In this document: one piece after another, positions 1 to 64,000 of the stretch
Layout of the letters: the number at the start of each line of letters is the position of its first letter
Position numbering within the stretch: the stretch's first letter is position 1
DNA from: Sporichthya polymorpha DSM 43042
GTDB taxonomy: Bacteria > Actinomycetota > Actinomycetes > Sporichthyales > Sporichthyaceae
Reading direction: 5' to 3'
Length of the DNA: 64,000 bases
Assembly (NCBI RefSeq): GCF_000384115.1
Contig: NZ_KB913029.1
Location: forward strand, 2,579,057 to 2,643,056
Program-made: the position numbers and the translations under genes
Notes under the pieces: generated by a model
What the model was told of the DNA's origin: nothing
What the model saw: the letters and a program-made list of their open reading frames with translations, nothing else
Databases searched by the model: none

Positions 1-570
1 GAGAACACCGACGCGTTCCTCGACTTCCGCAAGCGCGCCGCCGTCGGGATGCAGCGCTCGCGCGAGCTGATGCCGCCGCCGCTGCTCGGGGAGGCCGACC
101 GTCTGCACGACGCGACGATCCGCTCGATGCAGTTGAGCACGGACTCTCCGAACGGCACCGCACGCACCTTGCTGCACGGTGACTGCCATGCCGGCCAGAC
201 CTACCGCACCGCCGCGGGCGCGATGGGGCTGTGCGACTGGCAGGGGCTCCTCCAGGGGAACTGGGCGTTCGACGTCGCGTACCTGATCAACACCGGCTGC
301 GAGCCCGACGCCCGCAAGGCCTGGCTCGACGACCTGCTCGACGCGTACCTCGACGCGCTCGCCGGCGCGGGCGGGCCGCGCATTGCCGCGTCGGAGGCGT
401 TGCTGACCTACCGTCAGCACGCCTTCTGGCCGTACACCGCGTGGGCGTTCACCATCGGGCGGGCGGTCTACCAGCCGAAGATGCAGCCCGTCGAGACCTG
501 CTTGACACTGATGCGCCGCACCGCGGCCGCGATCCACGAACTCGACGCCTTCGAGGCGGTCGGCGTATGA
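1..570 (+). CDS. APH-family small-molecule kinase, 5' end outside window
   Basis: C-terminal part (189 residues) of an aminoglycoside-phosphotransferase-like kinase; the frame is open from base 1, so the start lies upstream. The catalytic loop reads HGDCHAGQ, where the usual HGDxHxxN has Gln in place of Asn. The metal-binding segment is CDWQ followed by GNWAFDVAY, the same arrangement as in the intact relatives at 1394 and 11380. Members of this superfamily outside antibiotic resistance phosphorylate small hydroxylated metabolites, including hydroxyacyl-CoAs in the LvaA/ACAD11 type; which applies here is unknown. Its stop lies one base inside a possible ATG of the next gene, so the two are probably cotranscribed. 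Confidence 0.85.
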   Translation, partial: ENTDAFLDFRKRAAVGMQRSRELMPPPLLGEADRLHDATIRSMQLSTDSPNGTARTLLHGDCHAGQTYRTAAGAMGLCDWQGLLQGNWAFDVAYLINTGCEPDARKAWLDDLLDAYLDALAGAGGPRIAASEALLTYRQHAFWPYTAWAFTIGRAVYQPKMQPVETCLTLMRRTAAAIHELDAFEAVGV

Positions 571-584
571 GAGAGGTAAGGGAC

Positions 585-1391
585 ATGGCACCGGTCGACA
601 CTCTGGGGCAGGACCAGCCGGTCGGGGAGTGGGGTCAGGTGGTCGGGACCGGGCTCACCTTCGCGCTCGCCTTCTTTGCGGTCGGTTACGTCGTCACCGT
701 GGCGCGGCGCGACCGGATCACCTGGCCGTTCTTCCTGCTGCTCTCCGGCGGTCTGACCTGTCTGATGGAGCCGCTGTACGACCACCTGTACGGCTTGTGG
801 TTCTACGAGGAGGACCAGTGGAACCTCTACGAGACCTTCGGTAGCTCGCAGCCCGTCTGGGTGCCCGCGGCCTACGTCGCGTTCTACGGCGGCGCCTCGG
901 TGTTCGTCGCGCGGACGCTGATGCGCACCCCGAACATGCGCACGGTGTGGACGATGTACTTCGCGGTCGCCGCGATGGCCGTCGTCGCCGAGATCGCCTA
1001 CGTGAGCGTCTTCGAGCTCTACAGCTACCAGGACGACCAGCCGTACAAGTTCTTCGGCTACCCGCTGTTCCTCGGCTTCACGAACGCGATGTCGGCACTG
1101 GTGGCGGGCACCCTCGCCTTCCGGGTCGCCCCGATGCTGCCGCGGGCGGTGGACCAGGTCGCGATGATCGCGCTCGTCCCCGGCGCGTTCGCGTTCGGCC
1201 TGTTCGGCACCGGGATCCTGTACCTGTCGGTGCGTCACGGCTTCGAGAACCCGCCGATGCCGCTGGTCTACCTCGCGGCGCTCACCGTCCCGCTGGCGAT
1301 CGCCTCGACCGTCCGGCTGCTGGGGATCTGCCTGGTGAAGACCGCGACCTCGGCACCGGTGGAGTCGCGCCCGACCTCGGTGCACGTCTAG
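585..1391 (+). CDS. multi-pass membrane protein, possibly AveC-like
   Basis: 268-residue integral membrane protein with about seven hydrophobic helices, near residues 20-40, 47-62, 92-110, 120-140, 160-178, 190-212 and 225-245. A charged aromatic loop after helix 2 holds the string MEPLYDHLYGLWFY. That layout recalls the AveC-like (spirocyclase-like) membrane proteins common in actinomycetes, but I only recognise the style, not a diagnostic motif. An ATG at 567 overlaps the upstream stop, but the ATG at 585 has a good ribosome site (GAGAGG at 571-576) and is preferred. It lies between two APH-type kinases, and the three genes look like one operon. Confidence 0.7.
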   Translation: MAPVDTLGQDQPVGEWGQVVGTGLTFALAFFAVGYVVTVARRDRITWPFFLLLSGGLTCLMEPLYDHLYGLWFYEEDQWNLYETFGSSQPVWVPAAYVAFYGGASVFVARTLMRTPNMRTVWTMYFAVAAMAVVAEIAYVSVFELYSYQDDQPYKFFGYPLFLGFTNAMSALVAGTLAFRVAPMLPRAVDQVAMIALVPGAFAFGLFGTGILYLSVRHGFENPPMPLVYLAALTVPLAIASTVRLLGICLVKTATSAPVESRPTSVHV

Positions 1392-1393
1392 CC

Positions 1394-2575
1394 GTGGGGG
1401 TACGCGACCAGCTCACGCTGACCGGCTCCGTCCTGCGGGTGGGAGCGACCGTCGCGGCCGAGCGGGCACGGGGCCGTGGCCCCGTCACCGCGCCGGACGC
1501 GGTGCCCGCTCGCGTCGAGGACCTCACCCCGGAGTGGCTCACCGCGGCCCTGTGCCGGGACCGGCCGGGCGCGCGCGTCGTCGGCGTCGAGCTCGGCGGC
1601 GGGTCCGAGGGCACGAGCTCCCGGCGGGCGCTGACCGTGTCGTACAACGAGGCCGGGACCGGCCTGCCGACCGCGGTCTACACGAAGTCGACGCCCCGTT
1701 TCGTCTCGCGCGTGCTCGTCGGCGTCACCGGCGCGGCCGGCGCCGAGGCGCTGTTCTACGACCGCATCCGGCAGCACCTCGACATCGGTGCCCCCGCGGG
1801 CTACGCCGGTGCCTGGGACCCCCGCAGCTGCCGGTCGATGGTGCTCGCGGAGGACGTCAGCGTCACCCGCGGCGCGACGTTCCCGGACGCCGCCGTGCAC
1901 ATCGACCGCCGGGGCGCGGAAAGCATGGTGCGCGAGATGGCGCGCTACCACGGCGCTCTCTGGGAGGACCCGCGGCTGGACCGCGAGTGGACGTCGCTCC
2001 GCGACGCCCTGACGTGGCAACGGAAGTTCAACGCCTCCACCGGCATGGACGCGGGTGCGGTGTTCGCGTTCCGGTTCGCCCGCGAGGAGATCCCGGACGC
2101 CCTGCACGCCCGGCGCCGTGAGGTCCGGCCCGCGTTCGCGCGGTCGCTGGAGGTCAACGTCCGGCTCCCGCGGACCCTGCTGCACCAGGACGTTCACCCC
2201 CGGAACTGGTTCCACCTGCCCGACGGTGCGCTGCACCTCTACGACTGGCAGGGCATCGCGAAGGGCAACTGGGCGCTCGACGTCGCCTACGCGCTCAGCG
2301 CCGCGCTCGACGTGGAAGACCGGCGGGCCTGGGAACGCGATCTGATCGCGCTCTATCTCGACGAGCTCGCCGCTGCCGGCGGTAAGTCGCCGTCGTTCGA
2401 GGAGGGCTGGCTCGCGTACCGGCAGCAGATGCTCCACGGCCTGATCTTCTGGACCTACACCCTGCTCGTCGGCAAGGTGTCCGAGCTCCAGCCCGAGACC
2501 TACGTCCGCACCTTGATCCGGCGCACGTCTCAGGCGGTCGTCGACCTGGAGACGCTGAACCTGCTGCGGACCTGA
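1394..2575 (+). CDS. APH-family kinase
   Basis: 393-residue full-length APH/choline-kinase-like phosphotransferase. The N-lobe carries a likely ATP-binding lysine in the segment VYTKSTPRF, and an acidic hinge is seen in LAEDVSVTRG. The catalytic loop reads LHQDVHPRNW, so the Gly of HGD is Gln but Asp and Asn are kept; the metal site is YDWQ, followed by GNWALDVAYAL. The GTG start follows the previous stop by two bases and has only a weak ribosome site, suggesting translational coupling. It is closely similar to the broken copy at 2592-3562 on the other strand. Substrate unknown; a hydroxylated acyl-CoA or lipid fits the neighbourhood better than an antibiotic. Confidence 0.85.
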   Translation: MGVRDQLTLTGSVLRVGATVAAERARGRGPVTAPDAVPARVEDLTPEWLTAALCRDRPGARVVGVELGGGSEGTSSRRALTVSYNEAGTGLPTAVYTKSTPRFVSRVLVGVTGAAGAEALFYDRIRQHLDIGAPAGYAGAWDPRSCRSMVLAEDVSVTRGATFPDAAVHIDRRGAESMVREMARYHGALWEDPRLDREWTSLRDALTWQRKFNASTGMDAGAVFAFRFAREEIPDALHARRREVRPAFARSLEVNVRLPRTLLHQDVHPRNWFHLPDGALHLYDWQGIAKGNWALDVAYALSAALDVEDRRAWERDLIALYLDELAAAGGKSPSFEEGWLAYRQQMLHGLIFWTYTLLVGKVSELQPETYVRTLIRRTSQAVVDLETLNLLRT

Positions 2576-2591
2576 TTCTGCTGACGCAGAG

Positions 2592-3562
2592 TCAGACGGC
2601 GTCGAGAACGCCGAGGTCCGCGGCGGCGATCGTGACGCGGCGGACCGTCTCGAGCATGACGTCCTCGGGGTGCGCGACGGGGAGCGGCTTGCCCAGCCCG
2701 AGCGTCGCCAGCCAGACGAGCATCGGTTGCATCATCTGCTGCCGGTAGAGCAGGAACGCCTCGTCGGGGGACGGCGGCGTGATGCCCTGCTTCTCCAGGT
2801 GGGCGCAGTACACGGCGAGCAGGTCGCGTTCCCACTCGCGGCGGTCCTCGGGCGGCAGGTGTGTCGCCAGCGCGTAGGAGACGTCGCGGGCCCAGCCGCC
2901 GGTGGGCGCGCCGGCAGCGTTGCGTTCAGGCGGTCGATGTACTCCACCGGGTTGCGCACCCACCGGCCGAAGCGCCGGAGGATCGGGGCGTCCCAGTACC
3001 GGGCGTGCAACGTGGCCAGGACCTCGACGACGCCCTCGGCCTGAGCCTTCGTCAGACGCCGCGTCAGCACCGTGCCGAAGACGGCGCCACGGGTCCGGCC
3101 CACGTCCTCCAGCAGCAGAAAGGCGCGTTCGGTCAGCGGGTCGTAACCGGCGTAGTAGCCGAGCGGGGACTCGATGTCGAGCTCGGGCCGCAGGTGCGTG
3201 TAGAAGGCCGTCTCGACCTCGTTGAGGTTCACCGCGGCCGAGAGCAGACGGGTGGTGAAGGTCGGCGTCGACTTGGTGAACAGGTGCTCCGGGAGTTCGG
3301 CGGCGCGGCCGGCCGCGTTGTACTCCACGGTCAGGTGGCACCGCGCCGTGGCCCCGGAGTGCCGATCGCCGAACCGGAACGACGTGACCTCCGCGCCCGG
3401 CACCCCGTCGCAGAGTGCGAGGGTGAGCCATTCGCGGGTCAGCGCCTCCGGGCCCGGCGGGACCTCCCGCAGCGTCGTCGGCCGCGGCTTCGTGACGCGC
3501 TCGGCCACGACGCTGCGCGCCACGCGCGCGGTCATGCGCACGAGCTCGACGCGGGGGTCCAC
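2592..3562 (-). pseudogene. APH-family kinase, internal deletion plus frameshift
   Basis: Remnant of an APH kinase paralogous to the gene at 1394. From a GTG at 3562 the N-lobe reads normally (FTKSTPTFTT, LLLEDVGRTRG) up to about EYIDRLNATLPA near base 2920. The matching C-terminal part then continues in another frame as GGWARDVSYALATHL to the stop at 2592. Compared with the intact copy, roughly 70-90 residues between these points are missing, including the whole HGD catalytic loop and the DWQ metal site. The product cannot be an active kinase. It sits directly downstream of the membrane gene at 3568 on the same strand. Confidence 0.85.
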
Positions 3563-3567
3563 GCCGG

Positions 3568-4332
3568 TCAGTCGGTCGTCGCGGGCAGCGGCTGCTCGCT
3601 CTTCGGGAGCATCCGGAGCAGCAGCGGCACCATGACGATGAACCAGGCGCCGAAGACCACGACCGGAATGTAGAAGCCGAGCAGGCCGTTCCAGGCGAGC
3701 GGGCCGGACTCGAAGAGCGGGATGAAGCTCGGCGGCACGAGGCCGATCGCGACCCACAGGTTGAAGTACGCGACCCATCGCGGCACCAGCGGCTTCGGCA
3801 TCTGCAGGATGATCATCGCGATCGCCGCGTACTGCAGGAAGAACGGCGCGGCCGGGCTGAACGTCAGAATGAAGCCCAGGTCGTGCAGCGTCTGGGTGGT
3901 CTCGTTCGGCCCGTCCGGGCGGAAGCCGGCGACGGCGAGGATCAGGAAGTTGAAGCTGAAGTAGACCGTCCCGAAGACACCGATGACGGTCTGCGTGATC
4001 GGCATGACCGCATCCGGCGTGCACTTGCGCAGCATGATGCCGATCGCGAGCGTGAAGGTCGCGTAGAGCGTCCCGCCCATGAAGCAGACGATCATCCCGG
4101 CCTGCTTCAGGCGCTGTTTGTCGTTCCAGACCTCGGCCACCTCGGCGCCCGTGAGTTCGGGCGAGGGCGGCGGGAAGAACCCGGCCATCACGAACAGGCC
4201 GAAGAAGACCAGAAGGACGCAGATCGGCCCGGTCCACACGAGGATCCGGAGGTTCGTGATCGTCGCCCGCGGGAGGCCCGCGAAGGGGTGGGCGGGCGCG
4301 GCGGTGCCCACGGCGGACTGTTCGAGAACCAT
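3568..4332 (-). CDS. multi-pass membrane protein of unknown function
   Basis: 254-residue integral membrane protein with about six or seven hydrophobic helices, for example ILVWTGPICVLLVFFGLFVM early on and FGAWFIVMVPLLLRM near the end. I recognise no family. An ATG at 4332 is chosen because GGAGG lies six bases before it; the in-frame ATGs at 4344 and 4356 lack a comparable site. Six bases after its stop the broken kinase begins, so the two probably formed a unit like the membrane-protein/kinase pair at 585-2575. It is divergent from the TetR gene at 4403, which may control it. Confidence 0.75.
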   Translation of the reverse strand: MVLEQSAVGTAAPAHPFAGLPRATITNLRILVWTGPICVLLVFFGLFVMAGFFPPPSPELTGAEVAEVWNDKQRLKQAGMIVCFMGGTLYATFTLAIGIMLRKCTPDAVMPITQTVIGVFGTVYFSFNFLILAVAGFRPDGPNETTQTLHDLGFILTFSPAAPFFLQYAAIAMIILQMPKPLVPRWVAYFNLWVAIGLVPPSFIPLFESGPLAWNGLLGFYIPVVVFGAWFIVMVPLLLRMLPKSEQPLPATTD

Positions 4333-4359
4333 CGACGCCTCCATGGGCGATGACAAATC

Positions 4360-4385
4360 GCGCCAGATGTAAACAGATCGGCTCC
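4360..4385. promoter_or_regulatory. divergent promoter region
   Basis: The 70 bases between the membrane gene (leftward) and the TetR gene (rightward) are less GC-rich than their surroundings. They contain TGTAAACA at 4368-4375 between two AGAT repeats, a plausible operator for the adjacent TetR protein. No clear -35/-10 pair was found. Confidence 0.25.
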
Positions 4386-4402
4386 GTTGTACGCTCCGAG
4401 TC

Positions 4403-5014
4403 GTGCCACCGTCAACCCGTACCGCGCACTCCGCGCGGGCCCAGGCGCGCGAGCAGGTCCTCGCCGCGGCCCGCGCGTGTTTTCTGCGTGACGGCGTGAA
4501 GGCGACGACGATGGAGCGCGTCGCCCGCGAGGCCGGCGTCAGTCGCCAGCTGGTCTACAAGCTCTTCCTCGGCCGCCGGGAACTCGTGGAGGCCGCGGTC
4601 TCCGCCCGCACTCGCGAGATCGCGGACGAGATCGCGACCGAGCATGCGATCGAGGGCCCGATCTCCGACGTCGCCGAGCTGTTCACCACCGTCTCGGTCG
4701 CGGTGATCGAGCGACTGCGGTGGGACTCCGAGCTCGCCGTCCTCCTCGCCCCCGGTGGCCCGCTCACGTTGCACGAGGCCCTGTGGAGCGAGGAGCTCAC
4801 CGAACGCGGCGAGCGGTTCTGGTTGCCGATGCTCGAACGGGCACGCGCCGAGGGTCTGCTGCGCGCGGATCTCTCGACCCGCGACCTGTCCGACTGGCTG
4901 CGCACGGTCTACACGTCGATGATTCTCCGCCCCGACCTGCATCCGGACTCCGAACGCGAGATCATCCAGCGCTTCGTGCTGACCTCGCTCGCGATGGTTC
5001 TGCGTCCGAACTGA
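4403..5014 (+). CDS. TetR-family transcriptional regulator
   Basis: 203-residue TetR/AcrR regulator starting with GTG. The N-terminal helix-turn-helix spans about residues 30-60 and reads TMERVAREAGVSRQLVYKLF, followed by an all-helical ligand domain ending at MVLRPN. It is transcribed away from the membrane gene at 3568, the usual arrangement for a local repressor. The AATGTCA dyad at 5743 is another possible target. The ligand is unknown. Confidence 0.9.
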   Translation: MPPSTRTAHSARAQAREQVLAAARACFLRDGVKATTMERVAREAGVSRQLVYKLFLGRRELVEAAVSARTREIADEIATEHAIEGPISDVAELFTTVSVAVIERLRWDSELAVLLAPGGPLTLHEALWSEELTERGERFWLPMLERARAEGLLRADLSTRDLSDWLRTVYTSMILRPDLHPDSEREIIQRFVLTSLAMVLRPN

Positions 5015-5034
5015 CCAACCGATGAAATTCTGAC

Positions 5035-5724
5035 GTGGTGACCGTGCTTCCTCCTGAGCTCTTCAACTACCGCGACCTCGGTGGCCACTCCGTGCCCGGG
5101 GGAAAACTGCGGACGGGACTGCTGTTCCGGTCCAACGCCGTCGTCGGGCTGCCGAACGACATTGCCGTGCGCCTCGGGTTGCGTACGGCGCTCGACCTGC
5201 GGGAGCCGGGGGAGAAGTTGGCCGAGCCGCCGACCGCCGGTCCGGCGCAGGTGCACGAGGTCGAGCTGATTCAGGCGGACCCGGCCGCCCCGCACAACTT
5301 GCGCCCGTTCACTCACTGGCTGGCCGAGAATCGCGGCCACCTGCTGGCGGAGGCGGTCCGCGTCCTCGCCCATGAGCCGATGCCGACCGTTCTCTTCTGC
5401 TCGTCAGGCAAGGACCGCACCGGGGTGCTGGCCGCCCTGGTGCAGTCGGCCCTCGGCGTGGCCGAGGACGCGGTGATCGAGGACTACGCCCGGACCGAGA
5501 AGCTGATGCCGCCGGACTACCTCGCGCTCGCGCTCGAGCGGTCGCGGCGAGCCGGCCTGCCGGCAGACCAGTCGCTCGACGACTTCGGCTCTCCGCCCGA
5601 CCTGCTGCTCGCCGTCCTCGACGGCATCCGCGAACGGCACGGCGACGCCGCCCAGTACCTGGTCGACCACGGGCTGGATCGTTCCGATCTCGACCGGTTG
5701 CGCGAACGACTGGTGGAGATCTGA
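5035..5724 (+). CDS. tyrosine-protein-phosphatase-like protein
   Basis: 229-residue protein of the bacterial tyrosine/lipid phosphatase group (MptpB-like fold). The N-terminal signature NYRDLGG leads into the family domain, and the active-site loop is FCSSGKDRTG, a C-x5-R motif with Cys122 as nucleophile and Arg128 as phosphate binder. The Lys-Asp in this loop is typical of the group that can also act on phosphoinositides. It starts at a GTG 20 bases after the TetR gene and may be cotranscribed with it. Whether it acts on protein phosphotyrosine or a lipid head group cannot be told from sequence. Confidence 0.88.
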   Translation: MVTVLPPELFNYRDLGGHSVPGGKLRTGLLFRSNAVVGLPNDIAVRLGLRTALDLREPGEKLAEPPTAGPAQVHEVELIQADPAAPHNLRPFTHWLAENRGHLLAEAVRVLAHEPMPTVLFCSSGKDRTGVLAALVQSALGVAEDAVIEDYARTEKLMPPDYLALALERSRRAGLPADQSLDDFGSPPDLLLAVLDGIRERHGDAAQYLVDHGLDRSDLDRLRERLVEI

Positions 5725-5742
5725 CCTTCCCTCAACCGGCCG

Positions 5743-5761
5743 AATGTCACACAATGACATT
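5743..5761. promoter_or_regulatory. TetR-type operator dyad
   Basis: A perfect inverted repeat AATGTCA-N5-TGACATT, 19 bp overall, lies 28 bases before the start of the LLM gene at 5790. Arm length and spacing fit a TetR-family dimer site. The local TetR protein encoded at 4403 is the nearest candidate to bind it. Confidence 0.55.
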
Positions 5762-5789
5762 TCCGACCTGACGAGAGGACGGCACCACG

Positions 5790-6929
5790 ATGAGCGGCGT
5801 GCGCACGGGAATCGGCCTGTGGGGATCCCGGTACCTCGGCCCGAGGATGGGCATCCCCTACGCGCAGGCGTTGGAGGCGACCGGGCAGATCGACCAGGTC
5901 GTCGTCTGGGACCAGCTGCAGAGCTGGTGGCCCGACGCGCTGTGGACGCCGGAGAACTCGCCGATGGCGGCGATGCTGCCGGACATGGACTCGGTCTCCG
6001 ACCCGTTCATCACGATCGCGTTCGCGCTCTCGGGCCTGGAGCGGACCGGCTTCGCCGTCTGCACCGACGCGATCCGCCGTGAACCGCCGGAGCTCGCGCA
6101 GACGATGTCGACGCTCGCGACGGCCACACCCGGCAAGGCGACGCTGTCGCTCGGTGCCGGCGAGGTCCGCCACGTCACGCCGTTCGGGCGCAAGCGGTCG
6201 ATCGGTCTCAAGCGGCTCAACGAGGCGCTGCAGATCCTGCGACTGCTGTGGGACGCGAAGGAGCCCGTGAACTTCGAGGGCGAGATCTGGACGCTGAAGG
6301 ACGCGTGGATCGGCGCCGGCGGCCAGCAGAACCGGCCCGAGGTCGTCGCGATGGGCGGCGGCCCGAAGCTGATCGAGATGGCGCTGAAGTACGCGGACGG
6401 CATGGGCACCGGTGCCCCGTTCGTCTACGCGAACCCGGCCAAGTACGGCGAGGCCGTGACGGGGTGGAAGCAGCAGCTGGAGGCCCTCGGCCGCGGCGCG
6501 GACGACTTCACCTTCGCCCTGCATCACATCACGTTCATCCTCAAGGACAAGGACGAGTTCGAGCAGTACGTCGACAACCCTCTGCTCAAGTGGTACGCGG
6601 CCACCGGTGGGCGTATCAACATGGCCGACTGGGCGCCGGAGGGCATCGAGCCCGTCATGCCGCTCGACTGGCACTACGCCCTGCACATGAAGCCGAACTC
6701 CACGCCGTACGAGCAGATCCAGGACGTCATCAGCCGGGTCACACCGGAGATGGTGCGGAAGACCTTCTTCCACGGCACCCCGGCCGACATCGCCGCGGAG
6801 ATCAAGCCGTTCGTGAAGGCCGGGGCGAACCTCAACCTGATCGCCGACCTCGCCCCGTTGCTGATGCCGGTCGACCCGGCGCAGACGATCGAGGCCTCGG
6901 CCGAGATCTGCCGGCTCGTCAAGGAGTAG
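5790..6929 (+). CDS. luciferase-like (LLM class) flavin oxidoreductase
   Basis: 379-residue member of the luciferase-like monooxygenase superfamily, the fold used by FMN monooxygenases and F420-dependent dehydrogenases. Visible features are the N-terminal strand GIGLWGSRY, the DPFITIAFALSGLERTGF segment where such proteins group targets by time and place of oxidation, the ATATPGKATLSLGAG strand, and MGGGPKLIEMALKYADG typical of the cofactor phosphate site. F420 use is likely in an actinomycete but not proven. It stands alone behind the AATGTCA dyad and has a good ribosome site (GAGAGGA). Substrate unknown. Confidence 0.82.
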   Translation: MSGVRTGIGLWGSRYLGPRMGIPYAQALEATGQIDQVVVWDQLQSWWPDALWTPENSPMAAMLPDMDSVSDPFITIAFALSGLERTGFAVCTDAIRREPPELAQTMSTLATATPGKATLSLGAGEVRHVTPFGRKRSIGLKRLNEALQILRLLWDAKEPVNFEGEIWTLKDAWIGAGGQQNRPEVVAMGGGPKLIEMALKYADGMGTGAPFVYANPAKYGEAVTGWKQQLEALGRGADDFTFALHHITFILKDKDEFEQYVDNPLLKWYAATGGRINMADWAPEGIEPVMPLDWHYALHMKPNSTPYEQIQDVISRVTPEMVRKTFFHGTPADIAAEIKPFVKAGANLNLIADLAPLLMPVDPAQTIEASAEICRLVKE

Positions 6930-6987
6930 CTCGCAGTTTCACGCATGTCCTGCGGCAAGAACTCTTGCGTCCGTCGGTGGCGGCCCC

Positions 6988-7008
6988 TATACTCGAACAT
7001 ACGTTCGA
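6988..7008 (+). promoter_or_regulatory. -10 element overlapping a consensus SOS (LexA) box
   Basis: TATACT at 6988-6993 is a consensus -10. Overlapping it, 6993-7008 reads TCGAACATACGTTCGA, an exact TCGAAC-N4-GTTCGA match to the actinobacterial LexA site. The downstream start codon is at 7024. LexA bound here would block transcription until DNA damage. Confidence 0.85.
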
Positions 7009-7023
7009 ACCGATGGGGGTTCC

Positions 7024-8367
7024 GTGCTGGTCGAGTTGGCGGACCGGGCCGACGTGGGGTGCGAGCCCCCGTGGGTCGATGGTGGCCGCCCGCCCGCGCC
7101 CGGGGATCCGGACTACGCCTCCTACCTGGACTACTGCGCGTACGAGGCGCGGCGGGATGCGTTCTGGTCCGCTCACGCCGCGGGCCCGGTCCTGCCGGTG
7201 GATGCGCCGATCGATCTGACCGCGGCCCGTTCCGACGCCGAACTGGTCTGGGAGGTCGCGGACGCCGACCGGTTGGAGAACGCCGCGTACGGGGCGAAGT
7301 GCCGGGCGGTGTCGAACCTGGCGCTGCGCAAGCTGCGCGACCCGGACGCCGATTACGACCCGGAGTATCTGCGCCGTTCGGTCGAGGCCGAACTCGGGTG
7401 CCTGCTCAAGCTCTCCCCGGCGGCGGTGCAGAACCTGTGCCACGTGGCGATGGAGTTGACCCGCCGCTACCCCAAGACCTTCGCCGCGTTGGAGCGTGGG
7501 GAGGTCAACCGGGTGCAGGTGCAGGCCATCGTGGACGAGGGCGCGGACCTCGACGTCGCCCAGGCGTCCCGGCTTGAGGACGCGGTGCTGCCCGAGGCCA
7601 GGGAACGAGGGGGGCGTTCGTTCCGGGACCGGGTCCGCCGCGAGGTCAAGGCCATCGACGCCGACGCGGTCCGCAAGCGGGAGAAGCGTGCGAAGGAAGA
7701 GCGCTGCGTCTACATCCGGCCGGAGTACGACGGCATGGCCACTCTGTGCCTGTTCATGCCCGAGGACGAAGCCAAGCGCATCTTCCGCGCGCTGAAGGAC
7801 AAGGTCCACGCGGATCGGGCGGTGCAGAAGGAACAGGCCGCCGAAGCGCCGCTGGTGATCCCCCGCAGAAGATGACGAGAGCGGCAGTCTCGAGCCAGGC
7901 GGGCCCTGCGCATGCTGACGGGCTTGCCGGTAGGCGTGGCGGCCCACGGCCGGGCGTCGGAGCCGCGGAATCGCGTCTGGGAGGGGCGGAGCTCGGGTTG
8001 TCCGGAGGAGCGTCAAGCCGACCCGCGTGGCCGAAGGACACGCGAGCAGGACGCGCGGGCGCCAACCGTCACCATGCACCCACGCGGTCCGCGCGTCCGG
8101 GAGGTCAGCGACGGAGGACAACCCGAGCGCAGCCACTCCCCCACAGAGGTGCTCCGCGGCGGAACCCGCTACTGGAACCTCGGGTGCCTGTGCCGCTTCC
8201 ACCACCAGGTCAAACAGATGCCCGGCTGGCACCTCGAACAAGACCGCGGCCGGTTCATCTGGACCACCCCCACAGGCCTGCGGTTCATCACCTACCCCGG
8301 CGCGGACGACCCCGACGCCGAACTACCGGACTTCATCAAGGACCTCACCGCCCCGGTCCCGTTCTGA
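7024..8367 (+). pseudogene. DUF222/13E12-type HNH endonuclease gene, interrupted
   Basis: The first reading frame (7024-7875, GTG start) encodes the DUF222 domain typical of the actinobacterial 13E12 repeat family, for example LRKLRDPDADYDPEYLRRSVEAEL in pieces and AVQNLCHVAMELTRRYPKTF. It stops early. The C-terminal HNH end is found downstream in the frame ending at 8367, with CLCRFHHQVKQMPGWHLEQ and a GLRFITYPGADDP tail. About 230 bases between them encode nothing recognisable, and the first half of the HNH motif is lost. A full-length relative is one continuous protein, so this copy is dead. Its promoter still has a perfect LexA box. Confidence 0.8.
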
Positions 8368-8389
8368 GCAGCCGTCACACTGCGGTCCG

Positions 8390-8989
8390 TCAGCGGCGGC
8401 GCCGCGGTTCGATCACGTCGAGGCCGGCGCGCATGTGTCCGGCGAGCGAGACCGTTGGCTCCGCCACCCAGACCCGCAGCGCGACGCGGCAGGCCGCGAC
8501 GACGGAGCCGGCGAGCACGCGGGAGGGGAGATCGGTCGCGGGATCCTGACGCCGCTCGGCGGCGAAGATCCGCGCGATCACCTCCTCCCACTCCTGGCAC
8601 ACCTCGAGGAACCGGACGTAGAGCGCCGGCTCGCGGTGAATCAGGGCGGTGCGGTGCTGAGCGAGTTCCTGGCCCTCGGACTCCCAGCGCTCGCAGTTGT
8701 CCATGAGGATCGCGGACACCGCGCGCCAGGCGCTCTTCGGCGGGGCGTCGAGCAGCGCCTCGAGGCGGCTGAGGATGTCCGGGAGGTCGAAGAAGACCAC
8801 GTCCTCCTTCGAGGAGAACTGCCGGAAAAACGTGCGCGGGGAGTAACCCGCCGCGGCGGCGATGTCCTCCACGGTCGTCGCTGCGAAGCCGCGGCGCTCG
8901 ATCTCTCGGATCGCGGCCTCGGCGAGATCGCGGCGCGACCGGCCGTAGGGCCGCTTCGTCCGCTCGGCCGCGGCGCGCTCGACTGACAC
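8390..8989 (-). CDS. TetR-family regulator, probably of the adjacent MmpL gene
   Basis: About 199 residues from the GTG at 8989; an upstream extension to 9127 stays open but is low-complexity and unlikely. The helix-turn-helix is TTVEDIAAAAGYSPRTFFRQF, a common actinomycete TetR form, and the rest is helical. It is divergent from the MMPL transporter at 9171, and the spacer holds a 19-bp dyad at 9031. TetR/MmpL divergent pairs are classic local repressor and exporter arrangements. Ligand unknown. Confidence 0.87.
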   Translation of the reverse strand: MSVERAAAERTKRPYGRSRRDLAEAAIREIERRGFAATTVEDIAAAAGYSPRTFFRQFSSKEDVVFFDLPDILSRLEALLDAPPKSAWRAVSAILMDNCERWESEGQELAQHRTALIHREPALYVRFLEVCQEWEEVIARIFAAERRQDPATDLPSRVLAGSVVAACRVALRVWVAEPTVSLAGHMRAGLDVIEPRRRR

Positions 8990-9030
8990 TCGGCCATTCT
9001 CGGACAGCGGCGATGCCTCGCGGCGCACGG

Positions 9031-9049
9031 TCAGGTCGGAGTGTCCTGA
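9031..9049. promoter_or_regulatory. operator-like dyad between tetR and mmpL
   Basis: TCAGGTC-N5-GTCCTGA, an inverted repeat with one mismatch per arm pair, lies in the divergent spacer 42 bases from the TetR start and about 120 bases from the transporter start. Geometry fits a TetR dimer. Confidence 0.45.
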
Positions 9050-9170
9050 CCGGTCCACGTCGCGAGGGCGGCCGGGGCGAAGTCGGGCGGTGGTCCGTCC
9101 GCGTCCAGGGCATCGCGGCTCGAACATCGAGGCTGGACACGGTGTTCATACGGTTGGTAGACACAGCGCC

Positions 9171-11333
9171 GTGACTGAGCGATCTGAGGGCGCGTTCGGG
9201 GCCTTGGCCCGGCTGATCGTCGAGCGACCACGGGTCGTGGTGCTGCTGACCGTGTCGCTGATCCTCGCGGGTGCTGCACTGTTCCTGCGCTTCGACTCCA
9301 ACCTGCTGGGGGTCGGCTACCAAGTTCCGGGCAGCGAGTCCGAGCAGGCCTCGAAGTTCATCGAGGAGCAGACCGGTTTCACCGAGACTGACCTGCTCGT
9401 CGTCGCGTCCGATTCGCTGACGTTCGACGACAACGAGTTCCAGCGCAGCTTCGACGCGGCCGTCGACGCGATTCGCGAGGAGAACGACGAGCTGCGCGTG
9501 GTGCCGCCGGGCGAGCCGGGCGGCGGCGCGATCTCGGAGGACCGCCACGTCGCCACCGCGACCGTGTATCTGACCGGGGACGTGGCGGACCGTCAGAAAC
9601 TCGCACATCACCTTCAGGACGTCATCGACGACGTCGTCGACGACCCCCTGCGGGCCGGGTTGACCGGGAACTCGCCGGTTCTCGCGGACCTCGTGCACAC
9701 CGAAGAGATCGACGTCGCCAAGGCCGAGCTGGTCGGTTTGCCGATCGCGCTGCTGCTCCTGCTCCTCGCGTTCGGCAGCGTCGTGGCGGCCCTGTTGCCG
9801 TTGATGATGGCCTACGGCGGACTGATCGCCGCGATCGGCGTCGTCGCCCTGCTGATGTTCCTGCTGGACTTCAACAGCTTCGCCGAGACGTTCATGGTGA
9901 TGTTCGGTCTGGCGCTGGGCATCGACTACTCGCTGCTGTTCGTCCGGCGGTTCCGGGAGGAACGGCGGCGCGGCGGCACCGACCGGGAGGTCGTCGAGCG
10001 GACGCTGCGGACGGCCGGCCGGACCGTGCTGTTCAGCGGGACCATCTTCGCGGCTGCCCTGATCCCGGTGCTCCCGAGCGGGCTCCCGTTCTTCTACGAC
10101 ACGATGCTCGCGGTGATCGTGGTCGTCGTGATCGAGCTGCTGCTCCTCGTCACCCTGCTGCCGGTGGTGCTGCTCAAGCTCGGCGACCGGTTGGACAAGG
10201 GCCGACTCCCGGGCCGGCTGGGGGCAGGCCGGCTGAACGAGACCTCACCGCTGTGGAGTCGCTGGGCCCGCGTGGTCATGCGGCGCCCGCTGGCCTTTCT
10301 CGCCGGCGGCGTCTTCCTGCTCGGCGCCGCGGCCACCCCGGTGCTGGACGTCGAGACCGGGATCGATCTGAACGTCCGGGCGTTGAGCGGGAAGGAGTCC
10401 GTCGAGCCGATCACCGATCTGCAGGAGCACTTCCCGAACGCCGCGATCGCGCCGATCGAGGTTCTCGTGCGGGGCGACCAGCAGGCGATCCAGAGCGCCC
10501 AGGCGGTCCTTGACCGCGCCGGCCTCACCGGGATCGCGACCACCGAGATCGGACCCGGGGCGGTGGTGATCACGGGTCAGTCCGCGGCCACGGTCGACTC
10601 CCTGGAGTCGTTCGAGGAGATCAAGCAGCTCCGCGCGAACCTGGCGGACGCCGTTCCGACAGGCGAGGTTCAGGTCACCGGCGTGATCGCGGAAACCGTC
10701 GACTACGCCGACAAGACCGCGACCTGGCAGCCGTGGATCATCGGCGGCGCGTTGGTCCTGTCCTTCCTGCTCCTGCTGATGATCTTCCGCAGCCCGCTCC
10801 TGGCTGCCAAGGCGATCGTGATGAACCTGCTCAGCATCGGGGCCGCGATCGGCTTGACTGTGCTGCTGTTCCAGGACGGGCACGCCGAAGGCCTGCTCGA
10901 CTTCGAGAGCCCCGGCTACCTGCAGCACTGGATGCCGCTGACGCTGTTCATCATGTTGTTCGGGCTGTCCATGGACTACGAGGTCTTCATGGTCTCCCGC
11001 ATCCGCGAGGAGTACGCCCGTCTTGGCAACACCCAGGACGCCATCGCCGTCGGCCTCGAGCGCACGGGCAGCGTCATCACCTACGCGGCCGCGATCATGA
11101 TGGTCATCTTCGGCGCCTTCTGCCTCAGCACCGTTCCCGAGATGAAGCAGCTCGGCATCGGACTCGCGCTGGCCGTCCTGATCGACGCGACGATCGTGCG
11201 GATGGTCCTCGTCCCCGCCTTCATGCGCCTCGCCGGCGACTGGAACTGGTGGATGCCCCGCTGGCTCGACCGGATCCTGCCGACGATCCATCACGACACC
11301 CCGGCCGCGAAAACGCCAGTGCCCCAGGACTGA
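9171..11333 (+). CDS. MMPL-family (RND) membrane transporter
   Basis: 720-residue MmpL-like RND transporter starting with GTG. It has a first membrane helix at about 20-40, a periplasmic domain to about residue 190, a block of helices, a second helix and periplasmic domain from about 390, and a final helix block ending near 700. The duplicated GLALGIDYSLLFVRRFREE and FGLSMDYEVFMVSRIREEY signatures carry the Asp-Tyr pair thought to move protons in MmpL proteins. At 720 residues it belongs to the shorter MmpL3/11-like class. It probably exports a lipid or hydrophobic compound and is likely repressed by the divergent TetR. Confidence 0.92.
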   Translation: MTERSEGAFGALARLIVERPRVVVLLTVSLILAGAALFLRFDSNLLGVGYQVPGSESEQASKFIEEQTGFTETDLLVVASDSLTFDDNEFQRSFDAAVDAIREENDELRVVPPGEPGGGAISEDRHVATATVYLTGDVADRQKLAHHLQDVIDDVVDDPLRAGLTGNSPVLADLVHTEEIDVAKAELVGLPIALLLLLLAFGSVVAALLPLMMAYGGLIAAIGVVALLMFLLDFNSFAETFMVMFGLALGIDYSLLFVRRFREERRRGGTDREVVERTLRTAGRTVLFSGTIFAAALIPVLPSGLPFFYDTMLAVIVVVVIELLLLVTLLPVVLLKLGDRLDKGRLPGRLGAGRLNETSPLWSRWARVVMRRPLAFLAGGVFLLGAAATPVLDVETGIDLNVRALSGKESVEPITDLQEHFPNAAIAPIEVLVRGDQQAIQSAQAVLDRAGLTGIATTEIGPGAVVITGQSAATVDSLESFEEIKQLRANLADAVPTGEVQVTGVIAETVDYADKTATWQPWIIGGALVLSFLLLLMIFRSPLLAAKAIVMNLLSIGAAIGLTVLLFQDGHAEGLLDFESPGYLQHWMPLTLFIMLFGLSMDYEVFMVSRIREEYARLGNTQDAIAVGLERTGSVITYAAAIMMVIFGAFCLSTVPEMKQLGIGLALAVLIDATIVRMVLVPAFMRLAGDWNWWMPRWLDRILPTIHHDTPAAKTPVPQD

Positions 11334-11379
11334 GGACGGACCAGCTGATTCTCACGCGCTCCCTGAACGGAGGACTGTC

Positions 11380-12450
11380 ATGTCCGGAGCGACCGCGTTG
11401 CCCACCGCCCTCGACGGCATCACCGCCGACTGGCTGACCGGTGCGTTGAGCGTCCGGACGCCGGGGACGGTCGTGCGCTCGGTCGAGGTGGAGTCCGTGA
11501 TCTGGGGAACCGCGACGAAGGTGTTCCTCCGGGCCGGGTACGAGACCTGCCCGCCGGACGGTCCGCCGCCGGCGCTGTGCCTGAAGGGCGGCTTCGACGA
11601 CACCATGCGGGCCGTCGCCGGGATCGGGTACCAGGTGGAGGCGCGGTTCTACCGCGACATCGCGGGTCTGCTCGGCGACGCGGTGCCCCGCTGTTGGTAC
11701 GCCGCCGAGGACCCGACGGGCAACCAGGGGCTGCTGATCGTCGACGACCTGCGCGACGCCGGCGTCGTTTTCGGTGGACCGTCGGTGCGCTTCGACGTCG
11801 ACCAGGTCGCGCAAGGCCTCGCGACTCTCGCCTCCGTCCACGGGCGGACCTGGCAGCGTCGTGGCGTCGGGTCGCTCGACTGGCTGACCGTCGGCTCGAT
11901 GCTGTTCCGTCCGGTGGTCGAGAGCTTTCTGACCCCGGCCCACTGGGACGCGTACCAGGAGCTGCCGCAGACCGGCTCCTTCGACGACGCGCTGCGCGAC
12001 CGCGATCGCGTCGACCGTGCCGTCCATCTGCTCTGGGCGGCCGACGACGCGGCTCCGCTGGCGGTCTCGCACGGCGACCCGCACGTCGGCAACACCTTCG
12101 TGCCCGCCGACCGCGTCCCGCGCTTCCTCGACTGGCAGACCACCTGCCTCGCGCCGTGGTCCGACGACGTCGCGTACTTCCTCGTCGGCGCGCTCGAGAT
12201 CGAGGATCGCCGCAAGCACGAGGAGGATCTGCTTCGGCACTACCTCGACGCCCTCGCGGCCGCCGGCGGCGAGGCCCCGCCGTACTCGGAGGCCTGGGAC
12301 GCCTACCGGCGCCACCACCTCCATGGCCTGATGTTCGCCCTCTGCCCACCGGAGATGCAGCCCGCCGAGGTCTGCCGGCAGATGGGGGACCGTTACGCCA
12401 CCGCCGCTCGCGACCACGGCACCCTCGACCTGGTCCTCGCCGACGCCTGA
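11380..12450 (+). CDS. APH-family kinase
   Basis: 356-residue aminoglycoside-phosphotransferase-like kinase with intact catalytic residues: the loop is HGDPHVGN (His231, Asp233, Asn238 by my count) and the metal site FLDWQ. The end, with HLHGLMFALCPPEMQPAEVCRQM, resembles the tails of the kinases at 1 and 1394, so all four copies in this window belong to one subfamily. A strong ribosome site (GGAGGA) precedes the ATG. It follows the MMPL gene by 46 bases, perhaps in one transcript. It is the best preserved of the set and the last gene before the first copy of the nested palindrome. Substrate unknown. Confidence 0.87.
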   Translation: MSGATALPTALDGITADWLTGALSVRTPGTVVRSVEVESVIWGTATKVFLRAGYETCPPDGPPPALCLKGGFDDTMRAVAGIGYQVEARFYRDIAGLLGDAVPRCWYAAEDPTGNQGLLIVDDLRDAGVVFGGPSVRFDVDQVAQGLATLASVHGRTWQRRGVGSLDWLTVGSMLFRPVVESFLTPAHWDAYQELPQTGSFDDALRDRDRVDRAVHLLWAADDAAPLAVSHGDPHVGNTFVPADRVPRFLDWQTTCLAPWSDDVAYFLVGALEIEDRRKHEEDLLRHYLDALAAAGGEAPPYSEAWDAYRRHHLHGLMFALCPPEMQPAEVCRQMGDRYATAARDHGTLDLVLADA

Positions 12451-12466
12451 CCCCGCCGGCGTCAAG

Positions 12467-12510
12467 AAGGGGTGACACCCCCTACTGCGCAGTAAGGGGT
12501 GTCACCCCTT
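12467..12510. repeat. nested 44-bp palindrome, copy 1
   Basis: A 44-bp palindrome with a single mismatched pair, centred between 12488 and 12489. Each half contains a smaller palindrome, GGGGTGACACCCC on the left and GGGGTGTCACCCC on the right, joined through TACTGCGCAGTA. The same element occurs at 49007-49050. It starts 16 bases after a stop codon and ends five bases before the CTA-N7-TAG operator of the next gene, so it could be a terminator, an operator pair or a mobile palindrome. It lacks a long T tail. Confidence 0.85.
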
Positions 12511-12514
12511 GTGA

Positions 12515-12527
12515 CTAATGGGCTTAG
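12515..12527. promoter_or_regulatory. CTA-N7-TAG operator before LLM gene
   Basis: CTAATGGGCTTAG matches the shared dyad CTA-N7-TAG exactly; it overlaps a possible -10 (TTAGAT, 12524-12529) and ends 10 bases before the start codon at 12538. Repression from here would block the LLM-P450 unit. Confidence 0.6.
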
Positions 12528-12537
12528 ATTCGGGGCC

Positions 12538-13428
12538 ATGACGACCTTCGGCGTCGCGGTGCCGTTCTACGACCACCAGGCGGACTACGAGTCCCTGCTG
12601 GCGTTCGCGCGGCGGGCGCACGAGCTCGGGTTCGACGGGCTCTGGCTCTCGGACCACCTCGTGGTCGGGCCGCCGCCGGAGGAGTCGCGGACCTGGTACG
12701 ACGCTCCGACGCTGCTGGCCGGGTTGGCGGCGCACGTCCCCGACATGACGCTCGGGACCGACGTGCTGATCGTTCCCTACCGCCACCCGTTCCTCGCCGC
12801 GAAGATGCTGGCGACGCTCGACGTGATCAGCGGCGGGCGGCTGATCGTCGGCGTGGGGGCGGGGCACTCCGAGCATGAGTTCGACGTCCTCGACGCTCCC
12901 TTCTCCGGCCGCGGCGAAGTCATCGACGAGTACCTCCAGCTCTGGAAGGCCGTCTGGACCGACGGGCCCGCCGTCTTCAGCGGCAAGCACGTCCGGCTTG
13001 ACGAACCCGAGCTCGGGCCGCGGCCGATCTCGAAGCCGCACCCCCCGATCTGGGTCGGCGGCAACGGCCCGGCCGCGATCCGCCGCGCGGCGATGCACGG
13101 CAACGGCTGGCACCCGCTCGCGCTCCCGCCCAAGGCCTACGCGGCCGGCGCCGCACAGCTGGCCGAGCTCGCCGACCGCGCCGGCCGGCCGACCCCGACG
13201 CTGTCGTACAGCGGCTACTTCGGCGAGATCAGCCCGAAGCCGGTCGACACCGACCGCCGCGTCCCGCTCACCGGTGGCGTTCAGCAGGTGATCGACGACA
13301 TCGGCACCTACCGCGACCTCGGCGTCTCCAACTTCGTCTTCCGCCTCGCCGCCCCGAACCTGACGAATGATCAGATCCTCGCCCAACTCGCACTTGTCGC
13401 GTCCGACATCCTGCCCCACGCCCGATAG
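12538..13428 (+). CDS. luciferase-like (F420-type) oxidoreductase
   Basis: 296-residue LLM-class protein. Signals are GFDGLWLSDHLVV near the N-terminus, the mid-protein ISGGRLIVGVGAG strand, IWVGGNGPAAIRRAAMHGNGWHPL in pieces, and a C-terminal helix with LGVSNFVFRL. These are typical of the Rv-type F420-dependent reductases and monooxygenases of actinomycetes. It is the first gene of a unit with the P450 at 13438, ten bases on, so it probably acts on the same substrate or on a hydroxylated product. The ATG at 12538 is chosen since the upstream region is palindrome and operator. Confidence 0.85.
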   Translation: MTTFGVAVPFYDHQADYESLLAFARRAHELGFDGLWLSDHLVVGPPPEESRTWYDAPTLLAGLAAHVPDMTLGTDVLIVPYRHPFLAAKMLATLDVISGGRLIVGVGAGHSEHEFDVLDAPFSGRGEVIDEYLQLWKAVWTDGPAVFSGKHVRLDEPELGPRPISKPHPPIWVGGNGPAAIRRAAMHGNGWHPLALPPKAYAAGAAQLAELADRAGRPTPTLSYSGYFGEISPKPVDTDRRVPLTGGVQQVIDDIGTYRDLGVSNFVFRLAAPNLTNDQILAQLALVASDILPHAR

Positions 13429-13437
13429 GAGCCCCTC

Positions 13438-14673
13438 GTGCCGACCGCCCTCGCCGACGTCCCGCCGGAGCTGCAGACCGACTTCGACATCTACGACCCG
13501 TCGCTCGCGGCGCCGGTCGACCGTGTCCAGGAGGAGCTGGCGGCGCTGGCGAAGCGAGGCCCGATCCTGTACTCCAGCAAGCACGGCGGGCACTGGATCG
13601 TCCTCGGCTACGACGAGGTCCACGAGGTTCTGCGCGACCCGGAGCGGTTCTCCAGCTTCCCGAACAACATCATGCCCCACGGCGGTGAGAAGACCCTTCC
13701 ACTCGAACTCGATCCGCCGGAGCACACCGCCTACCGGCACGCGCTGCAGCCGCTCTTCAGCCCCACCCGCATGCGCGCGCTCGAGGAGCAGATCCGCGCC
13801 ACCGTCACCGAACTGCTCGACGGGTTCGCCGCCCGCGGCGAGGCCGAGTTCGTCTCCGAGTTCGCCCACGAGCTGCCCGCGCGGGTCTTCCTCTCGCTGA
13901 TGGACCTGCCGCTCGAGGACGCCCCGCTGTTCACCGAGGCGACCAACACCTACATGCTCGGCAAGCCCGGAGCCACGGAGGAGGAGTCCAACGCCGCGCG
14001 CGAGGATGCCATGTTCCGGATGTGGAGCTACTTCGGCGACCTCGTGACGGAGCGCCGGTCACGTCCGGTCCCGGGCGACGACGTCACCAGCCAGATCATC
14101 TTCGGCGACGTGACGATCGACGGCGTTCCCCGCAAGTTCACCGACGCCGAGCTCCAGAACATGTTCTTCCTGCTGCTGATCGCGGGCCTGCACACCGTCC
14201 AGGGGTCGCTCGGCTGGGCGGTTGCGCACCTGACCGCACACCCCGACCAGCACCGCAGCCTCACCGAGGACCCGGCGCGCATCCCGGCGGCCGTCGAGGA
14301 GATCCTCCGCATCGAGGCCGCCGTCCACCCGGGCCGCCGCGTCGTCGCCGACACCACGCTCGGCGGCATCGCGCTGCGCGCCGGCGACCAGCTCCTGCTC
14401 AGCCTCGCCGCCGCCAACCGGGACGGCCGCCAGTTCGACGCCCCGGAGAGCTTCGACGGCACGCGCGAGCCCAACCGCCACCTCTCGTTCGGCTCCGGTC
14501 CGCACCGGTGCCTGGGCTCGCACCTCGCCCGCGTCGAGCTGCGGATCGCGCTGGAGGAGCTGCACCGTCGGATCCCGGACTACCGTCTCGCGCCCGACGC
14601 CGTGACGCTCTGGCACGCCAGCCAGGTCCGCGGCGTGCTGCAGCTCCCGATCGTGTTCACGCCCGAAGCCTGA
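13438..14673 (+). CDS. cytochrome P450 (first of three related copies)
   Basis: 411-residue soluble bacterial P450 with GTG start. The K-helix ExxR is in EEILR, and the heme loop is FGSGPHRCLGSHLAR with Cys358 as axial ligand. The I-helix reads AGLHTVQG: the usual acidic residue before Thr253 is His252. The copies at 20323 and 50164 share this change. The N-terminal TDFDIYDP is also shared. It would hydroxylate a hydrophobic substrate using electrons from a ferredoxin, probably that at 20102; no reductase is encoded nearby. It lies ten bases after the LLM gene. Confidence 0.93.
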   Translation: MPTALADVPPELQTDFDIYDPSLAAPVDRVQEELAALAKRGPILYSSKHGGHWIVLGYDEVHEVLRDPERFSSFPNNIMPHGGEKTLPLELDPPEHTAYRHALQPLFSPTRMRALEEQIRATVTELLDGFAARGEAEFVSEFAHELPARVFLSLMDLPLEDAPLFTEATNTYMLGKPGATEEESNAAREDAMFRMWSYFGDLVTERRSRPVPGDDVTSQIIFGDVTIDGVPRKFTDAELQNMFFLLLIAGLHTVQGSLGWAVAHLTAHPDQHRSLTEDPARIPAAVEEILRIEAAVHPGRRVVADTTLGGIALRAGDQLLLSLAAANRDGRQFDAPESFDGTREPNRHLSFGSGPHRCLGSHLARVELRIALEELHRRIPDYRLAPDAVTLWHASQVRGVLQLPIVFTPEA

Positions 14674-14761
14674 CGGCCGGTGTGACGCACTCGGGTTAGG
14701 TCCATTCTGGACGGTTGTGGTTCGATCAGGAGTTACCAGCGAGTAGAAGCGAGGAGAGCCC

Positions 14762-15733
14762 GTGGCTTTGTCGACCCGGTTCACCGACCTGTTCGGGGTG
14801 CAGCACCCGATCGTGTGCGGGGGTATGACCCGCGTCGGTACGCCCGAACTCATCGCAGCGGTGGCGAACGCCGGCGCCCTCGGGTTCATGCCGGCGCACA
14901 ACTCGCCGACCCCCGAGGACCTGGTCAAGGACATCGCGCGGGTGCGTGACCTCACCGACCAGCCGTTCGGCGTGAACTTCACGATCCTCCCGGCGCGGCA
15001 GCCACCGCCGTGGGAGGAGTACATGCGGGCGACGGTCGAGAGCGGCGTTCGGGCGATCGAGACCGCCGGCCAGAACCCCGAGCCCTTCCTCCCGCTGTTC
15101 AAGGACGCCGGGGTCAAGGTGCTGCACAAGTGCACGAGCGTGCGGCACTCCCTCAAGGCCGAGCGCATCGGTGTCGACGCGGTGAGCATCGACGGCTTCG
15201 AGGCCGCGGGGCACCCGGGCGAGGACGACGTCCCCGGCCTGGTCCTGATCCCGGCCCTGGCCGACAAGATCGGCATCCCGTTCATCGCCTCCGGCGGCTT
15301 CGCCGACGGTCGCGGCCTCGCCGCCGCGCTCTCGCTCGGCGCGCAGGGCATCAGCATGGGCACGCGCTTCATGTGCACCGTCGAGGCGCCGATCCACGAG
15401 AACGTGAAGAACCAGATCGTCGCGAACGACGAACGCAGCACGAACCTGATCTTCCGTCAGCTGCGCAACACCGGCCGCTACGCCAAGAACGGCGTCACTG
15501 ACGAGATCGTCCGCATCCTCAACGAGGGCGGCACGTTCGAGGATGTTGCCCACCTCGCCTCCGGCGAGAAGGGCGCGGTCGTCCTGCAGACCGGTGACCT
15601 GGAGGCCGGCGTGTGGTGCGCGGGGCAGACCCAGGGTCTGATCTCCGACATCCCGACGGTGGCCGACGTCGTCACGCGCATCGTCGCCGACGCCGAAGCC
15701 GCGCTCGACCGCGTGGCGGCGCTGCGGCGGTAG
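14762..15733 (+). CDS. nitronate-monooxygenase-like FMN protein
   Basis: 323-residue TIM-barrel flavoprotein of the nitronate monooxygenase/2-nitropropane dioxygenase family. Signatures are the N-terminal HPIVCGGMTRV, the segment GFEAAGHPGEDDV with the conserved histidine, and the FMN-phosphate strand ASGGFADGRGLAAAL with LGAQGISMGTRF. Actinomycete relatives include IpdC, a flavin reductase of steroid C/D ring breakdown, so a role as a CoA-ester reductase is as likely as nitronate oxidation. GTG start with GAGGAG before it. It is 88 bases after the P450 stop and followed by a hairpin terminator. Confidence 0.85.
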   Translation: MALSTRFTDLFGVQHPIVCGGMTRVGTPELIAAVANAGALGFMPAHNSPTPEDLVKDIARVRDLTDQPFGVNFTILPARQPPPWEEYMRATVESGVRAIETAGQNPEPFLPLFKDAGVKVLHKCTSVRHSLKAERIGVDAVSIDGFEAAGHPGEDDVPGLVLIPALADKIGIPFIASGGFADGRGLAAALSLGAQGISMGTRFMCTVEAPIHENVKNQIVANDERSTNLIFRQLRNTGRYAKNGVTDEIVRILNEGGTFEDVAHLASGEKGAVVLQTGDLEAGVWCAGQTQGLISDIPTVADVVTRIVADAEAALDRVAALRR

Positions 15734-15764
15734 ATCCCGCCGGCGACACGTCGCCGACCAGCCG

Positions 15765-15796
15765 AGGGGCACAGCATCGAAAGGTGTTGTGCCCCT
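15765..15796 (+). terminator. rho-independent-type terminator
   Basis: Perfect 9-bp stem AGGGGCACA / TGTGCCCCT around a 14-base loop, starting 31 bases after the flavoprotein stop and ending in TT. The T run is very short, as usual in GC-rich genomes. Confidence 0.6.
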
Positions 15797-15814
15797 TGAC
15801 GACTCGAGGGAAAT

Positions 15815-15827
15815 CTATACCCTGTAG
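15815..15827. promoter_or_regulatory. CTA-N7-TAG operator before Rieske gene 1
   Basis: CTATACCCTGTAG is an exact CTA-N7-TAG dyad and on the reverse strand shares ACCTACAGG with the sites at 24523 and 59124. TATAC inside it may serve as the -10, though no well-spaced -35 was found (TTGACG at 15796 is too close). Confidence 0.6.
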
Positions 15828-15870
15828 GTAACGCACACAGGTATGGAATGGTCAGTGGCTGTGTGCTTAC
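15828..15870 (+). promoter_or_regulatory. long inverted repeat in the leader of Rieske gene 1
   Basis: GTAA-C-GCACACAG at 15828-15840 pairs with CTGTGTGC-TTAC at 15859-15870: 12 paired bases with one bulge, and an 18-base loop. It lies between the operator and the ribosome site (AAAGGAG at 15873). It could be a second operator or an RNA hairpin affecting translation of the TTG-initiated gene. Confidence 0.5.
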
Positions 15871-15886
15871 CTAAAGGAGTAAGGTT

Positions 15887-17179
15887 TTGTCCGAGGAGCT
15901 CGCTTCAGGAGTCGGGATGGACGAGGTCGCTCTCGATCGGGAACGCCGCATCCGCCGGGCGCTGCAGTTGCTGCGCGAGAACACCACCGACAAGTTCGAC
16001 GGCACGGTGACCTTCACCTCCGGCGAGCACGTCGACCCGGTCGTTGCCGAGCGTGAGCGCGAGCTGATCTTCGGCCGCGTGCCCACGATCGTGGCGCACA
16101 GCAGCGAGATCCCGCAGCCGTACGACTTCGTGACGCTCCAGCTGCCGCGCAACAAGGTCATCGTCGCCCGCCAGCCCGACGGCGGTGTCAAGACCTTCGT
16201 CAACCTCTGCCGGCACCGCGGCGCCCTCCTCGAGGAGGAGAGCTTCCAGGGCTGCGGTCGTGCGCGCCTGTTCTCCTGCCCGTACCACCGCTGGTCGTAC
16301 AACATCGACGGCTCGCTGCGCACGATCACCCGCGCCAGCACCTTCGGTGACGTCGACAAGACCAAGCAGGGCCTGATCGAGCTCCCCACCGAGGAGCGGC
16401 ACGGCTTCATCTGGGTCGTCGACAACGCGAACGCCACGATCGACGTTCAGACCTGGCTCGGCCCGGACATGGACTCGATCCTCGAGGGCTACGGGCTGGC
16501 CGACCTGGTCGCCGTCCGCGCCGAGGGCTTCGACGAGCCCGTCAACTGGAAGATCATGCAGGACGCCTTCCTCGACGGGTACCACATCGCCTACGCGCAC
16601 CCGAACACCGCGGCGAAGCACATCCACACCAACGTCATGGCGTTCGAGGACTTCGGCCGGCACTGCCGGTTCATCGCTCCCCGGAAGACCATCGACAAGT
16701 GGATCGACGTCGACCCGCCCGAGGACGAGAGCCTGGTCCCGCACGTCACCGAGACGCAGTTCCTCGGCCCGTGCCACACCCTGCTCAAGCAGCCGGACCA
16801 CTACCAGCTGCTCACGTTCCGGCCGGACCCGGTGCACCCGGACCGCTCCTACATGGAGATGCGCCTCATGGTGCCGCCGCAGGAGCGCACGTCGCTGACG
16901 CCGGAGAAGTGGCAGCGGCTGTGGGACAAGAACTGGGAGATCCTGCTCGCCGTCCTGCACGCCGAGGACTTCCCGTTGCTGCGCGCCTCGCAGACCGGTA
17001 TGGGCAGCAAGGACGCCGGCACCATGGTGATGGGTCGCAACGAGACCGCGAACCAGGTGTTCCACCGCGAGGTCCGGCGCATTCTGGCCGCCGCCGACGA
17101 CGAGGTGGCTCCGCCGCTGCCGGCGACCTCGGTCGGCGTCGTGGCGCCGCCCGTCGTCGAGACACCGGTCAAGTCCTGA
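15887..17179 (+). CDS. Rieske non-heme iron oxygenase, alpha subunit (copy 1)
   Basis: 430-residue aromatic/alicyclic ring-hydroxylating oxygenase large subunit. The Rieske [2Fe-2S] site is C108-x-H110 (CRHRG) and C131-x2-H134 (CPYHRWSY), with a few more residues between the halves than in copy 2. The mononuclear iron site is NWKIMQDAFLDGYHIAYAHP with His233 and His238. It starts at TTG behind a strong AAAGGAG. No beta subunit or reductase is encoded next to it, so it is probably a homo-oligomer relying on distant electron carriers. The paralogue at 52943 starts with TTG too. Regulated by the dyad at 15815. Confidence 0.92.
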   Translation: MSEELASGVGMDEVALDRERRIRRALQLLRENTTDKFDGTVTFTSGEHVDPVVAERERELIFGRVPTIVAHSSEIPQPYDFVTLQLPRNKVIVARQPDGGVKTFVNLCRHRGALLEEESFQGCGRARLFSCPYHRWSYNIDGSLRTITRASTFGDVDKTKQGLIELPTEERHGFIWVVDNANATIDVQTWLGPDMDSILEGYGLADLVAVRAEGFDEPVNWKIMQDAFLDGYHIAYAHPNTAAKHIHTNVMAFEDFGRHCRFIAPRKTIDKWIDVDPPEDESLVPHVTETQFLGPCHTLLKQPDHYQLLTFRPDPVHPDRSYMEMRLMVPPQERTSLTPEKWQRLWDKNWEILLAVLHAEDFPLLRASQTGMGSKDAGTMVMGRNETANQVFHREVRRILAAADDEVAPPLPATSVGVVAPPVVETPVKS

Positions 17180-17222
17180 CCTGCTTTCACGCCGTCAGAA
17201 ACGTTGAGGTAGAACCACTTCG

Positions 17223-17810
17223 ATGATCACGGTCGAGGTACGCGACGAGCTGTCCGAGGAGGAGAGCGCCGAGCTGTCGGCGCTCATCTCCTCCTCCGCC
17301 GTCTACGACGAAGAGGCTGGTTTCTCGACGGTCGACCTGCAGGCCGACCTCGACGACAACCACGAGGTCTTTCAGGTCCTCGCGCGCTCCACGCCGGGGT
17401 TCCACGGGTCGGAGGAGACCCCGCTCGTCGCGTACTTCCGACTGGCCGTCGACCGGGCCGGCGGCGCGGTCGCCCAGATGCTCGTGAAGCCGGAGTTCCG
17501 GTCGCTCGGCATCGCCACGCTGATGGTCGAGACGCTCTCCGAACGTCCCGGCGAGGGCTTCGCCGGGACGGGTGCGGTGAGCATCAGCTGCTGGGCGCGC
17601 GGGAACCATCCCGCCGCCGACCGCATGTCCCGCCGCTTCGGCGCCGAGGTCGAGGGCGCCACCTGGACGCTGTACCGCGGCTCGGAGAAGCTGATCGTCG
17701 ACCCCGAGGATGAGGGTGCGGTTCTGAGGGCCCGTCACGACGGGTTCGTGCACGACCAGACGGACGTCCGCTACGTCTGGCGCGTCCCCGCCGTTCCGCT
17801 CGTCGGCTGA
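17223..17810 (+). CDS. GNAT-fold acetyltransferase-like protein
   Basis: 195-residue protein with the acetyl-CoA-binding motif of the GNAT family at about residue 95: MLVKPEFRSLGIATLMVETL carries the R/Q-x-x-G-x-A pattern. The wording is close to the first domain of mycothiol synthase (MshD), but one domain only is present, so it is not MshD itself. It follows the Rieske oxygenase by 43 bases and likely shares its transcript. What it acetylates, or whether it acts as a carrier-binding relic, is unknown. Confidence 0.7.
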   Translation: MITVEVRDELSEEESAELSALISSSAVYDEEAGFSTVDLQADLDDNHEVFQVLARSTPGFHGSEETPLVAYFRLAVDRAGGAVAQMLVKPEFRSLGIATLMVETLSERPGEGFAGTGAVSISCWARGNHPAADRMSRRFGAEVEGATWTLYRGSEKLIVDPEDEGAVLRARHDGFVHDQTDVRYVWRVPAVPLVG

Positions 17811-17811
17811 C

Positions 17812-17828
17812 GCTCTCTCGCTGAGAGC
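17812..17828. terminator. short hairpin between convergent genes
   Basis: GCTCTC-N5-GAGAGC lies in the 24-base gap between the acetyltransferase-like gene and the opposing TetR gene. It may serve as a weak two-way terminator. Confidence 0.35.
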
Positions 17829-17834
17829 CGGGTG

Positions 17835-18470
17835 TCAGACGACGCTGACGCCCGCCTGCACCATCGCGCCGCGGAGCATCGCGCGGACGACCTCGGCGAA
17901 GAGTTCCTCCGTGGTGTTCCACGGGTTCGCGGCGACCGCGCGGGCCAGGTTGGTGTCGGTCGCCGGGTTCAGCGCCGGGAACGGTGTGCTGCGGTTCTCG
18001 GCGCCCTTGGTCGCGGTGATCAGGGCCGCGCCGACGGTCAGGGTCTCCAGGCCGTCGAGGACGAGCGCGTGCACCTCGACGGGCACGCCGGCCTCGGTCA
18101 TCAGCTCGGCCGCACTGTCGTAGAGCACGGAGAGCTGGTCACGCGGGAGGAATTCCAACAGGATCGGCGCCACGTTGGGGTGCTTGAGGATCGTCCGACG
18201 GAAGTTCACCGCCTGCTCGACGAACCAGTCCATCCACTTCTCGGGGTCCCGCTCCTTCGGGAACGGCGTCTGCCGGACCACGAGCCGCGCGACCTCGGCC
18301 ATGATGTCCGCCCGGTCCGCGAAGTGGTGGTAGAGCGAGGGCGCCCGGACGCCGAACTCCCTGGCCAACCGCGGTGTGCTGCAGGCCGTCAGGCCTTCGG
18401 CGTCGATGATCCGCAGGGCGGCGGCCACGACGGACTCGCGGGTCAGCAGCGGCTGGGACGGGCGTGCCAT
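17835..18470 (-). CDS. TetR-family regulator, candidate master repressor of the island
   Basis: 211-residue TetR protein. The helix-turn-helix lies at about residues 30-50 (LAREFGVRAPSLYHHFADRA), a form close to TetR(C)-type regulators, and the C-terminal domain is helical. It is divergent from the aldehyde dehydrogenase operon. The 132-base spacer holds two variants of the CTA-N7-TAG dyad, one 15 bases from its own start and one at the promoter of the opposite operon. It is therefore the best candidate to bind the dyad at all island promoters and to control itself. The inducer is unknown, probably a CoA ester of the pathway. Confidence 0.88.
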   Translation of the reverse strand: MARPSQPLLTRESVVAAALRIIDAEGLTACSTPRLAREFGVRAPSLYHHFADRADIMAEVARLVVRQTPFPKERDPEKWMDWFVEQAVNFRRTILKHPNVAPILLEFLPRDQLSVLYDSAAELMTEAGVPVEVHALVLDGLETLTVGAALITATKGAENRSTPFPALNPATDTNLARAVAANPWNTTEELFAEVVRAMLRGAMVQAGVSVV

Positions 18471-18484
18471 GAGGGCAGTATGCC

Positions 18485-18497
18485 CTACTACCTGAAG
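18485..18497. promoter_or_regulatory. variant of the shared dyad before the TetR gene
   Basis: CTACTACCTGAAG followed by GTTT: CTA-N7-AAG, the same deviation as the site at 18555. It sits 15 bases upstream of the TetR start, suggesting autoregulation. Confidence 0.45.
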
Positions 18498-18540
18498 GTT
18501 TCTGACCAGACCGACGTGATGTTTCCGCAGGTCGGAGGCC

Positions 18541-18577
18541 TTGGACGGAATAACCTACAGTGATAAGGTTTAGGTAG
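18541..18577 (+). promoter_or_regulatory. promoter with overlapping dyad for the ALDH-P450 operon
   Basis: TTGGAC (18541-18546), 17 bases, then TAAGGT (18564-18569) form a plausible promoter. The dyad AACCTA...AAGGTT (CTA-N7-AAG core at 18555-18567) covers the -10, and a further TAGGTAG follows. Binding would block transcription of the operon starting at 18603. Confidence 0.55.
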
Positions 18578-18602
18578 CCGAAGCGAAGGATGCTCTCCGC
18601 CC

Positions 18603-20105
18603 ATGCATCGCTATCTGAACTTCGTCGACGGTGCCTGGAGCGACAGTGCTGCTCCGCGCCTCGACGTGGACAACCCGTCCACCGGTGAGGTCGTCGCGAC
18701 CCTGCCGGACTCGACGACGGTCGACGTCGACGCCGCGGTCGCGGCCGCCCGCCGCGCGTTCGTCGACGGCCCCTGGGCCCGGATGACTCCGGCCGACCGC
18801 GCCGACGTCCTGCGCGGCCTCGCCGGTGCCCTCGAGGCCCGGTTCGACACCCTGGCCGACGGCCTGGTCGCCGACACCGGGACCACGGCCCGCCTCGCGC
18901 CGATGCTGCAGGCCGGCGCACCGCTGGCCCACCTGCGGGACTTCGCCGACATGGCCCCGCTGCTGAGCGAGCCGGTCCCGTTCCCGATCCAGACGACGCC
19001 GGGCCTCGGCCAGTGGGAGCTGCACCGGGAGCCGCTCGGCGTCGTCGCCGGCTTCACCGCCTACAACTTCCCGCTGTTCCTCGCCGTGTGGAAGGCCGCG
19101 CCGGCGATGCTCGCGGGCAACACCGTCGTGCTGAAGCCCTCGCCGCTCACGCCGTTCGGCCTGAACGCGCTCGCCGAGGCGTGCCTCGAGGTCGGTCTCC
19201 CGCCGGGCGTGCTCAACATCGTCCACGGTGACCGCATCGCGGGGGAGGCGCTCGTCGCGCACCGCGACGTCGATCTCGTGACCTTCACCGGCAGCACCGC
19301 GGTCGGCAAGGCCGTGATGGCCGCCGCGGCCGGCACGGCCAAGGAGGTTCTGCTCGAGCTCGGGGGCAAGTCGCCCGGGATCGTGCTCCCCGACGCGAAT
19401 GCGGAACTCGCGGTGCGGGGAACGCTGTTCAGCAGCATGATGAACAGCGGCCAGGCCTGCGTGGCGACCACCCGGATGCTCGTGCCGGACTCGCGCTACG
19501 ACGAGTTCTGCGAGCTCCTGGCCGCGCGCGCGCGTGAGATGGTCCTCGGCCCGGCCGACGACCCGCTGACCGACGTCGGCCCGGTCGTCAGCGCCCGTCA
19601 GTGCGAGAAGGTGGAGAAGTTCATCGCCACCGCCGTCGAGCAGGGCGCCCGCGTGCTCGTCGGCGACGAACGGCCCGAGGGCCTCCCGGCCGGCGGGCAC
19701 TACGTGAGCCCGACCGTGCTCGTCGACCTCGACAACGACAACGTCGCGGCCAAGGACGAGATCTTCGGCCCGGTGCTCTCGGTTCTCCGGTACTCGGACG
19801 TCGAGGACGCGATTCGCATCGCCAACGACAGCGAGTACGGATTGGCCGCCTCGGTCTGGGGCACCGACCTGGGACGCGCCCGCGCGGTTGCCAGCCGCAT
19901 CCAGTCCGGTCTTTGCTGGATCAACGACGTCGCCCAGGCGGACGTGCGGCGGACCCCGTTCGCGGGCAAGAAGCAGAGCGGTGTCGGTTCCGAACTGGGG
20001 ACCGACGGTCTGTACGCGTACACGAAGACGAAGAGCCTGTACACCGCGCTCGACGCGGACATCGACGCCCGGCCGTACTCAGCGGTGGGCGGTGAGTGGG
20101 AGTGA
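18603..20105 (+). CDS. aldehyde dehydrogenase (copy 1)
   Basis: 500-residue NAD(P)-dependent aldehyde dehydrogenase. The cofactor region holds FTGSTAVGKAV, the general base is Glu252 in LELGGKSP, and the nucleophile is Cys286 in NSGQACVATTR. The C-terminal EIFGPVLSVL segment is normal. It heads an operon with a ferredoxin, a P450, an SCP2 protein, a DUF35 protein and a thiolase-like protein. It would oxidise an aldehyde made by the P450 or alcohol dehydrogenase to the acid ready for CoA activation. Confidence 0.93.
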   Translation: MHRYLNFVDGAWSDSAAPRLDVDNPSTGEVVATLPDSTTVDVDAAVAAARRAFVDGPWARMTPADRADVLRGLAGALEARFDTLADGLVADTGTTARLAPMLQAGAPLAHLRDFADMAPLLSEPVPFPIQTTPGLGQWELHREPLGVVAGFTAYNFPLFLAVWKAAPAMLAGNTVVLKPSPLTPFGLNALAEACLEVGLPPGVLNIVHGDRIAGEALVAHRDVDLVTFTGSTAVGKAVMAAAAGTAKEVLLELGGKSPGIVLPDANAELAVRGTLFSSMMNSGQACVATTRMLVPDSRYDEFCELLAARAREMVLGPADDPLTDVGPVVSARQCEKVEKFIATAVEQGARVLVGDERPEGLPAGGHYVSPTVLVDLDNDNVAAKDEIFGPVLSVLRYSDVEDAIRIANDSEYGLAASVWGTDLGRARAVASRIQSGLCWINDVAQADVRRTPFAGKKQSGVGSELGTDGLYAYTKTKSLYTALDADIDARPYSAVGGEWE

Positions 20106-20323
20106 CGCAGATGAAGGTCGACATCGACCGCGAGAAGTGCGCCGGCCACGGCCGTTGCTACGTCTTCGCCCCGGACGTGTTCGAGCCGGACGACGAGGGC
20201 TTCGCGGTCCCCATCAACAAGACCCCCGGCGAGCGTGACCGCGACGCCGTTCTGAAGGCCCAGCGCAACTGTCCCGAGCAGGCTGTCATCGTGGACGAGA
20301 CCACGAAGAGCGAGGTGGCGTGA
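20102..20323 (+). CDS. P450-type [3Fe-4S] ferredoxin
   Basis: 73-residue ferredoxin with the pattern CAGHGRCYVFAPDVF and a final CPEQAV: the second cluster position is His, as in the small ferredoxins that serve bacterial P450s. A GTG at 20102 overlaps the preceding stop and is preferred; an ATG at 20111 is the alternative. Its stop overlaps the ATG of the P450 at 20323. It is the only ferredoxin in the window, so it probably feeds all three P450s and perhaps the Rieske oxygenases. Confidence 0.9.
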   Translation: MTQMKVDIDREKCAGHGRCYVFAPDVFEPDDEGFAVPINKTPGERDRDAVLKAQRNCPEQAVIVDETTKSEVA

Positions 20324-21603
20324 TGACCGACGTGATCGCGGAGCCGCAGGCGGGCGGCTGCCCGTTCAAGACGGCGGAGTCCCCGGAGATCCAGACCGAC
20401 TTCGACATCCACGACCCCAACCGGGTCGAGACGGTCCACGGCGACTACGCCGAGCTGCGCGACCGGTGCCCGGTCGCCCGGTCCACCACGTGGGGCGGCC
20501 ACTGGGTGATGACCCGCTACGAGGACATCATGGAGGTCATGCGCAAGCCGGAGATCTTCTCCAGCGAGTGCGTGAACATCCCGCCGACCATCGGCCAGGA
20601 CGGGCCGATGATCCCGCTCGAGGTCGACCCGCCGGACCACACCACGTACCGGCAGATCATGACCCCGCTGTTCTCGCCGACCCGTATGCGCAAGCTCGAG
20701 CCGGAGATCCGCGCGCTGGTCCTCGAGCTCCTCGACCAGATCGGCGACGCGAGCGAGATCGACTTCGTCGAGGCCTTCGCCAAGGAGCTTCCGACCCGGG
20801 TGTTCCTCAAGCTGATGGGCTGGCCGGAGACCGACGCCGACCGCATGAACGACTGGGTCGACCGCATCGTGCTCGGTCTCCCCGGCGCCTCCGAGGAGGA
20901 CAACACCGCCTTCCGCATGGAGGCCGCGCTCGAGACCTACGCGTACTTCGCGGAGATGATCGACGACCGCATCGAGCAGCGCGACAACGAGGGCCAGGTC
21001 GAGATCGACGCGGACACCGCCGACGTCACCGAGGTCCTCGTCAACGCGAAGTTCGGCGACCGTGAGCTCACGCAGTTCGAGATGCTGAACATCTTCTTCC
21101 TGATGATGATCGGCGGCCTGCACACCGTGCAGGGTCAGCTCGCGCACAGCTGGATCCACCTCGCGCAGAACCCCGCCAAGCGCAAGGAGCTCGTCGAGCA
21201 CCCCGAGCTCATCCCGTCCGCCGTCGAGGAGATGCTCCGCCTCGAGGCCGCCGTCGCCGGCGCCCGCGTGGTCAAGGAGGACGTCGTCGTCGGCGGCGTG
21301 CAGCTCAAGGCCGGCGACCGCGTCCTGATCCCGCTCGCGGCCGCGAACCGCGACCCGGAGAAGTTCGAGAACCCGGACGACATCGACTTCACCCGTGAGC
21401 CGAACCCGCACGTCACGTTCGGCGGCGGCCGGCACCGTTGCCTCGGTTCGCACCTCGCGCGCATCGAGCTCAACATCGCTTTCGAGGAGTGGCACAAGCG
21501 GTACCCGGACTACCGGCTGCACCCCGAGAAGCCGTACAAGAAGCACCTGAGCCAGGTCCGCGGCGTCGAGAGCCTGCCGCTGCTGCTCAACCAGTCCATC
21601 TGA
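20323..21603 (+). CDS. cytochrome P450 (second copy)
   Basis: 426-residue P450. Heme loop FGGGRHRCLGSHLAR with Cys373; ExxR in EEMLR; I-helix GGLHTVQG with His267 where an acid is usual. The N-terminal TDFDIHDP matches the other two copies, but an extra GGCPF leader is present. The start ATG overlaps the ferredoxin stop (TGATG), and the pair is surely made together. It presumably hydroxylates a pathway intermediate; the partner aldehyde dehydrogenase and SCP2 protein suggest a lipid-like chain. Confidence 0.94.
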   Translation: MTDVIAEPQAGGCPFKTAESPEIQTDFDIHDPNRVETVHGDYAELRDRCPVARSTTWGGHWVMTRYEDIMEVMRKPEIFSSECVNIPPTIGQDGPMIPLEVDPPDHTTYRQIMTPLFSPTRMRKLEPEIRALVLELLDQIGDASEIDFVEAFAKELPTRVFLKLMGWPETDADRMNDWVDRIVLGLPGASEEDNTAFRMEAALETYAYFAEMIDDRIEQRDNEGQVEIDADTADVTEVLVNAKFGDRELTQFEMLNIFFLMMIGGLHTVQGQLAHSWIHLAQNPAKRKELVEHPELIPSAVEEMLRLEAAVAGARVVKEDVVVGGVQLKAGDRVLIPLAAANRDPEKFENPDDIDFTREPNPHVTFGGGRHRCLGSHLARIELNIAFEEWHKRYPDYRLHPEKPYKKHLSQVRGVESLPLLLNQSI

Positions 21604-21648
21604 CCGGCCCCCGCCACCACCGCACCACCACAGACTCGGGAGAACCCA

Positions 21649-22038
21649 ATGGCAGTCAAGCTCGGAACCGTCGACTTCTACCAGGCCATGGCCGATGCGC
21701 TGAACAGCGATCCGGAGTGGGCGGAGAAGGGCAAGAACCTCAACTACCGCATGGTCTACAACTACGAGGCTCCGATCGAGGGCTCGTTCCACGCGAAGTT
21801 CGAGAACGGCAAGGTCACCGAGGTCCGCGACGCGTCGCCGCAGGACGCCGAGGAGGCGGACTTCGTCATCAGCGGCTCGTCCGACACCTGGGCCGGGGTC
21901 TTCAAGAAGGAGATCAACCCGACCGTCGCCCTGACCCGGGGTCAGCTCCGTGTCCGCGGCAAGATGTCGCAGCTGCTGAAGAACATGTCGGCGTTCCAGT
22001 ACGTGATCGTCGCCATGACCCAGGTCGAGTTCGAGTAG
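21649..22038 (+). CDS. SCP2-like sterol/lipid carrier protein
   Basis: 129-residue single-domain protein resembling the SCP-2 sterol carrier fold: IEGSFHAKFENGKVTEV gives the antiparallel strands, ADFVISGSSDTWAGVFKKEINP the long helix, and LTRGQLRVRGKMSQLL the final conserved block. Such proteins bind acyl-CoAs or sterol-like ligands. It lies between a P450 and a DUF35/thiolase pair and may hand a bulky CoA ester to them. Family call is by motif only. Confidence 0.75.
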   Translation: MAVKLGTVDFYQAMADALNSDPEWAEKGKNLNYRMVYNYEAPIEGSFHAKFENGKVTEVRDASPQDAEEADFVISGSSDTWAGVFKKEINPTVALTRGQLRVRGKMSQLLKNMSAFQYVIVAMTQVEFE

Positions 22039-22048
22039 GTCGCACGCC

Positions 22049-22465
22049 TTGACGACGCTCCAGCGCTTCGGGCTCGAGGGCCCTTCCCACAACCGACACG
22101 ACGAAGGCCACTGGGACGGCCTGCGAGCGGGTGAGTTCCGGATCCAGCGCTGTACCGCGTGTGCGCGCTGGATCTGGATCGCCCAGCCGCTCTGCCCGTC
22201 CTGCCACACCTTCGACCCGGGGTGGGAGGCCGTCGAGCCCGCCGGCGTCGTCTACGCCTGGACCCGCACGCACAAGGCGTTCCACCCGACCGCCGAGGTG
22301 CCGTACACGACGGTCCTGGTCGAACTGCCCCAGGCCGGCAACACCCGGGTCCTCGGTCTCTACGCGGGCACCGAGGACCCGGTGATCGGCTCCCGGGTGG
22401 TGGGGACCTTCGAACCCGCCCCGGACGAGAACAGCTGGCCCCTGATCCGCTGGAGTGCGGCATGA
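22049..22465 (+). CDS. DUF35 zinc-ribbon/OB-fold protein (copy 1)
   Basis: 138-residue DUF35 protein beginning with TTG. The rubredoxin-like zinc ribbon is C-T-A-C and C-P-S-C, 16 residues apart, followed by an OB-fold (AGVVYAWTRTHKAFHP, PYTTVLVEL). Such proteins bind acyl-CoA and act as obligate partners of thiolase-like enzymes, as ChsH2 does for Ltp2 in steroid side-chain aldol cleavage. Its stop overlaps the ATG of the thiolase-like gene (ATGA), supporting a complex between the two products. Confidence 0.87.
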   Translation: MTTLQRFGLEGPSHNRHDEGHWDGLRAGEFRIQRCTACARWIWIAQPLCPSCHTFDPGWEAVEPAGVVYAWTRTHKAFHPTAEVPYTTVLVELPQAGNTRVLGLYAGTEDPVIGSRVVGTFEPAPDENSWPLIRWSAA

Positions 22466-23628
22466 GCATCCGCGGAGCAGCCGCCGTCGTCGGCGTCGGG
22501 CAGACCCCGTACTACAAGCGCAACACCGCCCCGCGCAGCACGCGGGGTCTCGTCGCCGAGGCCGTGATCCAGGCCGCGCAGGACGCCGGCATCGACCCCC
22601 GCGACATCGACGGCTTCGCCTCGTGGGGCGACGACCCCACCGAGGGCACCCACATCGCGACCGCGCTCGGCGTGCGCGAACTCCGTTGGTCCTCGCTCGC
22701 ATGGGGCGGCGGTGGCGGCGGGCAGGTCCCGTCGATCCTCCAGGCCGTCGCGGCGATCGCGACCGGCATGGCGGACTGCGTCGTCGTCTACCGCGGCATG
22801 AACCAGGCCGAGGAAGGCCGGCTGCCGTACGCCAAGGGTCACTTCGACACCCAGTACTCCGCGCACGGCATCCTCACGCCTGTCCAGACCTGCGCGCTGC
22901 GCACCCAGCGGATGCTCGAGATCGACAAGGTCCCGCCGTCCGCCCTCGAGGCCCTCGCGCTCGCGGGCTACCACCACGCGCAGAACAACCCGCGTGCCGT
23001 GGCCTACGGCCAGCCGCTCGACGCCGAGGCGTACCGCGCCTCGCGCCTGATCTCCGAGCCGCTGCGCCTCAACGACTGCTCCCGCGAGAACGACGGCGCC
23101 GGGGCGATCCTGCTCGTGTCCGCCGACCGCGCGAAGGACACCCGGGGCAAGCCGGCCTACGTACTCGGCGGCGTCCAGGGTTTCGTCGCCGGCTGGGGCG
23201 AGCTGACGGAGAACCACAACCCGTACACCTCGAACGGCCTGCTGCCGCCGATGGTCGAGCGGCTGTGGCGCGAGTCCGGGGTCGGTGTCGAGGACGTCGA
23301 CGTCACCCAGGTCTACGAGAACTTCACGGGTCCCGCGGTGGCCGCGCTCATCGACGTCGGTCTCGTCCCGCCCGGCCCCGCCGCCGGCGAGGTGATGACG
23401 CTGGAGAACCTGACGGTCGAGAAGGGCCGACTGCCGATGAACACCGCCGGCGGCAACCTCGCCGACGGGTTCGTCCACGGCATCGGCGTCGTCCTGGAAG
23501 CGGTCCGCCAGATCCGCGGGGACTCCCCGAACCCGGTCGCGGACGCGAAGGTCTCGCTGCTCCTCGGCGGCCCGATGGCCCCCCAGGTCGGCGCGATGCT
23601 CTTCGGTTCCGCCGACGCGCTCGCCTGA
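22462..23628 (+). CDS. thiolase-like lipid-transfer/aldolase protein (copy 1)
   Basis: 388-residue thiolase-fold protein of the Ltp/SCP-x type. VVGVGQTPYYKRNT and AAQDAGIDPRDIDGFASW are the normal N-terminal half; the central glycine-rich WGGGGGGQ has no cysteine at the thiolase nucleophile position. NTAGGNLADGFVHGIG matches the C-terminal half motif. Without the nucleophile it may be a retro-aldolase such as Ltp2 rather than a true thiolase. It forms a pair with the DUF35 protein before it; a second pair exists at 44176-45872. Confidence 0.88.
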   Translation: MSIRGAAAVVGVGQTPYYKRNTAPRSTRGLVAEAVIQAAQDAGIDPRDIDGFASWGDDPTEGTHIATALGVRELRWSSLAWGGGGGGQVPSILQAVAAIATGMADCVVVYRGMNQAEEGRLPYAKGHFDTQYSAHGILTPVQTCALRTQRMLEIDKVPPSALEALALAGYHHAQNNPRAVAYGQPLDAEAYRASRLISEPLRLNDCSRENDGAGAILLVSADRAKDTRGKPAYVLGGVQGFVAGWGELTENHNPYTSNGLLPPMVERLWRESGVGVEDVDVTQVYENFTGPAVAALIDVGLVPPGPAAGEVMTLENLTVEKGRLPMNTAGGNLADGFVHGIGVVLEAVRQIRGDSPNPVADAKVSLLLGGPMAPQVGAMLFGSADALA

Positions 23629-23634
23629 CGCTGA

Positions 23635-23682
23635 GTCAGTCGGCGGGTCAGTCACCGGCCCAGTCAGCGGGTCAGTCGGCCG
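23635..23682. repeat. four imperfect 12-bp tandem repeats
   Basis: Units beginning GTCAGTCGGCGG, GTCAGTCACCGG, CCCAGTCAGCGG and GTCAGTCGGCCG lie in register at the junction between the thiolase-like gene and the opposing TetR gene. The TetR stop codon is inside the last unit. The repeat gives stop codons on the reverse strand (TGACTGA) and may also aid termination. Confidence 0.7.
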
Positions 23683-24289
23683 GCTGTCGCAGCGCGGCGA
23701 TGACGTAGGTCGACATCCAGTCGCGGATGCGGTCGTCGTCGAGGCCGAACCCGGCGGAGTTCTCCACCAGGGCGAACTGGGCGAACATGATCCACTGGAT
23801 CAGCTCGTCCAGCGGGCGGTCGGTCCGCAGACCGTGGTGCTCCTGGGCGTCGGTGAGCAGGGGAGTCCAGAACTCGCCGAGAATCGCGAGCACGCGCTCG
23901 GACTCCAGGAACATCGGCGTGAGCTGCGCGAACTCGGCGTCGACCAGCAGCCGCACGTACGGATTGGCGAGGGACTCCGCCACCGTCAGGTAGGCGGCGT
24001 GCGCCACGCGGTCCAGGCCGCGGCCGCGCAGCCGGCGGCGGGTGCTGTCGAGGAGCTGCTGCACCTGCCGGGCGACGACCTCGAGGATCAGGTCGTCCTT
24101 CGACGCGAAGTAGTAGTACACGGTCGGGCGCGAGACGCCGAGTGCGTTCGCGACGTCGTCCATGTTCGTCCCCCGGATGCCCTGCTTCTCGAAGCAGGCG
24201 AGGGCGGCGTCGTGTATCCGCGTCCGCGGGTCGGTGCCAAGGGCCGACTTCGGGCCGCGCTTGCGGCTCCCGGTTTCGTCGTCCCCCAT
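23672..24289 (-). CDS. TetR-family regulator
   Basis: 205-residue TetR protein. The helix-turn-helix is NMDDVANALGVSRPTVYYYF at about residues 40-60; the rest is helical with IQWIMFAQFALVEN near the C-terminus. It is transcribed away from the alcohol dehydrogenase/ligase unit across a 327-base spacer rich in dyads. It could share control of that unit, or recognise the TGAC-N14-GTCA or CACGTAACGTG palindromes in the spacer. It is an alternative candidate for the shared CTA-N7-TAG repressor. Confidence 0.88.
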   Translation of the reverse strand: MGDDETGSRKRGPKSALGTDPRTRIHDAALACFEKQGIRGTNMDDVANALGVSRPTVYYYFASKDDLILEVVARQVQQLLDSTRRRLRGRGLDRVAHAAYLTVAESLANPYVRLLVDAEFAQLTPMFLESERVLAILGEFWTPLLTDAQEHHGLRTDRPLDELIQWIMFAQFALVENSAGFGLDDDRIRDWMSTYVIAALRQPAD

Positions 24290-24341
24290 GGCGGCGAGTT
24301 TAGGGCGGCCGCCTGAACCGGGGCTCAGCCGAATCGAAATA

Positions 24342-24371
24342 TTGACAGATGTGCGTTGAAGTCAGTATTTA
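24342..24371 (+). promoter_or_regulatory. distal TTGACA / TATTTA promoter
   Basis: Consensus -35 TTGACA at 24342-24347, 18-base spacer, then TATTTA at 24366-24371. A transcript from here would have a leader of about 240 bases before the alcohol dehydrogenase start. Confidence 0.45.
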
Positions 24372-24424
24372 TGGAGAGCGACGAAACATACTCCACGTAA
24401 CGTGCCAGGTCAGACGCGAGTTAC

Positions 24425-24437
24425 CTACGTGTAGTAA
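24425..24437. promoter_or_regulatory. variant of the shared dyad
   Basis: ACCTACGTGTAGTAAGT holds CTA-N7-TAA with matching outer bases, a single change from the shared dyad. It would be a second site 98 bases upstream of the exact copy at 24523. Confidence 0.4.
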
Positions 24438-24495
24438 GTGCCCGCTCGCTTCGAGTGAAGATGTCCGGATCGTGTCCGGGGTTCCCGTTCGCCCG

Positions 24496-24535
24496 TTGAC
24501 GGCGTGGTCATGTCTCCTTAGACTAAAGCCTGTAG
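24496..24535 (+). promoter_or_regulatory. promoter with overlapping CTA-N7-TAG operator
   Basis: TTGACG (24496-24501), 17 bases, TAGACT (24519-24524) is a good promoter. CTAAAGCCTGTAG at 24523-24535 is an exact dyad that begins on the last bases of the -10, a classic repressor position. It drives the alcohol dehydrogenase and ligase genes. Confidence 0.7.
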
Positions 24536-24616
24536 GTTTCATCGGCGTTGCTGCGGACGCCGTCCCGACGATCACCCGTTCGGGGGCACCGCGGCCAGCA
24601 GTGAGGGGTCACCAGG

Positions 24617-25732
24617 GTGACGATCACGTCGAGGGCAGCGGTCCTCTTCGAAGCTCCGGGGGAATGGGAGATCGTCGAGGTACAGGTCGACGAGCCCAAG
24701 GAGCACGAGGTGCTCGTCCGGTACGTGACCGCGGGCCTCTGCCACTCCGACGACCACGTCGCCAAGGGCGACGTGCCGATGGCGCACCTGCCCCTGTGCG
24801 GTGGCCACGAGGGCGCCGGCATCGTCGAGGCCGTCGGCCCGGGTGTCCGCAACCTGCAGCCCGGTGACCACGTCATCGCGGCGTTCATCCCGAGCTGCGG
24901 GCACTGTCGCTGGTGCGCGACCGGGATGCAGAACCTCTGCGACAACGGCGCCTTCATGATGATGGGCACGCAGCTCGACGGCACGTACCGCATGCATCAC
25001 AAGGGTCAGGACGTCGCGCAGACGTCGCTGGTCTCCACGTTCTCCGAGTACGCCGTCATCCCCGAGTGGGGCGCGCTGAAGATCGACAAGGACCTGCCGC
25101 TGCAGTCCGTCGCGCTCCTGGGCTGCGGTGTCCCCACCGGCTGGGGTTCGGCGGTCAACGCCGCGCAGGTCCGCCCCGGTGACGTCGTCATCGTCATGGG
25201 CACCGGCGGCATCGGCATCAACGCCGTCCAGGGCGCCAAGCACGCGGGGGCGGCGCGGATCATCGCCGTCGACCCGGTGCAGTTCAAGCGCGAGAGCGCG
25301 CTGAAGCTCGGCGCCACCGACGCGGTCGAGAACATGACGCAGGCGACCGACCTCGCGCAGTCCCTGACGAACGGTCAGGGCGCCGACTCGGCCATCGTCA
25401 CCGTCGGCGTCGCCAAGGGCGAGCACGTCGGCCAGGCCTTCGCCTCGATCCGCAAGGCCGGCACCGTCGTGCTGACCGCGGTCTCGAACATCGACGAGGC
25501 GAACATCCCGGTCAGCCTCTTCGAGATGGCCATGTTCCAGAAGCGGATCCAGGGCGCCCTGTTCGGCATGATGTCGCCACAGGCCGCGATCCCGCACTTC
25601 CTGAACCTCTATCGGCAGGGTCAGCTGCACCTCGACGAGCTCGTCTCGAAGCGGTACCCACTGGAGGAGATCAACACCGCGTACGCGGACATGCACGCGG
25701 GCACCAACATCCGTGGGGTGGTGGACTTCTGA
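24617..25732 (+). CDS. zinc alcohol dehydrogenase, NDMA-dependent type
   Basis: 371-residue medium-chain zinc alcohol dehydrogenase. Catalytic zinc site GLCHSDDH and GGHEGAG; structural zinc site CGHCRWCATGMQNLC; nucleotide fold GTGGIGINAVQGA. The wording matches the actinobacterial NDMA-dependent family, in which the tightly bound NADH is thought to be recycled by mycofactocin; that link is from family knowledge and no mycofactocin genes are in this window. GTG start behind GAGGGG. It overlaps the ligase gene by one base and probably oxidises a pathway alcohol. Confidence 0.9.
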   Translation: MTITSRAAVLFEAPGEWEIVEVQVDEPKEHEVLVRYVTAGLCHSDDHVAKGDVPMAHLPLCGGHEGAGIVEAVGPGVRNLQPGDHVIAAFIPSCGHCRWCATGMQNLCDNGAFMMMGTQLDGTYRMHHKGQDVAQTSLVSTFSEYAVIPEWGALKIDKDLPLQSVALLGCGVPTGWGSAVNAAQVRPGDVVIVMGTGGIGINAVQGAKHAGAARIIAVDPVQFKRESALKLGATDAVENMTQATDLAQSLTNGQGADSAIVTVGVAKGEHVGQAFASIRKAGTVVLTAVSNIDEANIPVSLFEMAMFQKRIQGALFGMMSPQAAIPHFLNLYRQGQLHLDELVSKRYPLEEINTAYADMHAGTNIRGVVDF

Positions 25733-27258
25733 TGGCGGCAACCCTGGTCTCGGCGCTCCGATGGTGGGCGCGCACCCGCGGGAACGACGCCGCGTGGATC
25801 CTCGAGGACGACACCGTCTTCTTCCGTACCGCGCAGGACTGGACCTCCCGCATCGGTGAGGACCTCGCCGCCCGCGGCGTGCAGCCCGGCGACCGCGTCG
25901 GCGTTCTCGGCGGCAACTCGCTCGAGTGGGCGGCCGCCGCTCTCGGCGTGCTCAAGGCCGGCGGCGTCGTGGTTCCGCTGAACCCGCGTCTGGTCGGGCC
26001 GGAGCTCCACAAGATCCTGTCGATCGCCGGTGCCACGACGATCATCCACGAGCCCGCCTTCGAGCCGGTGCTCAAGGAGGTCGCGGGCATGGGGCTCGAG
26101 CTCCGGACCGTCGCCCTCGACGCCGTCACCGACCTCCGCCCGGAGGCGGGTGCGGCCCCGAACGACTTCGTCGTCGACGTCGACCCCGAGGCCCCGGCCA
26201 TGGTGATCTTCACCAGTGGCTCCACCGGCCTGTCCAAGGGCGTCATCTGCACGAACCGTCAGCTGCTCTCGATCGCCTTCGAGGCGAGCCTGACCGAGGA
26301 GGGCATGCGCCCCGGCGGCCGGACGCTCCTCGTCCTCCCGCTCGCGTTCACGCCGGGCCTCGTCTGGGGGCTCGCGCTCTCCGCGATCCTCGGCACCACG
26401 CTGGTCGTCGAGAAGACCCTCGACCCGACGCGGGCCGTCGACCTGATCGAGAAGCACAAGATCGGCGCTCTGTTCGGTGTGCCGCTCATCTTCGGCGCGA
26501 TCGCCTCGGCCCCGAACTTCGCGAGTGCCGACCTCTCGTCGCTGACGTCCGCCTTCACCGGTGGCGCCCCCGTGCCCGTCCCGCTGCTCCAGGCCTGGGG
26601 CAGCAAGGGTGTGAAGCTCCGTCAGATCTACGGCATGACCGAGGCCGGCGGCGTCGCGACCGCGACTCTCGTCAAGGACGCCGAGCAGCACCCCGACTCG
26701 TGCGGCCACGGCTCGGTGTTCACCGAGTTCCGCATCGTCGACGCCGAGGGCAACCCGGTCGCCCCCGGTGAGAACGGCGAGATCCTGCTCCGCGGCCCGG
26801 GCATGACGCCGGGTTACTGGGGCGACGAGGAGACCACCGCGCAGGCGATCCGGGACGGCTGGATCCACAGCGGCGACCTCGGCACCACGACCGAGGACGG
26901 CCGCCTCAAGTTCGTGGACCGGCTCAAGGACCTGATCATCACCGGCGGCATCAACGTCTCGCCGGTGGAGATCGAGCAGGTCATCGCCGCGATCCCCGGT
27001 GTGACCGAGGTCGCAGTGATCAGCGCGCCCGACGAGAAGTTCGGCGAGACGCCCGCCGCGATCCTCTTCGCCGACGGTTCGGTGACCGTGGAAGCGGTCG
27101 TCGAGCGGTGCAACGAGCAGCTGTCCAGCTACAAGGTTCCGCGGTACGTCGTCCTCTCCCAGGAGCCGCTCGCCAAGCTCCCGAACGGCAAGCTCGCGAA
27201 GGTCGCCATTCGTGAGCAGTACGCGGATGTCGCAACGACCCATCCAAAGGTTCGCTAA
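25732..27258 (+). CDS. acyl-CoA ligase, AMP-forming (copy 1)
   Basis: 508-residue ANL-superfamily ligase that would activate a carboxylic acid to its CoA ester. The AMP-binding P-loop is FTSGSTGLSKG, the adenine motif YGMTEAGG, the hinge region GWIHSGDLG and KDLIITGGINVSPVEIE, and the C-terminal lysine lies in LPNGKLAKV. The ATG overlaps the alcohol dehydrogenase stop (TGATG), so alcohol, acid and CoA ester steps are coupled in one transcript. Related in type to the copy at 51417, though the pocket segments differ, suggesting different substrates. Confidence 0.93.
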   Translation: MAATLVSALRWWARTRGNDAAWILEDDTVFFRTAQDWTSRIGEDLAARGVQPGDRVGVLGGNSLEWAAAALGVLKAGGVVVPLNPRLVGPELHKILSIAGATTIIHEPAFEPVLKEVAGMGLELRTVALDAVTDLRPEAGAAPNDFVVDVDPEAPAMVIFTSGSTGLSKGVICTNRQLLSIAFEASLTEEGMRPGGRTLLVLPLAFTPGLVWGLALSAILGTTLVVEKTLDPTRAVDLIEKHKIGALFGVPLIFGAIASAPNFASADLSSLTSAFTGGAPVPVPLLQAWGSKGVKLRQIYGMTEAGGVATATLVKDAEQHPDSCGHGSVFTEFRIVDAEGNPVAPGENGEILLRGPGMTPGYWGDEETTAQAIRDGWIHSGDLGTTTEDGRLKFVDRLKDLIITGGINVSPVEIEQVIAAIPGVTEVAVISAPDEKFGETPAAILFADGSVTVEAVVERCNEQLSSYKVPRYVVLSQEPLAKLPNGKLAKVAIREQYADVATTHPKVR

Positions 27259-27295
27259 ACCCGCACGCTCGCCGTAACGCCGACGGATCATCTGT

Positions 27296-27308
27296 CGAAT
27301 ACCTTTAG
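27296..27308. promoter_or_regulatory. variant dyad before the importer operon
   Basis: CGAATACCTTTAG is CGA-N7-TAG, one change from the shared core. Its wider context TGTCGAATACCTTTAGAT is nearly identical to the reverse strand of the sites at 39565 and 49187, which makes it more convincing. It ends 44 bases before the start at 27353. Confidence 0.6.
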
Positions 27309-27352
27309 ATAAAGCCCCGATCTTCACCGCACGGCACGAAGGGACCCCACCC

Positions 27353-28639
27353 ATGAGCGGTAAGCACAAGCGATCCAAGTTCGCCGGAAGCCGGCGGCGG
27401 GTCGCGGCGACGGCGATTGCCACGGTGCTCACCCCGGCGGCCGCCACGTTCGGCGCGCCGGCCGCCTCCGCCGCCCCGGCGGAGGAGGACCCGTTCGGTG
27501 CGGTCTCCGACTTCGGGTCGGGTACCTATGCGGGCAAGGCGTCGGCGGACGGTGTGCGTGCGACGGTGGCGCTGCGGGACTACCTGATCATCGAGGACTT
27601 CGTCGACGGTGGCGGCCCGACCGCCCAGGCGGCGCTGGACAGCCTCGGGGAGTCCACGGCGTACTCCTCGCTCCCGTACCCGGGCGCGACCGGTGTGGCC
27701 CTGCCGGGTCTGGTCTCGACGTTGTCCGGCAAGTCGGTCCCCTCGTACCCGTTCTACGTGACGAGCCAGAACCCCTCGAACCCCGTCGAGACGGTCCGTC
27801 AGCCCGGCTACCTGATGCACGCGGAGTCGGCGGCGGAGCGGTCGGCCGCGCAGACCCAGTTGGGTTCGTCGACGAACACCGGTGAGGAGCTGGGCACCTT
27901 CGCCAACGCGAGCGTGGACTTCGTCGGCGGGACGATCACCTCCCTCGGCGAGGCGCGTACCCGGCTGGCGGTCGGTGCCCTGCAGCTCAACGGCGCCTTC
28001 TCCCGTGCGGTGGTGACGGTGGCTCCGGGTGGCAAGGTCACGAAGTCCTCGACGTTCGAGACCGCCCTGCGCATCGGCAACACCGTGATCGGTGTGACCG
28101 ACAAGGGCCTGGTCGTCGGTGACCAGAACGCTCCGCTGGACCCGGCGCGGCAGGTCGAGCAGGCCATCACCCAGGCCGGGGTGACGGTGAAGTTCCTGCC
28201 GGCGGTGGAGACGGCGGACTCGATCCTGTCCTCCGGGCTGGAGATCTCGATGCAGCAGGCGATCCCGAACGTCGGGACCGCCAAGGGCGTGGTCTCCTAC
28301 ATCATCGGCCGCACGTTCGCCCAGGCGACCGCGTCCGGGTTCACCTCGGGTGCGACCGGGACGGGTACGCCGCTGCCGGCCTCCCAGGCTCCCGCGGCCC
28401 CGGCCGCGCCGGTGGCCGGTGTGCCGACCACCGGTGAGGTCGACGCCGGTGCCCTCCCGGGCGCGCTGCCCGGCGCCGTGCCCGGAGCCGTTGCCGGTGG
28501 CGCTCCGGTGCCGACCGCGAACTTCGTGAACGCGGGCATCGCGCAGCCGAAGCTGACCGAGCTGGAGTTCTACCCGATCCTCGCCGCGATCGTTCCGATC
28601 CTTCTGCTGGCCGCTGTCGGCGCCCGCCGCTTCGTCTAG
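27353..28639 (+). CDS. secreted, membrane-anchored protein of unknown family
   Basis: 428 residues. An N-terminal signal peptide (positively charged KHKRSKFAGSRRR, hydrophobic stretch, likely cut after APAASAA near residue 40) precedes a globular region rich in Ser, Thr and Gly to about residue 330. A low-complexity linker follows with repeated GALPGAVPG-type units, and a C-terminal membrane helix (residues 405-425) ends in RRFV. There is no LPXTG motif, so it is tail-anchored in the membrane facing outwards. I recognise no domain. It is the first gene of the importer operon, which suggests a role in capturing or guiding the substrate through the envelope. Confidence 0.8.
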   Translation: MSGKHKRSKFAGSRRRVAATAIATVLTPAAATFGAPAASAAPAEEDPFGAVSDFGSGTYAGKASADGVRATVALRDYLIIEDFVDGGGPTAQAALDSLGESTAYSSLPYPGATGVALPGLVSTLSGKSVPSYPFYVTSQNPSNPVETVRQPGYLMHAESAAERSAAQTQLGSSTNTGEELGTFANASVDFVGGTITSLGEARTRLAVGALQLNGAFSRAVVTVAPGGKVTKSSTFETALRIGNTVIGVTDKGLVVGDQNAPLDPARQVEQAITQAGVTVKFLPAVETADSILSSGLEISMQQAIPNVGTAKGVVSYIIGRTFAQATASGFTSGATGTGTPLPASQAPAAPAAPVAGVPTTGEVDAGALPGALPGAVPGAVAGGAPVPTANFVNAGIAQPKLTELEFYPILAAIVPILLLAAVGARRFV

Positions 28640-28719
28640 AAGGCGCAGCGTGCAGAGTCGGCACAGCGTGTGATCGCCAGCTCCTAGACCTCCGAACCAA
28701 CCGATCTGAGGACCCGAAG

Positions 28720-29079
28720 ATGGAATTCGTGAAGTGGTGCCGCCTGCAGTGGGACCGGGCCTTGTCCGTGGCGGCGATCCTCGCCGGTGTTGTTCTCGTC
28801 ATCCTGGGTTGGATCGGCGTCTCTGACACCCCGTACATCGCCAAGCAGGTGCCGTTCGTCGTCTCCTACGGCATCGGCGGCCTCGTGCTGATCATCATCG
28901 GCTCGACGCTGTGGCTGTCGGCGGACATGAACGACGAGTGGCGCACGCTCGACCGCCTCGAAGAGGCGCAGCGCGCCAACACCGTCGACCGTTCTGAGCT
29001 GACGGCTCTTCAGGACCGTCTGCGCGCGCTGGAGAGCCGCGCGGACGCCCGGGCGTCCGAGCTCAGCCGCTCCCACTGA
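28720..29079 (+). CDS. small two-helix membrane protein with coiled coil
   Basis: 119 residues: two membrane helices (about 16-35 and 47-66) and a charged C-terminal coiled coil (about 72-115) with heptads such as LTALQDRLRALESRADA. The first helix ends in VLVILGWIGVS, a phrase nearly repeated as VLLLVLGWISVS in the next gene, so the two proteins are related or pair with each other. Its stop overlaps the next start. No family recognised; the operon suggests an accessory subunit of the Liv-type importer. Confidence 0.8.
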   Translation: MEFVKWCRLQWDRALSVAAILAGVVLVILGWIGVSDTPYIAKQVPFVVSYGIGGLVLIIIGSTLWLSADMNDEWRTLDRLEEAQRANTVDRSELTALQDRLRALESRADARASELSRSH

Positions 29080-29408
29080 TGGCTGGGAGCACGGTTCTGT
29101 CGCGTAGCGCGGGAGCCGGGAGCCGCGCCGCCGGACGGCGTCGGCCGGGCTCGCCGCCCAGCCTGATCGCCGCGGCGATCCCGGGTGCGCTCGGTGTGCT
29201 GCTGCTGGTGCTGGGCTGGATCTCGGTCAGTGGTGAGGCCGCGTTCGACGACCAGCAGACCGGCCTGAACCTCGCGATCCTCGGCGCGCTGGTCGTGCTG
29301 ATCGGGTGCGGGTTCTACCTGTTCATGTTCCGCCGTCGCATCGCGCACCGCATGCGTGCGGTGCGGAGCTCGATCTTCGGTGCTGAGTACGGGGAGGAGG
29401 AGGACTGA
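29079..29408 (+). CDS. small two-helix membrane protein, partner of the preceding gene
   Basis: 109 residues with a basic, disordered N-terminus, two membrane helices (about 28-50 and 62-84) and a basic then acidic tail ending GEEED. The helix-end phrase LGWISVS copies that of the preceding protein. ATG overlaps the preceding stop, and its own stop overlaps the permease start, so the stoichiometry is probably fixed by coupling. Function unknown. Confidence 0.8.
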   Translation: MAGSTVLSRSAGAGSRAAGRRRPGSPPSLIAAAIPGALGVLLLVLGWISVSGEAAFDDQQTGLNLAILGALVVLIGCGFYLFMFRRRIAHRMRAVRSSIFGAEYGEEED

Positions 29409-31423
29409 TGGACACCTGGTTGCCCTTCGTCGTCATCGGCATCACCGCCGGTGCGATCTACGGCCTGGCCGGCGTCGGCCTCGTCCTCACCTACCGGACC
29501 TCGGGCGTGTTCAACTTCGCCCACGGCGCGCTGGCGACCGCCGGCGTGTACCTGTTCTACGAGCTCTCGGTGCAGCGCAGCTGGCCGTGGTGGCTCGCCG
29601 CGATCGTCTGTGTGGCGGTCTTCGGTGTGCTGATGGGCCTGGCGCTCGAACAGGTCGCGCGCCGGCTGGCCAAGGCGCCGGCGTCGGTCATCGTCGTCGC
29701 GACCGTCGGCATCCTGCTGATCATTCAGGGCGCCGCCGCCGAGCGGTACGGCTCGCAGACGATCACCATCGACCAGTTCCTGCCGACGGACACCTTCGAC
29801 ATCAGTGTCTCGGTCGGTTACGACCAGCTGATCACGACCCTGGTGGGTGTCGCGATCGCGGCGGGCCTGGCGATCCTGCTCGGCCGGACCCGCATCGGTA
29901 TCGCGATGCGCGGTGTGGTCGATGACTCGGACCTGATGGAGCTGACCGGTCTGTCCGGCCCGGCGATCCGCCGCTTCGCCTGGATGATCGGTGGTTCGGT
30001 CGCGGTCGTCTCGGGCATCCTGCTCGCCCCGACCATCGGTCTGGACCCGGTCCGTCTGACCTACCTGGTCGTGCAGGCCTTCGGCGCCGCCGCGATCGGC
30101 CGTTTCCGCTCGCTGCCGTGGACGTTCATCGGTGGTCTGATGATCGGTGTCGCGGCCGCGATCGGGCAGAAGCTGGAGGCGGAGCACTCGGCGCTGCTGG
30201 GTCTGCCGGCCTCGGTGCCGTTCCTCGCCCTGTTCGTGATGCTGATCGTGGCGGGCAAGCGTGGTCTGCCCACCCCGGCGCCGGTGCGCCGCCAGCAGCC
30301 GGAGCACTTCACCCCGCTCCCGCTGGGTGTCCGCGCGGGCTTCGGTGTCGCGCTGGGCATCCTGGTGATCGCGCTGCCGGGTCTGGTGGACGCGCGGCTG
30401 CCGGTGTTCACCCAGGCCGTGGGTCTGGCGATCATGTTCCTGTCGCTCTCGCTGCTGGTGAAGATGTCGGCGCAGGTCTCGCTGTGCCAGGCCGCCTTCG
30501 TCGCCGTCGGTGCGGTCGCGTTCTCCCGCCTGTCGACCGAGGCGAACCTGCCCTGGCTGCTGGCGCTGCTCGGGGCGGGTCTGATCACCGTCCCGCTCGG
30601 CATCATCGTCGCGCTGCCGGCGGTGCGCCTGGCCGGTATCTACCTGGCGCTGGCCACCTTCGCGTTCGGCCTGCTGATGGAGAACCTGATCTACCGCAAG
30701 GACATCATGTTCCCGCAGGGCGGGGTGCGGGAGGCGCCGCGGCCGAACATCCCCGGTTCGGGTCAGGCCAGTGACAAGGAGTTCTTCTACATCGCGGTCG
30801 CGATCCTGGTCGCGGTCATCGTCGCGGTCGTGGTGCTGCAGCGCTCCCGCCTGGGTCGTCTGCTGCGGGCCATGGCCGACTCGCCGCTGGCGCTGTCGAC
30901 CTACGGCACCGGCACCACGACCACGCTCATGCTGCTGTTCGCGATCTCGGCGTTCTTCGCCGGCATCGCCGGTGGGGTGCTCGCGGTCGGCACCGGCGCG
31001 GCCGGTCCGGGTGGTCTGGGGTCGCTGCAGTCGCTGCTGTGGGTGGCGATCATCTCGATCACCGGGTCGAACCTGATCCGGTCCTCGATCATCGCGGCGC
31101 TGCTGCTGGCGGTCATGCCCTCCTACGTGACCGAGCTGAACCCGAACTACCAGTCGATCATGTTCGGCGTCGCCGCCGTCCTGGTCGCGCTGCTCGCAGC
31201 CAAGGAGTTCGACCCGGTCGCGTGGATCCGCGAGAACCTCGCCACCTCCTCCCGCGTCGGCACCCGGGGCCCGATCCCGAGCCGGGCGACGGACGGCGGT
31301 TGGCGCCGGGCCGCGAGCTCGCGCCAGCCCGTTCCGGCGGCGGCCGCGCGGCGGGCTGCCGGTGAGGGCGACGAGGACGACGACCAGCCGATCGAGCTCG
31401 CATCGACGGGAGGCTCCCGATGA
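29408..31423 (+). CDS. fused LivH-LivM-type ABC permease
   Basis: 671 residues containing both branched-chain-amino-acid-type permeases in one chain: a LivH-like half (residues 1-290, GAIYGLAGVGLVLTYRTSGVFNFAHG is diagnostic in pieces) and a LivM-like half (about 310-600, with VSLCQAAFVAVGAVAFS and LPAVRLAGIYLALATFAFGLLMENLIYR). The usual separate genes are joined. A hydrophilic tail of about 60 residues ends DEDDDQPIELASTGGSR. It would form the membrane channel with the ATPases that follow; the surrounding genes suggest an acid or aromatic-like substrate rather than an amino acid. Confidence 0.92.
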   Translation: MDTWLPFVVIGITAGAIYGLAGVGLVLTYRTSGVFNFAHGALATAGVYLFYELSVQRSWPWWLAAIVCVAVFGVLMGLALEQVARRLAKAPASVIVVATVGILLIIQGAAAERYGSQTITIDQFLPTDTFDISVSVGYDQLITTLVGVAIAAGLAILLGRTRIGIAMRGVVDDSDLMELTGLSGPAIRRFAWMIGGSVAVVSGILLAPTIGLDPVRLTYLVVQAFGAAAIGRFRSLPWTFIGGLMIGVAAAIGQKLEAEHSALLGLPASVPFLALFVMLIVAGKRGLPTPAPVRRQQPEHFTPLPLGVRAGFGVALGILVIALPGLVDARLPVFTQAVGLAIMFLSLSLLVKMSAQVSLCQAAFVAVGAVAFSRLSTEANLPWLLALLGAGLITVPLGIIVALPAVRLAGIYLALATFAFGLLMENLIYRKDIMFPQGGVREAPRPNIPGSGQASDKEFFYIAVAILVAVIVAVVVLQRSRLGRLLRAMADSPLALSTYGTGTTTTLMLLFAISAFFAGIAGGVLAVGTGAAGPGGLGSLQSLLWVAIISITGSNLIRSSIIAALLLAVMPSYVTELNPNYQSIMFGVAAVLVALLAAKEFDPVAWIRENLATSSRVGTRGPIPSRATDGGWRRAASSRQPVPAAAARRAAGEGDEDDDQPIELASTGGSR

Positions 31424-32328
31424 GCTCACCGAGCGCCGACACCACGGCAACCCTGCAGATCCACGAGCGCAAGGATCTGCCCGGGCTGAACATCGACGGT
31501 CTGACGATCCGCTTCGGTGGCCACACCGCGGTGAACCACCTGACGATGAGCGCCCCGATCGGTCAGGTCACCGGCCTGATCGGCCCGAACGGCGCCGGTA
31601 AGTCGACGACGTTCAATGCCTGCTCCGGCTCGCTCACCCCGTCCGAGGGGTCGATCTTCTTCGACGGTGTCGACCTAACGAAGGCGCCGGAGTCCAAGCG
31701 GGCGCACCTGGGCATCGGGCGCACCTTCCAGCGGATCGAGCTCTTCGATTCCCTGACGGTGCGTGAGAACGTCCAGCTCGGCCGCGAGGCCCGGCTGGCC
31801 GGCACTTCGCCGATCACCCAGCTCCTGCCCCGCAAGGGCGAGCGCACGATGGTCGCCGAGGCGGCCGAGCGCGCGATGGAGCAGTGCGGAATCCTCGACG
31901 TCGCCAATGCCCGCGCCGGCCGGCTCTCGACCGGTCAGCGCCGGCTCGTCGAGCTCGCCCGCGCGCTGGCCGGGGACTTCCGGCTGCTGCTGCTCGACGA
32001 GCCCTCCTCGGGTCTGGACCACTCCGAGAGTGACGCGTTCACCGCGCTGCTGCTCAAGGTGGTCGCCGAGAACGGCGTGGGCATCCTCATCGTCGAGCAC
32101 GACATGAACGTCATCTCGGGGCTCTGCGACTACACCTACGTCCTGGACTTCGGCCAGCTGATCTTCGAAGGCCTGCCCCGCGAGGTCCTGTCCTCCGAGA
32201 TCGTCCGCAAGGCCTACCTCGGCACCGAGGACCTCGGAATCGAGGACAGCGACGAGACGGACCCGCCCCAGGACTCCGGCGCGTCGGGCAACCTCAACGG
32301 AACGGGGCCGCACCGTGACCACGCCTAG
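31420..32328 (+). CDS. Liv-type ABC ATPase (LivG-like)
   Basis: 302-residue ABC ATPase with Walker A GPNGAGKST, signature LSTGQRRLVELARAL, Walker B LLLLDEPSSGLD, and the H-loop in IVEHDMN. The longer spacing before the signature, with IGRTFQRIELFDSLTV, matches the LivG subtype. In the signature, LSTGQ replaces the canonical LSGGQ. The start overlaps the permease stop. A C-terminal acidic tail (residues 270-302) is unusual. Confidence 0.93.
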   Translation: MSSPSADTTATLQIHERKDLPGLNIDGLTIRFGGHTAVNHLTMSAPIGQVTGLIGPNGAGKSTTFNACSGSLTPSEGSIFFDGVDLTKAPESKRAHLGIGRTFQRIELFDSLTVRENVQLGREARLAGTSPITQLLPRKGERTMVAEAAERAMEQCGILDVANARAGRLSTGQRRLVELARALAGDFRLLLLDEPSSGLDHSESDAFTALLLKVVAENGVGILIVEHDMNVISGLCDYTYVLDFGQLIFEGLPREVLSSEIVRKAYLGTEDLGIEDSDETDPPQDSGASGNLNGTGPHRDHA

Positions 32329-33130
32329 CACCGACCAGCGCACCGCCCAGCGCACCGACCAGGCCACCGAGCAGTCCAGCGCGCGCCCGATCCTCGAGGC
32401 GCGTGGGGTGACCTCCGGCTACGGCGAGAAGACCGTCGTCCGCAACATGAGCCTGACGCTGCCGGCCGGTGGCTCGATGGCGATCCTGGGCCCGAACGGC
32501 GCCGGGAAGACCACGTTCCTCAAGACGTGCTCGGGTCTGCTCAAGCCGACGGCGGGTCAGATCCTCGTCGACGGCAAGGACATGACCCGCCGCTCCACGC
32601 ACGAGCGGGTCAAGGCGGGGCTGTGCCACATCCCCGACCCCCGCGGGATCTTCCCCTCCCTCACGGTGAAGGAGAACCTGATCCTGCAGGCCCCGCGCGG
32701 GCAGGCCTCGGCGGCGATCGAGAAGGCGGCCTCGGCGTTCCCGCGCCTGGGTCAGCGCCTGAGCCAGGTCGCCGGGACCATGAGCGGTGGTGAGCAGCAG
32801 ATGCTCGCGGTCGCGCGCTCCTACATCCAGTCCCCGAAGGTCGTTCTGCTCGACGAGGTCTCGATGGGCCTGGCCCCGAACCTGGTCGACGAGATCTTCG
32901 AGTTCCTGGCCACGCTCAAGGACGCGGGCGTGGCGCTCATCGTCGTCGAACAGTTCGTCCACCGTGCGCTCGCCCTCGCCGACAGCGTTGTCGTCGTCGC
33001 GCGCGGAACGATCCGCCTGGCCGGCCGCTCCGACCAGTTCAGCGAGGACGAGATCTTCGCCGCCTACGCCGGGACGAACACCGGCGGCGGCCCCCAGGTT
33101 GTGCAGCAGGGAGGAACCGTCAGTGTCTGA
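32315..33130 (+). CDS. Liv-type ABC ATPase (LivF-like)
   Basis: 271-residue ABC ATPase with Walker A GPNGAGKTT, signature MSGGEQQMLAVARSY and Walker B VVLLDEVSMGLAP, the latter typical of LivF proteins. GTG start, 14 bases inside the previous gene. Together with the LivG-like protein it forms the heterodimeric motor of the importer. Confidence 0.93.
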   Translation: MTTPSTDQRTAQRTDQATEQSSARPILEARGVTSGYGEKTVVRNMSLTLPAGGSMAILGPNGAGKTTFLKTCSGLLKPTAGQILVDGKDMTRRSTHERVKAGLCHIPDPRGIFPSLTVKENLILQAPRGQASAAIEKAASAFPRLGQRLSQVAGTMSGGEQQMLAVARSYIQSPKVVLLDEVSMGLAPNLVDEIFEFLATLKDAGVALIVVEQFVHRALALADSVVVVARGTIRLAGRSDQFSEDEIFAAYAGTNTGGGPQVVQQGGTVSV

Positions 33131-35303
33131 TATCCGATTCGGCCGGCGCGCGCGGACGACAGCTGTCGTCGGCGTGGCCGCGCTCTCCGTGTTGCTCACC
33201 GGGTGCGGGGGCACCCGCATGAGCGACGAAGCGATCGTCGAGGCGGCGGGCGCTGCGCAGCAGGCGCAGGCCGGCGGCGCCGTCACCGACGGCCTCGGCG
33301 CGGTTCCGGGTGTCGACCCCGGCACCGGTGCGGCCCCCGCCGCCCCCGGCGCGGTCGGCAGCGACCCCGGCACGGTTGCCCCCGGTGCCACGACCGGCGG
33401 CGCGACCACCGGCGGTGGCTCGACCAACGCCGGCGGCGGCAAGAACAACGCCGGCGGTTCGACCAACGCCGGCGGCGCCACCACGGGTGGCGGCCAGGCG
33501 TCGGGCGGCCAGGCGGCCGGCCCGGTCACCCGCAAGTCCGTCATCAAGCTCGGCGCGGTCGGCACGTTCTCCGGCCCCGTCGGCGGTCTGGTGAAGGACA
33601 CCGTCACCGGTATCCGCGTCTGGGCGCAGGCTGTCAACGCGGCCGGCGGCATCAACGGCCACCCGGTCGAGATCCTCGTCGGTGACGACGGTGGTGACCC
33701 CGCGCGCTTCAACTCGATCCTGCAGCAGTTCGTCGAGCAGCAGGGCGTCCAGGCGTTCCTCTACACGACGCTCGGCTTCGCGCCGAACGGCAACAACAAG
33801 TACCTGGACTCGAAGAAGATCTTCACCTTCGCGCACGAGGGTGGCCTCGAGGTTCCCTACAAGAACCCGTACGTCCTCACGCCGGCCCCTGCGGGTCTGA
33901 CCTACGCGGACGTCATGGTGCTCTCGTTCGGCGCGGGCATCGGCGCGAAGGGCGGCGTCAAGCTCGCCTCGTTCGCCTGCAGTGACTTCGGTCTGTGCGA
34001 CAACTTCGACAAGCGCTGGAGCGACAAGAACGTCCTCGACAAGGCCGGCTTCTCGCTGGTCGCCCGTGGTCGTCCGTCGCTGACCCAGCCGGACTACACC
34101 TCGCAGTGCCTGGCCGCCAAGCAGGCCGGCGCCGAGGCGATCATCGTCGCCCTCGACGGTGCGGCCATCCGCCGCTTCGCCAGCGACTGCGCGCGGCAGA
34201 ACTACCGTCCGAAGCTCTCGTCCGCCGACCTGGTCATCACCAAGGACCTCCCCGGCGACAAGAACGTCGACGGCCTGGTGATCGGCACCAAGATGGCGCC
34301 GTTCACCAACACGGGCGTTGCGGGCATCAAGGAGATGCACACGGCGTTCGCCCGCTTCGCGCCGGGCCAGGTCATCACCGGTGGCATCTCGTACGGCTGG
34401 CTGATCGGTGAGTTCTTCGCCGCGGCCGCCAAGAACCTGCCGGACAAGCAGACTCTGAAGGACATCGAGGACGGCATCTACTCGATCAAGAACAACAACC
34501 TGAAGGGCATGACGTTCCCGATCACCATGACTCGGGGCAAGGCGATGGACCGTCAGCTCTGCTACGGCGTCGCGGTCGTCGCCGGTGACAAGTTCGCCAC
34601 CGGCTCGGGCAAGTCGTTCACCTGTGCCAAGAACGGCAAGCCGCTGAGCAACCCGGACGACTACTCGTCCCAGATGGGTGCGGCTGCCGGTGCGGTCGAG
34701 CAGGCCTCGCCGACCCGCGCCGCTCTGCAGGCGTCGACCCCGGCGGCGGCCCCGGCCGCCCCGGCGACGCAGCAGCAGGCGTGGCTGCCGGAGCTGAACC
34801 CGATCGTGGGTGTCGTGCCGGCCCGGGCCCGCGTGGCCACCTCGGCGCCCGCCCGTAACGCCACCGCCGGTGCGACGGCGACCGGCCAGCCGGCGGCGGA
34901 CACCTGCCCGCCGGACCGGGTCGCCGGCCTGTCCTACCTGCTGGACGCGATGCAGACCGGCAGCGCGGCCGGCCCCGGTGTGGTCTACGGCATCGCGCTC
35001 GCGGTGCTCGGAACCCCGCTGCCCGAGCCGCTCGGTCAGTTCCAGGGCCAGCTGCTCGCGGAGTCCGCGAAGTTCGTCGAGCAGTTCAGCAAGGACGCTC
35101 CGGCGGCCATCGCGGACTTCCGGACCTTCATCGAGCCGCTCGCGGCGTACAACGAGCAGGCCAACGGCTTCATCGACGCCGGCGCCGAGGCGCTCGACGG
35201 CATCGCGAAGGACTACGGTCAGTTCATCCAGCCGGGTGACCGCAGCCTGCAGCAGCTCGCGGCTTCGTTCCGCGACGCGAAGGCGACGAACACGCCCTGC
35301 TAG
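33123..35303 (+). CDS. Liv-type substrate-binding lipoprotein with extra C-terminal domain
   Basis: 726 residues from a GTG overlapping the LivF-like stop, behind GGAGGAA. A signal peptide ends in the lipobox LLTGCGG, so the protein is lipid-anchored. A Gly/Thr/Ala-rich linker runs to about residue 130. The periplasmic-binding domain (about 135-520) holds VGTFSGPVGGLVKDTV, VGDDGGDPARFNS and LTQPDYTSQCLAAK. A further 200 residues follow: an Ala/Pro linker, then a helical domain with CPPDRVAGLSYLLDAMQ. The paralogue at 54151 ends after the binding domain, so the extra domain is a specific addition. Confidence 0.92.
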   Translation: MSDIRFGRRARTTAVVGVAALSVLLTGCGGTRMSDEAIVEAAGAAQQAQAGGAVTDGLGAVPGVDPGTGAAPAAPGAVGSDPGTVAPGATTGGATTGGGSTNAGGGKNNAGGSTNAGGATTGGGQASGGQAAGPVTRKSVIKLGAVGTFSGPVGGLVKDTVTGIRVWAQAVNAAGGINGHPVEILVGDDGGDPARFNSILQQFVEQQGVQAFLYTTLGFAPNGNNKYLDSKKIFTFAHEGGLEVPYKNPYVLTPAPAGLTYADVMVLSFGAGIGAKGGVKLASFACSDFGLCDNFDKRWSDKNVLDKAGFSLVARGRPSLTQPDYTSQCLAAKQAGAEAIIVALDGAAIRRFASDCARQNYRPKLSSADLVITKDLPGDKNVDGLVIGTKMAPFTNTGVAGIKEMHTAFARFAPGQVITGGISYGWLIGEFFAAAAKNLPDKQTLKDIEDGIYSIKNNNLKGMTFPITMTRGKAMDRQLCYGVAVVAGDKFATGSGKSFTCAKNGKPLSNPDDYSSQMGAAAGAVEQASPTRAALQASTPAAAPAAPATQQQAWLPELNPIVGVVPARARVATSAPARNATAGATATGQPAADTCPPDRVAGLSYLLDAMQTGSAAGPGVVYGIALAVLGTPLPEPLGQFQGQLLAESAKFVEQFSKDAPAAIADFRTFIEPLAAYNEQANGFIDAGAEALDGIAKDYGQFIQPGDRSLQQLAASFRDAKATNTPC

Positions 35304-35318
35304 AAAGCGGACACCCCT

Positions 35319-35352
35319 CCGGTGGGGTCTCCGCTGCCGGAGACTCCACCGG
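35319..35352 (+). terminator. hairpin before the molybdoenzyme gene
   Basis: CCGGTGGGGTCTCCG pairs with CGGAGACTCCACCGG (one mismatch in 15) around a CTGC loop. It lies between the binding-protein stop and the next start and reaches the ribosome site (GGAAGGGGG at 35351). It may attenuate or stabilise the transcript, lowering expression of the genes after it. Confidence 0.5.
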
Positions 35353-35364
35353 AAGGGGGAACCG

Positions 35365-37593
35365 ATGCGTACCGCCCGTCGCATCTGCCCGTTGTGCGAG
35401 GCCATGTGCGGCCTCGACGTCACGCTCGAGGTCGCGCCCGACGGGACGGAGGTCGTCACCGCCGTCCGCGGCGCCGACGACGACGTGTTCAGCCGCGGCT
35501 ACCAGTGCCCCAAGGGCATCAACCTCGGGGCGCTGGACAGCGATCCGGACCGCCTGACGGTCCCGCTGATCCGCACCGACGACGGCTTCGTCGAGGCCTC
35601 CTGGGAGGAGGCCTTCGCGGCCGTCCGGGCCGGCCTCGACGCGGTGCGCGAGGCCCACGGCTCCGAAGCCTTCGCGCTGTACCGGGGCAACCCCACGGCC
35701 CACAACTTCGCCGCGGTGCCCTACCTGCGCGTCCTCATGGGCGCGATGAAGACCCGTCAGCACTACACGGCCAGCTCGGCCGACCAGATGCCGGCGCACG
35801 TGGCTGCCGGCGCGGTGTTCGGGTCCCCGATGTCGATCCCGGTCCCGGACATCGATCACACCTCGTACCTGCTGATGCTCGGCGCCAACCCGCTGGTCTC
35901 CAACGGCAGCCTGTTCACCGCCCCGGACCTGCCGCGCCGGCTGCGGGAGCTCAAGAAGCGCGGCGGCTCGCTGGTCGTCGTCGACCCGAAGCGCACCGAG
36001 ACCGCCCGCCGCGCCGACCGGCACCTCGCGATCCGCCCCGGTACCGACGCCCTGTTCCTGCTCGCGCTCCTCGCGGAGCTCGACGCCACCGGCAAGGTGA
36101 CGCCGGGTCAGCACGCGGCGGCCTTCGCGGGCCTCGACGAGGTGCTCCGCCTCGCCGCCCCGTTCACGCCGGAGCGCGTCGCGGGCGCGACCGGCCTCGA
36201 CCCGGCCGACATCCGCGCGGTGGCGCAGGACCTGGCCGCCGCCTCGACCGCCGCGGTCTACGGGCGGATCGGGACGTGCACGACGGTCCACGGCACCCTC
36301 ACGCAGTGGCTGATCATGGTGCTCAATGCCGTGACCGGGAACCTCGATCGGCCCGGCGGCGCGATGTTCCCGCGCAGCGCGATCCGCCCCGCCTACCTGC
36401 CCGAGGCGCCGATGAAGGTCGGGCGCTGGCACAGCCGCGTGCGGAACCTGCCTGAGGTGATCGGAGAGTTCCCGGTCGCCACCCTCGCCGACGAGATCGC
36501 CGAGCCCGGGGCCGGGCAGATCCGCGCTCTGATCACCGTCGCCGGCAACCCCGTCATCTCCGCGCCGAACGGCGACCGGCTCGACCAAGCCCTGCCGACG
36601 CTCGATTTTCTGGTCAGCGTCGACCCGTATCTGAACGAGACCACTCGGCACGCGAACGTGATCCTGCCGCCCCCGCGGGTGATGCAGAACGGCCACTTCG
36701 ACTGGCTGCTCAGCGGTTTCCAGGTCCGCGCGGTCGTCCGCTACACGCCGGCCGCGGTCGACCTGGCGCCCGGTCAGCTCTCCGAGGCGGACATCCTCGC
36801 GCGCCTCGCGGCCATCTGCGCCGGGAACGACACCCCGGCCGCGGCGGCCGCCGCCGGCGCCAAGCTCGTCGATGGCATCCTCACGCGCGCCGTGACGATG
36901 CCCGGCTCGCCGGTCGAGGGCCGGGACCCCGCCGAGTTGCTCGCCGCGGTCACCGGCCGCAGCGACCTCGAGCGCCACCTCGACGTGATGCTGCGCCTCG
37001 GCCCGTTCGGCGACGGCTTTGGCGCGAACCCCGACGGGATCACCCTCGAGAAGCTGCTGGAGCACCCCGAGGGCATCGACTGCGGGCCGATGGAGCCGCG
37101 CCTGACCGAGGTGACGATCCACCCGGACGGGCTCGTCCGGCTCTGCCCGGCAGAGTTCGCCGCGCAGGTCGAGACTCTCGCCGCCGACCTCGACCGCGCC
37201 TGGCCGGAGTACGTGCTGATCGGCCGCCGTGCGCTGCGGTCCAACAACAGCTGGATGCACAACCTGCCGGACCTGATCGGCGGCTCGACGCGGTGCACGT
37301 TGCAGATGCATCCCGACGACGCGGCCAAGCTCGGGATCGCCGACGGCGCCGATGTGACGATCACGTCCGCCGCCGGATCGGTGACGGCTCCGGCCGAGCT
37401 CACGCCGGCGATGCGCGCCGGTGTCGTGAGCCTGCCCCACGGATGGGGCCACGACGTCCCCGGCGTCCGGCTGAAGGTCGCCACCTCGGCGGCCGGCGTC
37501 AACGCCAACGCCCTGACCGATCACCGCGTGGTCGACCCGCTCTCCGGCACCGCCGTTTTCAACGGGGTGCCGGTCGAACTGACCCCCGCTTAG
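35365..37593 (+). CDS. molybdopterin oxidoreductase, DMSO-reductase superfamily (copy 1)
   Basis: 742 residues. The N-terminal [4Fe-4S] motif is C-x2-C-x3-C (CPLCEAMCG) with a fourth cysteine in YQCPKG, the Lys being the usual electron relay between cluster and pterin. Pterin-binding regions include LLMLGANPLVSNGS, VVDPKRTETARRADRH, GRIGTCTTVHG and the C-terminal SLPHGWGHD. It has no signal peptide, so it is cytoplasmic. It could hydroxylate or hydrate its substrate or reduce an oxo group; the reaction is not predictable. It is placed between the importer and an SDR/acyl-CoA dehydrogenase pair. Copy 2 is at 56892. Confidence 0.9.
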   Translation: MRTARRICPLCEAMCGLDVTLEVAPDGTEVVTAVRGADDDVFSRGYQCPKGINLGALDSDPDRLTVPLIRTDDGFVEASWEEAFAAVRAGLDAVREAHGSEAFALYRGNPTAHNFAAVPYLRVLMGAMKTRQHYTASSADQMPAHVAAGAVFGSPMSIPVPDIDHTSYLLMLGANPLVSNGSLFTAPDLPRRLRELKKRGGSLVVVDPKRTETARRADRHLAIRPGTDALFLLALLAELDATGKVTPGQHAAAFAGLDEVLRLAAPFTPERVAGATGLDPADIRAVAQDLAAASTAAVYGRIGTCTTVHGTLTQWLIMVLNAVTGNLDRPGGAMFPRSAIRPAYLPEAPMKVGRWHSRVRNLPEVIGEFPVATLADEIAEPGAGQIRALITVAGNPVISAPNGDRLDQALPTLDFLVSVDPYLNETTRHANVILPPPRVMQNGHFDWLLSGFQVRAVVRYTPAAVDLAPGQLSEADILARLAAICAGNDTPAAAAAAGAKLVDGILTRAVTMPGSPVEGRDPAELLAAVTGRSDLERHLDVMLRLGPFGDGFGANPDGITLEKLLEHPEGIDCGPMEPRLTEVTIHPDGLVRLCPAEFAAQVETLAADLDRAWPEYVLIGRRALRSNNSWMHNLPDLIGGSTRCTLQMHPDDAAKLGIADGADVTITSAAGSVTAPAELTPAMRAGVVSLPHGWGHDVPGVRLKVATSAAGVNANALTDHRVVDPLSGTAVFNGVPVELTPA

Positions 37594-37616
37594 CAACCCG
37601 CACGCAAGGAGTACGT

Positions 37617-38384
37617 ATGTCAGGCCCGCTCGCCGGGGAGATCGCGCTCGTCACGGGGGCATCCGGTGGTCTCGGCCGCCGGTTCGCCGTCGCGCTCGCG
37701 GAGCAGGGGGCGACGGTCGTCGCCACCGCTCGACGCAAGGACCGGCTCGACGAGGTCGCCGCGGAGATCGCGAACGGCGGCGGTCGGTGCGTCCCGTGGG
37801 CGCTCGACCTCGAGAACGACGACCTCGGCGAGGCGCTCGCCCGGATCTCCGACGAGGTCGGGCTGATCACGATCCTCGTGAACAACGCGGCGGCGGTCGA
37901 CGGCCGCCGCGCGCACAAGATGCCGGTCGAGCTGACCGACACCGTTCTCGACACGAACCTGCGAGCGCCGTGGCTGCTCGCCACCGGCGTCGCCGCGCGG
38001 TTGATCGAGGCCGGCCGGGGCGGGCGCATCGTGAACATCTCCTCGATAGCCGCGACCAACTACGGCCCGGACTCGGCACCGGCCGCGCTCTACTCCGTCA
38101 CCAAGGCCGCGCTGAATCGCATGACCGAGGTCCTCGGGGTCGAATGGGCGCGGTTCGGGATCAACGTCAACGGCATCGAGCCCGGCTTCGTCCACACGGA
38201 GATGGTCGGCGGGATGATGGAGCGGACCGGTCTGACCGTGGATCAGGTCGCCGCCCGGCAACCGCGCAAGCGGATGATGACGCCGGCAGACCTCGACGGC
38301 ACCCTGCTGTACCTCGTGGGCCCGGCCTCGGCCACGGTCACCGGCACGGTCGTCGTCGTCGACGACGGCGGGTTCGGGCGCTGA
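37617..38384 (+). CDS. SDR-family oxidoreductase
   Basis: 255-residue short-chain dehydrogenase/reductase. Cofactor motif VTGASGGLG, NNAA motif in ILVNNAAAV, catalytic serine in NISSIAA and the Tyr-Lys pair in YSVTKAAL. The Arg after ATARRK suggests NADP. ATG with AAGGAG eight bases before. It follows the molybdoenzyme and precedes an acyl-CoA dehydrogenase, so a 3-hydroxyacyl-CoA or ring ketone/alcohol step is plausible. Confidence 0.92.
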   Translation: MSGPLAGEIALVTGASGGLGRRFAVALAEQGATVVATARRKDRLDEVAAEIANGGGRCVPWALDLENDDLGEALARISDEVGLITILVNNAAAVDGRRAHKMPVELTDTVLDTNLRAPWLLATGVAARLIEAGRGGRIVNISSIAATNYGPDSAPAALYSVTKAALNRMTEVLGVEWARFGINVNGIEPGFVHTEMVGGMMERTGLTVDQVAARQPRKRMMTPADLDGTLLYLVGPASATVTGTVVVVDDGGFGR

Positions 38385-38385
38385 C

Positions 38386-39552
38386 ATGGCCACCGACCTC
38401 TGGGCGCCCCGCCCGTTCTTCGACGCTGACCACGAGGCGTTCCGCGACGCCGTCCGCACCTTCGTGACTCGGCACGTCGCGGGAGAGATGGACCGCTGGG
38501 AGCACGAGGGCATCGTGTCCCGCGACGTCTGGCTCGAGGCCGGGCGCCAAGGCCTGCTCGGCATCTCGTTCCCCGAGAAGTTCGGGGGCGGCGGTGTCGA
38601 GGACTACCGCTTCCGCTGCGTGGTGATCGAGGAACTGCAGCGCGTGGGAGCGGCCTCACTCGCCGTCAGTTTCGCGACACAGTCGGACATCGCGGCGCCG
38701 TACCTGCGCGACTTCGGCTCTGTGGAACAGCGGGAGCGCTGGCTCCCCGGCTGCTCCACGGGTGAGCACATCGTCGCGATCGCGATGACCGAGCCCGGCA
38801 CCGGCAGTGACCTGCAAGGGATCCGGACGACTGCCCGCCGCGACGGGTCGGACTGGATCCTCAACGGGTCGAAGACCTTCATCAGCAACGGCATCCTCGC
38901 CGACCTCGTGGTCGTCGTCGCCCGCACCGATCCGGACGCGGGCAGCCGCGGGTTCAGTCTGTTCGTCGTCGAGGAGGGCATGCCCGGGTTCTCCCGCGGC
39001 CGCAACCTCGACAAGGTCGGTCTGCACGGGCAGGACACCGCGGAGCTCGTCTTCGAAGACGTGCGCGTCCCGGAAGCGAACCTGCTCGGCGAGCCCGGTG
39101 GGGGCTTCTCGATGCTGATGCGCCAGCTCGCCGGCGAACGGATGAGCATCGCGTACACCGCGTGTGCGGGCAGCCGGGCCGCGCTGGCGTGGACGTTGGA
39201 GTACGTCCGCGACCGCTCTGCGTTCGGCCGGCGGGTGGCGGACTTCCAGAACACGCAGTTCGTCCTCGCGGAGTGCGTGACCGAGCTCGACGTCACCCAG
39301 GCCTACGTCGAATCGCTCGTCGACCCGCTGAACCGCGGCGAGCTCTCCGCGGTCGACGCCGCCAAGGCGAAGTGGTGGGGCTCGGAGATGCACAAGCGCA
39401 CCGTGGACCGCTGCCTGCAGCTCTTCGGCGGCTACGGCTACATGGAGGAGTACCCGATCGCGCGGGCCTACCGGGACACCCGGATCTCGACGATCTACGG
39501 CGGAACCACCGAGATCATGAAGGTGATCATCGGCCGCGACCTGGTCGGCTGA
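38386..39552 (+). CDS. acyl-CoA dehydrogenase
   Basis: 388-residue FAD-dependent acyl-CoA dehydrogenase with the full family pattern: AMTEPGTGSDLQGI (FAD site), ILNGSKTFISNG, the FGRRVADFQNTQF stretch, QLFGGYGYMEEYP and the C-terminal YGGTTEIMKVIIGRDL. It looks like a complete homotetrameric type, unlike the following pair. It starts two bases after the SDR stop and is the last gene of the importer operon. Confidence 0.93.
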   Translation: MATDLWAPRPFFDADHEAFRDAVRTFVTRHVAGEMDRWEHEGIVSRDVWLEAGRQGLLGISFPEKFGGGGVEDYRFRCVVIEELQRVGAASLAVSFATQSDIAAPYLRDFGSVEQRERWLPGCSTGEHIVAIAMTEPGTGSDLQGIRTTARRDGSDWILNGSKTFISNGILADLVVVVARTDPDAGSRGFSLFVVEEGMPGFSRGRNLDKVGLHGQDTAELVFEDVRVPEANLLGEPGGGFSMLMRQLAGERMSIAYTACAGSRAALAWTLEYVRDRSAFGRRVADFQNTQFVLAECVTELDVTQAYVESLVDPLNRGELSAVDAAKAKWWGSEMHKRTVDRCLQLFGGYGYMEEYPIARAYRDTRISTIYGGTTEIMKVIIGRDLVG

Positions 39553-39564
39553 GTCTCCGGTAAT

Positions 39565-39577
39565 CTAAAGGTATTAG
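39565..39577. promoter_or_regulatory. CTA-N7-TAG operator, distal site
   Basis: CTAAAGGTATTAG, an exact dyad, with GACA following as at 49187. It begins 12 bases after the preceding stop codon. With the site at 39621 it forms a pair 56 bases apart, upstream of the beta-oxidation-like operon. Confidence 0.65.
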
Positions 39578-39620
39578 ACAGCGTTGTCTCGGCTGGATCA
39601 GCACCGAGAACGCGCGTAAC

Positions 39621-39633
39621 CTATACCTTGTAG
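39621..39633. promoter_or_regulatory. CTA-N7-TAG operator, proximal site
   Basis: The best formed site in the window: AACCTA at 39619-39624 region and TAGGTT form six-base arms around seven bases (AACCTATACCTTGTAGGTT). TATACC within it may be the -10. It ends 34 bases before the GTG start at 39668. Confidence 0.7.
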
Positions 39634-39667
39634 GTTAGTGGGTGGAGAGATGCCGGGAGGCGGAGGA

Positions 39668-40852
39668 GTGACGGACCTGTCCGCACGGGTCGACGCGCTG
39701 CTGGCGCAGTGCGACCCGGCCACGACCGCACCGCAGGAGTTCCTGCGGGCGCGGTTCGACGCGGGCCTGGCACGGGTGGACTACCCGGTCGGGCGCGGTG
39801 GGCTGGGCCTGGATCCCGTGCTGCAGGAGACCGTCGACCGCGCGCTCTCCGCGGCCGGCGCCCCGGGCAACGACCCGGACAACAACGTCATCGGGCTCGG
39901 CATGGCGGCCCCGACGCTGCTCGCGTTCGGGACGCCGGAGCAACTCGACCGCTGGCTCCGGCCGCTGTGGACGGGGGAGGAGCTGTGGTGCCAGCTCTTC
40001 TCGGAGCCCGGCGCCGGGTCCGACCTCGCCGGTCTCGCCACCTCAGCGGTCCGGGACGGCGACGCCCCGGACGCCGACTGGGTCGTCAACGGCCAGAAGG
40101 TCTGGACCACGCTCGCGCATCAGGCCCGCTGGGCGCTGCTCGTCGCGCGGACCGACCCGACGGTGCCGAAGCACCGCGGCCTCACCTACTTCGTCGTCGA
40201 CATGCAGGCGCCCGGGATCGAGATCCGGCCGCTGCGTCAGATCACCGGTGAGACCGAGTTCAACGAGGTCTTCCTGACCGACGTCCGCGTTCCCGACGCC
40301 TACCGCATCGGGGCCGTCGGCGCGGGCTGGGCGGTCACGCAGGGCACGCTGATGAACGAGCGGGTCCAGTACACGTCCGGCCCCGCCCCCCGCGGGTCCG
40401 GACCGATCGGTTGCGTCGTCGAGGCCTGGCGCGCGCACCCGGAGCAGCGGACCGCCGGCCTCCAGACGCGCCTGCTCGAACTCTGGGTCGACGCCGAGGT
40501 CGCCCGGCTCGCCGCCGCGCGCCTCGGTCAGCAGATCGCGGCCGGTCAGCCGGGCCCGGAGGGGTCGGCGGCCAAGCTCGAGTACGCGCGGCTGAACCAG
40601 GCGATCTCCTCCCTCGAGCTCGACCTGCTCGGCGACGACGGCCTGCGGTACGCGGACTACACCACGCGCATGCCGGTGATGGAGCCCGAGGAGACCAAGG
40701 AACCGGGCTGGCGCTACCTGCGCTCGCGGGCGAACTCGATCGAGGGCGGGACGTCGGAGATCCTGCGCAACATCGTCGCGGAACGCGTGCTCGGCCTGCC
40801 CGCCGAACCTCGCGCGGACAAGAACACCGCGTGGAAGGACCTGCCGCGATGA
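39668..40852 (+). CDS. acyl-CoA dehydrogenase, subunit A of a probable heteromer
   Basis: 394 residues from a GTG with GGAGG eight bases upstream; an ATG at 39650 is the alternative. The FAD-binding LFSEPGAGSDLAGL and WVVNGQKVWTT and the C-terminal SIEGGTSEILRNIVAERVLGLP are intact, the latter containing the Glu-Gly-Gly-Thr stretch where the catalytic base of this class lies. Paired with the next gene by a 4-base overlap, as in FadE28/29-type alpha2beta2 dehydrogenases that act on bulky CoA esters in steroid catabolism. Confidence 0.92.
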   Translation: MTDLSARVDALLAQCDPATTAPQEFLRARFDAGLARVDYPVGRGGLGLDPVLQETVDRALSAAGAPGNDPDNNVIGLGMAAPTLLAFGTPEQLDRWLRPLWTGEELWCQLFSEPGAGSDLAGLATSAVRDGDAPDADWVVNGQKVWTTLAHQARWALLVARTDPTVPKHRGLTYFVVDMQAPGIEIRPLRQITGETEFNEVFLTDVRVPDAYRIGAVGAGWAVTQGTLMNERVQYTSGPAPRGSGPIGCVVEAWRAHPEQRTAGLQTRLLELWVDAEVARLAAARLGQQIAAGQPGPEGSAAKLEYARLNQAISSLELDLLGDDGLRYADYTTRMPVMEPEETKEPGWRYLRSRANSIEGGTSEILRNIVAERVLGLPAEPRADKNTAWKDLPR

Positions 40853-41952
40853 GCGTCGGAGACCTCCTCTACACCGACACCGAGGAGCAGTTGCGGGCCA
40901 GCGTCCGCGACCTGCTCACCGACCGGGCTCCCTGGCCGGCCGTGCTCGCACGGACCGAGACCGCGGAGCCGGTCGACACCGACCTCTGGCGGCGCCTGGC
41001 GCAGCTCGGCGGCGCCGGCCTGGCCGTGCCCTCGGCGTGGGGCGGCGTCGACGCGTCCTGGCGCGAGGCGGCCGTCGTCGCCGAGGAACTCGGGCGGGCC
41101 GTCGCGCCCGTGCCGTTCCTCGGGCACGCCGTCGCCACCGCGCTGCTCCTGGAGCTCGGCGCCGAGGACCTGCTCCCCGCCGTCGCGGCGGGGGAGCGCA
41201 CCGCGGCCGTCGTCGTGCGCGCCGCCACCGCCGCGCACGAGAACGCGGCTTCCGTGGACCTCCAGGACGGTCGGCTGCACGGTTCGGTGCCGGCCGTCCT
41301 GGACGCCACCACCGCCGACCTGCTGCTGGTCCGGGCCGGGGACGCGCTGTACGCCGTCGACGCGGCGGACGCCCGCGTCACGCCGGCGCCGTCGCTGGAC
41401 CGGACCCGCCCGATCGCGGACATCAGCTTCGACGGGGCGCCGGGCACGGTCGTGGCCTCCGGGCCGGCGGTCGACGAGGCGCTCGCGAAGGCGCTGCAGA
41501 TCGGGGCGGTCCTGCTGGCCGCCGAGCAGCTCGGGCTCGCTCAGCGCTGCTTGGAGATCGCGGTCCAGTATCTGCAGACGCGTCGTCAGTTCGGTCGCCT
41601 GATCGGGGAGTTCCAGGCTCTCAAGCACCGCGCCGCCGACGTGTGGGTCCGCAACAGCGGCGTCCGCGCCGCCGCGCGGTACGCCGCCGACTGCGCCGCC
41701 ACGGACGCGGCCGACCTGCCCGTCGCGGCCGCGCTCGCGCAGGCCGCCGCCTCACCCGCCGCCGAGCTCGCCGCGCAGGAGTGCCTGCAGCTGCACGGCG
41801 GCATCGGTTTCACCTGGGAGCTCCCCGTGCACCTGTACCTGAAGCGGGCCAAGAGCTCGGCGATCCTGCTCGGGACCGCGGACCGGCACCGGGCCGCGAT
41901 CGGCGACCTGGTCGGGATCCCCGCGGTGCCGACCGGAGGGGCCGCCGCATGA
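40849..41952 (+). CDS. acyl-CoA dehydrogenase, subunit B of a probable heteromer
   Basis: 367 residues. It has the acyl-CoA dehydrogenase fold but lacks the normal middle FAD motif (TEPGxGSD is missing) and the C-terminal EGGT stretch. It keeps YLQTRRQFGRLIGEFQALKH and LQLHGGIGFTWELPVHLYLKRA, which are typical of the non-catalytic partner in heteromeric enzymes. The start overlaps the preceding stop (ATGA). The missing motifs mean it would not be active alone. Confidence 0.9.
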   Translation: MSVGDLLYTDTEEQLRASVRDLLTDRAPWPAVLARTETAEPVDTDLWRRLAQLGGAGLAVPSAWGGVDASWREAAVVAEELGRAVAPVPFLGHAVATALLLELGAEDLLPAVAAGERTAAVVVRAATAAHENAASVDLQDGRLHGSVPAVLDATTADLLLVRAGDALYAVDAADARVTPAPSLDRTRPIADISFDGAPGTVVASGPAVDEALAKALQIGAVLLAAEQLGLAQRCLEIAVQYLQTRRQFGRLIGEFQALKHRAADVWVRNSGVRAAARYAADCAATDAADLPVAAALAQAAASPAAELAAQECLQLHGGIGFTWELPVHLYLKRAKSSAILLGTADRHRAAIGDLVGIPAVPTGGAAA

Positions 41953-42704
41953 TCGACCTGACCGGACTTCACGTCGTCGTCACCGGCGGCAACTCGGGCC
42001 TGGGCCTCGGCATGGCCCTGGGGGTCGCGCGGGCCGGGGCGAACGTCTCGATCTGGGGCCGCAACGCCGAGCGCAACGCCGAGGCGGCCGCGCAGGTCGC
42101 CGCCCTCGGGGTGCAGGCGCTCCCCGTCGAGTGCGATGTCACCGACGAGAAGGACATCGCCGCGGCGATGGACCGCACGATCGAGTCCCTCGGCCCGCTC
42201 GGGTGCATGGTCGCGAACGCCGGGATCGCCGGCGAGACCAAGCTCGTCGACACCTCGCTGGACGAATGGCACCGCATCATGCGCGTCAACGTCGACGGCG
42301 TGTTTCTGACGGCCCGTGAGGCGGGCCGGCGCTTCGTCGCGCAGGACACGGGCGGCTCGCTCGTCCTCGTCTCCTCGACCGCGAGCCGGTTCGGTGCCGG
42401 CGGGCTCGGCGCCTACGCCACCAGCAAGTCCGCCGTGGTCGGCATGGGGCGCACCTTCGCCGTCGAGCTGGCCCGGCACCGCGTCCGCGCCAACGTGCTC
42501 ATCCCCGGCTGGACCCGTACCGCGATGAACGAGCACCTGCAGGCCGACGAACGCTTTCTGGCGGCGACGACCGCTCGTACCCCGGTCCGCCGGTGGGCCA
42601 CCGCCGACGAGTTCGAGAAGGTCGCCGTGTTCCTCGCCGACCCCAGCCAGACCTTCCACACCGGCAACGAAGTCGTCGTCGACGGCGGCTACTGCATCTT
42701 CTGA
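41949..42704 (+). CDS. SDR-family oxidoreductase
   Basis: 251-residue short-chain dehydrogenase: cofactor motif VTGGNSGLG, NAG motif in MVANAGIAG, catalytic Ser in VSSTASRF and Tyr-Lys in YATSKSAVVG; C-terminal NEVVVDGGY. Start overlaps the preceding stop. In this beta-oxidation-like operon it probably oxidises a hydroxyacyl-CoA or ring alcohol. Confidence 0.92.
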   Translation: MIDLTGLHVVVTGGNSGLGLGMALGVARAGANVSIWGRNAERNAEAAAQVAALGVQALPVECDVTDEKDIAAAMDRTIESLGPLGCMVANAGIAGETKLVDTSLDEWHRIMRVNVDGVFLTAREAGRRFVAQDTGGSLVLVSSTASRFGAGGLGAYATSKSAVVGMGRTFAVELARHRVRANVLIPGWTRTAMNEHLQADERFLAATTARTPVRRWATADEFEKVAVFLADPSQTFHTGNEVVVDGGYCIF

Positions 42705-42728
42705 CCCGACCGCCCGACCGCCCGACGC
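42705..42728. repeat. three 8-bp tandem repeats
   Basis: CCCGACCG twice, then CCCGACGC, directly after the SDR stop. A short slippage-type repeat with no evident role. Confidence 0.6.
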
Positions 42729-42745
42729 CCTAGGTAAGGAATCGC

Positions 42746-44179
42746 ATGGACAGGCTCTCGCTCTACATCGACGGCGAGCAGGTCGCTCCGCTCGACGGGA
42801 CGACCCGCGACGTGGTCGAGGCCGCGACCGGTGAGGTGATCGGGACCGCCGCGCTCGGCGGTGTCTCGGACATCGACCGCGCCGTCACCGCCGCCGCGCG
42901 TGCGAAGAAGGGCTGGGCGGCCACGCCGGCGAAGGAGCGGGCCGACCTGATCGACCGCATGGCCGGCGCGCTGTTCGAGGCGGGCAAGGAGACGGCGGCC
43001 CTCGTCAGCCGCGAGAACGGCATGCCGATCCGCTTGTCGATCGGGGCGAACAAGTTCGCCCCGGCCGCGATCTTCCAGTACTACGCCGGCCTCGTGCGCG
43101 GCGACGTGGAGAACGACGAGCGCAACGGCCAGCTGGCGCGCACCCTCGTCCGCCGTGACCCGATCGGTGTCGTCGCCGCGATCACGCCGTGGAACTACCC
43201 GCAGGCGCTCGCCGCGATGAAGCTCGGCCCCGCGCTGGCGGCCGGCTGCACCGTCGTCCTGAAGCCGGCGCCGGAGACCGCGCTCGACGCGCACGCGTTC
43301 GCCGACGCGGCCGCCGCCGCGGGTCTGCCGCCGGGCGTCCTCAACGTCGTCCCCGCGGACCGTGAGGCGGGCGCGGCGCTGGTCTCGCACGCCGAGGTCA
43401 ACAAGGTCGCGTTCACCGGGTCGACGGCCGCGGGCCGCGCGATCGGCGCCGAGTGCGGGCGGTTGCTGCGTCCGGTCACGCTCGAGCTCGGTGGCAAGTC
43501 CGCCTCGATCGTCTGCGAGGACGCCGACCTCGAGCTGTTCGCGAAGGCGCTGCTGGAGATCTCGCTGCCGAACAACGGCCAGACCTGCCACGCCTGCACG
43601 CGCATCCTGGCCCCGGCCGGCCGGTACGCCGAAGTCGTCGAGGCCGTCACCGATACCGTGCGCAGCCTGCGGATCGGCAACCCGCTCGAGAAGGACACGC
43701 AGATCGGCCCGCTGGTCAGCCCGGCGCAGCGCGACCGCGTCCTCGACTACGTGAACATCGGGCGCACCGACGGTGGCCGCGTCACCGTCGGCGGCGAGGT
43801 CCCGGCCGACCTGCCCGGCTGGTACGTGCAGCCGACCGTCTTCGCGGACGTCGACAACAACGCCCGGATTGCACAGGAGGAGATCTTCGGCCCGGTCCTC
43901 GCGGTGATTCCCTACCGCGACGAGGACGAGGCCGTCGCCCTCGCGAACGACTCGGAGTACGGCCTCGGCGGCACGGTGTGGACCGGCGACGTCGAGCGCG
44001 GCATCGCGATCGCCGACCGCATCGAGACCGGCACCGTCGGCGTGAACCACTACGCGCTCGACTTCGGCGCTCCGTTCGGCGGTGTGAAGGCCAGCGGCCT
44101 CGGCCGTGAGCTCGGGCCCGAGGGCCTCGCGCCGTACGTGCAGACCCGGTCGGTCTACCTGGCACCGGTGGCGCGATGA
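42746..44179 (+). CDS. aldehyde dehydrogenase (copy 2)
   Basis: 477-residue aldehyde dehydrogenase with FTGSTAAGRAI cofactor motif, general base Glu247 in LELGGKSA and nucleophile Cys281 in NNGQTCHACTR. The His after the catalytic Cys is less usual. Preceded by AAGGAA before the ATG. It lies inside the beta-oxidation-like operon, so its substrate is likely an aldehyde released by a retro-aldol step of the following thiolase-like/DUF35 pair. Confidence 0.92.
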   Translation: MDRLSLYIDGEQVAPLDGTTRDVVEAATGEVIGTAALGGVSDIDRAVTAAARAKKGWAATPAKERADLIDRMAGALFEAGKETAALVSRENGMPIRLSIGANKFAPAAIFQYYAGLVRGDVENDERNGQLARTLVRRDPIGVVAAITPWNYPQALAAMKLGPALAAGCTVVLKPAPETALDAHAFADAAAAAGLPPGVLNVVPADREAGAALVSHAEVNKVAFTGSTAAGRAIGAECGRLLRPVTLELGGKSASIVCEDADLELFAKALLEISLPNNGQTCHACTRILAPAGRYAEVVEAVTDTVRSLRIGNPLEKDTQIGPLVSPAQRDRVLDYVNIGRTDGGRVTVGGEVPADLPGWYVQPTVFADVDNNARIAQEEIFGPVLAVIPYRDEDEAVALANDSEYGLGGTVWTGDVERGIAIADRIETGTVGVNHYALDFGAPFGGVKASGLGRELGPEGLAPYVQTRSVYLAPVAR

Positions 44180-45378
44180 GCAACGACGACCGGACGGCGG
44201 CGATCGCCGGGCTCGGCATCACCGAGCTCGGGAAGGTGTACGGCCGCTCGTCGTCGAGCCTGGCTGCCGAGGCGGTCCGGCTCGCCGCCGCCGACGCGGG
44301 CCTCCCGCTGTCGGCCGTCGACGGGCTGCTGATCAGCTCGGGCCAGAAGCAGGACGTCGGGATCACGCTCGCCAACGCGCTCTCGACCGGCCCGCTCGGT
44401 CTCTGCGCGACGATGAACTCGTTCGGCGCCACCGCGGGGATCATGGTCGCGACCGCGGCCAAGGCCATCGCCGAGGGCGCCGCGACGACGGTCGCGTGCG
44501 TCTTCGCCGACACTCCGCTCAAGCCGAAGCAGAGCACGGGCGCGGCCTGGGGTTCGCCGCGCGCCTCGACGCGTGAGATCGCGGGCCTCGGCGGCTGGTC
44601 GCTCGCCGGCGGCGCGACCAATCCGAACATCCTCTACGCGATGTGCGCCCGCCGGCACATGGAGCGCTACGGCACGACGTCGGAGCAGCTCGGCGAGATC
44701 GCCGTCGCCCAGCGCGCGTGGGCGCAGCACAACCCGCTCGCCGCGATGCGGGAGCCGATGACGATCGCCGACCACCAGAACTCGCGCTGGATCGCCGACC
44801 CGCTGCACCTGCTGGACTGCTGCCTCGTCAGCAACGGCGCGGTCGCGGTCATCGTCACGTCCGCCGACCGGGCGAAGGATCTGGCGAAGCCTCCGGTCCA
44901 CGTCTGGGGCTGGGGGCAGGCGCACGAGGTTCGGCGGATGCACCGCGGCTCGGACTGGGGTCTCGTCACCCCGGCCGCGCGGTCCGGCCCGGCCGCGATG
45001 CGGATGGCCAGCATCGGCGTCGACGACGTCGACGTCGTCGAGCTCTACGACTGCTACACCTACACGGTTCTCGTCACGCTCGAGGACTACGGGTTCTGCG
45101 GGAAGGGCGAAGGCGGCTCGTTCGTCGAGCACGGCCGGCTGGCCCCGGGCGGCAAGCTCGCGGTCAACACCGGCGGCGGCCAGCTGTCGGGCTATTACAT
45201 GTGGGGCATGACGCCGCTGTCGGAGGCGATCATCCAGGCCCGTGGCGAGGGTGGCGCGCGGCAGGCGCCGCGCAACGACGTCGTCCTCGTGTCCGGCAAC
45301 GGCGGCATTCTCGAACACCACTCGACGCTCGTGCTCAGCCCGCACGCGCGCAAGCTCCCCGCGGAGGTGACCGCATGA
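44176..45378 (+). CDS. thiolase-like lipid-transfer/aldolase protein (copy 2)
   Basis: 400-residue thiolase-fold protein. IAGLGITELGKVYG and ADAGLPLSAVDGLLISSG form the first half; CATMNSFGATAG lies where the nucleophile loop is expected and has a Cys a few residues earlier than normal; NTGGGQLSGYYMWGMTPL closes the second half. Start overlaps the aldehyde dehydrogenase stop. With the DUF35 protein that follows it may act as a retro-aldolase or a DUF35-dependent thiolase; gene order here is the reverse of copy 1. Confidence 0.88.
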   Translation: MSNDDRTAAIAGLGITELGKVYGRSSSSLAAEAVRLAAADAGLPLSAVDGLLISSGQKQDVGITLANALSTGPLGLCATMNSFGATAGIMVATAAKAIAEGAATTVACVFADTPLKPKQSTGAAWGSPRASTREIAGLGGWSLAGGATNPNILYAMCARRHMERYGTTSEQLGEIAVAQRAWAQHNPLAAMREPMTIADHQNSRWIADPLHLLDCCLVSNGAVAVIVTSADRAKDLAKPPVHVWGWGQAHEVRRMHRGSDWGLVTPAARSGPAAMRMASIGVDDVDVVELYDCYTYTVLVTLEDYGFCGKGEGGSFVEHGRLAPGGKLAVNTGGGQLSGYYMWGMTPLSEAIIQARGEGGARQAPRNDVVLVSGNGGILEHHSTLVLSPHARKLPAEVTA

Positions 45379-45872
45379 GTACGCCCGAGGTCTCGGAGCT
45401 GCCGCCCCCGTTCCCGGCGGTCCAGCGCGACGCCGCCACCGAGGCGTTCTTCGACGCCGCGGGCCGGGGTGAGCTGCTCGTCCAGCAGTGCGCCGGCTGC
45501 GGCACCGTCCTGACGCCCGAGGCGAAGACCTGCTTCTCGTGCGGGTCAGTAGAGCTCGGCCCGACCGTGGTGTCGGGCCGCGGCCGCCTGATCACCTGGG
45601 TCGTCGTCTCGCACCCACCGGTCCCGGTGCTCGCGGGTGCGGTTCCTTACGTGACCGCGGTCGTCGAGCTCGACGAGGGCCCGTGGCTGATGGTCCGTCT
45701 GATCGACGCGGATCCCGAGGTGTTGACGGCCGGCGATTCCGTCCAGGTGGACTTCGTCCGCTCGGGTGCGGGGGAGAACACCGGAGAGATGCTGCCGGTG
45801 TTCCGGCGGGTTGGCTCCGCGGACAAGGCGGAGGACAAGGCGGGGGACAAGGCAACGGAGGAGAAGGCATGA
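45375..45872 (+). CDS. DUF35 zinc-ribbon/OB-fold protein (copy 2)
   Basis: 165-residue DUF35 protein. Zinc ribbon CAGC and CFSC, then an OB-fold (GRGRLITWVVVSHPPVPVL, PYVTAVVELDEGPW). The last 20 residues are a charged Lys/Asp/Glu repeat (KAEDKAGDKA) from a small tandem duplication in the DNA. Start overlaps the thiolase-like stop. Expected partner of that protein. Confidence 0.87.
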   Translation: MSTPEVSELPPPFPAVQRDAATEAFFDAAGRGELLVQQCAGCGTVLTPEAKTCFSCGSVELGPTVVSGRGRLITWVVVSHPPVPVLAGAVPYVTAVVELDEGPWLMVRLIDADPEVLTAGDSVQVDFVRSGAGENTGEMLPVFRRVGSADKAEDKAGDKATEEKA

Positions 45873-46654
45873 CCGAGCCGGCGGCGAAGCTGGAGAAGCG
45901 CGGCAACATCGGGATCCTGACGCTGAACCGGCCGGATGCCCTCAACGCGGTGAACGCCGACCTGGCGATCGCCGCGGGCGCCGCGCTGGAGGAGGCGCAG
46001 AACGACCCGGAGATCCGCGTCGTCGTGCTCACCGGGGCCGGTCGCGCGTTCTGCGCGGGCGCCGACCTCAAGGAGCTGGCGAAGGGCAACCGCATCGACG
46101 ACCGCGAGCACCCGGAGTGGGGTTTCGGCGGGATCGTCCAGCACTGGATCTCCAAGCCCACGATCGCCGCCGTCAACGGCTTCGCGCTGGGTGGCGGCAC
46201 CGAGATCATGCTCGCCTGCGACCTCGCGGTCATCGACGAGGCGGCGTCGCTGGGTCTGCCCGAGGTCAAGCGCGGGTTGCTCGCGGCGGCCGGCGGTGTG
46301 ATCCGGCTGCAGCGACAGATTCCCTTCAAGGTGGCGCTCGAGGCGATGCTCACCGGTGAGGCGATGACCGCCGCCCGGGCCTACGAACTGGGTCTGGTCA
46401 ACCGGGTCGCCCCGGCCGGCACCGCGCTCGACGTCGCGCTGTCACTGGCGGAGAGCATCGCCGCCAACGCCCCGCTGTCCGTCGAGCAGAGCAAGCACGT
46501 CGCGTACACCACCGCGGCTCTGGGCTCGGATTGGGAGCCCGAGGTCTGGGAGGTCAACGCGCAGGCCGCCAAGATCGTGTTCACCAGCAAGGACGCCATG
46601 GAGGGCCCGCGCGCCTTCGCCGAGAAGCGCAAGCCGGAGTGGCAGGGACGATGA
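45869..46654 (+). CDS. enoyl-CoA hydratase/isomerase
   Basis: 261-residue crotonase-fold protein with both catalytic acids: Glu112 in ALGGGTEIM and Glu132 in LPEVKRG. The oxyanion-hole motif AFCAGADLKEL is intact. It probably hydrates the enoyl-CoA formed by the heteromeric dehydrogenase of the same operon. Start overlaps the preceding stop. Confidence 0.93.
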   Translation: MTEPAAKLEKRGNIGILTLNRPDALNAVNADLAIAAGAALEEAQNDPEIRVVVLTGAGRAFCAGADLKELAKGNRIDDREHPEWGFGGIVQHWISKPTIAAVNGFALGGGTEIMLACDLAVIDEAASLGLPEVKRGLLAAAGGVIRLQRQIPFKVALEAMLTGEAMTAARAYELGLVNRVAPAGTALDVALSLAESIAANAPLSVEQSKHVAYTTAALGSDWEPEVWEVNAQAAKIVFTSKDAMEGPRAFAEKRKPEWQGR

Positions 46655-48972
46655 GCAATCTTCCGCTGCGGGGACTGCGCGTCCTCGACCTGACGAGCGG
46701 CGCCGCGGAGGCCTGCGGTCGCTACCTCGCCGACCTCGGCGCCGACGTGCTCCTCGTCGAGCCGCCGGGCGGGTCGCCGAGCCGGGCCGACGCGATCGGC
46801 TTCGGCCTGCGCAACGCGAACAAGCGCGGTGCGGTGCTCGACCTGACGGAGGCTCAGGGCCGCGAGCGGCTGTTCGCGCTCGCCGGCGAGGTCGACGTCG
46901 TGGTGGAGTCGCTGCCGCGGGAGCTGGTGGAGTCGGGCGTCACCCCGGAGGCGCTGCTCGCCGCGCATCCCGGGCTGGTCGTCGTCTCCGTCACCGACTT
47001 CGGCCGGACCGGTCCCTACACGGATTACGTCGGCACCGATGCGGTGCTCGCTGCGATGGGTGGCGTGCTCTCGCGCTCCGGCCTACCCAGCCGGCCCCCG
47101 CTGCTCCCGCCGTCCGGCATCGTCGCGCAGACCGTCGCGGTGCACGCCGCGTGGGCCGCGCTGGTCGCACTCGCGAAGCGGCTGCGTACCGGTGAGGGCG
47201 AGCTCGTCGACGTCTCGGCGTTCGAGGCGGTGGTCCACGGCTTCGACCCCGGCTTCGGCACGCAGGGCTCGGCAGCCGCGGGCCGCAAGGAATCCTTCCC
47301 CCGCGGCCGGCCCGACGCCGCCGCGTTCTACCCGGTCTTCCCGTGCGCCGACGGGCACGTCCGCATCGCGCTGCTCGCCCCGCGGCAGTGGCAGTCGATG
47401 TTCGACTGGCTCGGCCGGCCCGAGGAGTTCGCGGACCCGAAGTACAACCACATCGCGGTCCGCTTCGAGGCGTCCGACCGGCTGCACCCGCTGATCGCCG
47501 CGCACTTCGTGAACAGCCCGCGTGCCGAGCTCGTCGCCGAGGGCACGCGCCGCGGCATCCCGATCTCGGCGGTGCTCAGCCCGTCCGAGGTCCTCGCCGC
47601 CGACCACTTTGCCGCGTCGGGTGCACTCGTCGACGCGGAGATCGTCGACGGCGTCCGCGCCCGCGTGCCGCACGGCTACCTCTCGGTCGACGGCGAGCGC
47701 GCCGGCCTCCGCCACCGCGCGCCGCGCGTGGGGGAGCACGACGGCGAGGCGTTCCCCGGCGCCGACCGGCTGACCTCGCTGGACCTCCCCGGTGACGGCG
47801 AGGGTCCGCTGTCCGGCGTGCGCGTCCTCGACCTCGGCGTCATCGTCTTCGGCGCGGAACTCACCCGACTCCTCGCCGACCAGGGCGCCGACGTGATCAA
47901 GATCGAGAACTCCGCGTTCCCCGACGGTCTGCGGCAGACCCGCAAGAACTCGACGATGAACGCCTCGTTCGCGTGGGGCGCGCGGAACAAGCGCGGCCTT
48001 GGCCTCGACCTCCGCAGCGAGGAGGGGCGCGCGATCGTCCGCGAGCTCGTCCGCACCGCCGACGTCGTCACCGGCAACTTCAAGCCGGGGACGCTGGAGT
48101 CGCTCGGGCTCTCGTTCGCGCAGCTGGCCGAGATCAACCCGCGGATCGTCGTCTCCGACTCCAGCGCCTTCGGCTCGCGCGGTCCGTGGAGCGACCGCAT
48201 GGGCTACGGGCCGCTCGTCCGCGGCGCGTGCGGCGTCTCGACGCTGTGGCGGTACCCGGAGGGCGACGCGGACCACGACACCTACTGCGACGGGTCGACC
48301 GTCTACCCCGACCACATCGCGGCGCACGTCGGCGCGGTCGGCGTGATCGCCGCGCTGCTCGACCGGGCGCGGACCGGTCGTGGGGCCGGGCTGGAACTGG
48401 CGCAGGCCGACGTGGCCGTCGTCCACCTCGGCCCCCTGCTCGCGCAGGAGTCGCTGCAGCCCGGCACGGTGGGCCCCGCCCTCCGTCCCGAGGCCGGTGG
48501 CGTCGGTGCCGGCGTCTACCCGTGCGCCGGTGACGACGAGTGGGTCGTGATCGACGTGCGCGACGAGGCCGACGCGAAGCGGCTCGCCGAGGTGACTGGC
48601 GGCGAGGCCTTGGAGGCCTGGACCGCCGAGCGCACCCCGGCCGAGGCCGCGGAGGTGCTCCAGGCCGCGGGCGTCCCCGCGGGCCCGATGCTCCGGCTGC
48701 CCGACCAGCTGACGGACCCTCAGCTCGTCGAGCGCGGCGCGTTCCGGACCCTGGAGCACCCCGAGCTGAAGGCCCCGATCCCGACCAATGCCCACGTCGC
48801 CCGGTTCTCCACGATTCCGGACCCGCCGCTCCGCCCCGCCCCGCTCCCGGGCGAGCACACGGTCGAGATCGCAACCAACGAGCTCGGTCTCGACGAGACC
48901 CGCATCGCCGCCCTGATCGAGGCCGGCGTGCTCCAGGTCCCCGCCGCCCCCGCCGCCCCCGACGCCGAGTAG
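46651..48972 (+). CDS. double-length family III CoA transferase (CaiB/BaiF type)
   Basis: 773 residues made of two CoA-transferase units in tandem (about 1-370 and 385-760), each beginning with L-x-G-[LV]-RVLDL. Family III enzymes use an aspartyl-CoA intermediate. In the first unit the motif GPYTDYVGTDAVLAAMGG keeps the Asp (Asp130). In the second, GPWSDRMGYGPLVRGACG has Gly520 there, so only one unit should be catalytic. The fused chain may mimic the interlocked homodimer of normal members. It would move CoA between pathway acids, or act as an epimerase, and ends the operon. Confidence 0.9.
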   Translation: MSNLPLRGLRVLDLTSGAAEACGRYLADLGADVLLVEPPGGSPSRADAIGFGLRNANKRGAVLDLTEAQGRERLFALAGEVDVVVESLPRELVESGVTPEALLAAHPGLVVVSVTDFGRTGPYTDYVGTDAVLAAMGGVLSRSGLPSRPPLLPPSGIVAQTVAVHAAWAALVALAKRLRTGEGELVDVSAFEAVVHGFDPGFGTQGSAAAGRKESFPRGRPDAAAFYPVFPCADGHVRIALLAPRQWQSMFDWLGRPEEFADPKYNHIAVRFEASDRLHPLIAAHFVNSPRAELVAEGTRRGIPISAVLSPSEVLAADHFAASGALVDAEIVDGVRARVPHGYLSVDGERAGLRHRAPRVGEHDGEAFPGADRLTSLDLPGDGEGPLSGVRVLDLGVIVFGAELTRLLADQGADVIKIENSAFPDGLRQTRKNSTMNASFAWGARNKRGLGLDLRSEEGRAIVRELVRTADVVTGNFKPGTLESLGLSFAQLAEINPRIVVSDSSAFGSRGPWSDRMGYGPLVRGACGVSTLWRYPEGDADHDTYCDGSTVYPDHIAAHVGAVGVIAALLDRARTGRGAGLELAQADVAVVHLGPLLAQESLQPGTVGPALRPEAGGVGAGVYPCAGDDEWVVIDVRDEADAKRLAEVTGGEALEAWTAERTPAEAAEVLQAAGVPAGPMLRLPDQLTDPQLVERGAFRTLEHPELKAPIPTNAHVARFSTIPDPPLRPAPLPGEHTVEIATNELGLDETRIAALIEAGVLQVPAAPAAPDAE

Positions 48973-49006
48973 CCGCCGGCCCTGACACGGCCGGTCGTCT
49001 GTCAAG

Positions 49007-49050
49007 AAAGGGTGACACCCCTTACTGCGGAGTAAGGGGTGTCACCCTTT
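49007..49050. repeat. nested 44-bp palindrome, copy 2
   Basis: Perfect 20-base arms AAAGGGTGACACCCCTTACT and its complement around GCGG. Same length and architecture as copy 1 at 12467, both preceded by GTCAAGAA. The run CCCTTTTTT that follows makes this copy look like a strong intrinsic terminator for the CoA-transferase operon. Confidence 0.85.
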
Positions 49051-49061
49051 TTTGGCGCCAG

Positions 49062-49077
49062 AAAGGGTGTCACCCCC
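49062..49077. repeat. half copy of the nested palindrome
   Basis: AAAGGGTGTCACCCCC repeats one inner palindrome of the 44-bp element, 12 bases after copy 2, and is preceded by a TGGCGCCA palindrome (49053-49060). It shows the inner unit can exist alone. Confidence 0.65.
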
Positions 49078-49157
49078 AGTGGGGCGGGTGGGGCTGGTGC
49101 GACGCCGGGCCGGCGACGCCGCAACCAGCGCCGCAACCTGAGCGATTTCCGAAAGCC

Positions 49158-49199
49158 TTGTCGCGACCGGACTCCGTTTGTTATATCTAAAGGTATTAG
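49158..49199 (+). promoter_or_regulatory. promoter with CTA-N7-TAG operator
   Basis: TTGTCG (49158-49163), 17 bases, TTATAT (49181-49186), then the exact dyad CTAAAGGTATTAG at 49187-49199 at the expected transcription start. It precedes the SDR-P450-ligase-Rieske-binding protein operon. Confidence 0.7.
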
Positions 49200-49219
49200 A
49201 CACGCATCGGAGGGGAACC

Positions 49220-50086
49220 ATGGCCGGCAGACTCGAGGGCAAGGTCGCGATCATCACCGGAGCCGGGTCCGGCCTGGGCCGGGAGGCGGCGCAGCTGTTC
49301 GCCGCCGAAGGCGCGAGCATCGTCGTGATGGACGTGCTCGGCGACCGGGCCGAGGCGACGGTCAAGCTGCTGGAGGACGCCGACCGCCCCGCCGTTGCCG
49401 TCGTGGGTGACGTCTCGGTCGAGGCCGACGTCGAGCGGACGGTCTCGACCGCCCTGGAGCGCTTCGGCAAGCTGGACATCATGTGGGCGAACGCCGGCAT
49501 CGTCTCCCGCGGTGGGGTTCCGTCGGTGATGGGCGGCGAGGAGCTGGCGTTCGAGGACTTCCCGCTCGAGGACTGGCACGAGGTGATCGGGGTCAACCTG
49601 ACCGGCCCGTTCCTCTGCGCCAAGCACGCGGTGAAGCCGCTGCGGGAGAACGGTGGTGGGGTCATCCTCATGACCTCGTCGGCGTCGGCGTTCGCCGCCT
49701 ACCACGGCATCGCGCCGTACATGGCGACCAAGGGCGGGGTGAACAGCCTGGTCCGTAGCCTGTCCCTGGACCTGGGCAAGTGGGGCATCCGCGTCAACGG
49801 CATCGCCCCGACGCACGGCATGTCGCCGAACTTCCTCATGGAGCGGGGCGCCCCGGTCGTCGGCCAGTCCTACGAGCAGGTCGCCGGTCCGTGGGACAAG
49901 CGCGTCACGCCGATCCCGCTCAAGCTCGACCGCCCGCCGACGTTGCGCGACAACGCGAACGTCGCGCTGTTCCTGGTGTCCGACGAGGCCGCCTACCTCT
50001 CCGGCCAGACGATGGTCTCGACCGACGGCGGCACGCTCGCCCGCGTCGCGATCCCGTTCCCCGAGGACCAGCCCGACCTCAGCTGA
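49220..50086 (+). CDS. SDR-family oxidoreductase
   Basis: 288 residues. Cofactor motif ITGAGSGLG, an Asp-containing VVMDVL that favours NAD, catalytic Ser in MTSSASAF and Tyr-Lys in YMATKGGVNS. It is longer than the other SDRs through an insert around residues 190-230 (HGMSPNFLMERGAPVVG), reminiscent of mycofactocin-linked SDRs, which is an inference. ATG with GGAGGGG upstream. First gene of its operon. Confidence 0.9.
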   Translation: MAGRLEGKVAIITGAGSGLGREAAQLFAAEGASIVVMDVLGDRAEATVKLLEDADRPAVAVVGDVSVEADVERTVSTALERFGKLDIMWANAGIVSRGGVPSVMGGEELAFEDFPLEDWHEVIGVNLTGPFLCAKHAVKPLRENGGGVILMTSSASAFAAYHGIAPYMATKGGVNSLVRSLSLDLGKWGIRVNGIAPTHGMSPNFLMERGAPVVGQSYEQVAGPWDKRVTPIPLKLDRPPTLRDNANVALFLVSDEAAYLSGQTMVSTDGGTLARVAIPFPEDQPDLS

Positions 50087-50163
50087 CGCCCCCAGCTGAC
50101 GCATCATCACCCGCCGAGCACGACCCGCTGCAGCCGCCCGTATCACCGCCCCCAGGAGCATCG

Positions 50164-51420
50164 ATGCCCACCGAGTTCGAGTCCGTCCCCGAGCGCCTGC
50201 GCACCGACTTCGACATCTTCGACGAGTCGATGGCCCAGCCCGTGGACCGCGTGCAGGACATCCTGGCCGAGATGGCGAAGAAGTCGCCGATCCATTTCTC
50301 CAGCAAGTACGGCGGTCACTGGGTCGTCCTCGGCTACGAGGAGGTGCACCAGGTCATGCGTGACCCGTACACCTTCTCCAGCTATCCGAACAACCTCGTG
50401 CCGCACGGCGCCGGCAAGTTCCTCCCTCTCGAGCTCGACCCGCCGGAGCACACGCTCTACCGGCACGCGCTGCAGCCGCTGTTCAACCCGAAGCGCATGG
50501 CGGCGCTCGAGCCGAACATCCGCCGCATCGTGAACGAGCTCATCGACGGGTTCGCCGGCCGCGGCGAGGCGGAGTTCGTCTCCGAGTTCGCGCACGAGCT
50601 GCCCGCTCGCGTCTTCCTCGCGCTGATGGACTGGCCGCTCGAGGACGCCGACTTCTTCACCCACGCGACCGACGTGACGCTGCACGGCGTCCCGGGCGGG
50701 ACCGAGGAGGAGTCGCACGCCGCGCGCATGCAGGCCGGCGTCGACATGTTCACGTACTACTCGAAGGTCGTCGCGGACCGTCGTGCCCGTGGCCCCGAGG
50801 CCGACGACATCACCTCGCAGATCGTCCACCAGACGATCGGCACCGGTGACGAGGAGCGCGCGCTCACCGACGAAGAGCTCGCGAACATGTTCTTCCTGCT
50901 CTGCATCGCGGGTCTGCACACCGTGCAGGGCACGCTGGGCTGGTCGATGATGCACCTGTCGGAGAACCCCGACGAGCGCAAGAAGCTCGTCGAGGACCCG
51001 TCGCTGATCCCGGCCGCGGTCGAGGAAATGCTCCGCATGGAGGGCGCCGTCTCCGCCGGGCGCCGCGCGACCAAGGACACCGAGATCGGGGGCATCCCGA
51101 TCCAGGAGGGCGACCGCGTCCTCGTCGTCCTGTCCGCGGCGAACCGCGACGACTCGGAGTTCGACGCCCCCGACGTCGTCCGCATCACCCGCGAGCCGAA
51201 CCGCCACCTCTCCTTCGGCGCGGGCCCGCACCGTTGCCTGGGCTCGCACCTCGCCCGCGTCGAGATCCGCATCGCGCTCGAGGAACTGCACCGCCGCATC
51301 CCGGACTACCGCATCGACCCGAGCAAGCCGAGCGTCTTCAACGCCGGTCAAGTCCGCGGCGTCGTGACGCTGCCGGTGCTGTTCACGCCGGAGCAGGTCC
51401 CCGCAGGGGCGTCGGCATGA
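50164..51420 (+). CDS. cytochrome P450 (third copy)
   Basis: 418-residue P450, clearly closest to the copy at 13438 (shared LPLELDPPEHTxYRHALQPLF and EFVSEFAHELPARVFL in pieces). Heme loop FGAGPHRCLGSHLAR with Cys358, ExxR in EEMLR, and I-helix AGLHTVQG with His252 in place of the acid. It overlaps the acyl-CoA ligase gene. Probably hydroxylates the same class of substrate at another position or stage. Confidence 0.94.
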   Translation: MPTEFESVPERLRTDFDIFDESMAQPVDRVQDILAEMAKKSPIHFSSKYGGHWVVLGYEEVHQVMRDPYTFSSYPNNLVPHGAGKFLPLELDPPEHTLYRHALQPLFNPKRMAALEPNIRRIVNELIDGFAGRGEAEFVSEFAHELPARVFLALMDWPLEDADFFTHATDVTLHGVPGGTEEESHAARMQAGVDMFTYYSKVVADRRARGPEADDITSQIVHQTIGTGDEERALTDEELANMFFLLCIAGLHTVQGTLGWSMMHLSENPDERKKLVEDPSLIPAAVEEMLRMEGAVSAGRRATKDTEIGGIPIQEGDRVLVVLSAANRDDSEFDAPDVVRITREPNRHLSFGAGPHRCLGSHLARVEIRIALEELHRRIPDYRIDPSKPSVFNAGQVRGVVTLPVLFTPEQVPAGASA

Positions 51421-52946
51421 CCGAGCTCTGCACCGACGGCATCTCGTACTGGGCCCGGCAGGCGCCGGACCGGCTCGCGATCGTCTTCGACGGCACGGAC
51501 CGCGTCACCTACGCCGAGCTCGACGCGTGGACCGACGCGGCGGCGCACTGGCATCTCGCCCAGGGCCTGCAGCCGGGCGAGCGCATCGGCATCATCGGCG
51601 GCAACAGCCTTGAGTGGGTCGTCTCCGCGATCGGCGCGCTCAAGCTCGGCGGCGTCGTGGTCCCGCTCAACAACCGCTTCACGCCCGACGAGCTGCAGTA
51701 CCTCGTCGAGAACTCCGAGCCCCGGTACGTCCTCGCCGACGACGCACACGCGGAGCCGATGGCACAGGCCCTCGCCGGTGGACCCGGCGCGCTGGGTGTG
51801 AAGCAGTTCGCCCTGAGCGGGTTCACCGGACTCCGCGGGCAGACCCCCGGCCCGGTCGCGCGGCCCACCGCCGGCCCCGACGACATCGCCCAGATCGTCT
51901 ACACCTCGGGCACGTCGGCGCGGCCGAAGGGCGTCATCTTCACGCACCGCTCGACGTTCAACCTGATCGCCGAGATGGCGTTCGCCGAGCCGGCGCTGCG
52001 CCCCGGTGCGCGGATGATCTACCTGCTCTCGATGTCGGGCGCCCCGGGTCTGCTCTGGCACTTCCTGCACCCGCTGACCCGCGGCATGACGCAGTTCTAC
52101 GAGAAGGCCTTCGACCCGGAGAAGACGCTGCGGCGCCTCGCCGAGGAGAAGATCCAGGTCTTCTGCGGCGTGCCCGTGCTCTTCGAGCAGATGATGGCGC
52201 GGCCCGAGTTCGCCGACGCCGACCTGTCCTCGCTCGAGCTCGTCACCGTGGCCGCCGCCCGCGTCCAGGTTGCGACGCTGCAGGGCTGGCTGGCCAAGGG
52301 CGTGCTGATCCGGCAGGCCTACGGCATGACCGAGCTCGGTGGTTTGTCGACGATCAACCCGGCCGAGCGCGCGCTCGACCACCCGGAGCAGATCGGCCGC
52401 GGCACCGTGTTCAACCGGCACCGCGTCGTGCGCCCCGACGGCACCGACTGCGACCCGGGCGAGCCCGGCGAGATCATTGTCGCCGGCCCGGGCATCACGC
52501 CGGGCTACTGGCGCAACGAGGACGCGTACGCCGAGGCGATGAAGGACGGCTGGTTCCACAGCGGCGACGTCGGCGTCCGCGACGAGGACGGCTACATCCA
52601 GATCGTCGACCGTCTCAAGGACATGATCATCTCCGGCGGCTACAACATCGCGCCGTCGGAGATCGAGGCCGTCATCGCCGACGTGCCCGGCGTCCGCGAG
52701 GTCTGCGTGATCTCCGCCGACGACCCGAAGTTCGGCGAGGCGGCGGTGGCGATCGTGCATGGCGACGAGTCGGTGACCGTCGAGGCCGTGCTGGTGCGCT
52801 GCAAGGAGAAGCTCGCCGGCTACAAGCAGCCGCGCGAGGTCGTCCTGACGCCCGCCCCGCTCGAGCGCATGGCCAGCGGGAAGATCCCGCGCCGCAAGAT
52901 CCGGGAGAACTACCTCGAACAGCAGAAGGAAGCGGTGAGGTCTTGA
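51417..52946 (+). CDS. acyl-CoA ligase, AMP-forming (copy 2)
   Basis: 509-residue ANL ligase. P-loop YTSGTSARPKG (a Thr-Ser-Ala-Arg variant of the usual loop), YGMTELGG, GWFHSGDVG, KDMIISGGYNIAPSEIE and the final catalytic Lys in MASGKIPRR. Start overlaps the P450 stop and its end overlaps the Rieske gene start. It would make the CoA ester of a pathway acid, perhaps after oxygenation. Confidence 0.93.
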   Translation: MTELCTDGISYWARQAPDRLAIVFDGTDRVTYAELDAWTDAAAHWHLAQGLQPGERIGIIGGNSLEWVVSAIGALKLGGVVVPLNNRFTPDELQYLVENSEPRYVLADDAHAEPMAQALAGGPGALGVKQFALSGFTGLRGQTPGPVARPTAGPDDIAQIVYTSGTSARPKGVIFTHRSTFNLIAEMAFAEPALRPGARMIYLLSMSGAPGLLWHFLHPLTRGMTQFYEKAFDPEKTLRRLAEEKIQVFCGVPVLFEQMMARPEFADADLSSLELVTVAAARVQVATLQGWLAKGVLIRQAYGMTELGGLSTINPAERALDHPEQIGRGTVFNRHRVVRPDGTDCDPGEPGEIIVAGPGITPGYWRNEDAYAEAMKDGWFHSGDVGVRDEDGYIQIVDRLKDMIISGGYNIAPSEIEAVIADVPGVREVCVISADDPKFGEAAVAIVHGDESVTVEAVLVRCKEKLAGYKQPREVVLTPAPLERMASGKIPRRKIRENYLEQQKEAVRS

Positions 52947-54109
52947 CGACCGTCGGCATCGACCGGCAGCTGCGTATCCGCCGAACGCTGGAGCACCTCC
53001 GGCACGGCACGACCGACGAGGTCGGGGACGTCCTGCCCTTCGGGCCGGCCGACTTCACCGACCCGGAGATCGCTCGCCGCGAGCGCGAGGAGATCTTCGG
53101 TCGGGTCCCGTCGGTCGTGGCGTCCAGCGGCGAACTGCCCGAGCCGCACGACTTCATCACTCGTCAGATGCCGCGCAACCGTGTCGTGGTGATCCGGCAG
53201 GAGGACGGGTCGGTCAAGGCCTTCCTCAACGCGTGCCGTCACCGCGGAGCGGCGATCGAGGAGCGCGAGAGCGGCCGGTGCCGGCTGTTCTCCTGCGGCT
53301 ACCACCGTTGGTCGTACGACCCGGACGGCTCGCTCCGGACCGTCACGCGCACCGAGAGCTTCGGGGACTTCGACAAGAGCAAGTACGGGCTGATCGAGCT
53401 GCCCGTCGAGGAGCGCCACGGCCTGGTCTGGATGGTCGACCGGGTCGGTGCACCGATCGACGTCGCCGACTGGCTGGGCCCGGAGATGGACGCCGAGCTC
53501 GCGAGCTACGGCCTGGATCAACTGGTGACCTTCCGCGCCGAGGGCTTCGACGAGCCGGTGAACTGGAAGATCATGCAGGACGCGTTCATCGACAACTACC
53601 ACATCCAGTACGCGCACCCGAACACCGCGGCGAAGCACGTTCACACCAACGTTCAGACCGTCGAGGACTTCGGTCGCCACGCACGGATGACTTCCGCGCG
53701 CAAGACGATCGACAAGTGGCTCGAGGAGGACCCGGGCGAGACCGACCTGAGTCCTTACGTGACGGATGGTCACTTCCTGCTGCCGAACAGCACCCTGCTG
53801 CGCCAGCCGGACGACCACTACGAGCTCCTCACCTTCCGCCCCCACCCGACCGACCCGGGTTGGTGCCGGATGGAGATGCGTCTGTTGGTGCCTTCCATCG
53901 AGGCCAGCGGTATGCCGCAGGCCAAGTGGGAACGGGTCTGGGAGAAGAACTGGGAGATCCTCCTGCAGGTCCTGCACCAGGAGGACTTCCCGCTGCTGCG
54001 TGATTCCCAGCTCGCCGTCTCCAGCGCCGACATGGCCGGCATGGTCCTCGGGCGCAACGAGGTCGTGAACCAGATCTTCCACCGGGAGATTCGCAAGCTG
54101 CTGTCCTGA
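52943..54109 (+). CDS. Rieske non-heme iron oxygenase, alpha subunit (copy 2)
   Basis: 388 residues from a TTG that overlaps the ligase stop. Rieske ligands C98-x-H100 (CRHRG), C118-x2-H121 (CGYHRWSY). Mononuclear iron site NWKIMQDAFIDNYHIQYAHP with His220 and His225. It is about 40 residues shorter than copy 1, lacking the N-terminal leader and the Pro/Val-rich C-terminal tail. No small subunit or reductase nearby. Confidence 0.92.
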   Translation: MTTVGIDRQLRIRRTLEHLRHGTTDEVGDVLPFGPADFTDPEIARREREEIFGRVPSVVASSGELPEPHDFITRQMPRNRVVVIRQEDGSVKAFLNACRHRGAAIEERESGRCRLFSCGYHRWSYDPDGSLRTVTRTESFGDFDKSKYGLIELPVEERHGLVWMVDRVGAPIDVADWLGPEMDAELASYGLDQLVTFRAEGFDEPVNWKIMQDAFIDNYHIQYAHPNTAAKHVHTNVQTVEDFGRHARMTSARKTIDKWLEEDPGETDLSPYVTDGHFLLPNSTLLRQPDDHYELLTFRPHPTDPGWCRMEMRLLVPSIEASGMPQAKWERVWEKNWEILLQVLHQEDFPLLRDSQLAVSSADMAGMVLGRNEVVNQIFHREIRKLLS

Positions 54110-54150
54110 TCACGGGGCTGGGGGGGCCCACCACCGTCGAAGGAAGCCCG

Positions 54151-55677
54151 ATGTACACACGTCGATCCACGCTGCCCAGAAGCAGTGCGACGAGAGCGGG
54201 AATCGGCACTCTCGTCCTGACCCTCGCGCTCTCCGCGTGCGGCGGCACCCGCCAGAGCGACGAGGCCATCGAGGCCGCCGCCGGGATCCGTCCGGTCGCC
54301 GCGGACGCGCCGGTGCCCGGCGTCGCCGCGGACCCGGCCGCCGGCCCGGTCGCTGCCCAACCCGGCGCGCCGGCGCCCGCGAACGTCGCGACCGACTCCG
54401 GTCCGGCCGCCGCCGGCGGTCCGGCCCGGCCCGGGACGTCAACGGGTGCTGACGGAACCGCGAAGGCCAACACCGCCAAGTCCGGTGCCGCCGCGGCTCC
54501 GGGTGCCGGTGCGCCCGGCGTCGTCACGAAGAAGTCGCTGATCAAGCTCGGCTCGGTCGGGACGTTCTCCGGGCCGGTCGGATCGCTGGTGAAGGACACT
54601 GTCACCGGCATCCGGATCTGGGCGCAGGCCGTGAACGAGAAGGGCGGCGTCAACGGCCACCCGATCTCGATCCAGGTCGGCGACGACGGCGGCGACCCCG
54701 CGCGGTTCAACTCGATCGTCCAGCAGTTCGTCGAGAAGGACGGCGTGCTGGCGTTCCTGTTCAACACACTCGCGTTCGCCCCGAACGGCAACAACAAGTA
54801 CCTGCACTCGAAGAAGATCTTCACCTACTCCGAGACCGGTTCGCTCGAGCTGACGTACAACGACCCGTACGTCCTCACCCCGTCCCCGTCGGGTCTGAGT
54901 TACGCCGACGCGATGATCCTCGCGTTCGGCAACGGCATCGGCGCCAAGGGCGGGGTCAAGATGGCGGCGTACGCCTGCAGTGACTTCAGCCTCTGCGACA
55001 ACTTCGACAAACGCTGGAGCGACCCGAACGTCCTGAAGAAGGCGGGCTTCGAACTCGTCGCCCGCGGACGCCCGTCGCTGACGCAGCCGGACTACACGTC
55101 CCAGTGCCTCGCGGCGAAGCAGAACGGGGCGACGGCGATCCTCGTCGCCCTCGACGGTGCGGCGATCCGCCGCTTCGCCGGTGACTGCGCGCGGCAGAAC
55201 TACCGGCCGGTGCTGTCGTCCGCGGACCTCGTCATCACCAACGACCTCCTCAAGGATCCGAACGTCGACGGCCTCGTCGTCGGCGGGAAGATGGTGCCGT
55301 TCCCGAGCATGGATGCCCCGGGCATGAAGGAGGCTCACGCCGCCTTCGCCAAGTTCGCTCCCGGTCAGATCGTGACCGGTGGTTACGCCTACGGCTGGCT
55401 CGTCGGTGAGTTCTTCGCCCAGACCGCGAAGAATCTCCCGGACAACCCGACGTACCAGGATCTCGAGGACGGCGTCTACGCCATCAAGAACAACGACATG
55501 AAGGGCATGACCTACCCGATCACCATCCGGCGAGGGCAGGTCATGGACCGTCAGTTGTGCTTCGGCACCACGATCATTCGGGGCGGGAAGTTCGTCCCCG
55601 CCCCGGGCCCGGCACTCCGGTGCGCCAAGGGCGGCAAACCGATGTCCGGACCCGACGACTACGACAAGATCTCCTAG
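54151..55677 (+). CDS. Liv-type substrate-binding lipoprotein (orphan copy)
   Basis: 508 residues. Signal peptide with lipobox LALSACGG, an Ala/Pro/Gly linker to about residue 125, then a binding domain nearly identical in wording to the copy at 33123 (VGTFSGPVGSLVKDTV, CSDFSLCDNFDKRWSD, LTQPDYTSQCLAAK). It lacks the C-terminal helical domain of that copy. No permease or ATPase is encoded beside it, so it presumably delivers a related ligand to the importer at 29408-33130. Last gene of the operon from 49220. Confidence 0.92.
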   Translation: MYTRRSTLPRSSATRAGIGTLVLTLALSACGGTRQSDEAIEAAAGIRPVAADAPVPGVAADPAAGPVAAQPGAPAPANVATDSGPAAAGGPARPGTSTGADGTAKANTAKSGAAAAPGAGAPGVVTKKSLIKLGSVGTFSGPVGSLVKDTVTGIRIWAQAVNEKGGVNGHPISIQVGDDGGDPARFNSIVQQFVEKDGVLAFLFNTLAFAPNGNNKYLHSKKIFTYSETGSLELTYNDPYVLTPSPSGLSYADAMILAFGNGIGAKGGVKMAAYACSDFSLCDNFDKRWSDPNVLKKAGFELVARGRPSLTQPDYTSQCLAAKQNGATAILVALDGAAIRRFAGDCARQNYRPVLSSADLVITNDLLKDPNVDGLVVGGKMVPFPSMDAPGMKEAHAAFAKFAPGQIVTGGYAYGWLVGEFFAQTAKNLPDNPTYQDLEDGVYAIKNNDMKGMTYPITIRRGQVMDRQLCFGTTIIRGGKFVPAPGPALRCAKGGKPMSGPDDYDKIS

Positions 55678-55726
55678 CGCATTTCGGACCGCGGCGGCAT
55701 CGAGGAGTCGCGCCGGGCGTTCCCGT

Positions 55727-55767
55727 CCCGGTGCTGTCGACTCCCGAAAGCGCACTACAGCACCGGG
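55727..55767. repeat. inverted repeat, 11-bp arms
   Basis: CCCGGTGCTGT and ACAGCACCGGG around 19 bases, in the 195-base gap between the convergent binding-protein and hydratase genes. Probably a two-way terminator. Confidence 0.6.
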
Positions 55768-55791
55768 GCGCCCGTCGGCCGGGTGCGCATC

Positions 55792-55859
55792 TGCGCTGAG
55801 TGCGCAGACAAGCACCGCCCGGCGGGCGGGAACCCGTGCTGATCTGCGCACTCAGCGCA
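55792..55859. repeat. inverted repeat, 17-bp perfect arms
   Basis: TGCGCTGAGTGCGCAGA pairs exactly with its complement 34 bases on, and AGCAC/GTGCT extends the pairing inside the loop. It ends 13 bases from the hydratase stop. Too long a loop for a standard terminator; it could be a palindromic mobile element. Confidence 0.65.
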
Positions 55860-55872
55860 CGTCGGCCGAGCG

Positions 55873-56775
55873 CTACCCAGCCGGGGGGCGGTGGTCGGCC
55901 GGGGGGACCGGCCAGTCGGGGACGAGGTGGTCCCACTCGGCGACCCGGGCGGAGAACGCGGCCGGCCGCTTCTCCAGGAACGACATCACGCCCTCGGCGG
56001 CGTCGGGCCCCTTGCCCGTCGCCGCCAGGGCGGCGGTCTCGATGCGGTGGGCCTCCCACGGTGACGGGGCGTCGAGCATCGACCAGGTGAGGCGGCGGCA
56101 CAGGGCGACCGAGACGCCCGAGGTGTTCTCCGCGATCTCGGCGGCGAGGGCGCGCGCGGTCGGGAGCAGCTCGTCGGCCGGGACGACGCGTGAGACCAGG
56201 CGGCCGGCCAGCGCCTCGGCGGAGTCGAAGACGCGACCGGTCAGCACCCACTCCGACGCCTGCGAGACACCGACGACGCGGGGGAGGAACCAGCTCGCGG
56301 CGCCGTCGTACACGATGCCGCGGCGGGCGAAGACGAAGCCGAAGCGCGCCGCCTCGGAGGCGATGCGGACGTCGGCGGGCAGCGTCATCGTCGCGCCCAC
56401 GCCGACGGCGACGCCGTTGACGGCGGCGATCAGCGGCTTGCGGAGCGCGGCGAACCGCAGCGTGACGACACCGCCCCAGTCGCGGGCGACGCCGCCGATC
56501 GAGCCGAGGTCGTCGCCGGGCTCGCGGTTGGCGTCCTCGTCGAAGGTTGCCGCGCCCTTCTCCAGGTCGGCGCCCGCGCAGAACCCGCGGCCCTCGCCGG
56601 TGAGGATCACGACCCGCACGTCGTCGTCGGCGTCGGCGGCGTCCGCGGCGGCGACGAGTTCCCGACACATCGTCAGCGTGAACGCGTTCAGCCGGTCCGG
56701 CCGGTGCAGCGTGATGGTCGCGATCCGGTCGGCGACCTCGTAGCGGATCTCGGTGAACGAGCTGACGTCCGGCAC
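55873..56775 (-). CDS. enoyl-CoA hydratase-like protein with altered acids
   Basis: 300-residue crotonase-fold protein from a GTG with AGGGAG before it. The oxyanion motif GFCAGADLEKG is intact. At the first catalytic-acid position, GVGATMTL has Thr for Glu. In the second region FVFARRGIVYDGAASWFLPR has Asp where relatives of this subgroup have Pro-Glu. It may therefore not be a simple hydratase; hydrolase or retro-aldol activity in this fold is possible. It is the only island enzyme on the minus strand and shares a divergent regulatory site with the molybdoenzyme at 56892. Confidence 0.85.
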   Translation of the reverse strand: MPDVSSFTEIRYEVADRIATITLHRPDRLNAFTLTMCRELVAAADAADADDDVRVVILTGEGRGFCAGADLEKGAATFDEDANREPGDDLGSIGGVARDWGGVVTLRFAALRKPLIAAVNGVAVGVGATMTLPADVRIASEAARFGFVFARRGIVYDGAASWFLPRVVGVSQASEWVLTGRVFDSAEALAGRLVSRVVPADELLPTARALAAEIAENTSGVSVALCRRLTWSMLDAPSPWEAHRIETAALAATGKGPDAAEGVMSFLEKRPAAFSARVAEWDHLVPDWPVPPADHRPPAG

Positions 56776-56814
56776 GGGCGCTCCCTGAAACTGGTGGAAA
56801 TTTCTGCGGTTTAT

Positions 56815-56827
56815 CTATAGCCATTAG
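56815..56827. promoter_or_regulatory. CTA-N7-TAG operator in a divergent promoter
   Basis: CTATAGCCATTAG is an exact dyad, 40 bases from the minus-strand hydratase start and 64 from the molybdoenzyme start. On the minus strand TATAGA inside it may be a -10. One site may control both directions. Confidence 0.6.
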
Positions 56828-56891
56828 GCGGCGTTGCGGTGAGGATAGACATGTTCGTCGTCCACCCACCGCCCCGGGAGGCCGCCCCCTC

Positions 56892-59117
56892 ATGAGCACC
56901 GTCGAGAAGAGCACGTACTGCCGCATCTGCGAGCCGCAGTGCGGGCTGATCGCCACCGTTGAGGACGGCCGGCTCGTCAAGCTCCGCGCCGACAAGGACG
57001 ACCCCCACAGCAAGGGGTTCTTCTGCACCAAGGGTGTCGCGATGGCGGAGGTGGTCAACGACCCGGACCGTCTGCTGACGCCGATGAAGCGCGTCGGCGG
57101 CCCCGGGAAGTTCGAGCCCTGCACCTGGGACGAGGCGCTGAACGACATTGCGGCGCGGTTCAACCGACTGCGGCAGCAGCACGGCAAGAAGTCGATCGCC
57201 GTGCACGAGGGCAACCCGCCGTACTTCTCCTACGCTGCCGCGTTCTGGGGCAAGAATTTCGCCAGCGCCCTGGGCACGCCCTGGTTCTACGGCATCAACT
57301 CCGAGGACGGCGCGTCCCGCGTCGCGGCCTTCAAGATGCTCTACGGACACTGCGCCCACATGCCGATCCCGGACATCCCGCGCACCGACGTGCTGCTGAT
57401 GCTCGGCGCGAACCCGTGGGTCTCGAAGATGAGCTTCGTCCACGACCCGCGCATCCGTGAGCACATGACCGGCGTCGTCGAGCGCGGCGGCCGTGTCTTC
57501 GTCGTCGACCCCCGCGAGACGCAGACCGCGAAGGTCTTCGAGCACGTCCCGATCCGCGCCGGCCAGGACGCGTGGTTCCTGCTCTCGCTGCTGCACGTGA
57601 TCCTCGGAGAGGGCCGGTACGACGAGGAGTTCGTCGCGCGTTGGACGACCGGCTTCGAGGTCTGGCGCCAGATCGTCAAGCGCTTCCCGCCGGAGGTGAC
57701 CGAGGAGCGCACCGGCGTCGCGCCCGAGGTTGTCCGCGAGATCGCGCGCACGATCGGCAACGCCCGCCGCGCCGTGGTCTACGGCCGCACCGGCACCTGC
57801 ACGCAGGAGTTCGGGACGCTGACCAATGTCCTGCAGGACTTCGTCAACATCGTCACCGGCAACTTCCAGCGTGAGGGTGGCTGGGTCTGGGCCTGGTCGC
57901 CGGTCGAGACCGCCTACCTCGCGGAGAAGTTGAACTTCGCCTCGTTCGGCAAGGTGCGCACGCGGATCCGCAACCTACCGGACTCCTACGGTTTCCTGCC
58001 GTCGTCGGCCCTGCCGGAGGAGATCCTGACGCCGGGCGAGGGCCAGATCCGCGGCATGATGATGCTCGGCTCGAACCCGGTCGTGACCGGTCCGCAGGGA
58101 CAGCAGCTGCGGAAGGCACTTGAGTCGCTGGAGATCTTCGCGGCGATCGACCTCTACATGAACGAGACCAACAAGTACGCCCACTACCTGCTTCCCGCGA
58201 CGACGATGTACGAGCGCGAGGACGCCCCGATCCAGTTCGCGAACCGCTACATGCGGCCGTCCTTCCGGGTCACCGAGAAGGTCATCGAGCCGATGGGGCA
58301 GGCCCGCGAGGAGTGGGAGGTCCTCGACGACGTCTGCAAGCGCATGGGTCTCGGTGGCGCGCACATGTTCGGCATCGAGCGCTGGTTCGCCAAGCGCGGT
58401 CTCGAGATGAAGCCCCGTCACATGGCGGACCTGCTCATCCGCACCGGCAAGGGTGGCGACCTGTTCGGCCTGCGCCGCTCGGGCTGGTCGTGGAAGAAGT
58501 ACGTGGAGAAGGCTCCGCGCGGCGTCGTGTTCCACGAGGAGCAGCCGATCCGCTCGGTGAAGAGCGTCATCCGGACCAAGGACCGCAAGATCGCCATGGC
58601 CGACCCGCGGTTCGTCGCCGAGCTCGAGCGGCTCGAGGCGACGCCGGTCGAGATCGCCGAGTACCCGCTGCGCATGATCGGCCTGCGCGAGATGAACTCC
58701 CACAACTCGTGGATGCACAACTCGCCGCGGCTGATGCCGGACAAGCGTCGACACCACCTGCATCTCAACCCCGAGGACGCGGCCGTGCTCGGGCTGGCCG
58801 AGGACGACCTCGCCAACCTCGCCTCCGAGGGCGGGGAGATCGAGGTGCAGGTGACGGTGAACCCGGAGATGATCCGCGGGACCGTCGCGCTGCCGCACGG
58901 CTGGGGTCACTCGGGTGGCTGGCAGCGGGCGAACGCGGCCGGCGGGTCGACGTCGAACTTCCTCGCCTCCCGGGTCGAGCAGCTGTCGGGCATCTCGGTG
59001 CTGAACGGGATCCCCGTCCGGCTCGAGCCGGTCGCGCGGTCGGCCGACGTCGTCGCGGCGGCGGAGGGCCTGGCGGCAGAGGGTGTCGCGGCCGACGCTG
59101 TTGCCCAGCGCACGTAG
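56892..59117 (+). CDS. molybdopterin oxidoreductase, DMSO-reductase superfamily (copy 2)
   Basis: 741 residues, same type and length as the copy at 35365. [4Fe-4S] ligands are in CRICEPQCG and FFCTKG. Pterin-binding regions include LLMLGANPWVSKMS, VVDPRETQTAKVF, GRTGTCTQEFG, MNSHNSWMHNSPR and ALPHGWGHS. No signal peptide, so cytoplasmic. It stands alone behind the dyad at 56815. The reaction is unknown; acetylene-hydratase-like or hydroxylase chemistry are both possible. Confidence 0.9.
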   Translation: MSTVEKSTYCRICEPQCGLIATVEDGRLVKLRADKDDPHSKGFFCTKGVAMAEVVNDPDRLLTPMKRVGGPGKFEPCTWDEALNDIAARFNRLRQQHGKKSIAVHEGNPPYFSYAAAFWGKNFASALGTPWFYGINSEDGASRVAAFKMLYGHCAHMPIPDIPRTDVLLMLGANPWVSKMSFVHDPRIREHMTGVVERGGRVFVVDPRETQTAKVFEHVPIRAGQDAWFLLSLLHVILGEGRYDEEFVARWTTGFEVWRQIVKRFPPEVTEERTGVAPEVVREIARTIGNARRAVVYGRTGTCTQEFGTLTNVLQDFVNIVTGNFQREGGWVWAWSPVETAYLAEKLNFASFGKVRTRIRNLPDSYGFLPSSALPEEILTPGEGQIRGMMMLGSNPVVTGPQGQQLRKALESLEIFAAIDLYMNETNKYAHYLLPATTMYEREDAPIQFANRYMRPSFRVTEKVIEPMGQAREEWEVLDDVCKRMGLGGAHMFGIERWFAKRGLEMKPRHMADLLIRTGKGGDLFGLRRSGWSWKKYVEKAPRGVVFHEEQPIRSVKSVIRTKDRKIAMADPRFVAELERLEATPVEIAEYPLRMIGLREMNSHNSWMHNSPRLMPDKRRHHLHLNPEDAAVLGLAEDDLANLASEGGEIEVQVTVNPEMIRGTVALPHGWGHSGGWQRANAAGGSTSNFLASRVEQLSGISVLNGIPVRLEPVARSADVVAAAEGLAAEGVAADAVAQRT

Positions 59118-59123
59118 CGAAAC

Positions 59124-59136
59124 CTACAGCCTATAG
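59124..59136. promoter_or_regulatory. CTA-N7-TAG operator before WS/DGAT gene
   Basis: CTACAGCCTATAG, an exact dyad with ACCTACAG in common with the sites at 15815 and 24523. TATAGA (59132-59137) could be the -10. It lies seven bases after the molybdoenzyme stop and 36 before the next start. Confidence 0.65.
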
Positions 59137-59172
59137 ATAGGCTGACTTCGTCGTCCCGACGGAGGTAGCGAG

Positions 59173-60600
59173 ATGAGTGACGCCATCGACCCGGTGTGGC
59201 CCACGACCGCGGGCATGAATCCCTTCGAGTCGGTGATGTGGCGGCTCGACGCGGCGCCGATGCTGCGGGTGCCGACCCTCTCGTGCGAGGAGCTGGACTC
59301 GGTCCCGGACTGGGACCGTTTCCTCGCCGCGCACGAGTGGGCCGTGCGGATGGCGCCGCAGTTCCGCCTCAAGGTCGTCGAGCCCCCGTTCGGGTTGGGC
59401 ACCCCGCGGTGGACGGTCGACCCGCACTTCGACCTGTCCTTCCACATCCGGCGCCAGCGGCTGCCGGAGGGTGGTGGCTGGCCCGAGTTGTTCGAGGCGC
59501 TCAGCCAGTTCTTCACGACTCCGCTCGACCGCAGCCGGCCGCTGTGGGAGATCGTCCTGTACTCCGGGCTGCCGGAGGGCCGCGCGGTCTACGCGCTCAA
59601 GATGCACCACTCGATGGGTGACGGTTTCGCCGTCATGCACCTGCTCTCGCGGCTGCACTCCCGCACCCGGGAGCCCTCGCCCGACAAGCCGTCGCCGGGT
59701 GAGTTGCCGGCGCCCGAGCTCAATGAGATCGACGCGTTGCGCCGCCAGCTGCTCGACGACGCGTCGATCGTGCCGTCGGTCGCCACGAAGCTCGGCTCGG
59801 CCGCGTTGCGGACCGTGACCAACCCGGTCGGTGGACTCAAAGCGACCGCGCGGTACGCGGCGTCGCTCAAGCGTGTCGTCGCACCGCCGGTCGGCTCCGG
59901 CTCGGAGCTGCTCGCCGGGCGCAGCATGAGCATGCGCCTCTCGCTGATCGACGTGCCGTTCTCCGACTTCCGCGCGGCGGCCAAGGCTGCGGGCGGGTCG
60001 GTCAACGACGCCTACCTGGCCGCCCTGTACGGCGGGTACCGGCGCTATCACGAGGCGATGGGCGTCGAGCCGCCCGAGAGCATCCCGACCGGCTTCCCGA
60101 TCTCGCTCCGGACGGCCGACGAGGCCGCGAGCGGCGGCAACCGCATCGCCGCCGCCCGCATCCCGGGTCCGGTCGCCGAGGCCGACCCGGTTCAGCGCAT
60201 CGCGCGCATCCGCGAGCTGACCCAGGCGGCCCGCAACGAGCCGGCCGTCGACGTCATGGGCGTCGCCTCGCCGGCGCTGGCCCGGCTGCCCGCCCCGGTG
60301 CTCGCCGCCGCGGTCGGCCCGTTGACCGCCCGTCTGCAGCTGATGGCGAGCAACGTGCCCGGCATCGGCCGCGGCCACTACCTCGCCGGCGCCGAGGTGC
60401 TGCGCTTCTTCGGCTACGGCCGCTCCGGTGCCGCCGCGCTGATCACCTTCATCACCTCCGGCGACCTCGCGAGCGTCGGCGTCGGGTTCGACCCGGCCGC
60501 GATCACCGAGCCGAAGCTGTTCCTCGAGTGCCTGGTCGAGGGCTTCGTCGAGATCCTCGACCTGCACCCGGGTTCCGGCAAGCCGGTGCTGCGCGGATGA
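59173..60600 (+). CDS. WS/DGAT-family acyltransferase
   Basis: 475-residue wax-ester synthase/diacylglycerol acyltransferase-like protein. The condensation motif HHxxxDG is present as HHSMGDG with His145, His146 and Asp150. A second family motif is SVNDAYLAALYGGYRRY, and NVPGIGRGHYLAGAEVL matches the C-terminal half. Such enzymes esterify an acyl-CoA to an alcohol for storage. Placed under the catabolic dyad together with a lipase-like gene, it may store excess acyl-CoA or esterify a pathway alcohol. Confidence 0.9.
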   Translation: MSDAIDPVWPTTAGMNPFESVMWRLDAAPMLRVPTLSCEELDSVPDWDRFLAAHEWAVRMAPQFRLKVVEPPFGLGTPRWTVDPHFDLSFHIRRQRLPEGGGWPELFEALSQFFTTPLDRSRPLWEIVLYSGLPEGRAVYALKMHHSMGDGFAVMHLLSRLHSRTREPSPDKPSPGELPAPELNEIDALRRQLLDDASIVPSVATKLGSAALRTVTNPVGGLKATARYAASLKRVVAPPVGSGSELLAGRSMSMRLSLIDVPFSDFRAAAKAAGGSVNDAYLAALYGGYRRYHEAMGVEPPESIPTGFPISLRTADEAASGGNRIAAARIPGPVAEADPVQRIARIRELTQAARNEPAVDVMGVASPALARLPAPVLAAAVGPLTARLQLMASNVPGIGRGHYLAGAEVLRFFGYGRSGAAALITFITSGDLASVGVGFDPAAITEPKLFLECLVEGFVEILDLHPGSGKPVLRG

Positions 60601-61574
60601 CGGAACGTCAGATCCGGCCCCAGATCCGTCGGCGGACCAAGGCCACCCTCCGCTCGCGCGCGGTCGTCGCCGCGTTCGGCAGGGCGACGGCGCCGCACCT
60701 GGCGAAGCTGACCGGTGACGAGATCACGCCGGAGATCGCGGCGCGGTTCGCCCGGCTGGACAAGGTCTCCGCCCGCGTCCCGGCACTACGGGGCTCGCGG
60801 ACCGAACGCTTCACGATCGGCGACTTCGAGGCCGAGTGGGTGCACGGCCCTGGCGTGCCGGGGGGTGCGCCGGACTCCCGGGACCGGGTGATCCTCTACC
60901 TCCACGGCGGTGGCTGGCTGTTCGGCAACGTCGGTTCGCACCGGCGGATGATCAGCAAGCTGTCGCGGTCCGCCGGTCTGCCGGTGCTCGCCCTGGACTA
61001 CCGGCTCGTGCCGGCCGTGACGTTCGAGCAGGAGATCGCCGACTGCGTCGCCGGCTACCGCTGGCTGCTCGAGCAGGGCGTCAAGCCCGAGAACGTCGTC
61101 ATCATGGGCGACTCCGCCGGCGGCCACCTCACCTTCGCCACCGCGCTCCACGCGCGGGACGAGGGTCTGCCGATGCCGGCCGGGCTGGTCGGCATCTCCG
61201 GCGTCTACGACATGACGACGGAGCACAAGAAGGCGCACGCGAACCACGCCGCCGACCGGACGGGCGCGCTCGCCGCGTTGGAGTGGATGATGCGCGTCGT
61301 CCTCGCCGGCGCCGACCCCACCGACGGCAAGATCTCCCCGCTCCGAGCGGACCTCACCGGCCTGCCGAGGACGCTGCTCGTCGTCAGCTCGAGCGAGGTC
61401 ATCTACTGCGACTCGGAGCAGCTGGCCGAGCGGCTGACGGAGGCCGGGGTCCCGTGCACCCTCTCCGTCTGGCCGAACCAGTTGCACGTGTTCCAGGCCT
61501 TCGGCCCGGTGGTCCCCGAGGCCACCCGCTCGCTGGTCGAGATCGCCCGCTGGGTGCGCACGGTGGTGACCTGA
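60597..61574 (+). CDS. HSL-family alpha/beta hydrolase
   Basis: 325-residue esterase/lipase of the hormone-sensitive-lipase group. The oxyanion motif is YLHGGGWLFG, the nucleophile Ser173 in GDSAGG, and the likely catalytic His297 in NQLHVFQAF. ATG overlaps the acyltransferase stop, so the two act on the same ester pool, one making and the other cutting it. Confidence 0.92.
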   Translation: MTERQIRPQIRRRTKATLRSRAVVAAFGRATAPHLAKLTGDEITPEIAARFARLDKVSARVPALRGSRTERFTIGDFEAEWVHGPGVPGGAPDSRDRVILYLHGGGWLFGNVGSHRRMISKLSRSAGLPVLALDYRLVPAVTFEQEIADCVAGYRWLLEQGVKPENVVIMGDSAGGHLTFATALHARDEGLPMPAGLVGISGVYDMTTEHKKAHANHAADRTGALAALEWMMRVVLAGADPTDGKISPLRADLTGLPRTLLVVSSSEVIYCDSEQLAERLTEAGVPCTLSVWPNQLHVFQAFGPVVPEATRSLVEIARWVRTVVT

Positions 61575-61586
61575 CCCGCCGCACGA

Positions 61587-61611
61587 GTTTCTGACATCGG
61601 TGGGCAGGGTA
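61587..61611 (+). promoter_or_regulatory. SigB/SigF-type stress promoter
   Basis: GTTT at 61587-61590, 16 bases, GGGTA at 61607-61611: the layout recognised by actinobacterial SigB/SigF-class sigma factors. It precedes the HTH/ATPase pair, consistent with a stress-response function. Confidence 0.5.
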
Positions 61612-61662
61612 GGTCCGGCGGCAACCCCTGTTGCCGACTGCCGATCGCGGAGAGGCCCCCAG

Positions 61663-62064
61663 ATGGCACCTGAGGTCACACCGGGCGATTCGGATCTGGT
61701 CACGGTGCTGGAGGATGTCGCCACGGCGGCCGAGGACGGGGCCCGCGAGCAGTCGCGGCTGGCGGCCGCCGCTCGGGCAGCGGCGCGCGAACAGCGAGGC
61801 GAGCACCGTCCGTCGCAGCGCGACGCTGTCCGACGGGTTCTCGCGGCAGTCGCCGCCCAGGCTGACCGCTTCACGGCCGCTGCGGGAAGTTTGCGGCGGA
61901 CCTGGGCGGCTGCCCTGGCTGCTCAGGGAATGTCCCGGCGGCAGATCGCCACGCACCTGGGCGTCAGCCACCAGCGGGTGTCGGCGCTGCTGGCTCGGGA
62001 GTCAGGACGTGTGCGGTTCGGGACTCCGTCGGGTGCCCGCCCAGCCGGCGGAGACGGTGTGTGA
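61663..62064 (+). CDS. small helix-turn-helix protein
   Basis: 133 residues. The N-terminal two thirds is an Ala/Arg/Glu-rich helical region; a helix-turn-helix lies near residues 90-110 (MSRRQIATHLGVSHQRVSALL). ATG chosen for the GGAGAGG seven bases upstream. It overlaps the ATPase gene by eight bases. Probably a DNA-binding regulator controlled by, or partnered with, that ATPase. Confidence 0.75.
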   Translation: MAPEVTPGDSDLVTVLEDVATAAEDGAREQSRLAAAARAAAREQRGEHRPSQRDAVRRVLAAVAAQADRFTAAAGSLRRTWAAALAAQGMSRRQIATHLGVSHQRVSALLARESGRVRFGTPSGARPAGGDGV

Positions 62065-62593
62065 GCAGGCGCGGCTGGACCTTCCTGCCACCCCTCGGTC
62101 CGCCGGGGATGCACGACGGTTCGTGGCCGCGCAATGTGATCGCTGGGGTCTGCCGCTGCTCGTCGAGGACGGCGTTCTCGCCGTCAGCGAGCTGGTGGCC
62201 AACGCGGTCGTGCACGGCCGCAGCGCTGTTCGCCTGACCCTGAGCCTGACCGGAGACGTCGTCGAGGTCGCCGTCGGGGACTCCAGTCCGCGCCCTCCGG
62301 TCGTGCGCCCGGTACGCCTGAGTCTGGACGAGGACATCGATCAGGCGGTGGCGCTCTCGCGGGATCAGCTGGACGAACCCGGTGCGCAGTGGCTGATCGG
62401 CGAGGCCGGCAGCATCACGGCCGGCCGCGGGATGTTGATCGTCGACGCCATCGCCGACGAGTGGGGCATCAGTTCGCGTGCCGTCGGCAAGGACGTCTGG
62501 TTTCGGCTCCGGACCCCGACCGGCGCGGATCGGGTGTGCCGGTGCCCGGGCAGCGCGGCGACCACCCCGGGCGGTCTGCCCCTGCGAGTGTGA
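62057..62593 (+). CDS. RsbW-like ATP-binding (HATPase_c_2) protein
   Basis: 178 residues from a GTG inside the previous gene; the exact start is uncertain. The GHKL ATPase N-box is SELVANAVVHG and the G-box region GRGMLIVDAIADEWG. This is the single-domain type common in actinomycetes, related to anti-sigma factors RsbW/SpoIIAB. The SigB-type promoter upstream fits a feedback role on such a sigma factor. Confidence 0.82.
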   Translation: MCEQARLDLPATPRSAGDARRFVAAQCDRWGLPLLVEDGVLAVSELVANAVVHGRSAVRLTLSLTGDVVEVAVGDSSPRPPVVRPVRLSLDEDIDQAVALSRDQLDEPGAQWLIGEAGSITAGRGMLIVDAIADEWGISSRAVGKDVWFRLRTPTGADRVCRCPGSAATTPGGLPLRV

Positions 62594-62605
62594 TCTTCCG
62601 AGCAA

Positions 62606-62641
62606 CCGAGAAGCCCCGGCGTGGCCGCCGGGGCTTCTCGG
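62606..62641. terminator. strong hairpin between convergent genes
   Basis: Perfect 15-bp stem CGAGAAGCCCCGGC (with one more pair outside) around a GTGGCC loop, 13 bases after the ATPase stop and 27 before the end of the opposing gene. A two-way terminator. Confidence 0.8.
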
Positions 62642-62668
62642 AGTTCAGGTGGATCGTCAGACGGTTCC

Positions 62669-63253
62669 TCAGACGGTGACCGCCTCGCGGGTGCGCTGGC
62701 GACCGACCAGCACCTCCGCGTCCGGGGCGACGCGCCGGGTGTGGGCGAAGCCGAGGATGCTGAGGACCCCGAGCACCGCCGCACCGGCGAAGGCGACCCA
62801 GGCGCCGTAGAGCGCGAGCGTCCCCATCTTGCCGAAGGCGTAGGCGTTGAGCAGCAGACCGCGGAGGGTCTCACCGCGGAAGGCGGTCTGGACCTGCTCG
62901 GCCAGCGCGGTGTCGGTCGGGTTCGCGCGGGACTCGGTGCTCAGCTGCGAGTAGGTCTTGCCGCCGGTGCTCTTCTCCAGGTGAACGGCGATGTAGTGGT
63001 CCGCGAAGGCCTTGGCCTGCTCGCCGGTGGTGAGCTGCTGGCCGGCGTACTTGTCGATGTACGGCCCGATCTTCGGGTCGGCCGTGGCCGGGCCCTTCTC
63101 CGGGAAGAAGATCTGCTGCTGGGACAGCTGGGTCTTGACCTCGTCGTTGACGAAGTTGTGGGCCGAGGTCAGCAGCCCGCCGCCGAGCAGCAGGATGCCC
63201 GCGAGCATGAGACCGACGGTGCTGACGATCTTGTCGAAAGCCGTGCGACGCAT
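62669..63253 (-). CDS. two-helix membrane protein of unknown function
   Basis: 194 residues with a membrane helix at about 10-32 (STVGLMLAGILLLGGGLL), an extracytoplasmic loop of about 110 residues with FFPEKGPATADPKIGPYIDKYAGQQL, and a second helix at about 145-168. The short cytoplasmic tail is basic. ATG with GAGGGGGAA seven bases before. I have seen this layout as a conserved hypothetical family in actinomycetes but know no function. Confidence 0.75.
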   Translation of the reverse strand: MRRTAFDKIVSTVGLMLAGILLLGGGLLTSAHNFVNDEVKTQLSQQQIFFPEKGPATADPKIGPYIDKYAGQQLTTGEQAKAFADHYIAVHLEKSTGGKTYSQLSTESRANPTDTALAEQVQTAFRGETLRGLLLNAYAFGKMGTLALYGAWVAFAGAAVLGVLSILGFAHTRRVAPDAEVLVGRQRTREAVTV

Positions 63254-63538
63254 GATGGTGTTCCCCCTCGAGAATGACCGGTTTTCGCGCCGGTCCGGTA
63301 TTCGCCCGTGTCGTCCGGGCCTACTACCAGCATCGGCGGGGCGGGGGTCCCGCCCCAGATGCCGAACGGCACCGGACGGCCCGCCGATCGGCCCCTCCCG
63401 GACGGGACTCTGGGACGGTCCCCGGGATTGCGGGCCGATCGGCCCGCCCGGCCGAGGTCGCCCGCCTCCTGCACCTCGCCGGCTTTCGACGGATCCTCGA
63501 ACCGTGGGCGCAGGCGGCGCCCGGTGGAGGAGTACGCG
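63254..63538. other. divergent intergenic region
   Basis: 285 bases between the small membrane protein and the ABC ATPase, with no gene. It holds a perfect 16-base palindrome CGGGCCGATCGGCCCG at 63431-63446 and a related partial copy near 63379. No convincing promoter was found. Confidence 0.5.
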
Positions 63539-64000
63539 ATGTCGGTTCCGGCGCTGGAGCTGCGGGGCCTGACCAAGCGGTTCGGCTCGGTGACCGCCGT
63601 CGACCGGCTCACCCTGACCGTCAACCAGGGCGAGATCTTCGGGTTCCTCGGGCCGAACGGCGCCGGGAAGTCGACGACGATCCGGATGCTCCTGAACCTG
63701 CTCCGGGCCGACGCGGGGACCGCGCTGATTCTGGGCGTGCCCAGTACGGACGTGACCGCGGCGCACCAGCACGTCGCGTACGTCCCGGGCGACGTCGCGC
63801 TGTGGCCGCAGCTGACCGGCCGCGAGACGCTGGAGCTGCTGGGCAACCTGAGCGGCCGGGTCGACACCGCCTTCCGCGACGAGCTCGTCGCCCGCCTCCG
63901 CCTCAATCTCGACCAGCGCGTCCGCTCGTACTCCAAGGGGAACCGGCAGAAGGTCGCCCTGGTGGCCGCGTTCATGACCCGGCCCGACGTCCTGCTGCTC
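63539..64000 (+). CDS. ABC transporter ATPase, 3' end outside window
   Basis: First 154 residues of an ABC ATPase of the drug/export type. Walker A is GPNGAGKST, the Q-loop region VAYVPGDVALWPQLTG, and the signature YSKGNRQKVALVAAF; the window ends at the Walker B strand. The YSKGxRQK wording is typical of exporter ATPases rather than importers. ATG with GGTGGAGGA upstream. It is expected to be followed by a permease gene. Confidence 0.9.
   Translation, partial: MSVPALELRGLTKRFGSVTAVDRLTLTVNQGEIFGFLGPNGAGKSTTIRMLLNLLRADAGTALILGVPSTDVTAAHQHVAYVPGDVALWPQLTGRETLELLGNLSGRVDTAFRDELVARLRLNLDQRVRSYSKGNRQKVALVAAFMTRPDVLLL

What the first reader, a model, noticed from the sequence alone, without database searches (positions are those of the whole stretch)
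27353..33130. Liv-type importer with three unprecedented accessory envelope proteins
A secreted tail-anchored protein of unknown family and two related two-helix membrane proteins precede a fused LivH-LivM permease by tight or overlapping spacing. Standard Liv systems have none of these. The set may form a larger uptake machine for hydrophobic substrates.
Basis: partly seen in the sequence, partly recalled or inferred. Interest (0 to 1): 0.68.

Follow-up and report, generated by a model that had tools for sequence, protein, structure and literature searches.

The report
Liv importer with three extra subunits
This is one of about 24 to 29 copies, in a single soil-actinobacterium genome, of an ABC uptake system that travels with up to three membrane proteins no database describes; the link recurs across the phylum, so they are probably real transporter parts, perhaps for steroid-like nutrients.

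Summary
S (27353-28639), M1 (28720-29079) and M2 (29079-29408) precede a fused LivHM permease, LivG, LivF and an omitted substrate-binding lipoprotein, K (33123-35303). S, M1 and M2 match no Pfam or NCBIfam family. Genome-wide searches find S and M1 relatives only beside Liv genes: 24 of 40 Liv loci in this genome carry the set and 5 more a divergent form. The link repeats in 44 named loci from other genomes, nearly all Actinomycetota, and in 34 of 35 loci from 26 genomes sampled across the phylum. M1 and M2 are homologous (profile E 1e-10). One relative has an M1 domain fused to LivM. S co-diverges with the permease as strongly as LivF and K do. S is a beta-rich extracellular domain on a long linker with no known fold. 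Best reading: a conserved, undescribed variant of Liv-type (HAAT) importers, with M1/M2 as membrane subunits and S as a surface protein. Hydrophobic (steroid or isoprenoid acid) substrates are suggested by neighbouring genes but unproven; physical contact is untested. Closest named organism: Sporichthya. No describing paper was found, in an open-access library only.

The parts
27353..28639 (+). S: signal peptide, beta-rich extracellular domain (about residues 55-335), Ala/Pro-rich linker (about 340-400), C-terminal transmembrane helix (401-426)
   Evidence: ORF and hydropathy; AlphaFold model, core pLDDT mostly above 90; family with no Pfam match in any of 38 members
28720..29079 (+). M1: two-helix membrane protein with conserved WDR, Q-x-PY loop and cytosolic SAD(L/M)xDEW motif
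   Evidence: 23 of 24 core paralogous loci in own genome carry it
29079..29408 (+). M2: two-helix membrane protein homologous to M1; this copy lacks the C-terminal H-C-C-C tail present in most relatives
   Evidence: hhalign M1 vs M2 E 1.4e-10; tail in 50 relatives; model of L083 M2
29408..31423 (+). LivHM: fused permease, two BPD_transp_2 domains (about 29432-30250 and 30404-31186)
   Evidence: PF02653, 156 bits, two stretches
31420..32328 (+). LivG-type ATPase
   Evidence: ABC_tran and BCA_ABC_TP_C; best NCBIfam LivG 189 bits, below cut-off
32315..33130 (+). LivF-type ATPase
   Evidence: ABC_tran; best NCBIfam UrtE/LivF, below cut-off
33123..35303 (+).
   Evidence: overlaps LivF by 8 bp
20323..27258 (+). 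Neighbouring catabolic genes: P450, SCP2 sterol-transfer, ChsH2-like zinc ribbon/OB, lipid-transfer thiolase, (TetR on - strand 23672-24289), NDMA-dependent alcohol dehydrogenase, acyl-CoA ligase
35404..39552 (+). Downstream catabolic genes: molybdopterin oxidoreductase, SDR, acyl-CoA dehydrogenase

Best explanation
The locus encodes a seven-part Liv-type (HAAT family, type I) ABC importer. LivHM is the channel, LivG/LivF the ATPases, and the lipoprotein K the substrate-binding protein (established family knowledge). Two homologous two-helix proteins, M1 and M2, sit beside LivHM as dedicated membrane subunits. Both are inferred N-in/C-in; M1's conserved SADLRDEW segment faces the cytosol, and in most paralogues M2 ends in a small cytosolic domain with an H-C-C-C metal-ligand pattern. 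S is a surface protein: its beta-rich domain is held above the membrane by a 60-residue flexible linker and a C-terminal helix. It probably captures substrate or passes it to K, which carries a conserved CG(T/S)R start in most relatives. The cassette has been duplicated many times in the Sporichthya lineage, commonly beside CoA-dependent catabolic genes, so different copies probably import different organic acids. In this window a steroid- or isoprenoid-type acid is the likeliest guess. Shown: gene linkage, homology of M1 to M2, family-wide conservation, co-divergence, one natural LivM-M1 fusion. Inferred: physical complex, substrate relay by S, substrate class.
For: Genome-wide, unbiased single-query searches put every significant S and M1 hit at Liv loci, as does the M1 profile. 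24 of 40 PF02653 loci carry the set: S 24, M1 23, M2 22. Of 44 GTDB loci found with M1, 40 have LivHM beside it and in the other four the contig ends within 1 kb. In 26 other genomes from a 296-genome phylum sample, 34 of 35 M1-like loci are Liv loci, including many with unfused LivH and LivM and without S. S hits in further genomes are likewise at Liv loci. A natural LivM-M1 fusion exists (L143 5453-7192 -). Co-divergence inside one genome: S with LivHM rho 0.69, S with K 0.67, compared with LivF-LivHM 0.72 and K-LivHM 0.70. dN/dS matches the permease. No conserved catalytic residues in S. Neighbour enrichment over sampled genes of the same genome: TetR 16 vs at most 1, SDR 8 vs at most 1, enoyl-CoA hydratase 7 vs at most 1, acyl-CoA dehydrogenase 6 vs at most 1, P450 5 vs at most 1, of 111 each. 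Window neighbours include SCP2, ChsH2-like and Ltp-like genes.
Against: M1 and M2 distances correlate only weakly with LivHM (rho 0.26, 0.24), though they are short. 11 Liv loci in the same genome lack the set and L040 has S without M1/M2, so the extra proteins are not needed for Liv transport as such. Some distant M1-like genes lie on the opposite strand to Liv. The S fold has no solved relative, so a binding cavity is not demonstrated. Substrate evidence is by neighbourhood only.
Confidence: 0.72

Rival explanations
1. M1 and M2 are assembly, stability or regulatory factors (for example sensing cytoplasmic metal or substrate through the M2 tail and switching the transporter), and S is a cell-wall spacer or anchor. 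The core works as an ordinary Liv importer and the extra proteins do not touch substrate.
For: M1/M2 are small, homologous, two-helix proteins without a channel-like sequence; M2 tail folds confidently as a small separate domain and is dispensable in this copy; 11 Liv loci in the same genome do without them.
Against: S co-diverges with permease and K as a substrate-facing component would; long conservation of S with only a few invariant residues fits binding diversification better than a passive spacer.
Confidence: 0.4
2. Operon neighbours only: S, M1 and M2 have an unrelated envelope role and are carried along with Liv genes by duplication of a fixed gene block.
For: Within the Sporichthya-type genome the copies probably descend from repeated duplication, which alone would keep neighbours together.
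Against: The link holds across many genera and several families with different gene orders, strands and S-less or unfused versions, and one natural M1-LivM fusion exists.
Confidence: 0.07
3. A standard amino-acid or urea Liv importer whose extra proteins are incidental to substrate type.
For: Closest NCBIfam models for the core are UrtB/LivH, LivG and UrtE/LivF.
Against: All core proteins score far below the curated cut-offs for LivHMGF and Urt equivalogs; the genes identified nearby are for CoA-ester catabolism.
Confidence: 0.12

Closest known systems
Liv / HAAT-type ABC importers (LivKHMGF, UrtABCDE; TC 3.A.1.4, number from memory)
   Same: Permease, two ATPases and Peripla_BP_6 binding protein of this family
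   Different: Standard systems have no S, M1 or M2; here LivH and LivM are fused and K is a lipoprotein with CG(T/S)R-type start and long linker
Mce systems of actinobacteria (Mce4 imports cholesterol; PMC8399759)
   Same: Multi-part envelope machine joining extracellular proteins to an ABC permease near steroid-type catabolic genes (functional analogy only)
   Different: No sequence relation was seen: S matches no Pfam family and the permease is Liv-type, not YrbE-type
camABCD, a cholate-metabolite ABC importer of Rhodococcus jostii RHA1 (PMC8399759)
   Same: Actinobacterial ABC uptake of steroid-derived acids
   Different: Not compared in sequence here; whether it is Liv-type or has S/M1/M2 was not tested

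Membership tests
Liv/HAAT ABC importer | BPD_transp_2 (PF02653) permease pair | tested here: met
   Two domains in LivHM, 156 bits
Liv/HAAT ABC importer | Two LivG/LivF-type ATPases | tested here: met
   ABC_tran in both, BCA_ABC_TP_C in LivG
Liv/HAAT ABC importer | Peripla_BP_6 family binding protein | tested here: met
   120 bits in K
Leucine/isoleucine/valine or urea transporter (equivalog level) | Scores above NCBIfam equivalog cut-offs for LivHMGF or UrtA-E | tested here: not met
   All best scores far below cut-off
Mce system | MlaD/Mce domain proteins and YrbE permeases in the operon | tested here: not met
   No such family matched by any of the seven proteins
S/M1/M2-bearing Liv variant (proposed here) | M1-family protein adjacent to Liv permease genes | tested here: met
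S/M1/M2-bearing Liv variant (proposed here) | Physical association with LivHM | not testable with these tools
   Only indirect: one natural fusion, co-divergence

The most novel reading that the evidence does not exclude
A new class of type I importer in single-membrane actinobacteria: a Liv core with an obligate M1/M2 membrane pair and a tethered beta-domain receptor (S) that relays poorly soluble steroid or isoprenoid acids across the cell wall to interchangeable lipoprotein binders. It would do for Sporichthya-type bacteria what Mce does for mycobacteria, and its paralogue expansion would act as a substrate repertoire.
Probability: 0.35. Interest if true: 0.8.

Novelty: new variant of a known kind. 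Interest (0 to 1): 0.66.

Why it matters
Liv-type importers are textbook five-part systems. Here three protein families with no name accompany them across a phylum, with 24-29 of 40 copies in one genome and 14-33 M1 matches in each of four relatives of the same family. Automatic annotation would tend to label such loci 'branched-chain amino acid transporters', which is probably wrong for substrate and incomplete for parts. If S, M1 and M2 are real subunits, they open a testable route to how thick-walled actinobacteria without an outer membrane take up hydrophobic nutrients, and give a ready natural experiment (dozens of paralogues in one cell) for matching binder to substrate.

Tried and rejected
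M1 in plasmid records: no match. Fold comparison of S: PDB hits are generic outer-membrane barrels with TM 0.08-0.21, rejected as chance; viral library likewise, TM 0.04-0.22. Fold comparison of M2: nothing significant. Pfam on M2 tails: nothing above cut-off. Literature searches for Liv accessory subunits, LivHM in actinobacteria and Sporichthyaceae transporters found no describing paper; the library is open-access only. Folding the natural LivM-M1 fusion was not attempted because its locus came by a route the prediction tool does not list. The own-genome profile map was built only from Liv loci, so it is not used as evidence of exclusivity; searches are. Phylum-sample searches scored at most 16 (M1) or 6 (S) candidates per genome, so copy counts there are lower bounds.

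Full report
WHAT IS THERE. The coordinates are right. Seven genes run in one direction: S 27353-28639, M1 28720-29079, M2 29079-29408, LivHM 29408-31423, LivG 31420-32328, LivF 32315-33130 and K 33123-35303. From M1 onward all junctions overlap by 1-14 bp. The core is Liv-type: two PF02653 domains, two ABC ATPases and a Peripla_BP_6 lipoprotein, but every core protein is far below the NCBIfam cut-offs for the leucine or urea systems. S, M1 and M2 match no Pfam or NCBIfam family above cut-off, nor does any of 38 S relatives match Pfam even at E 0.01.

S has a signal peptide and a C-terminal helix, so it is a type I membrane protein. AlphaFold with 38 sequences gives a confident beta-rich domain (about residues 55-335), a disordered linker (344-402) and a terminal helix. 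No solved structure resembles it: best TM-scores are about 0.2 or less. Few residues are near-invariant and none looks catalytic, so an enzyme is unlikely (inference).

M1 and M2 are homologous (hhalign E 1.4e-10). Charge distribution suggests N-in/C-in for both (inference from the positive-inside rule). M1 carries an SAD(L/M)xDEW motif after helix 2. Most M2 proteins end in H-x3/5-C ... C-x2-C, present in 50 relatives; those four positions are at least 90% conserved and the tail is predicted to fold, pLDDT about 88-96. The window's M2 and its closest relative lack the tail.

LINKAGE. The genome (5.5 Mb, one contig) has 80 PF02653 domain matches, about 40 loci. Single-query genome-wide searches with S and M1 gave about 17 and 28 significant places, all at Liv loci; significant M2 relatives likewise. 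Mapping all 40 loci shows 24 with the full-type set (S 24, M1 23, M2 22), 5 with divergent S and M1/M2 relatives (L035, L051, L056, L059, L072) and 11 without. Gene order varies, for example S-M1-M2-LivHM-K or M1-M2-LivHM-G-F-S.

An M1 profile found 44 loci in named GTDB genomes: Sporichthya, Streptomyces, Actinophytocola, Nocardioides, Haloechinothrix, Frankiales and Acidimicrobiia MAGs, and one MAG labelled Acidobacteria. 40 hold LivHM beside M1; in the other four the contig ends within 1 kb. Among 296 genomes sampled across the phylum, 26 others have M1-like matches. Of 35 such places fetched, 34 are Liv loci; the exception is L147. Many of these have separate LivH and LivM, one M1-like gene and no S, so the M1 association is older or broader than the full set (inference). 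S matches in seven other genomes were also at Liv loci wherever looked at; one of them (G241) is a dubious overlap with a K gene. Largest distance of a significant match from a Liv gene: 1.7 kb. Four other genomes of the same family have 14-33 M1 matches each; more distant genomes have 1-7.

ARE THEY ONE MACHINE? One relative (L143) encodes LivM and an M1 domain as a single protein; it is a single case, so an assembly artefact is not fully excluded. Among paralogues inside one genome, where species history cannot confound, S distances follow LivHM (rho 0.69) and K (0.67) as closely as LivF (0.72) and K (0.70) follow LivHM; M1 and M2 follow weakly (0.26, 0.24) but above shuffling. S, M1 and M2 are under the same purifying selection as the permease against L073.

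WHAT MIGHT IT IMPORT? Genes flanking the accessory-bearing loci are enriched, against sampled genes elsewhere in the same genome, for TetR regulators, SDRs, enoyl-CoA hydratases, acyl-CoA dehydrogenases, luciferase-like monooxygenases and P450s. In this window the neighbours are a P450, SCP2 sterol-transfer protein, ChsH2-like and lipid-transfer thiolase genes, NDMA-dependent alcohol dehydrogenase and acyl-CoA ligase upstream, and molybdopterin oxidoreductase, SDR and acyl-CoA dehydrogenase downstream. ChsH2 with Ltp2 is known from steroid side-chain cleavage (own knowledge). This favours steroid- or isoprenoid-type acids but proves nothing about the substrate. HAAT binding proteins have been seen to rise on estradiol in Pseudomonas putida (PMC5290480), a weak parallel.

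MECHANISM, with status. ATP-driven import through LivHM fed by K: established for the family. M1/M2 as integral subunits: likely, untested. S as capture or relay protein: plausible, untested. Hydrophobic acids as substrates: plausible, untested.

NOVELTY. A new variant of a known kind: the transporter type is known; S, M1 and M2 as phylum-wide companions appear undescribed in the databases and open-access papers searched.

Noticed in passing
L143:5453-7192 (-): A LivM-type permease continues in frame into an M1-type two-helix domain: a natural fusion of a permease with the accessory protein.
   Followed up: partly
L044:9322-18434: Five tandem substrate-binding protein genes follow one S-M1-M2-LivHM set, suggesting several binders feeding one permease.
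   Followed up: no
window 34902-35300: The binding protein K has an extra C-terminal domain of about 130 aa with no Pfam match; most paralogous K proteins are about 200 residues shorter.
   Followed up: partly
window 33123-33300 and K genes of related loci: Mature K lipoproteins start with C-G-x-R or similar, with Arg at the fourth position in 38 of 54 cases; several plain Liv binding proteins of the same genome have acidic starts instead. Possible docking motif.
   Followed up: partly
L083:1380-1511 and most M2 relatives: M2 C-terminal tail with conserved H-C-C-C pattern resembling small zinc-binding domains, unmatched in Pfam; absent from the window copy.
   Followed up: partly
whole genome G000: About 40 Liv-type loci (80 PF02653 domains) in a 5.5 Mb genome; a same-genus genome has 88 matches and a same-family one 52, an unusually large expansion.
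   Followed up: partly
L147:9735-10064 (-): The only M1-like match in the phylum sample without recognised Liv genes in the fetched 20 kb.
   Followed up: no
L103: A full S-M1-M2-Liv set in a MAG labelled Acidobacteria; transfer, misbinning or mislabelling not resolved.
   Followed up: no
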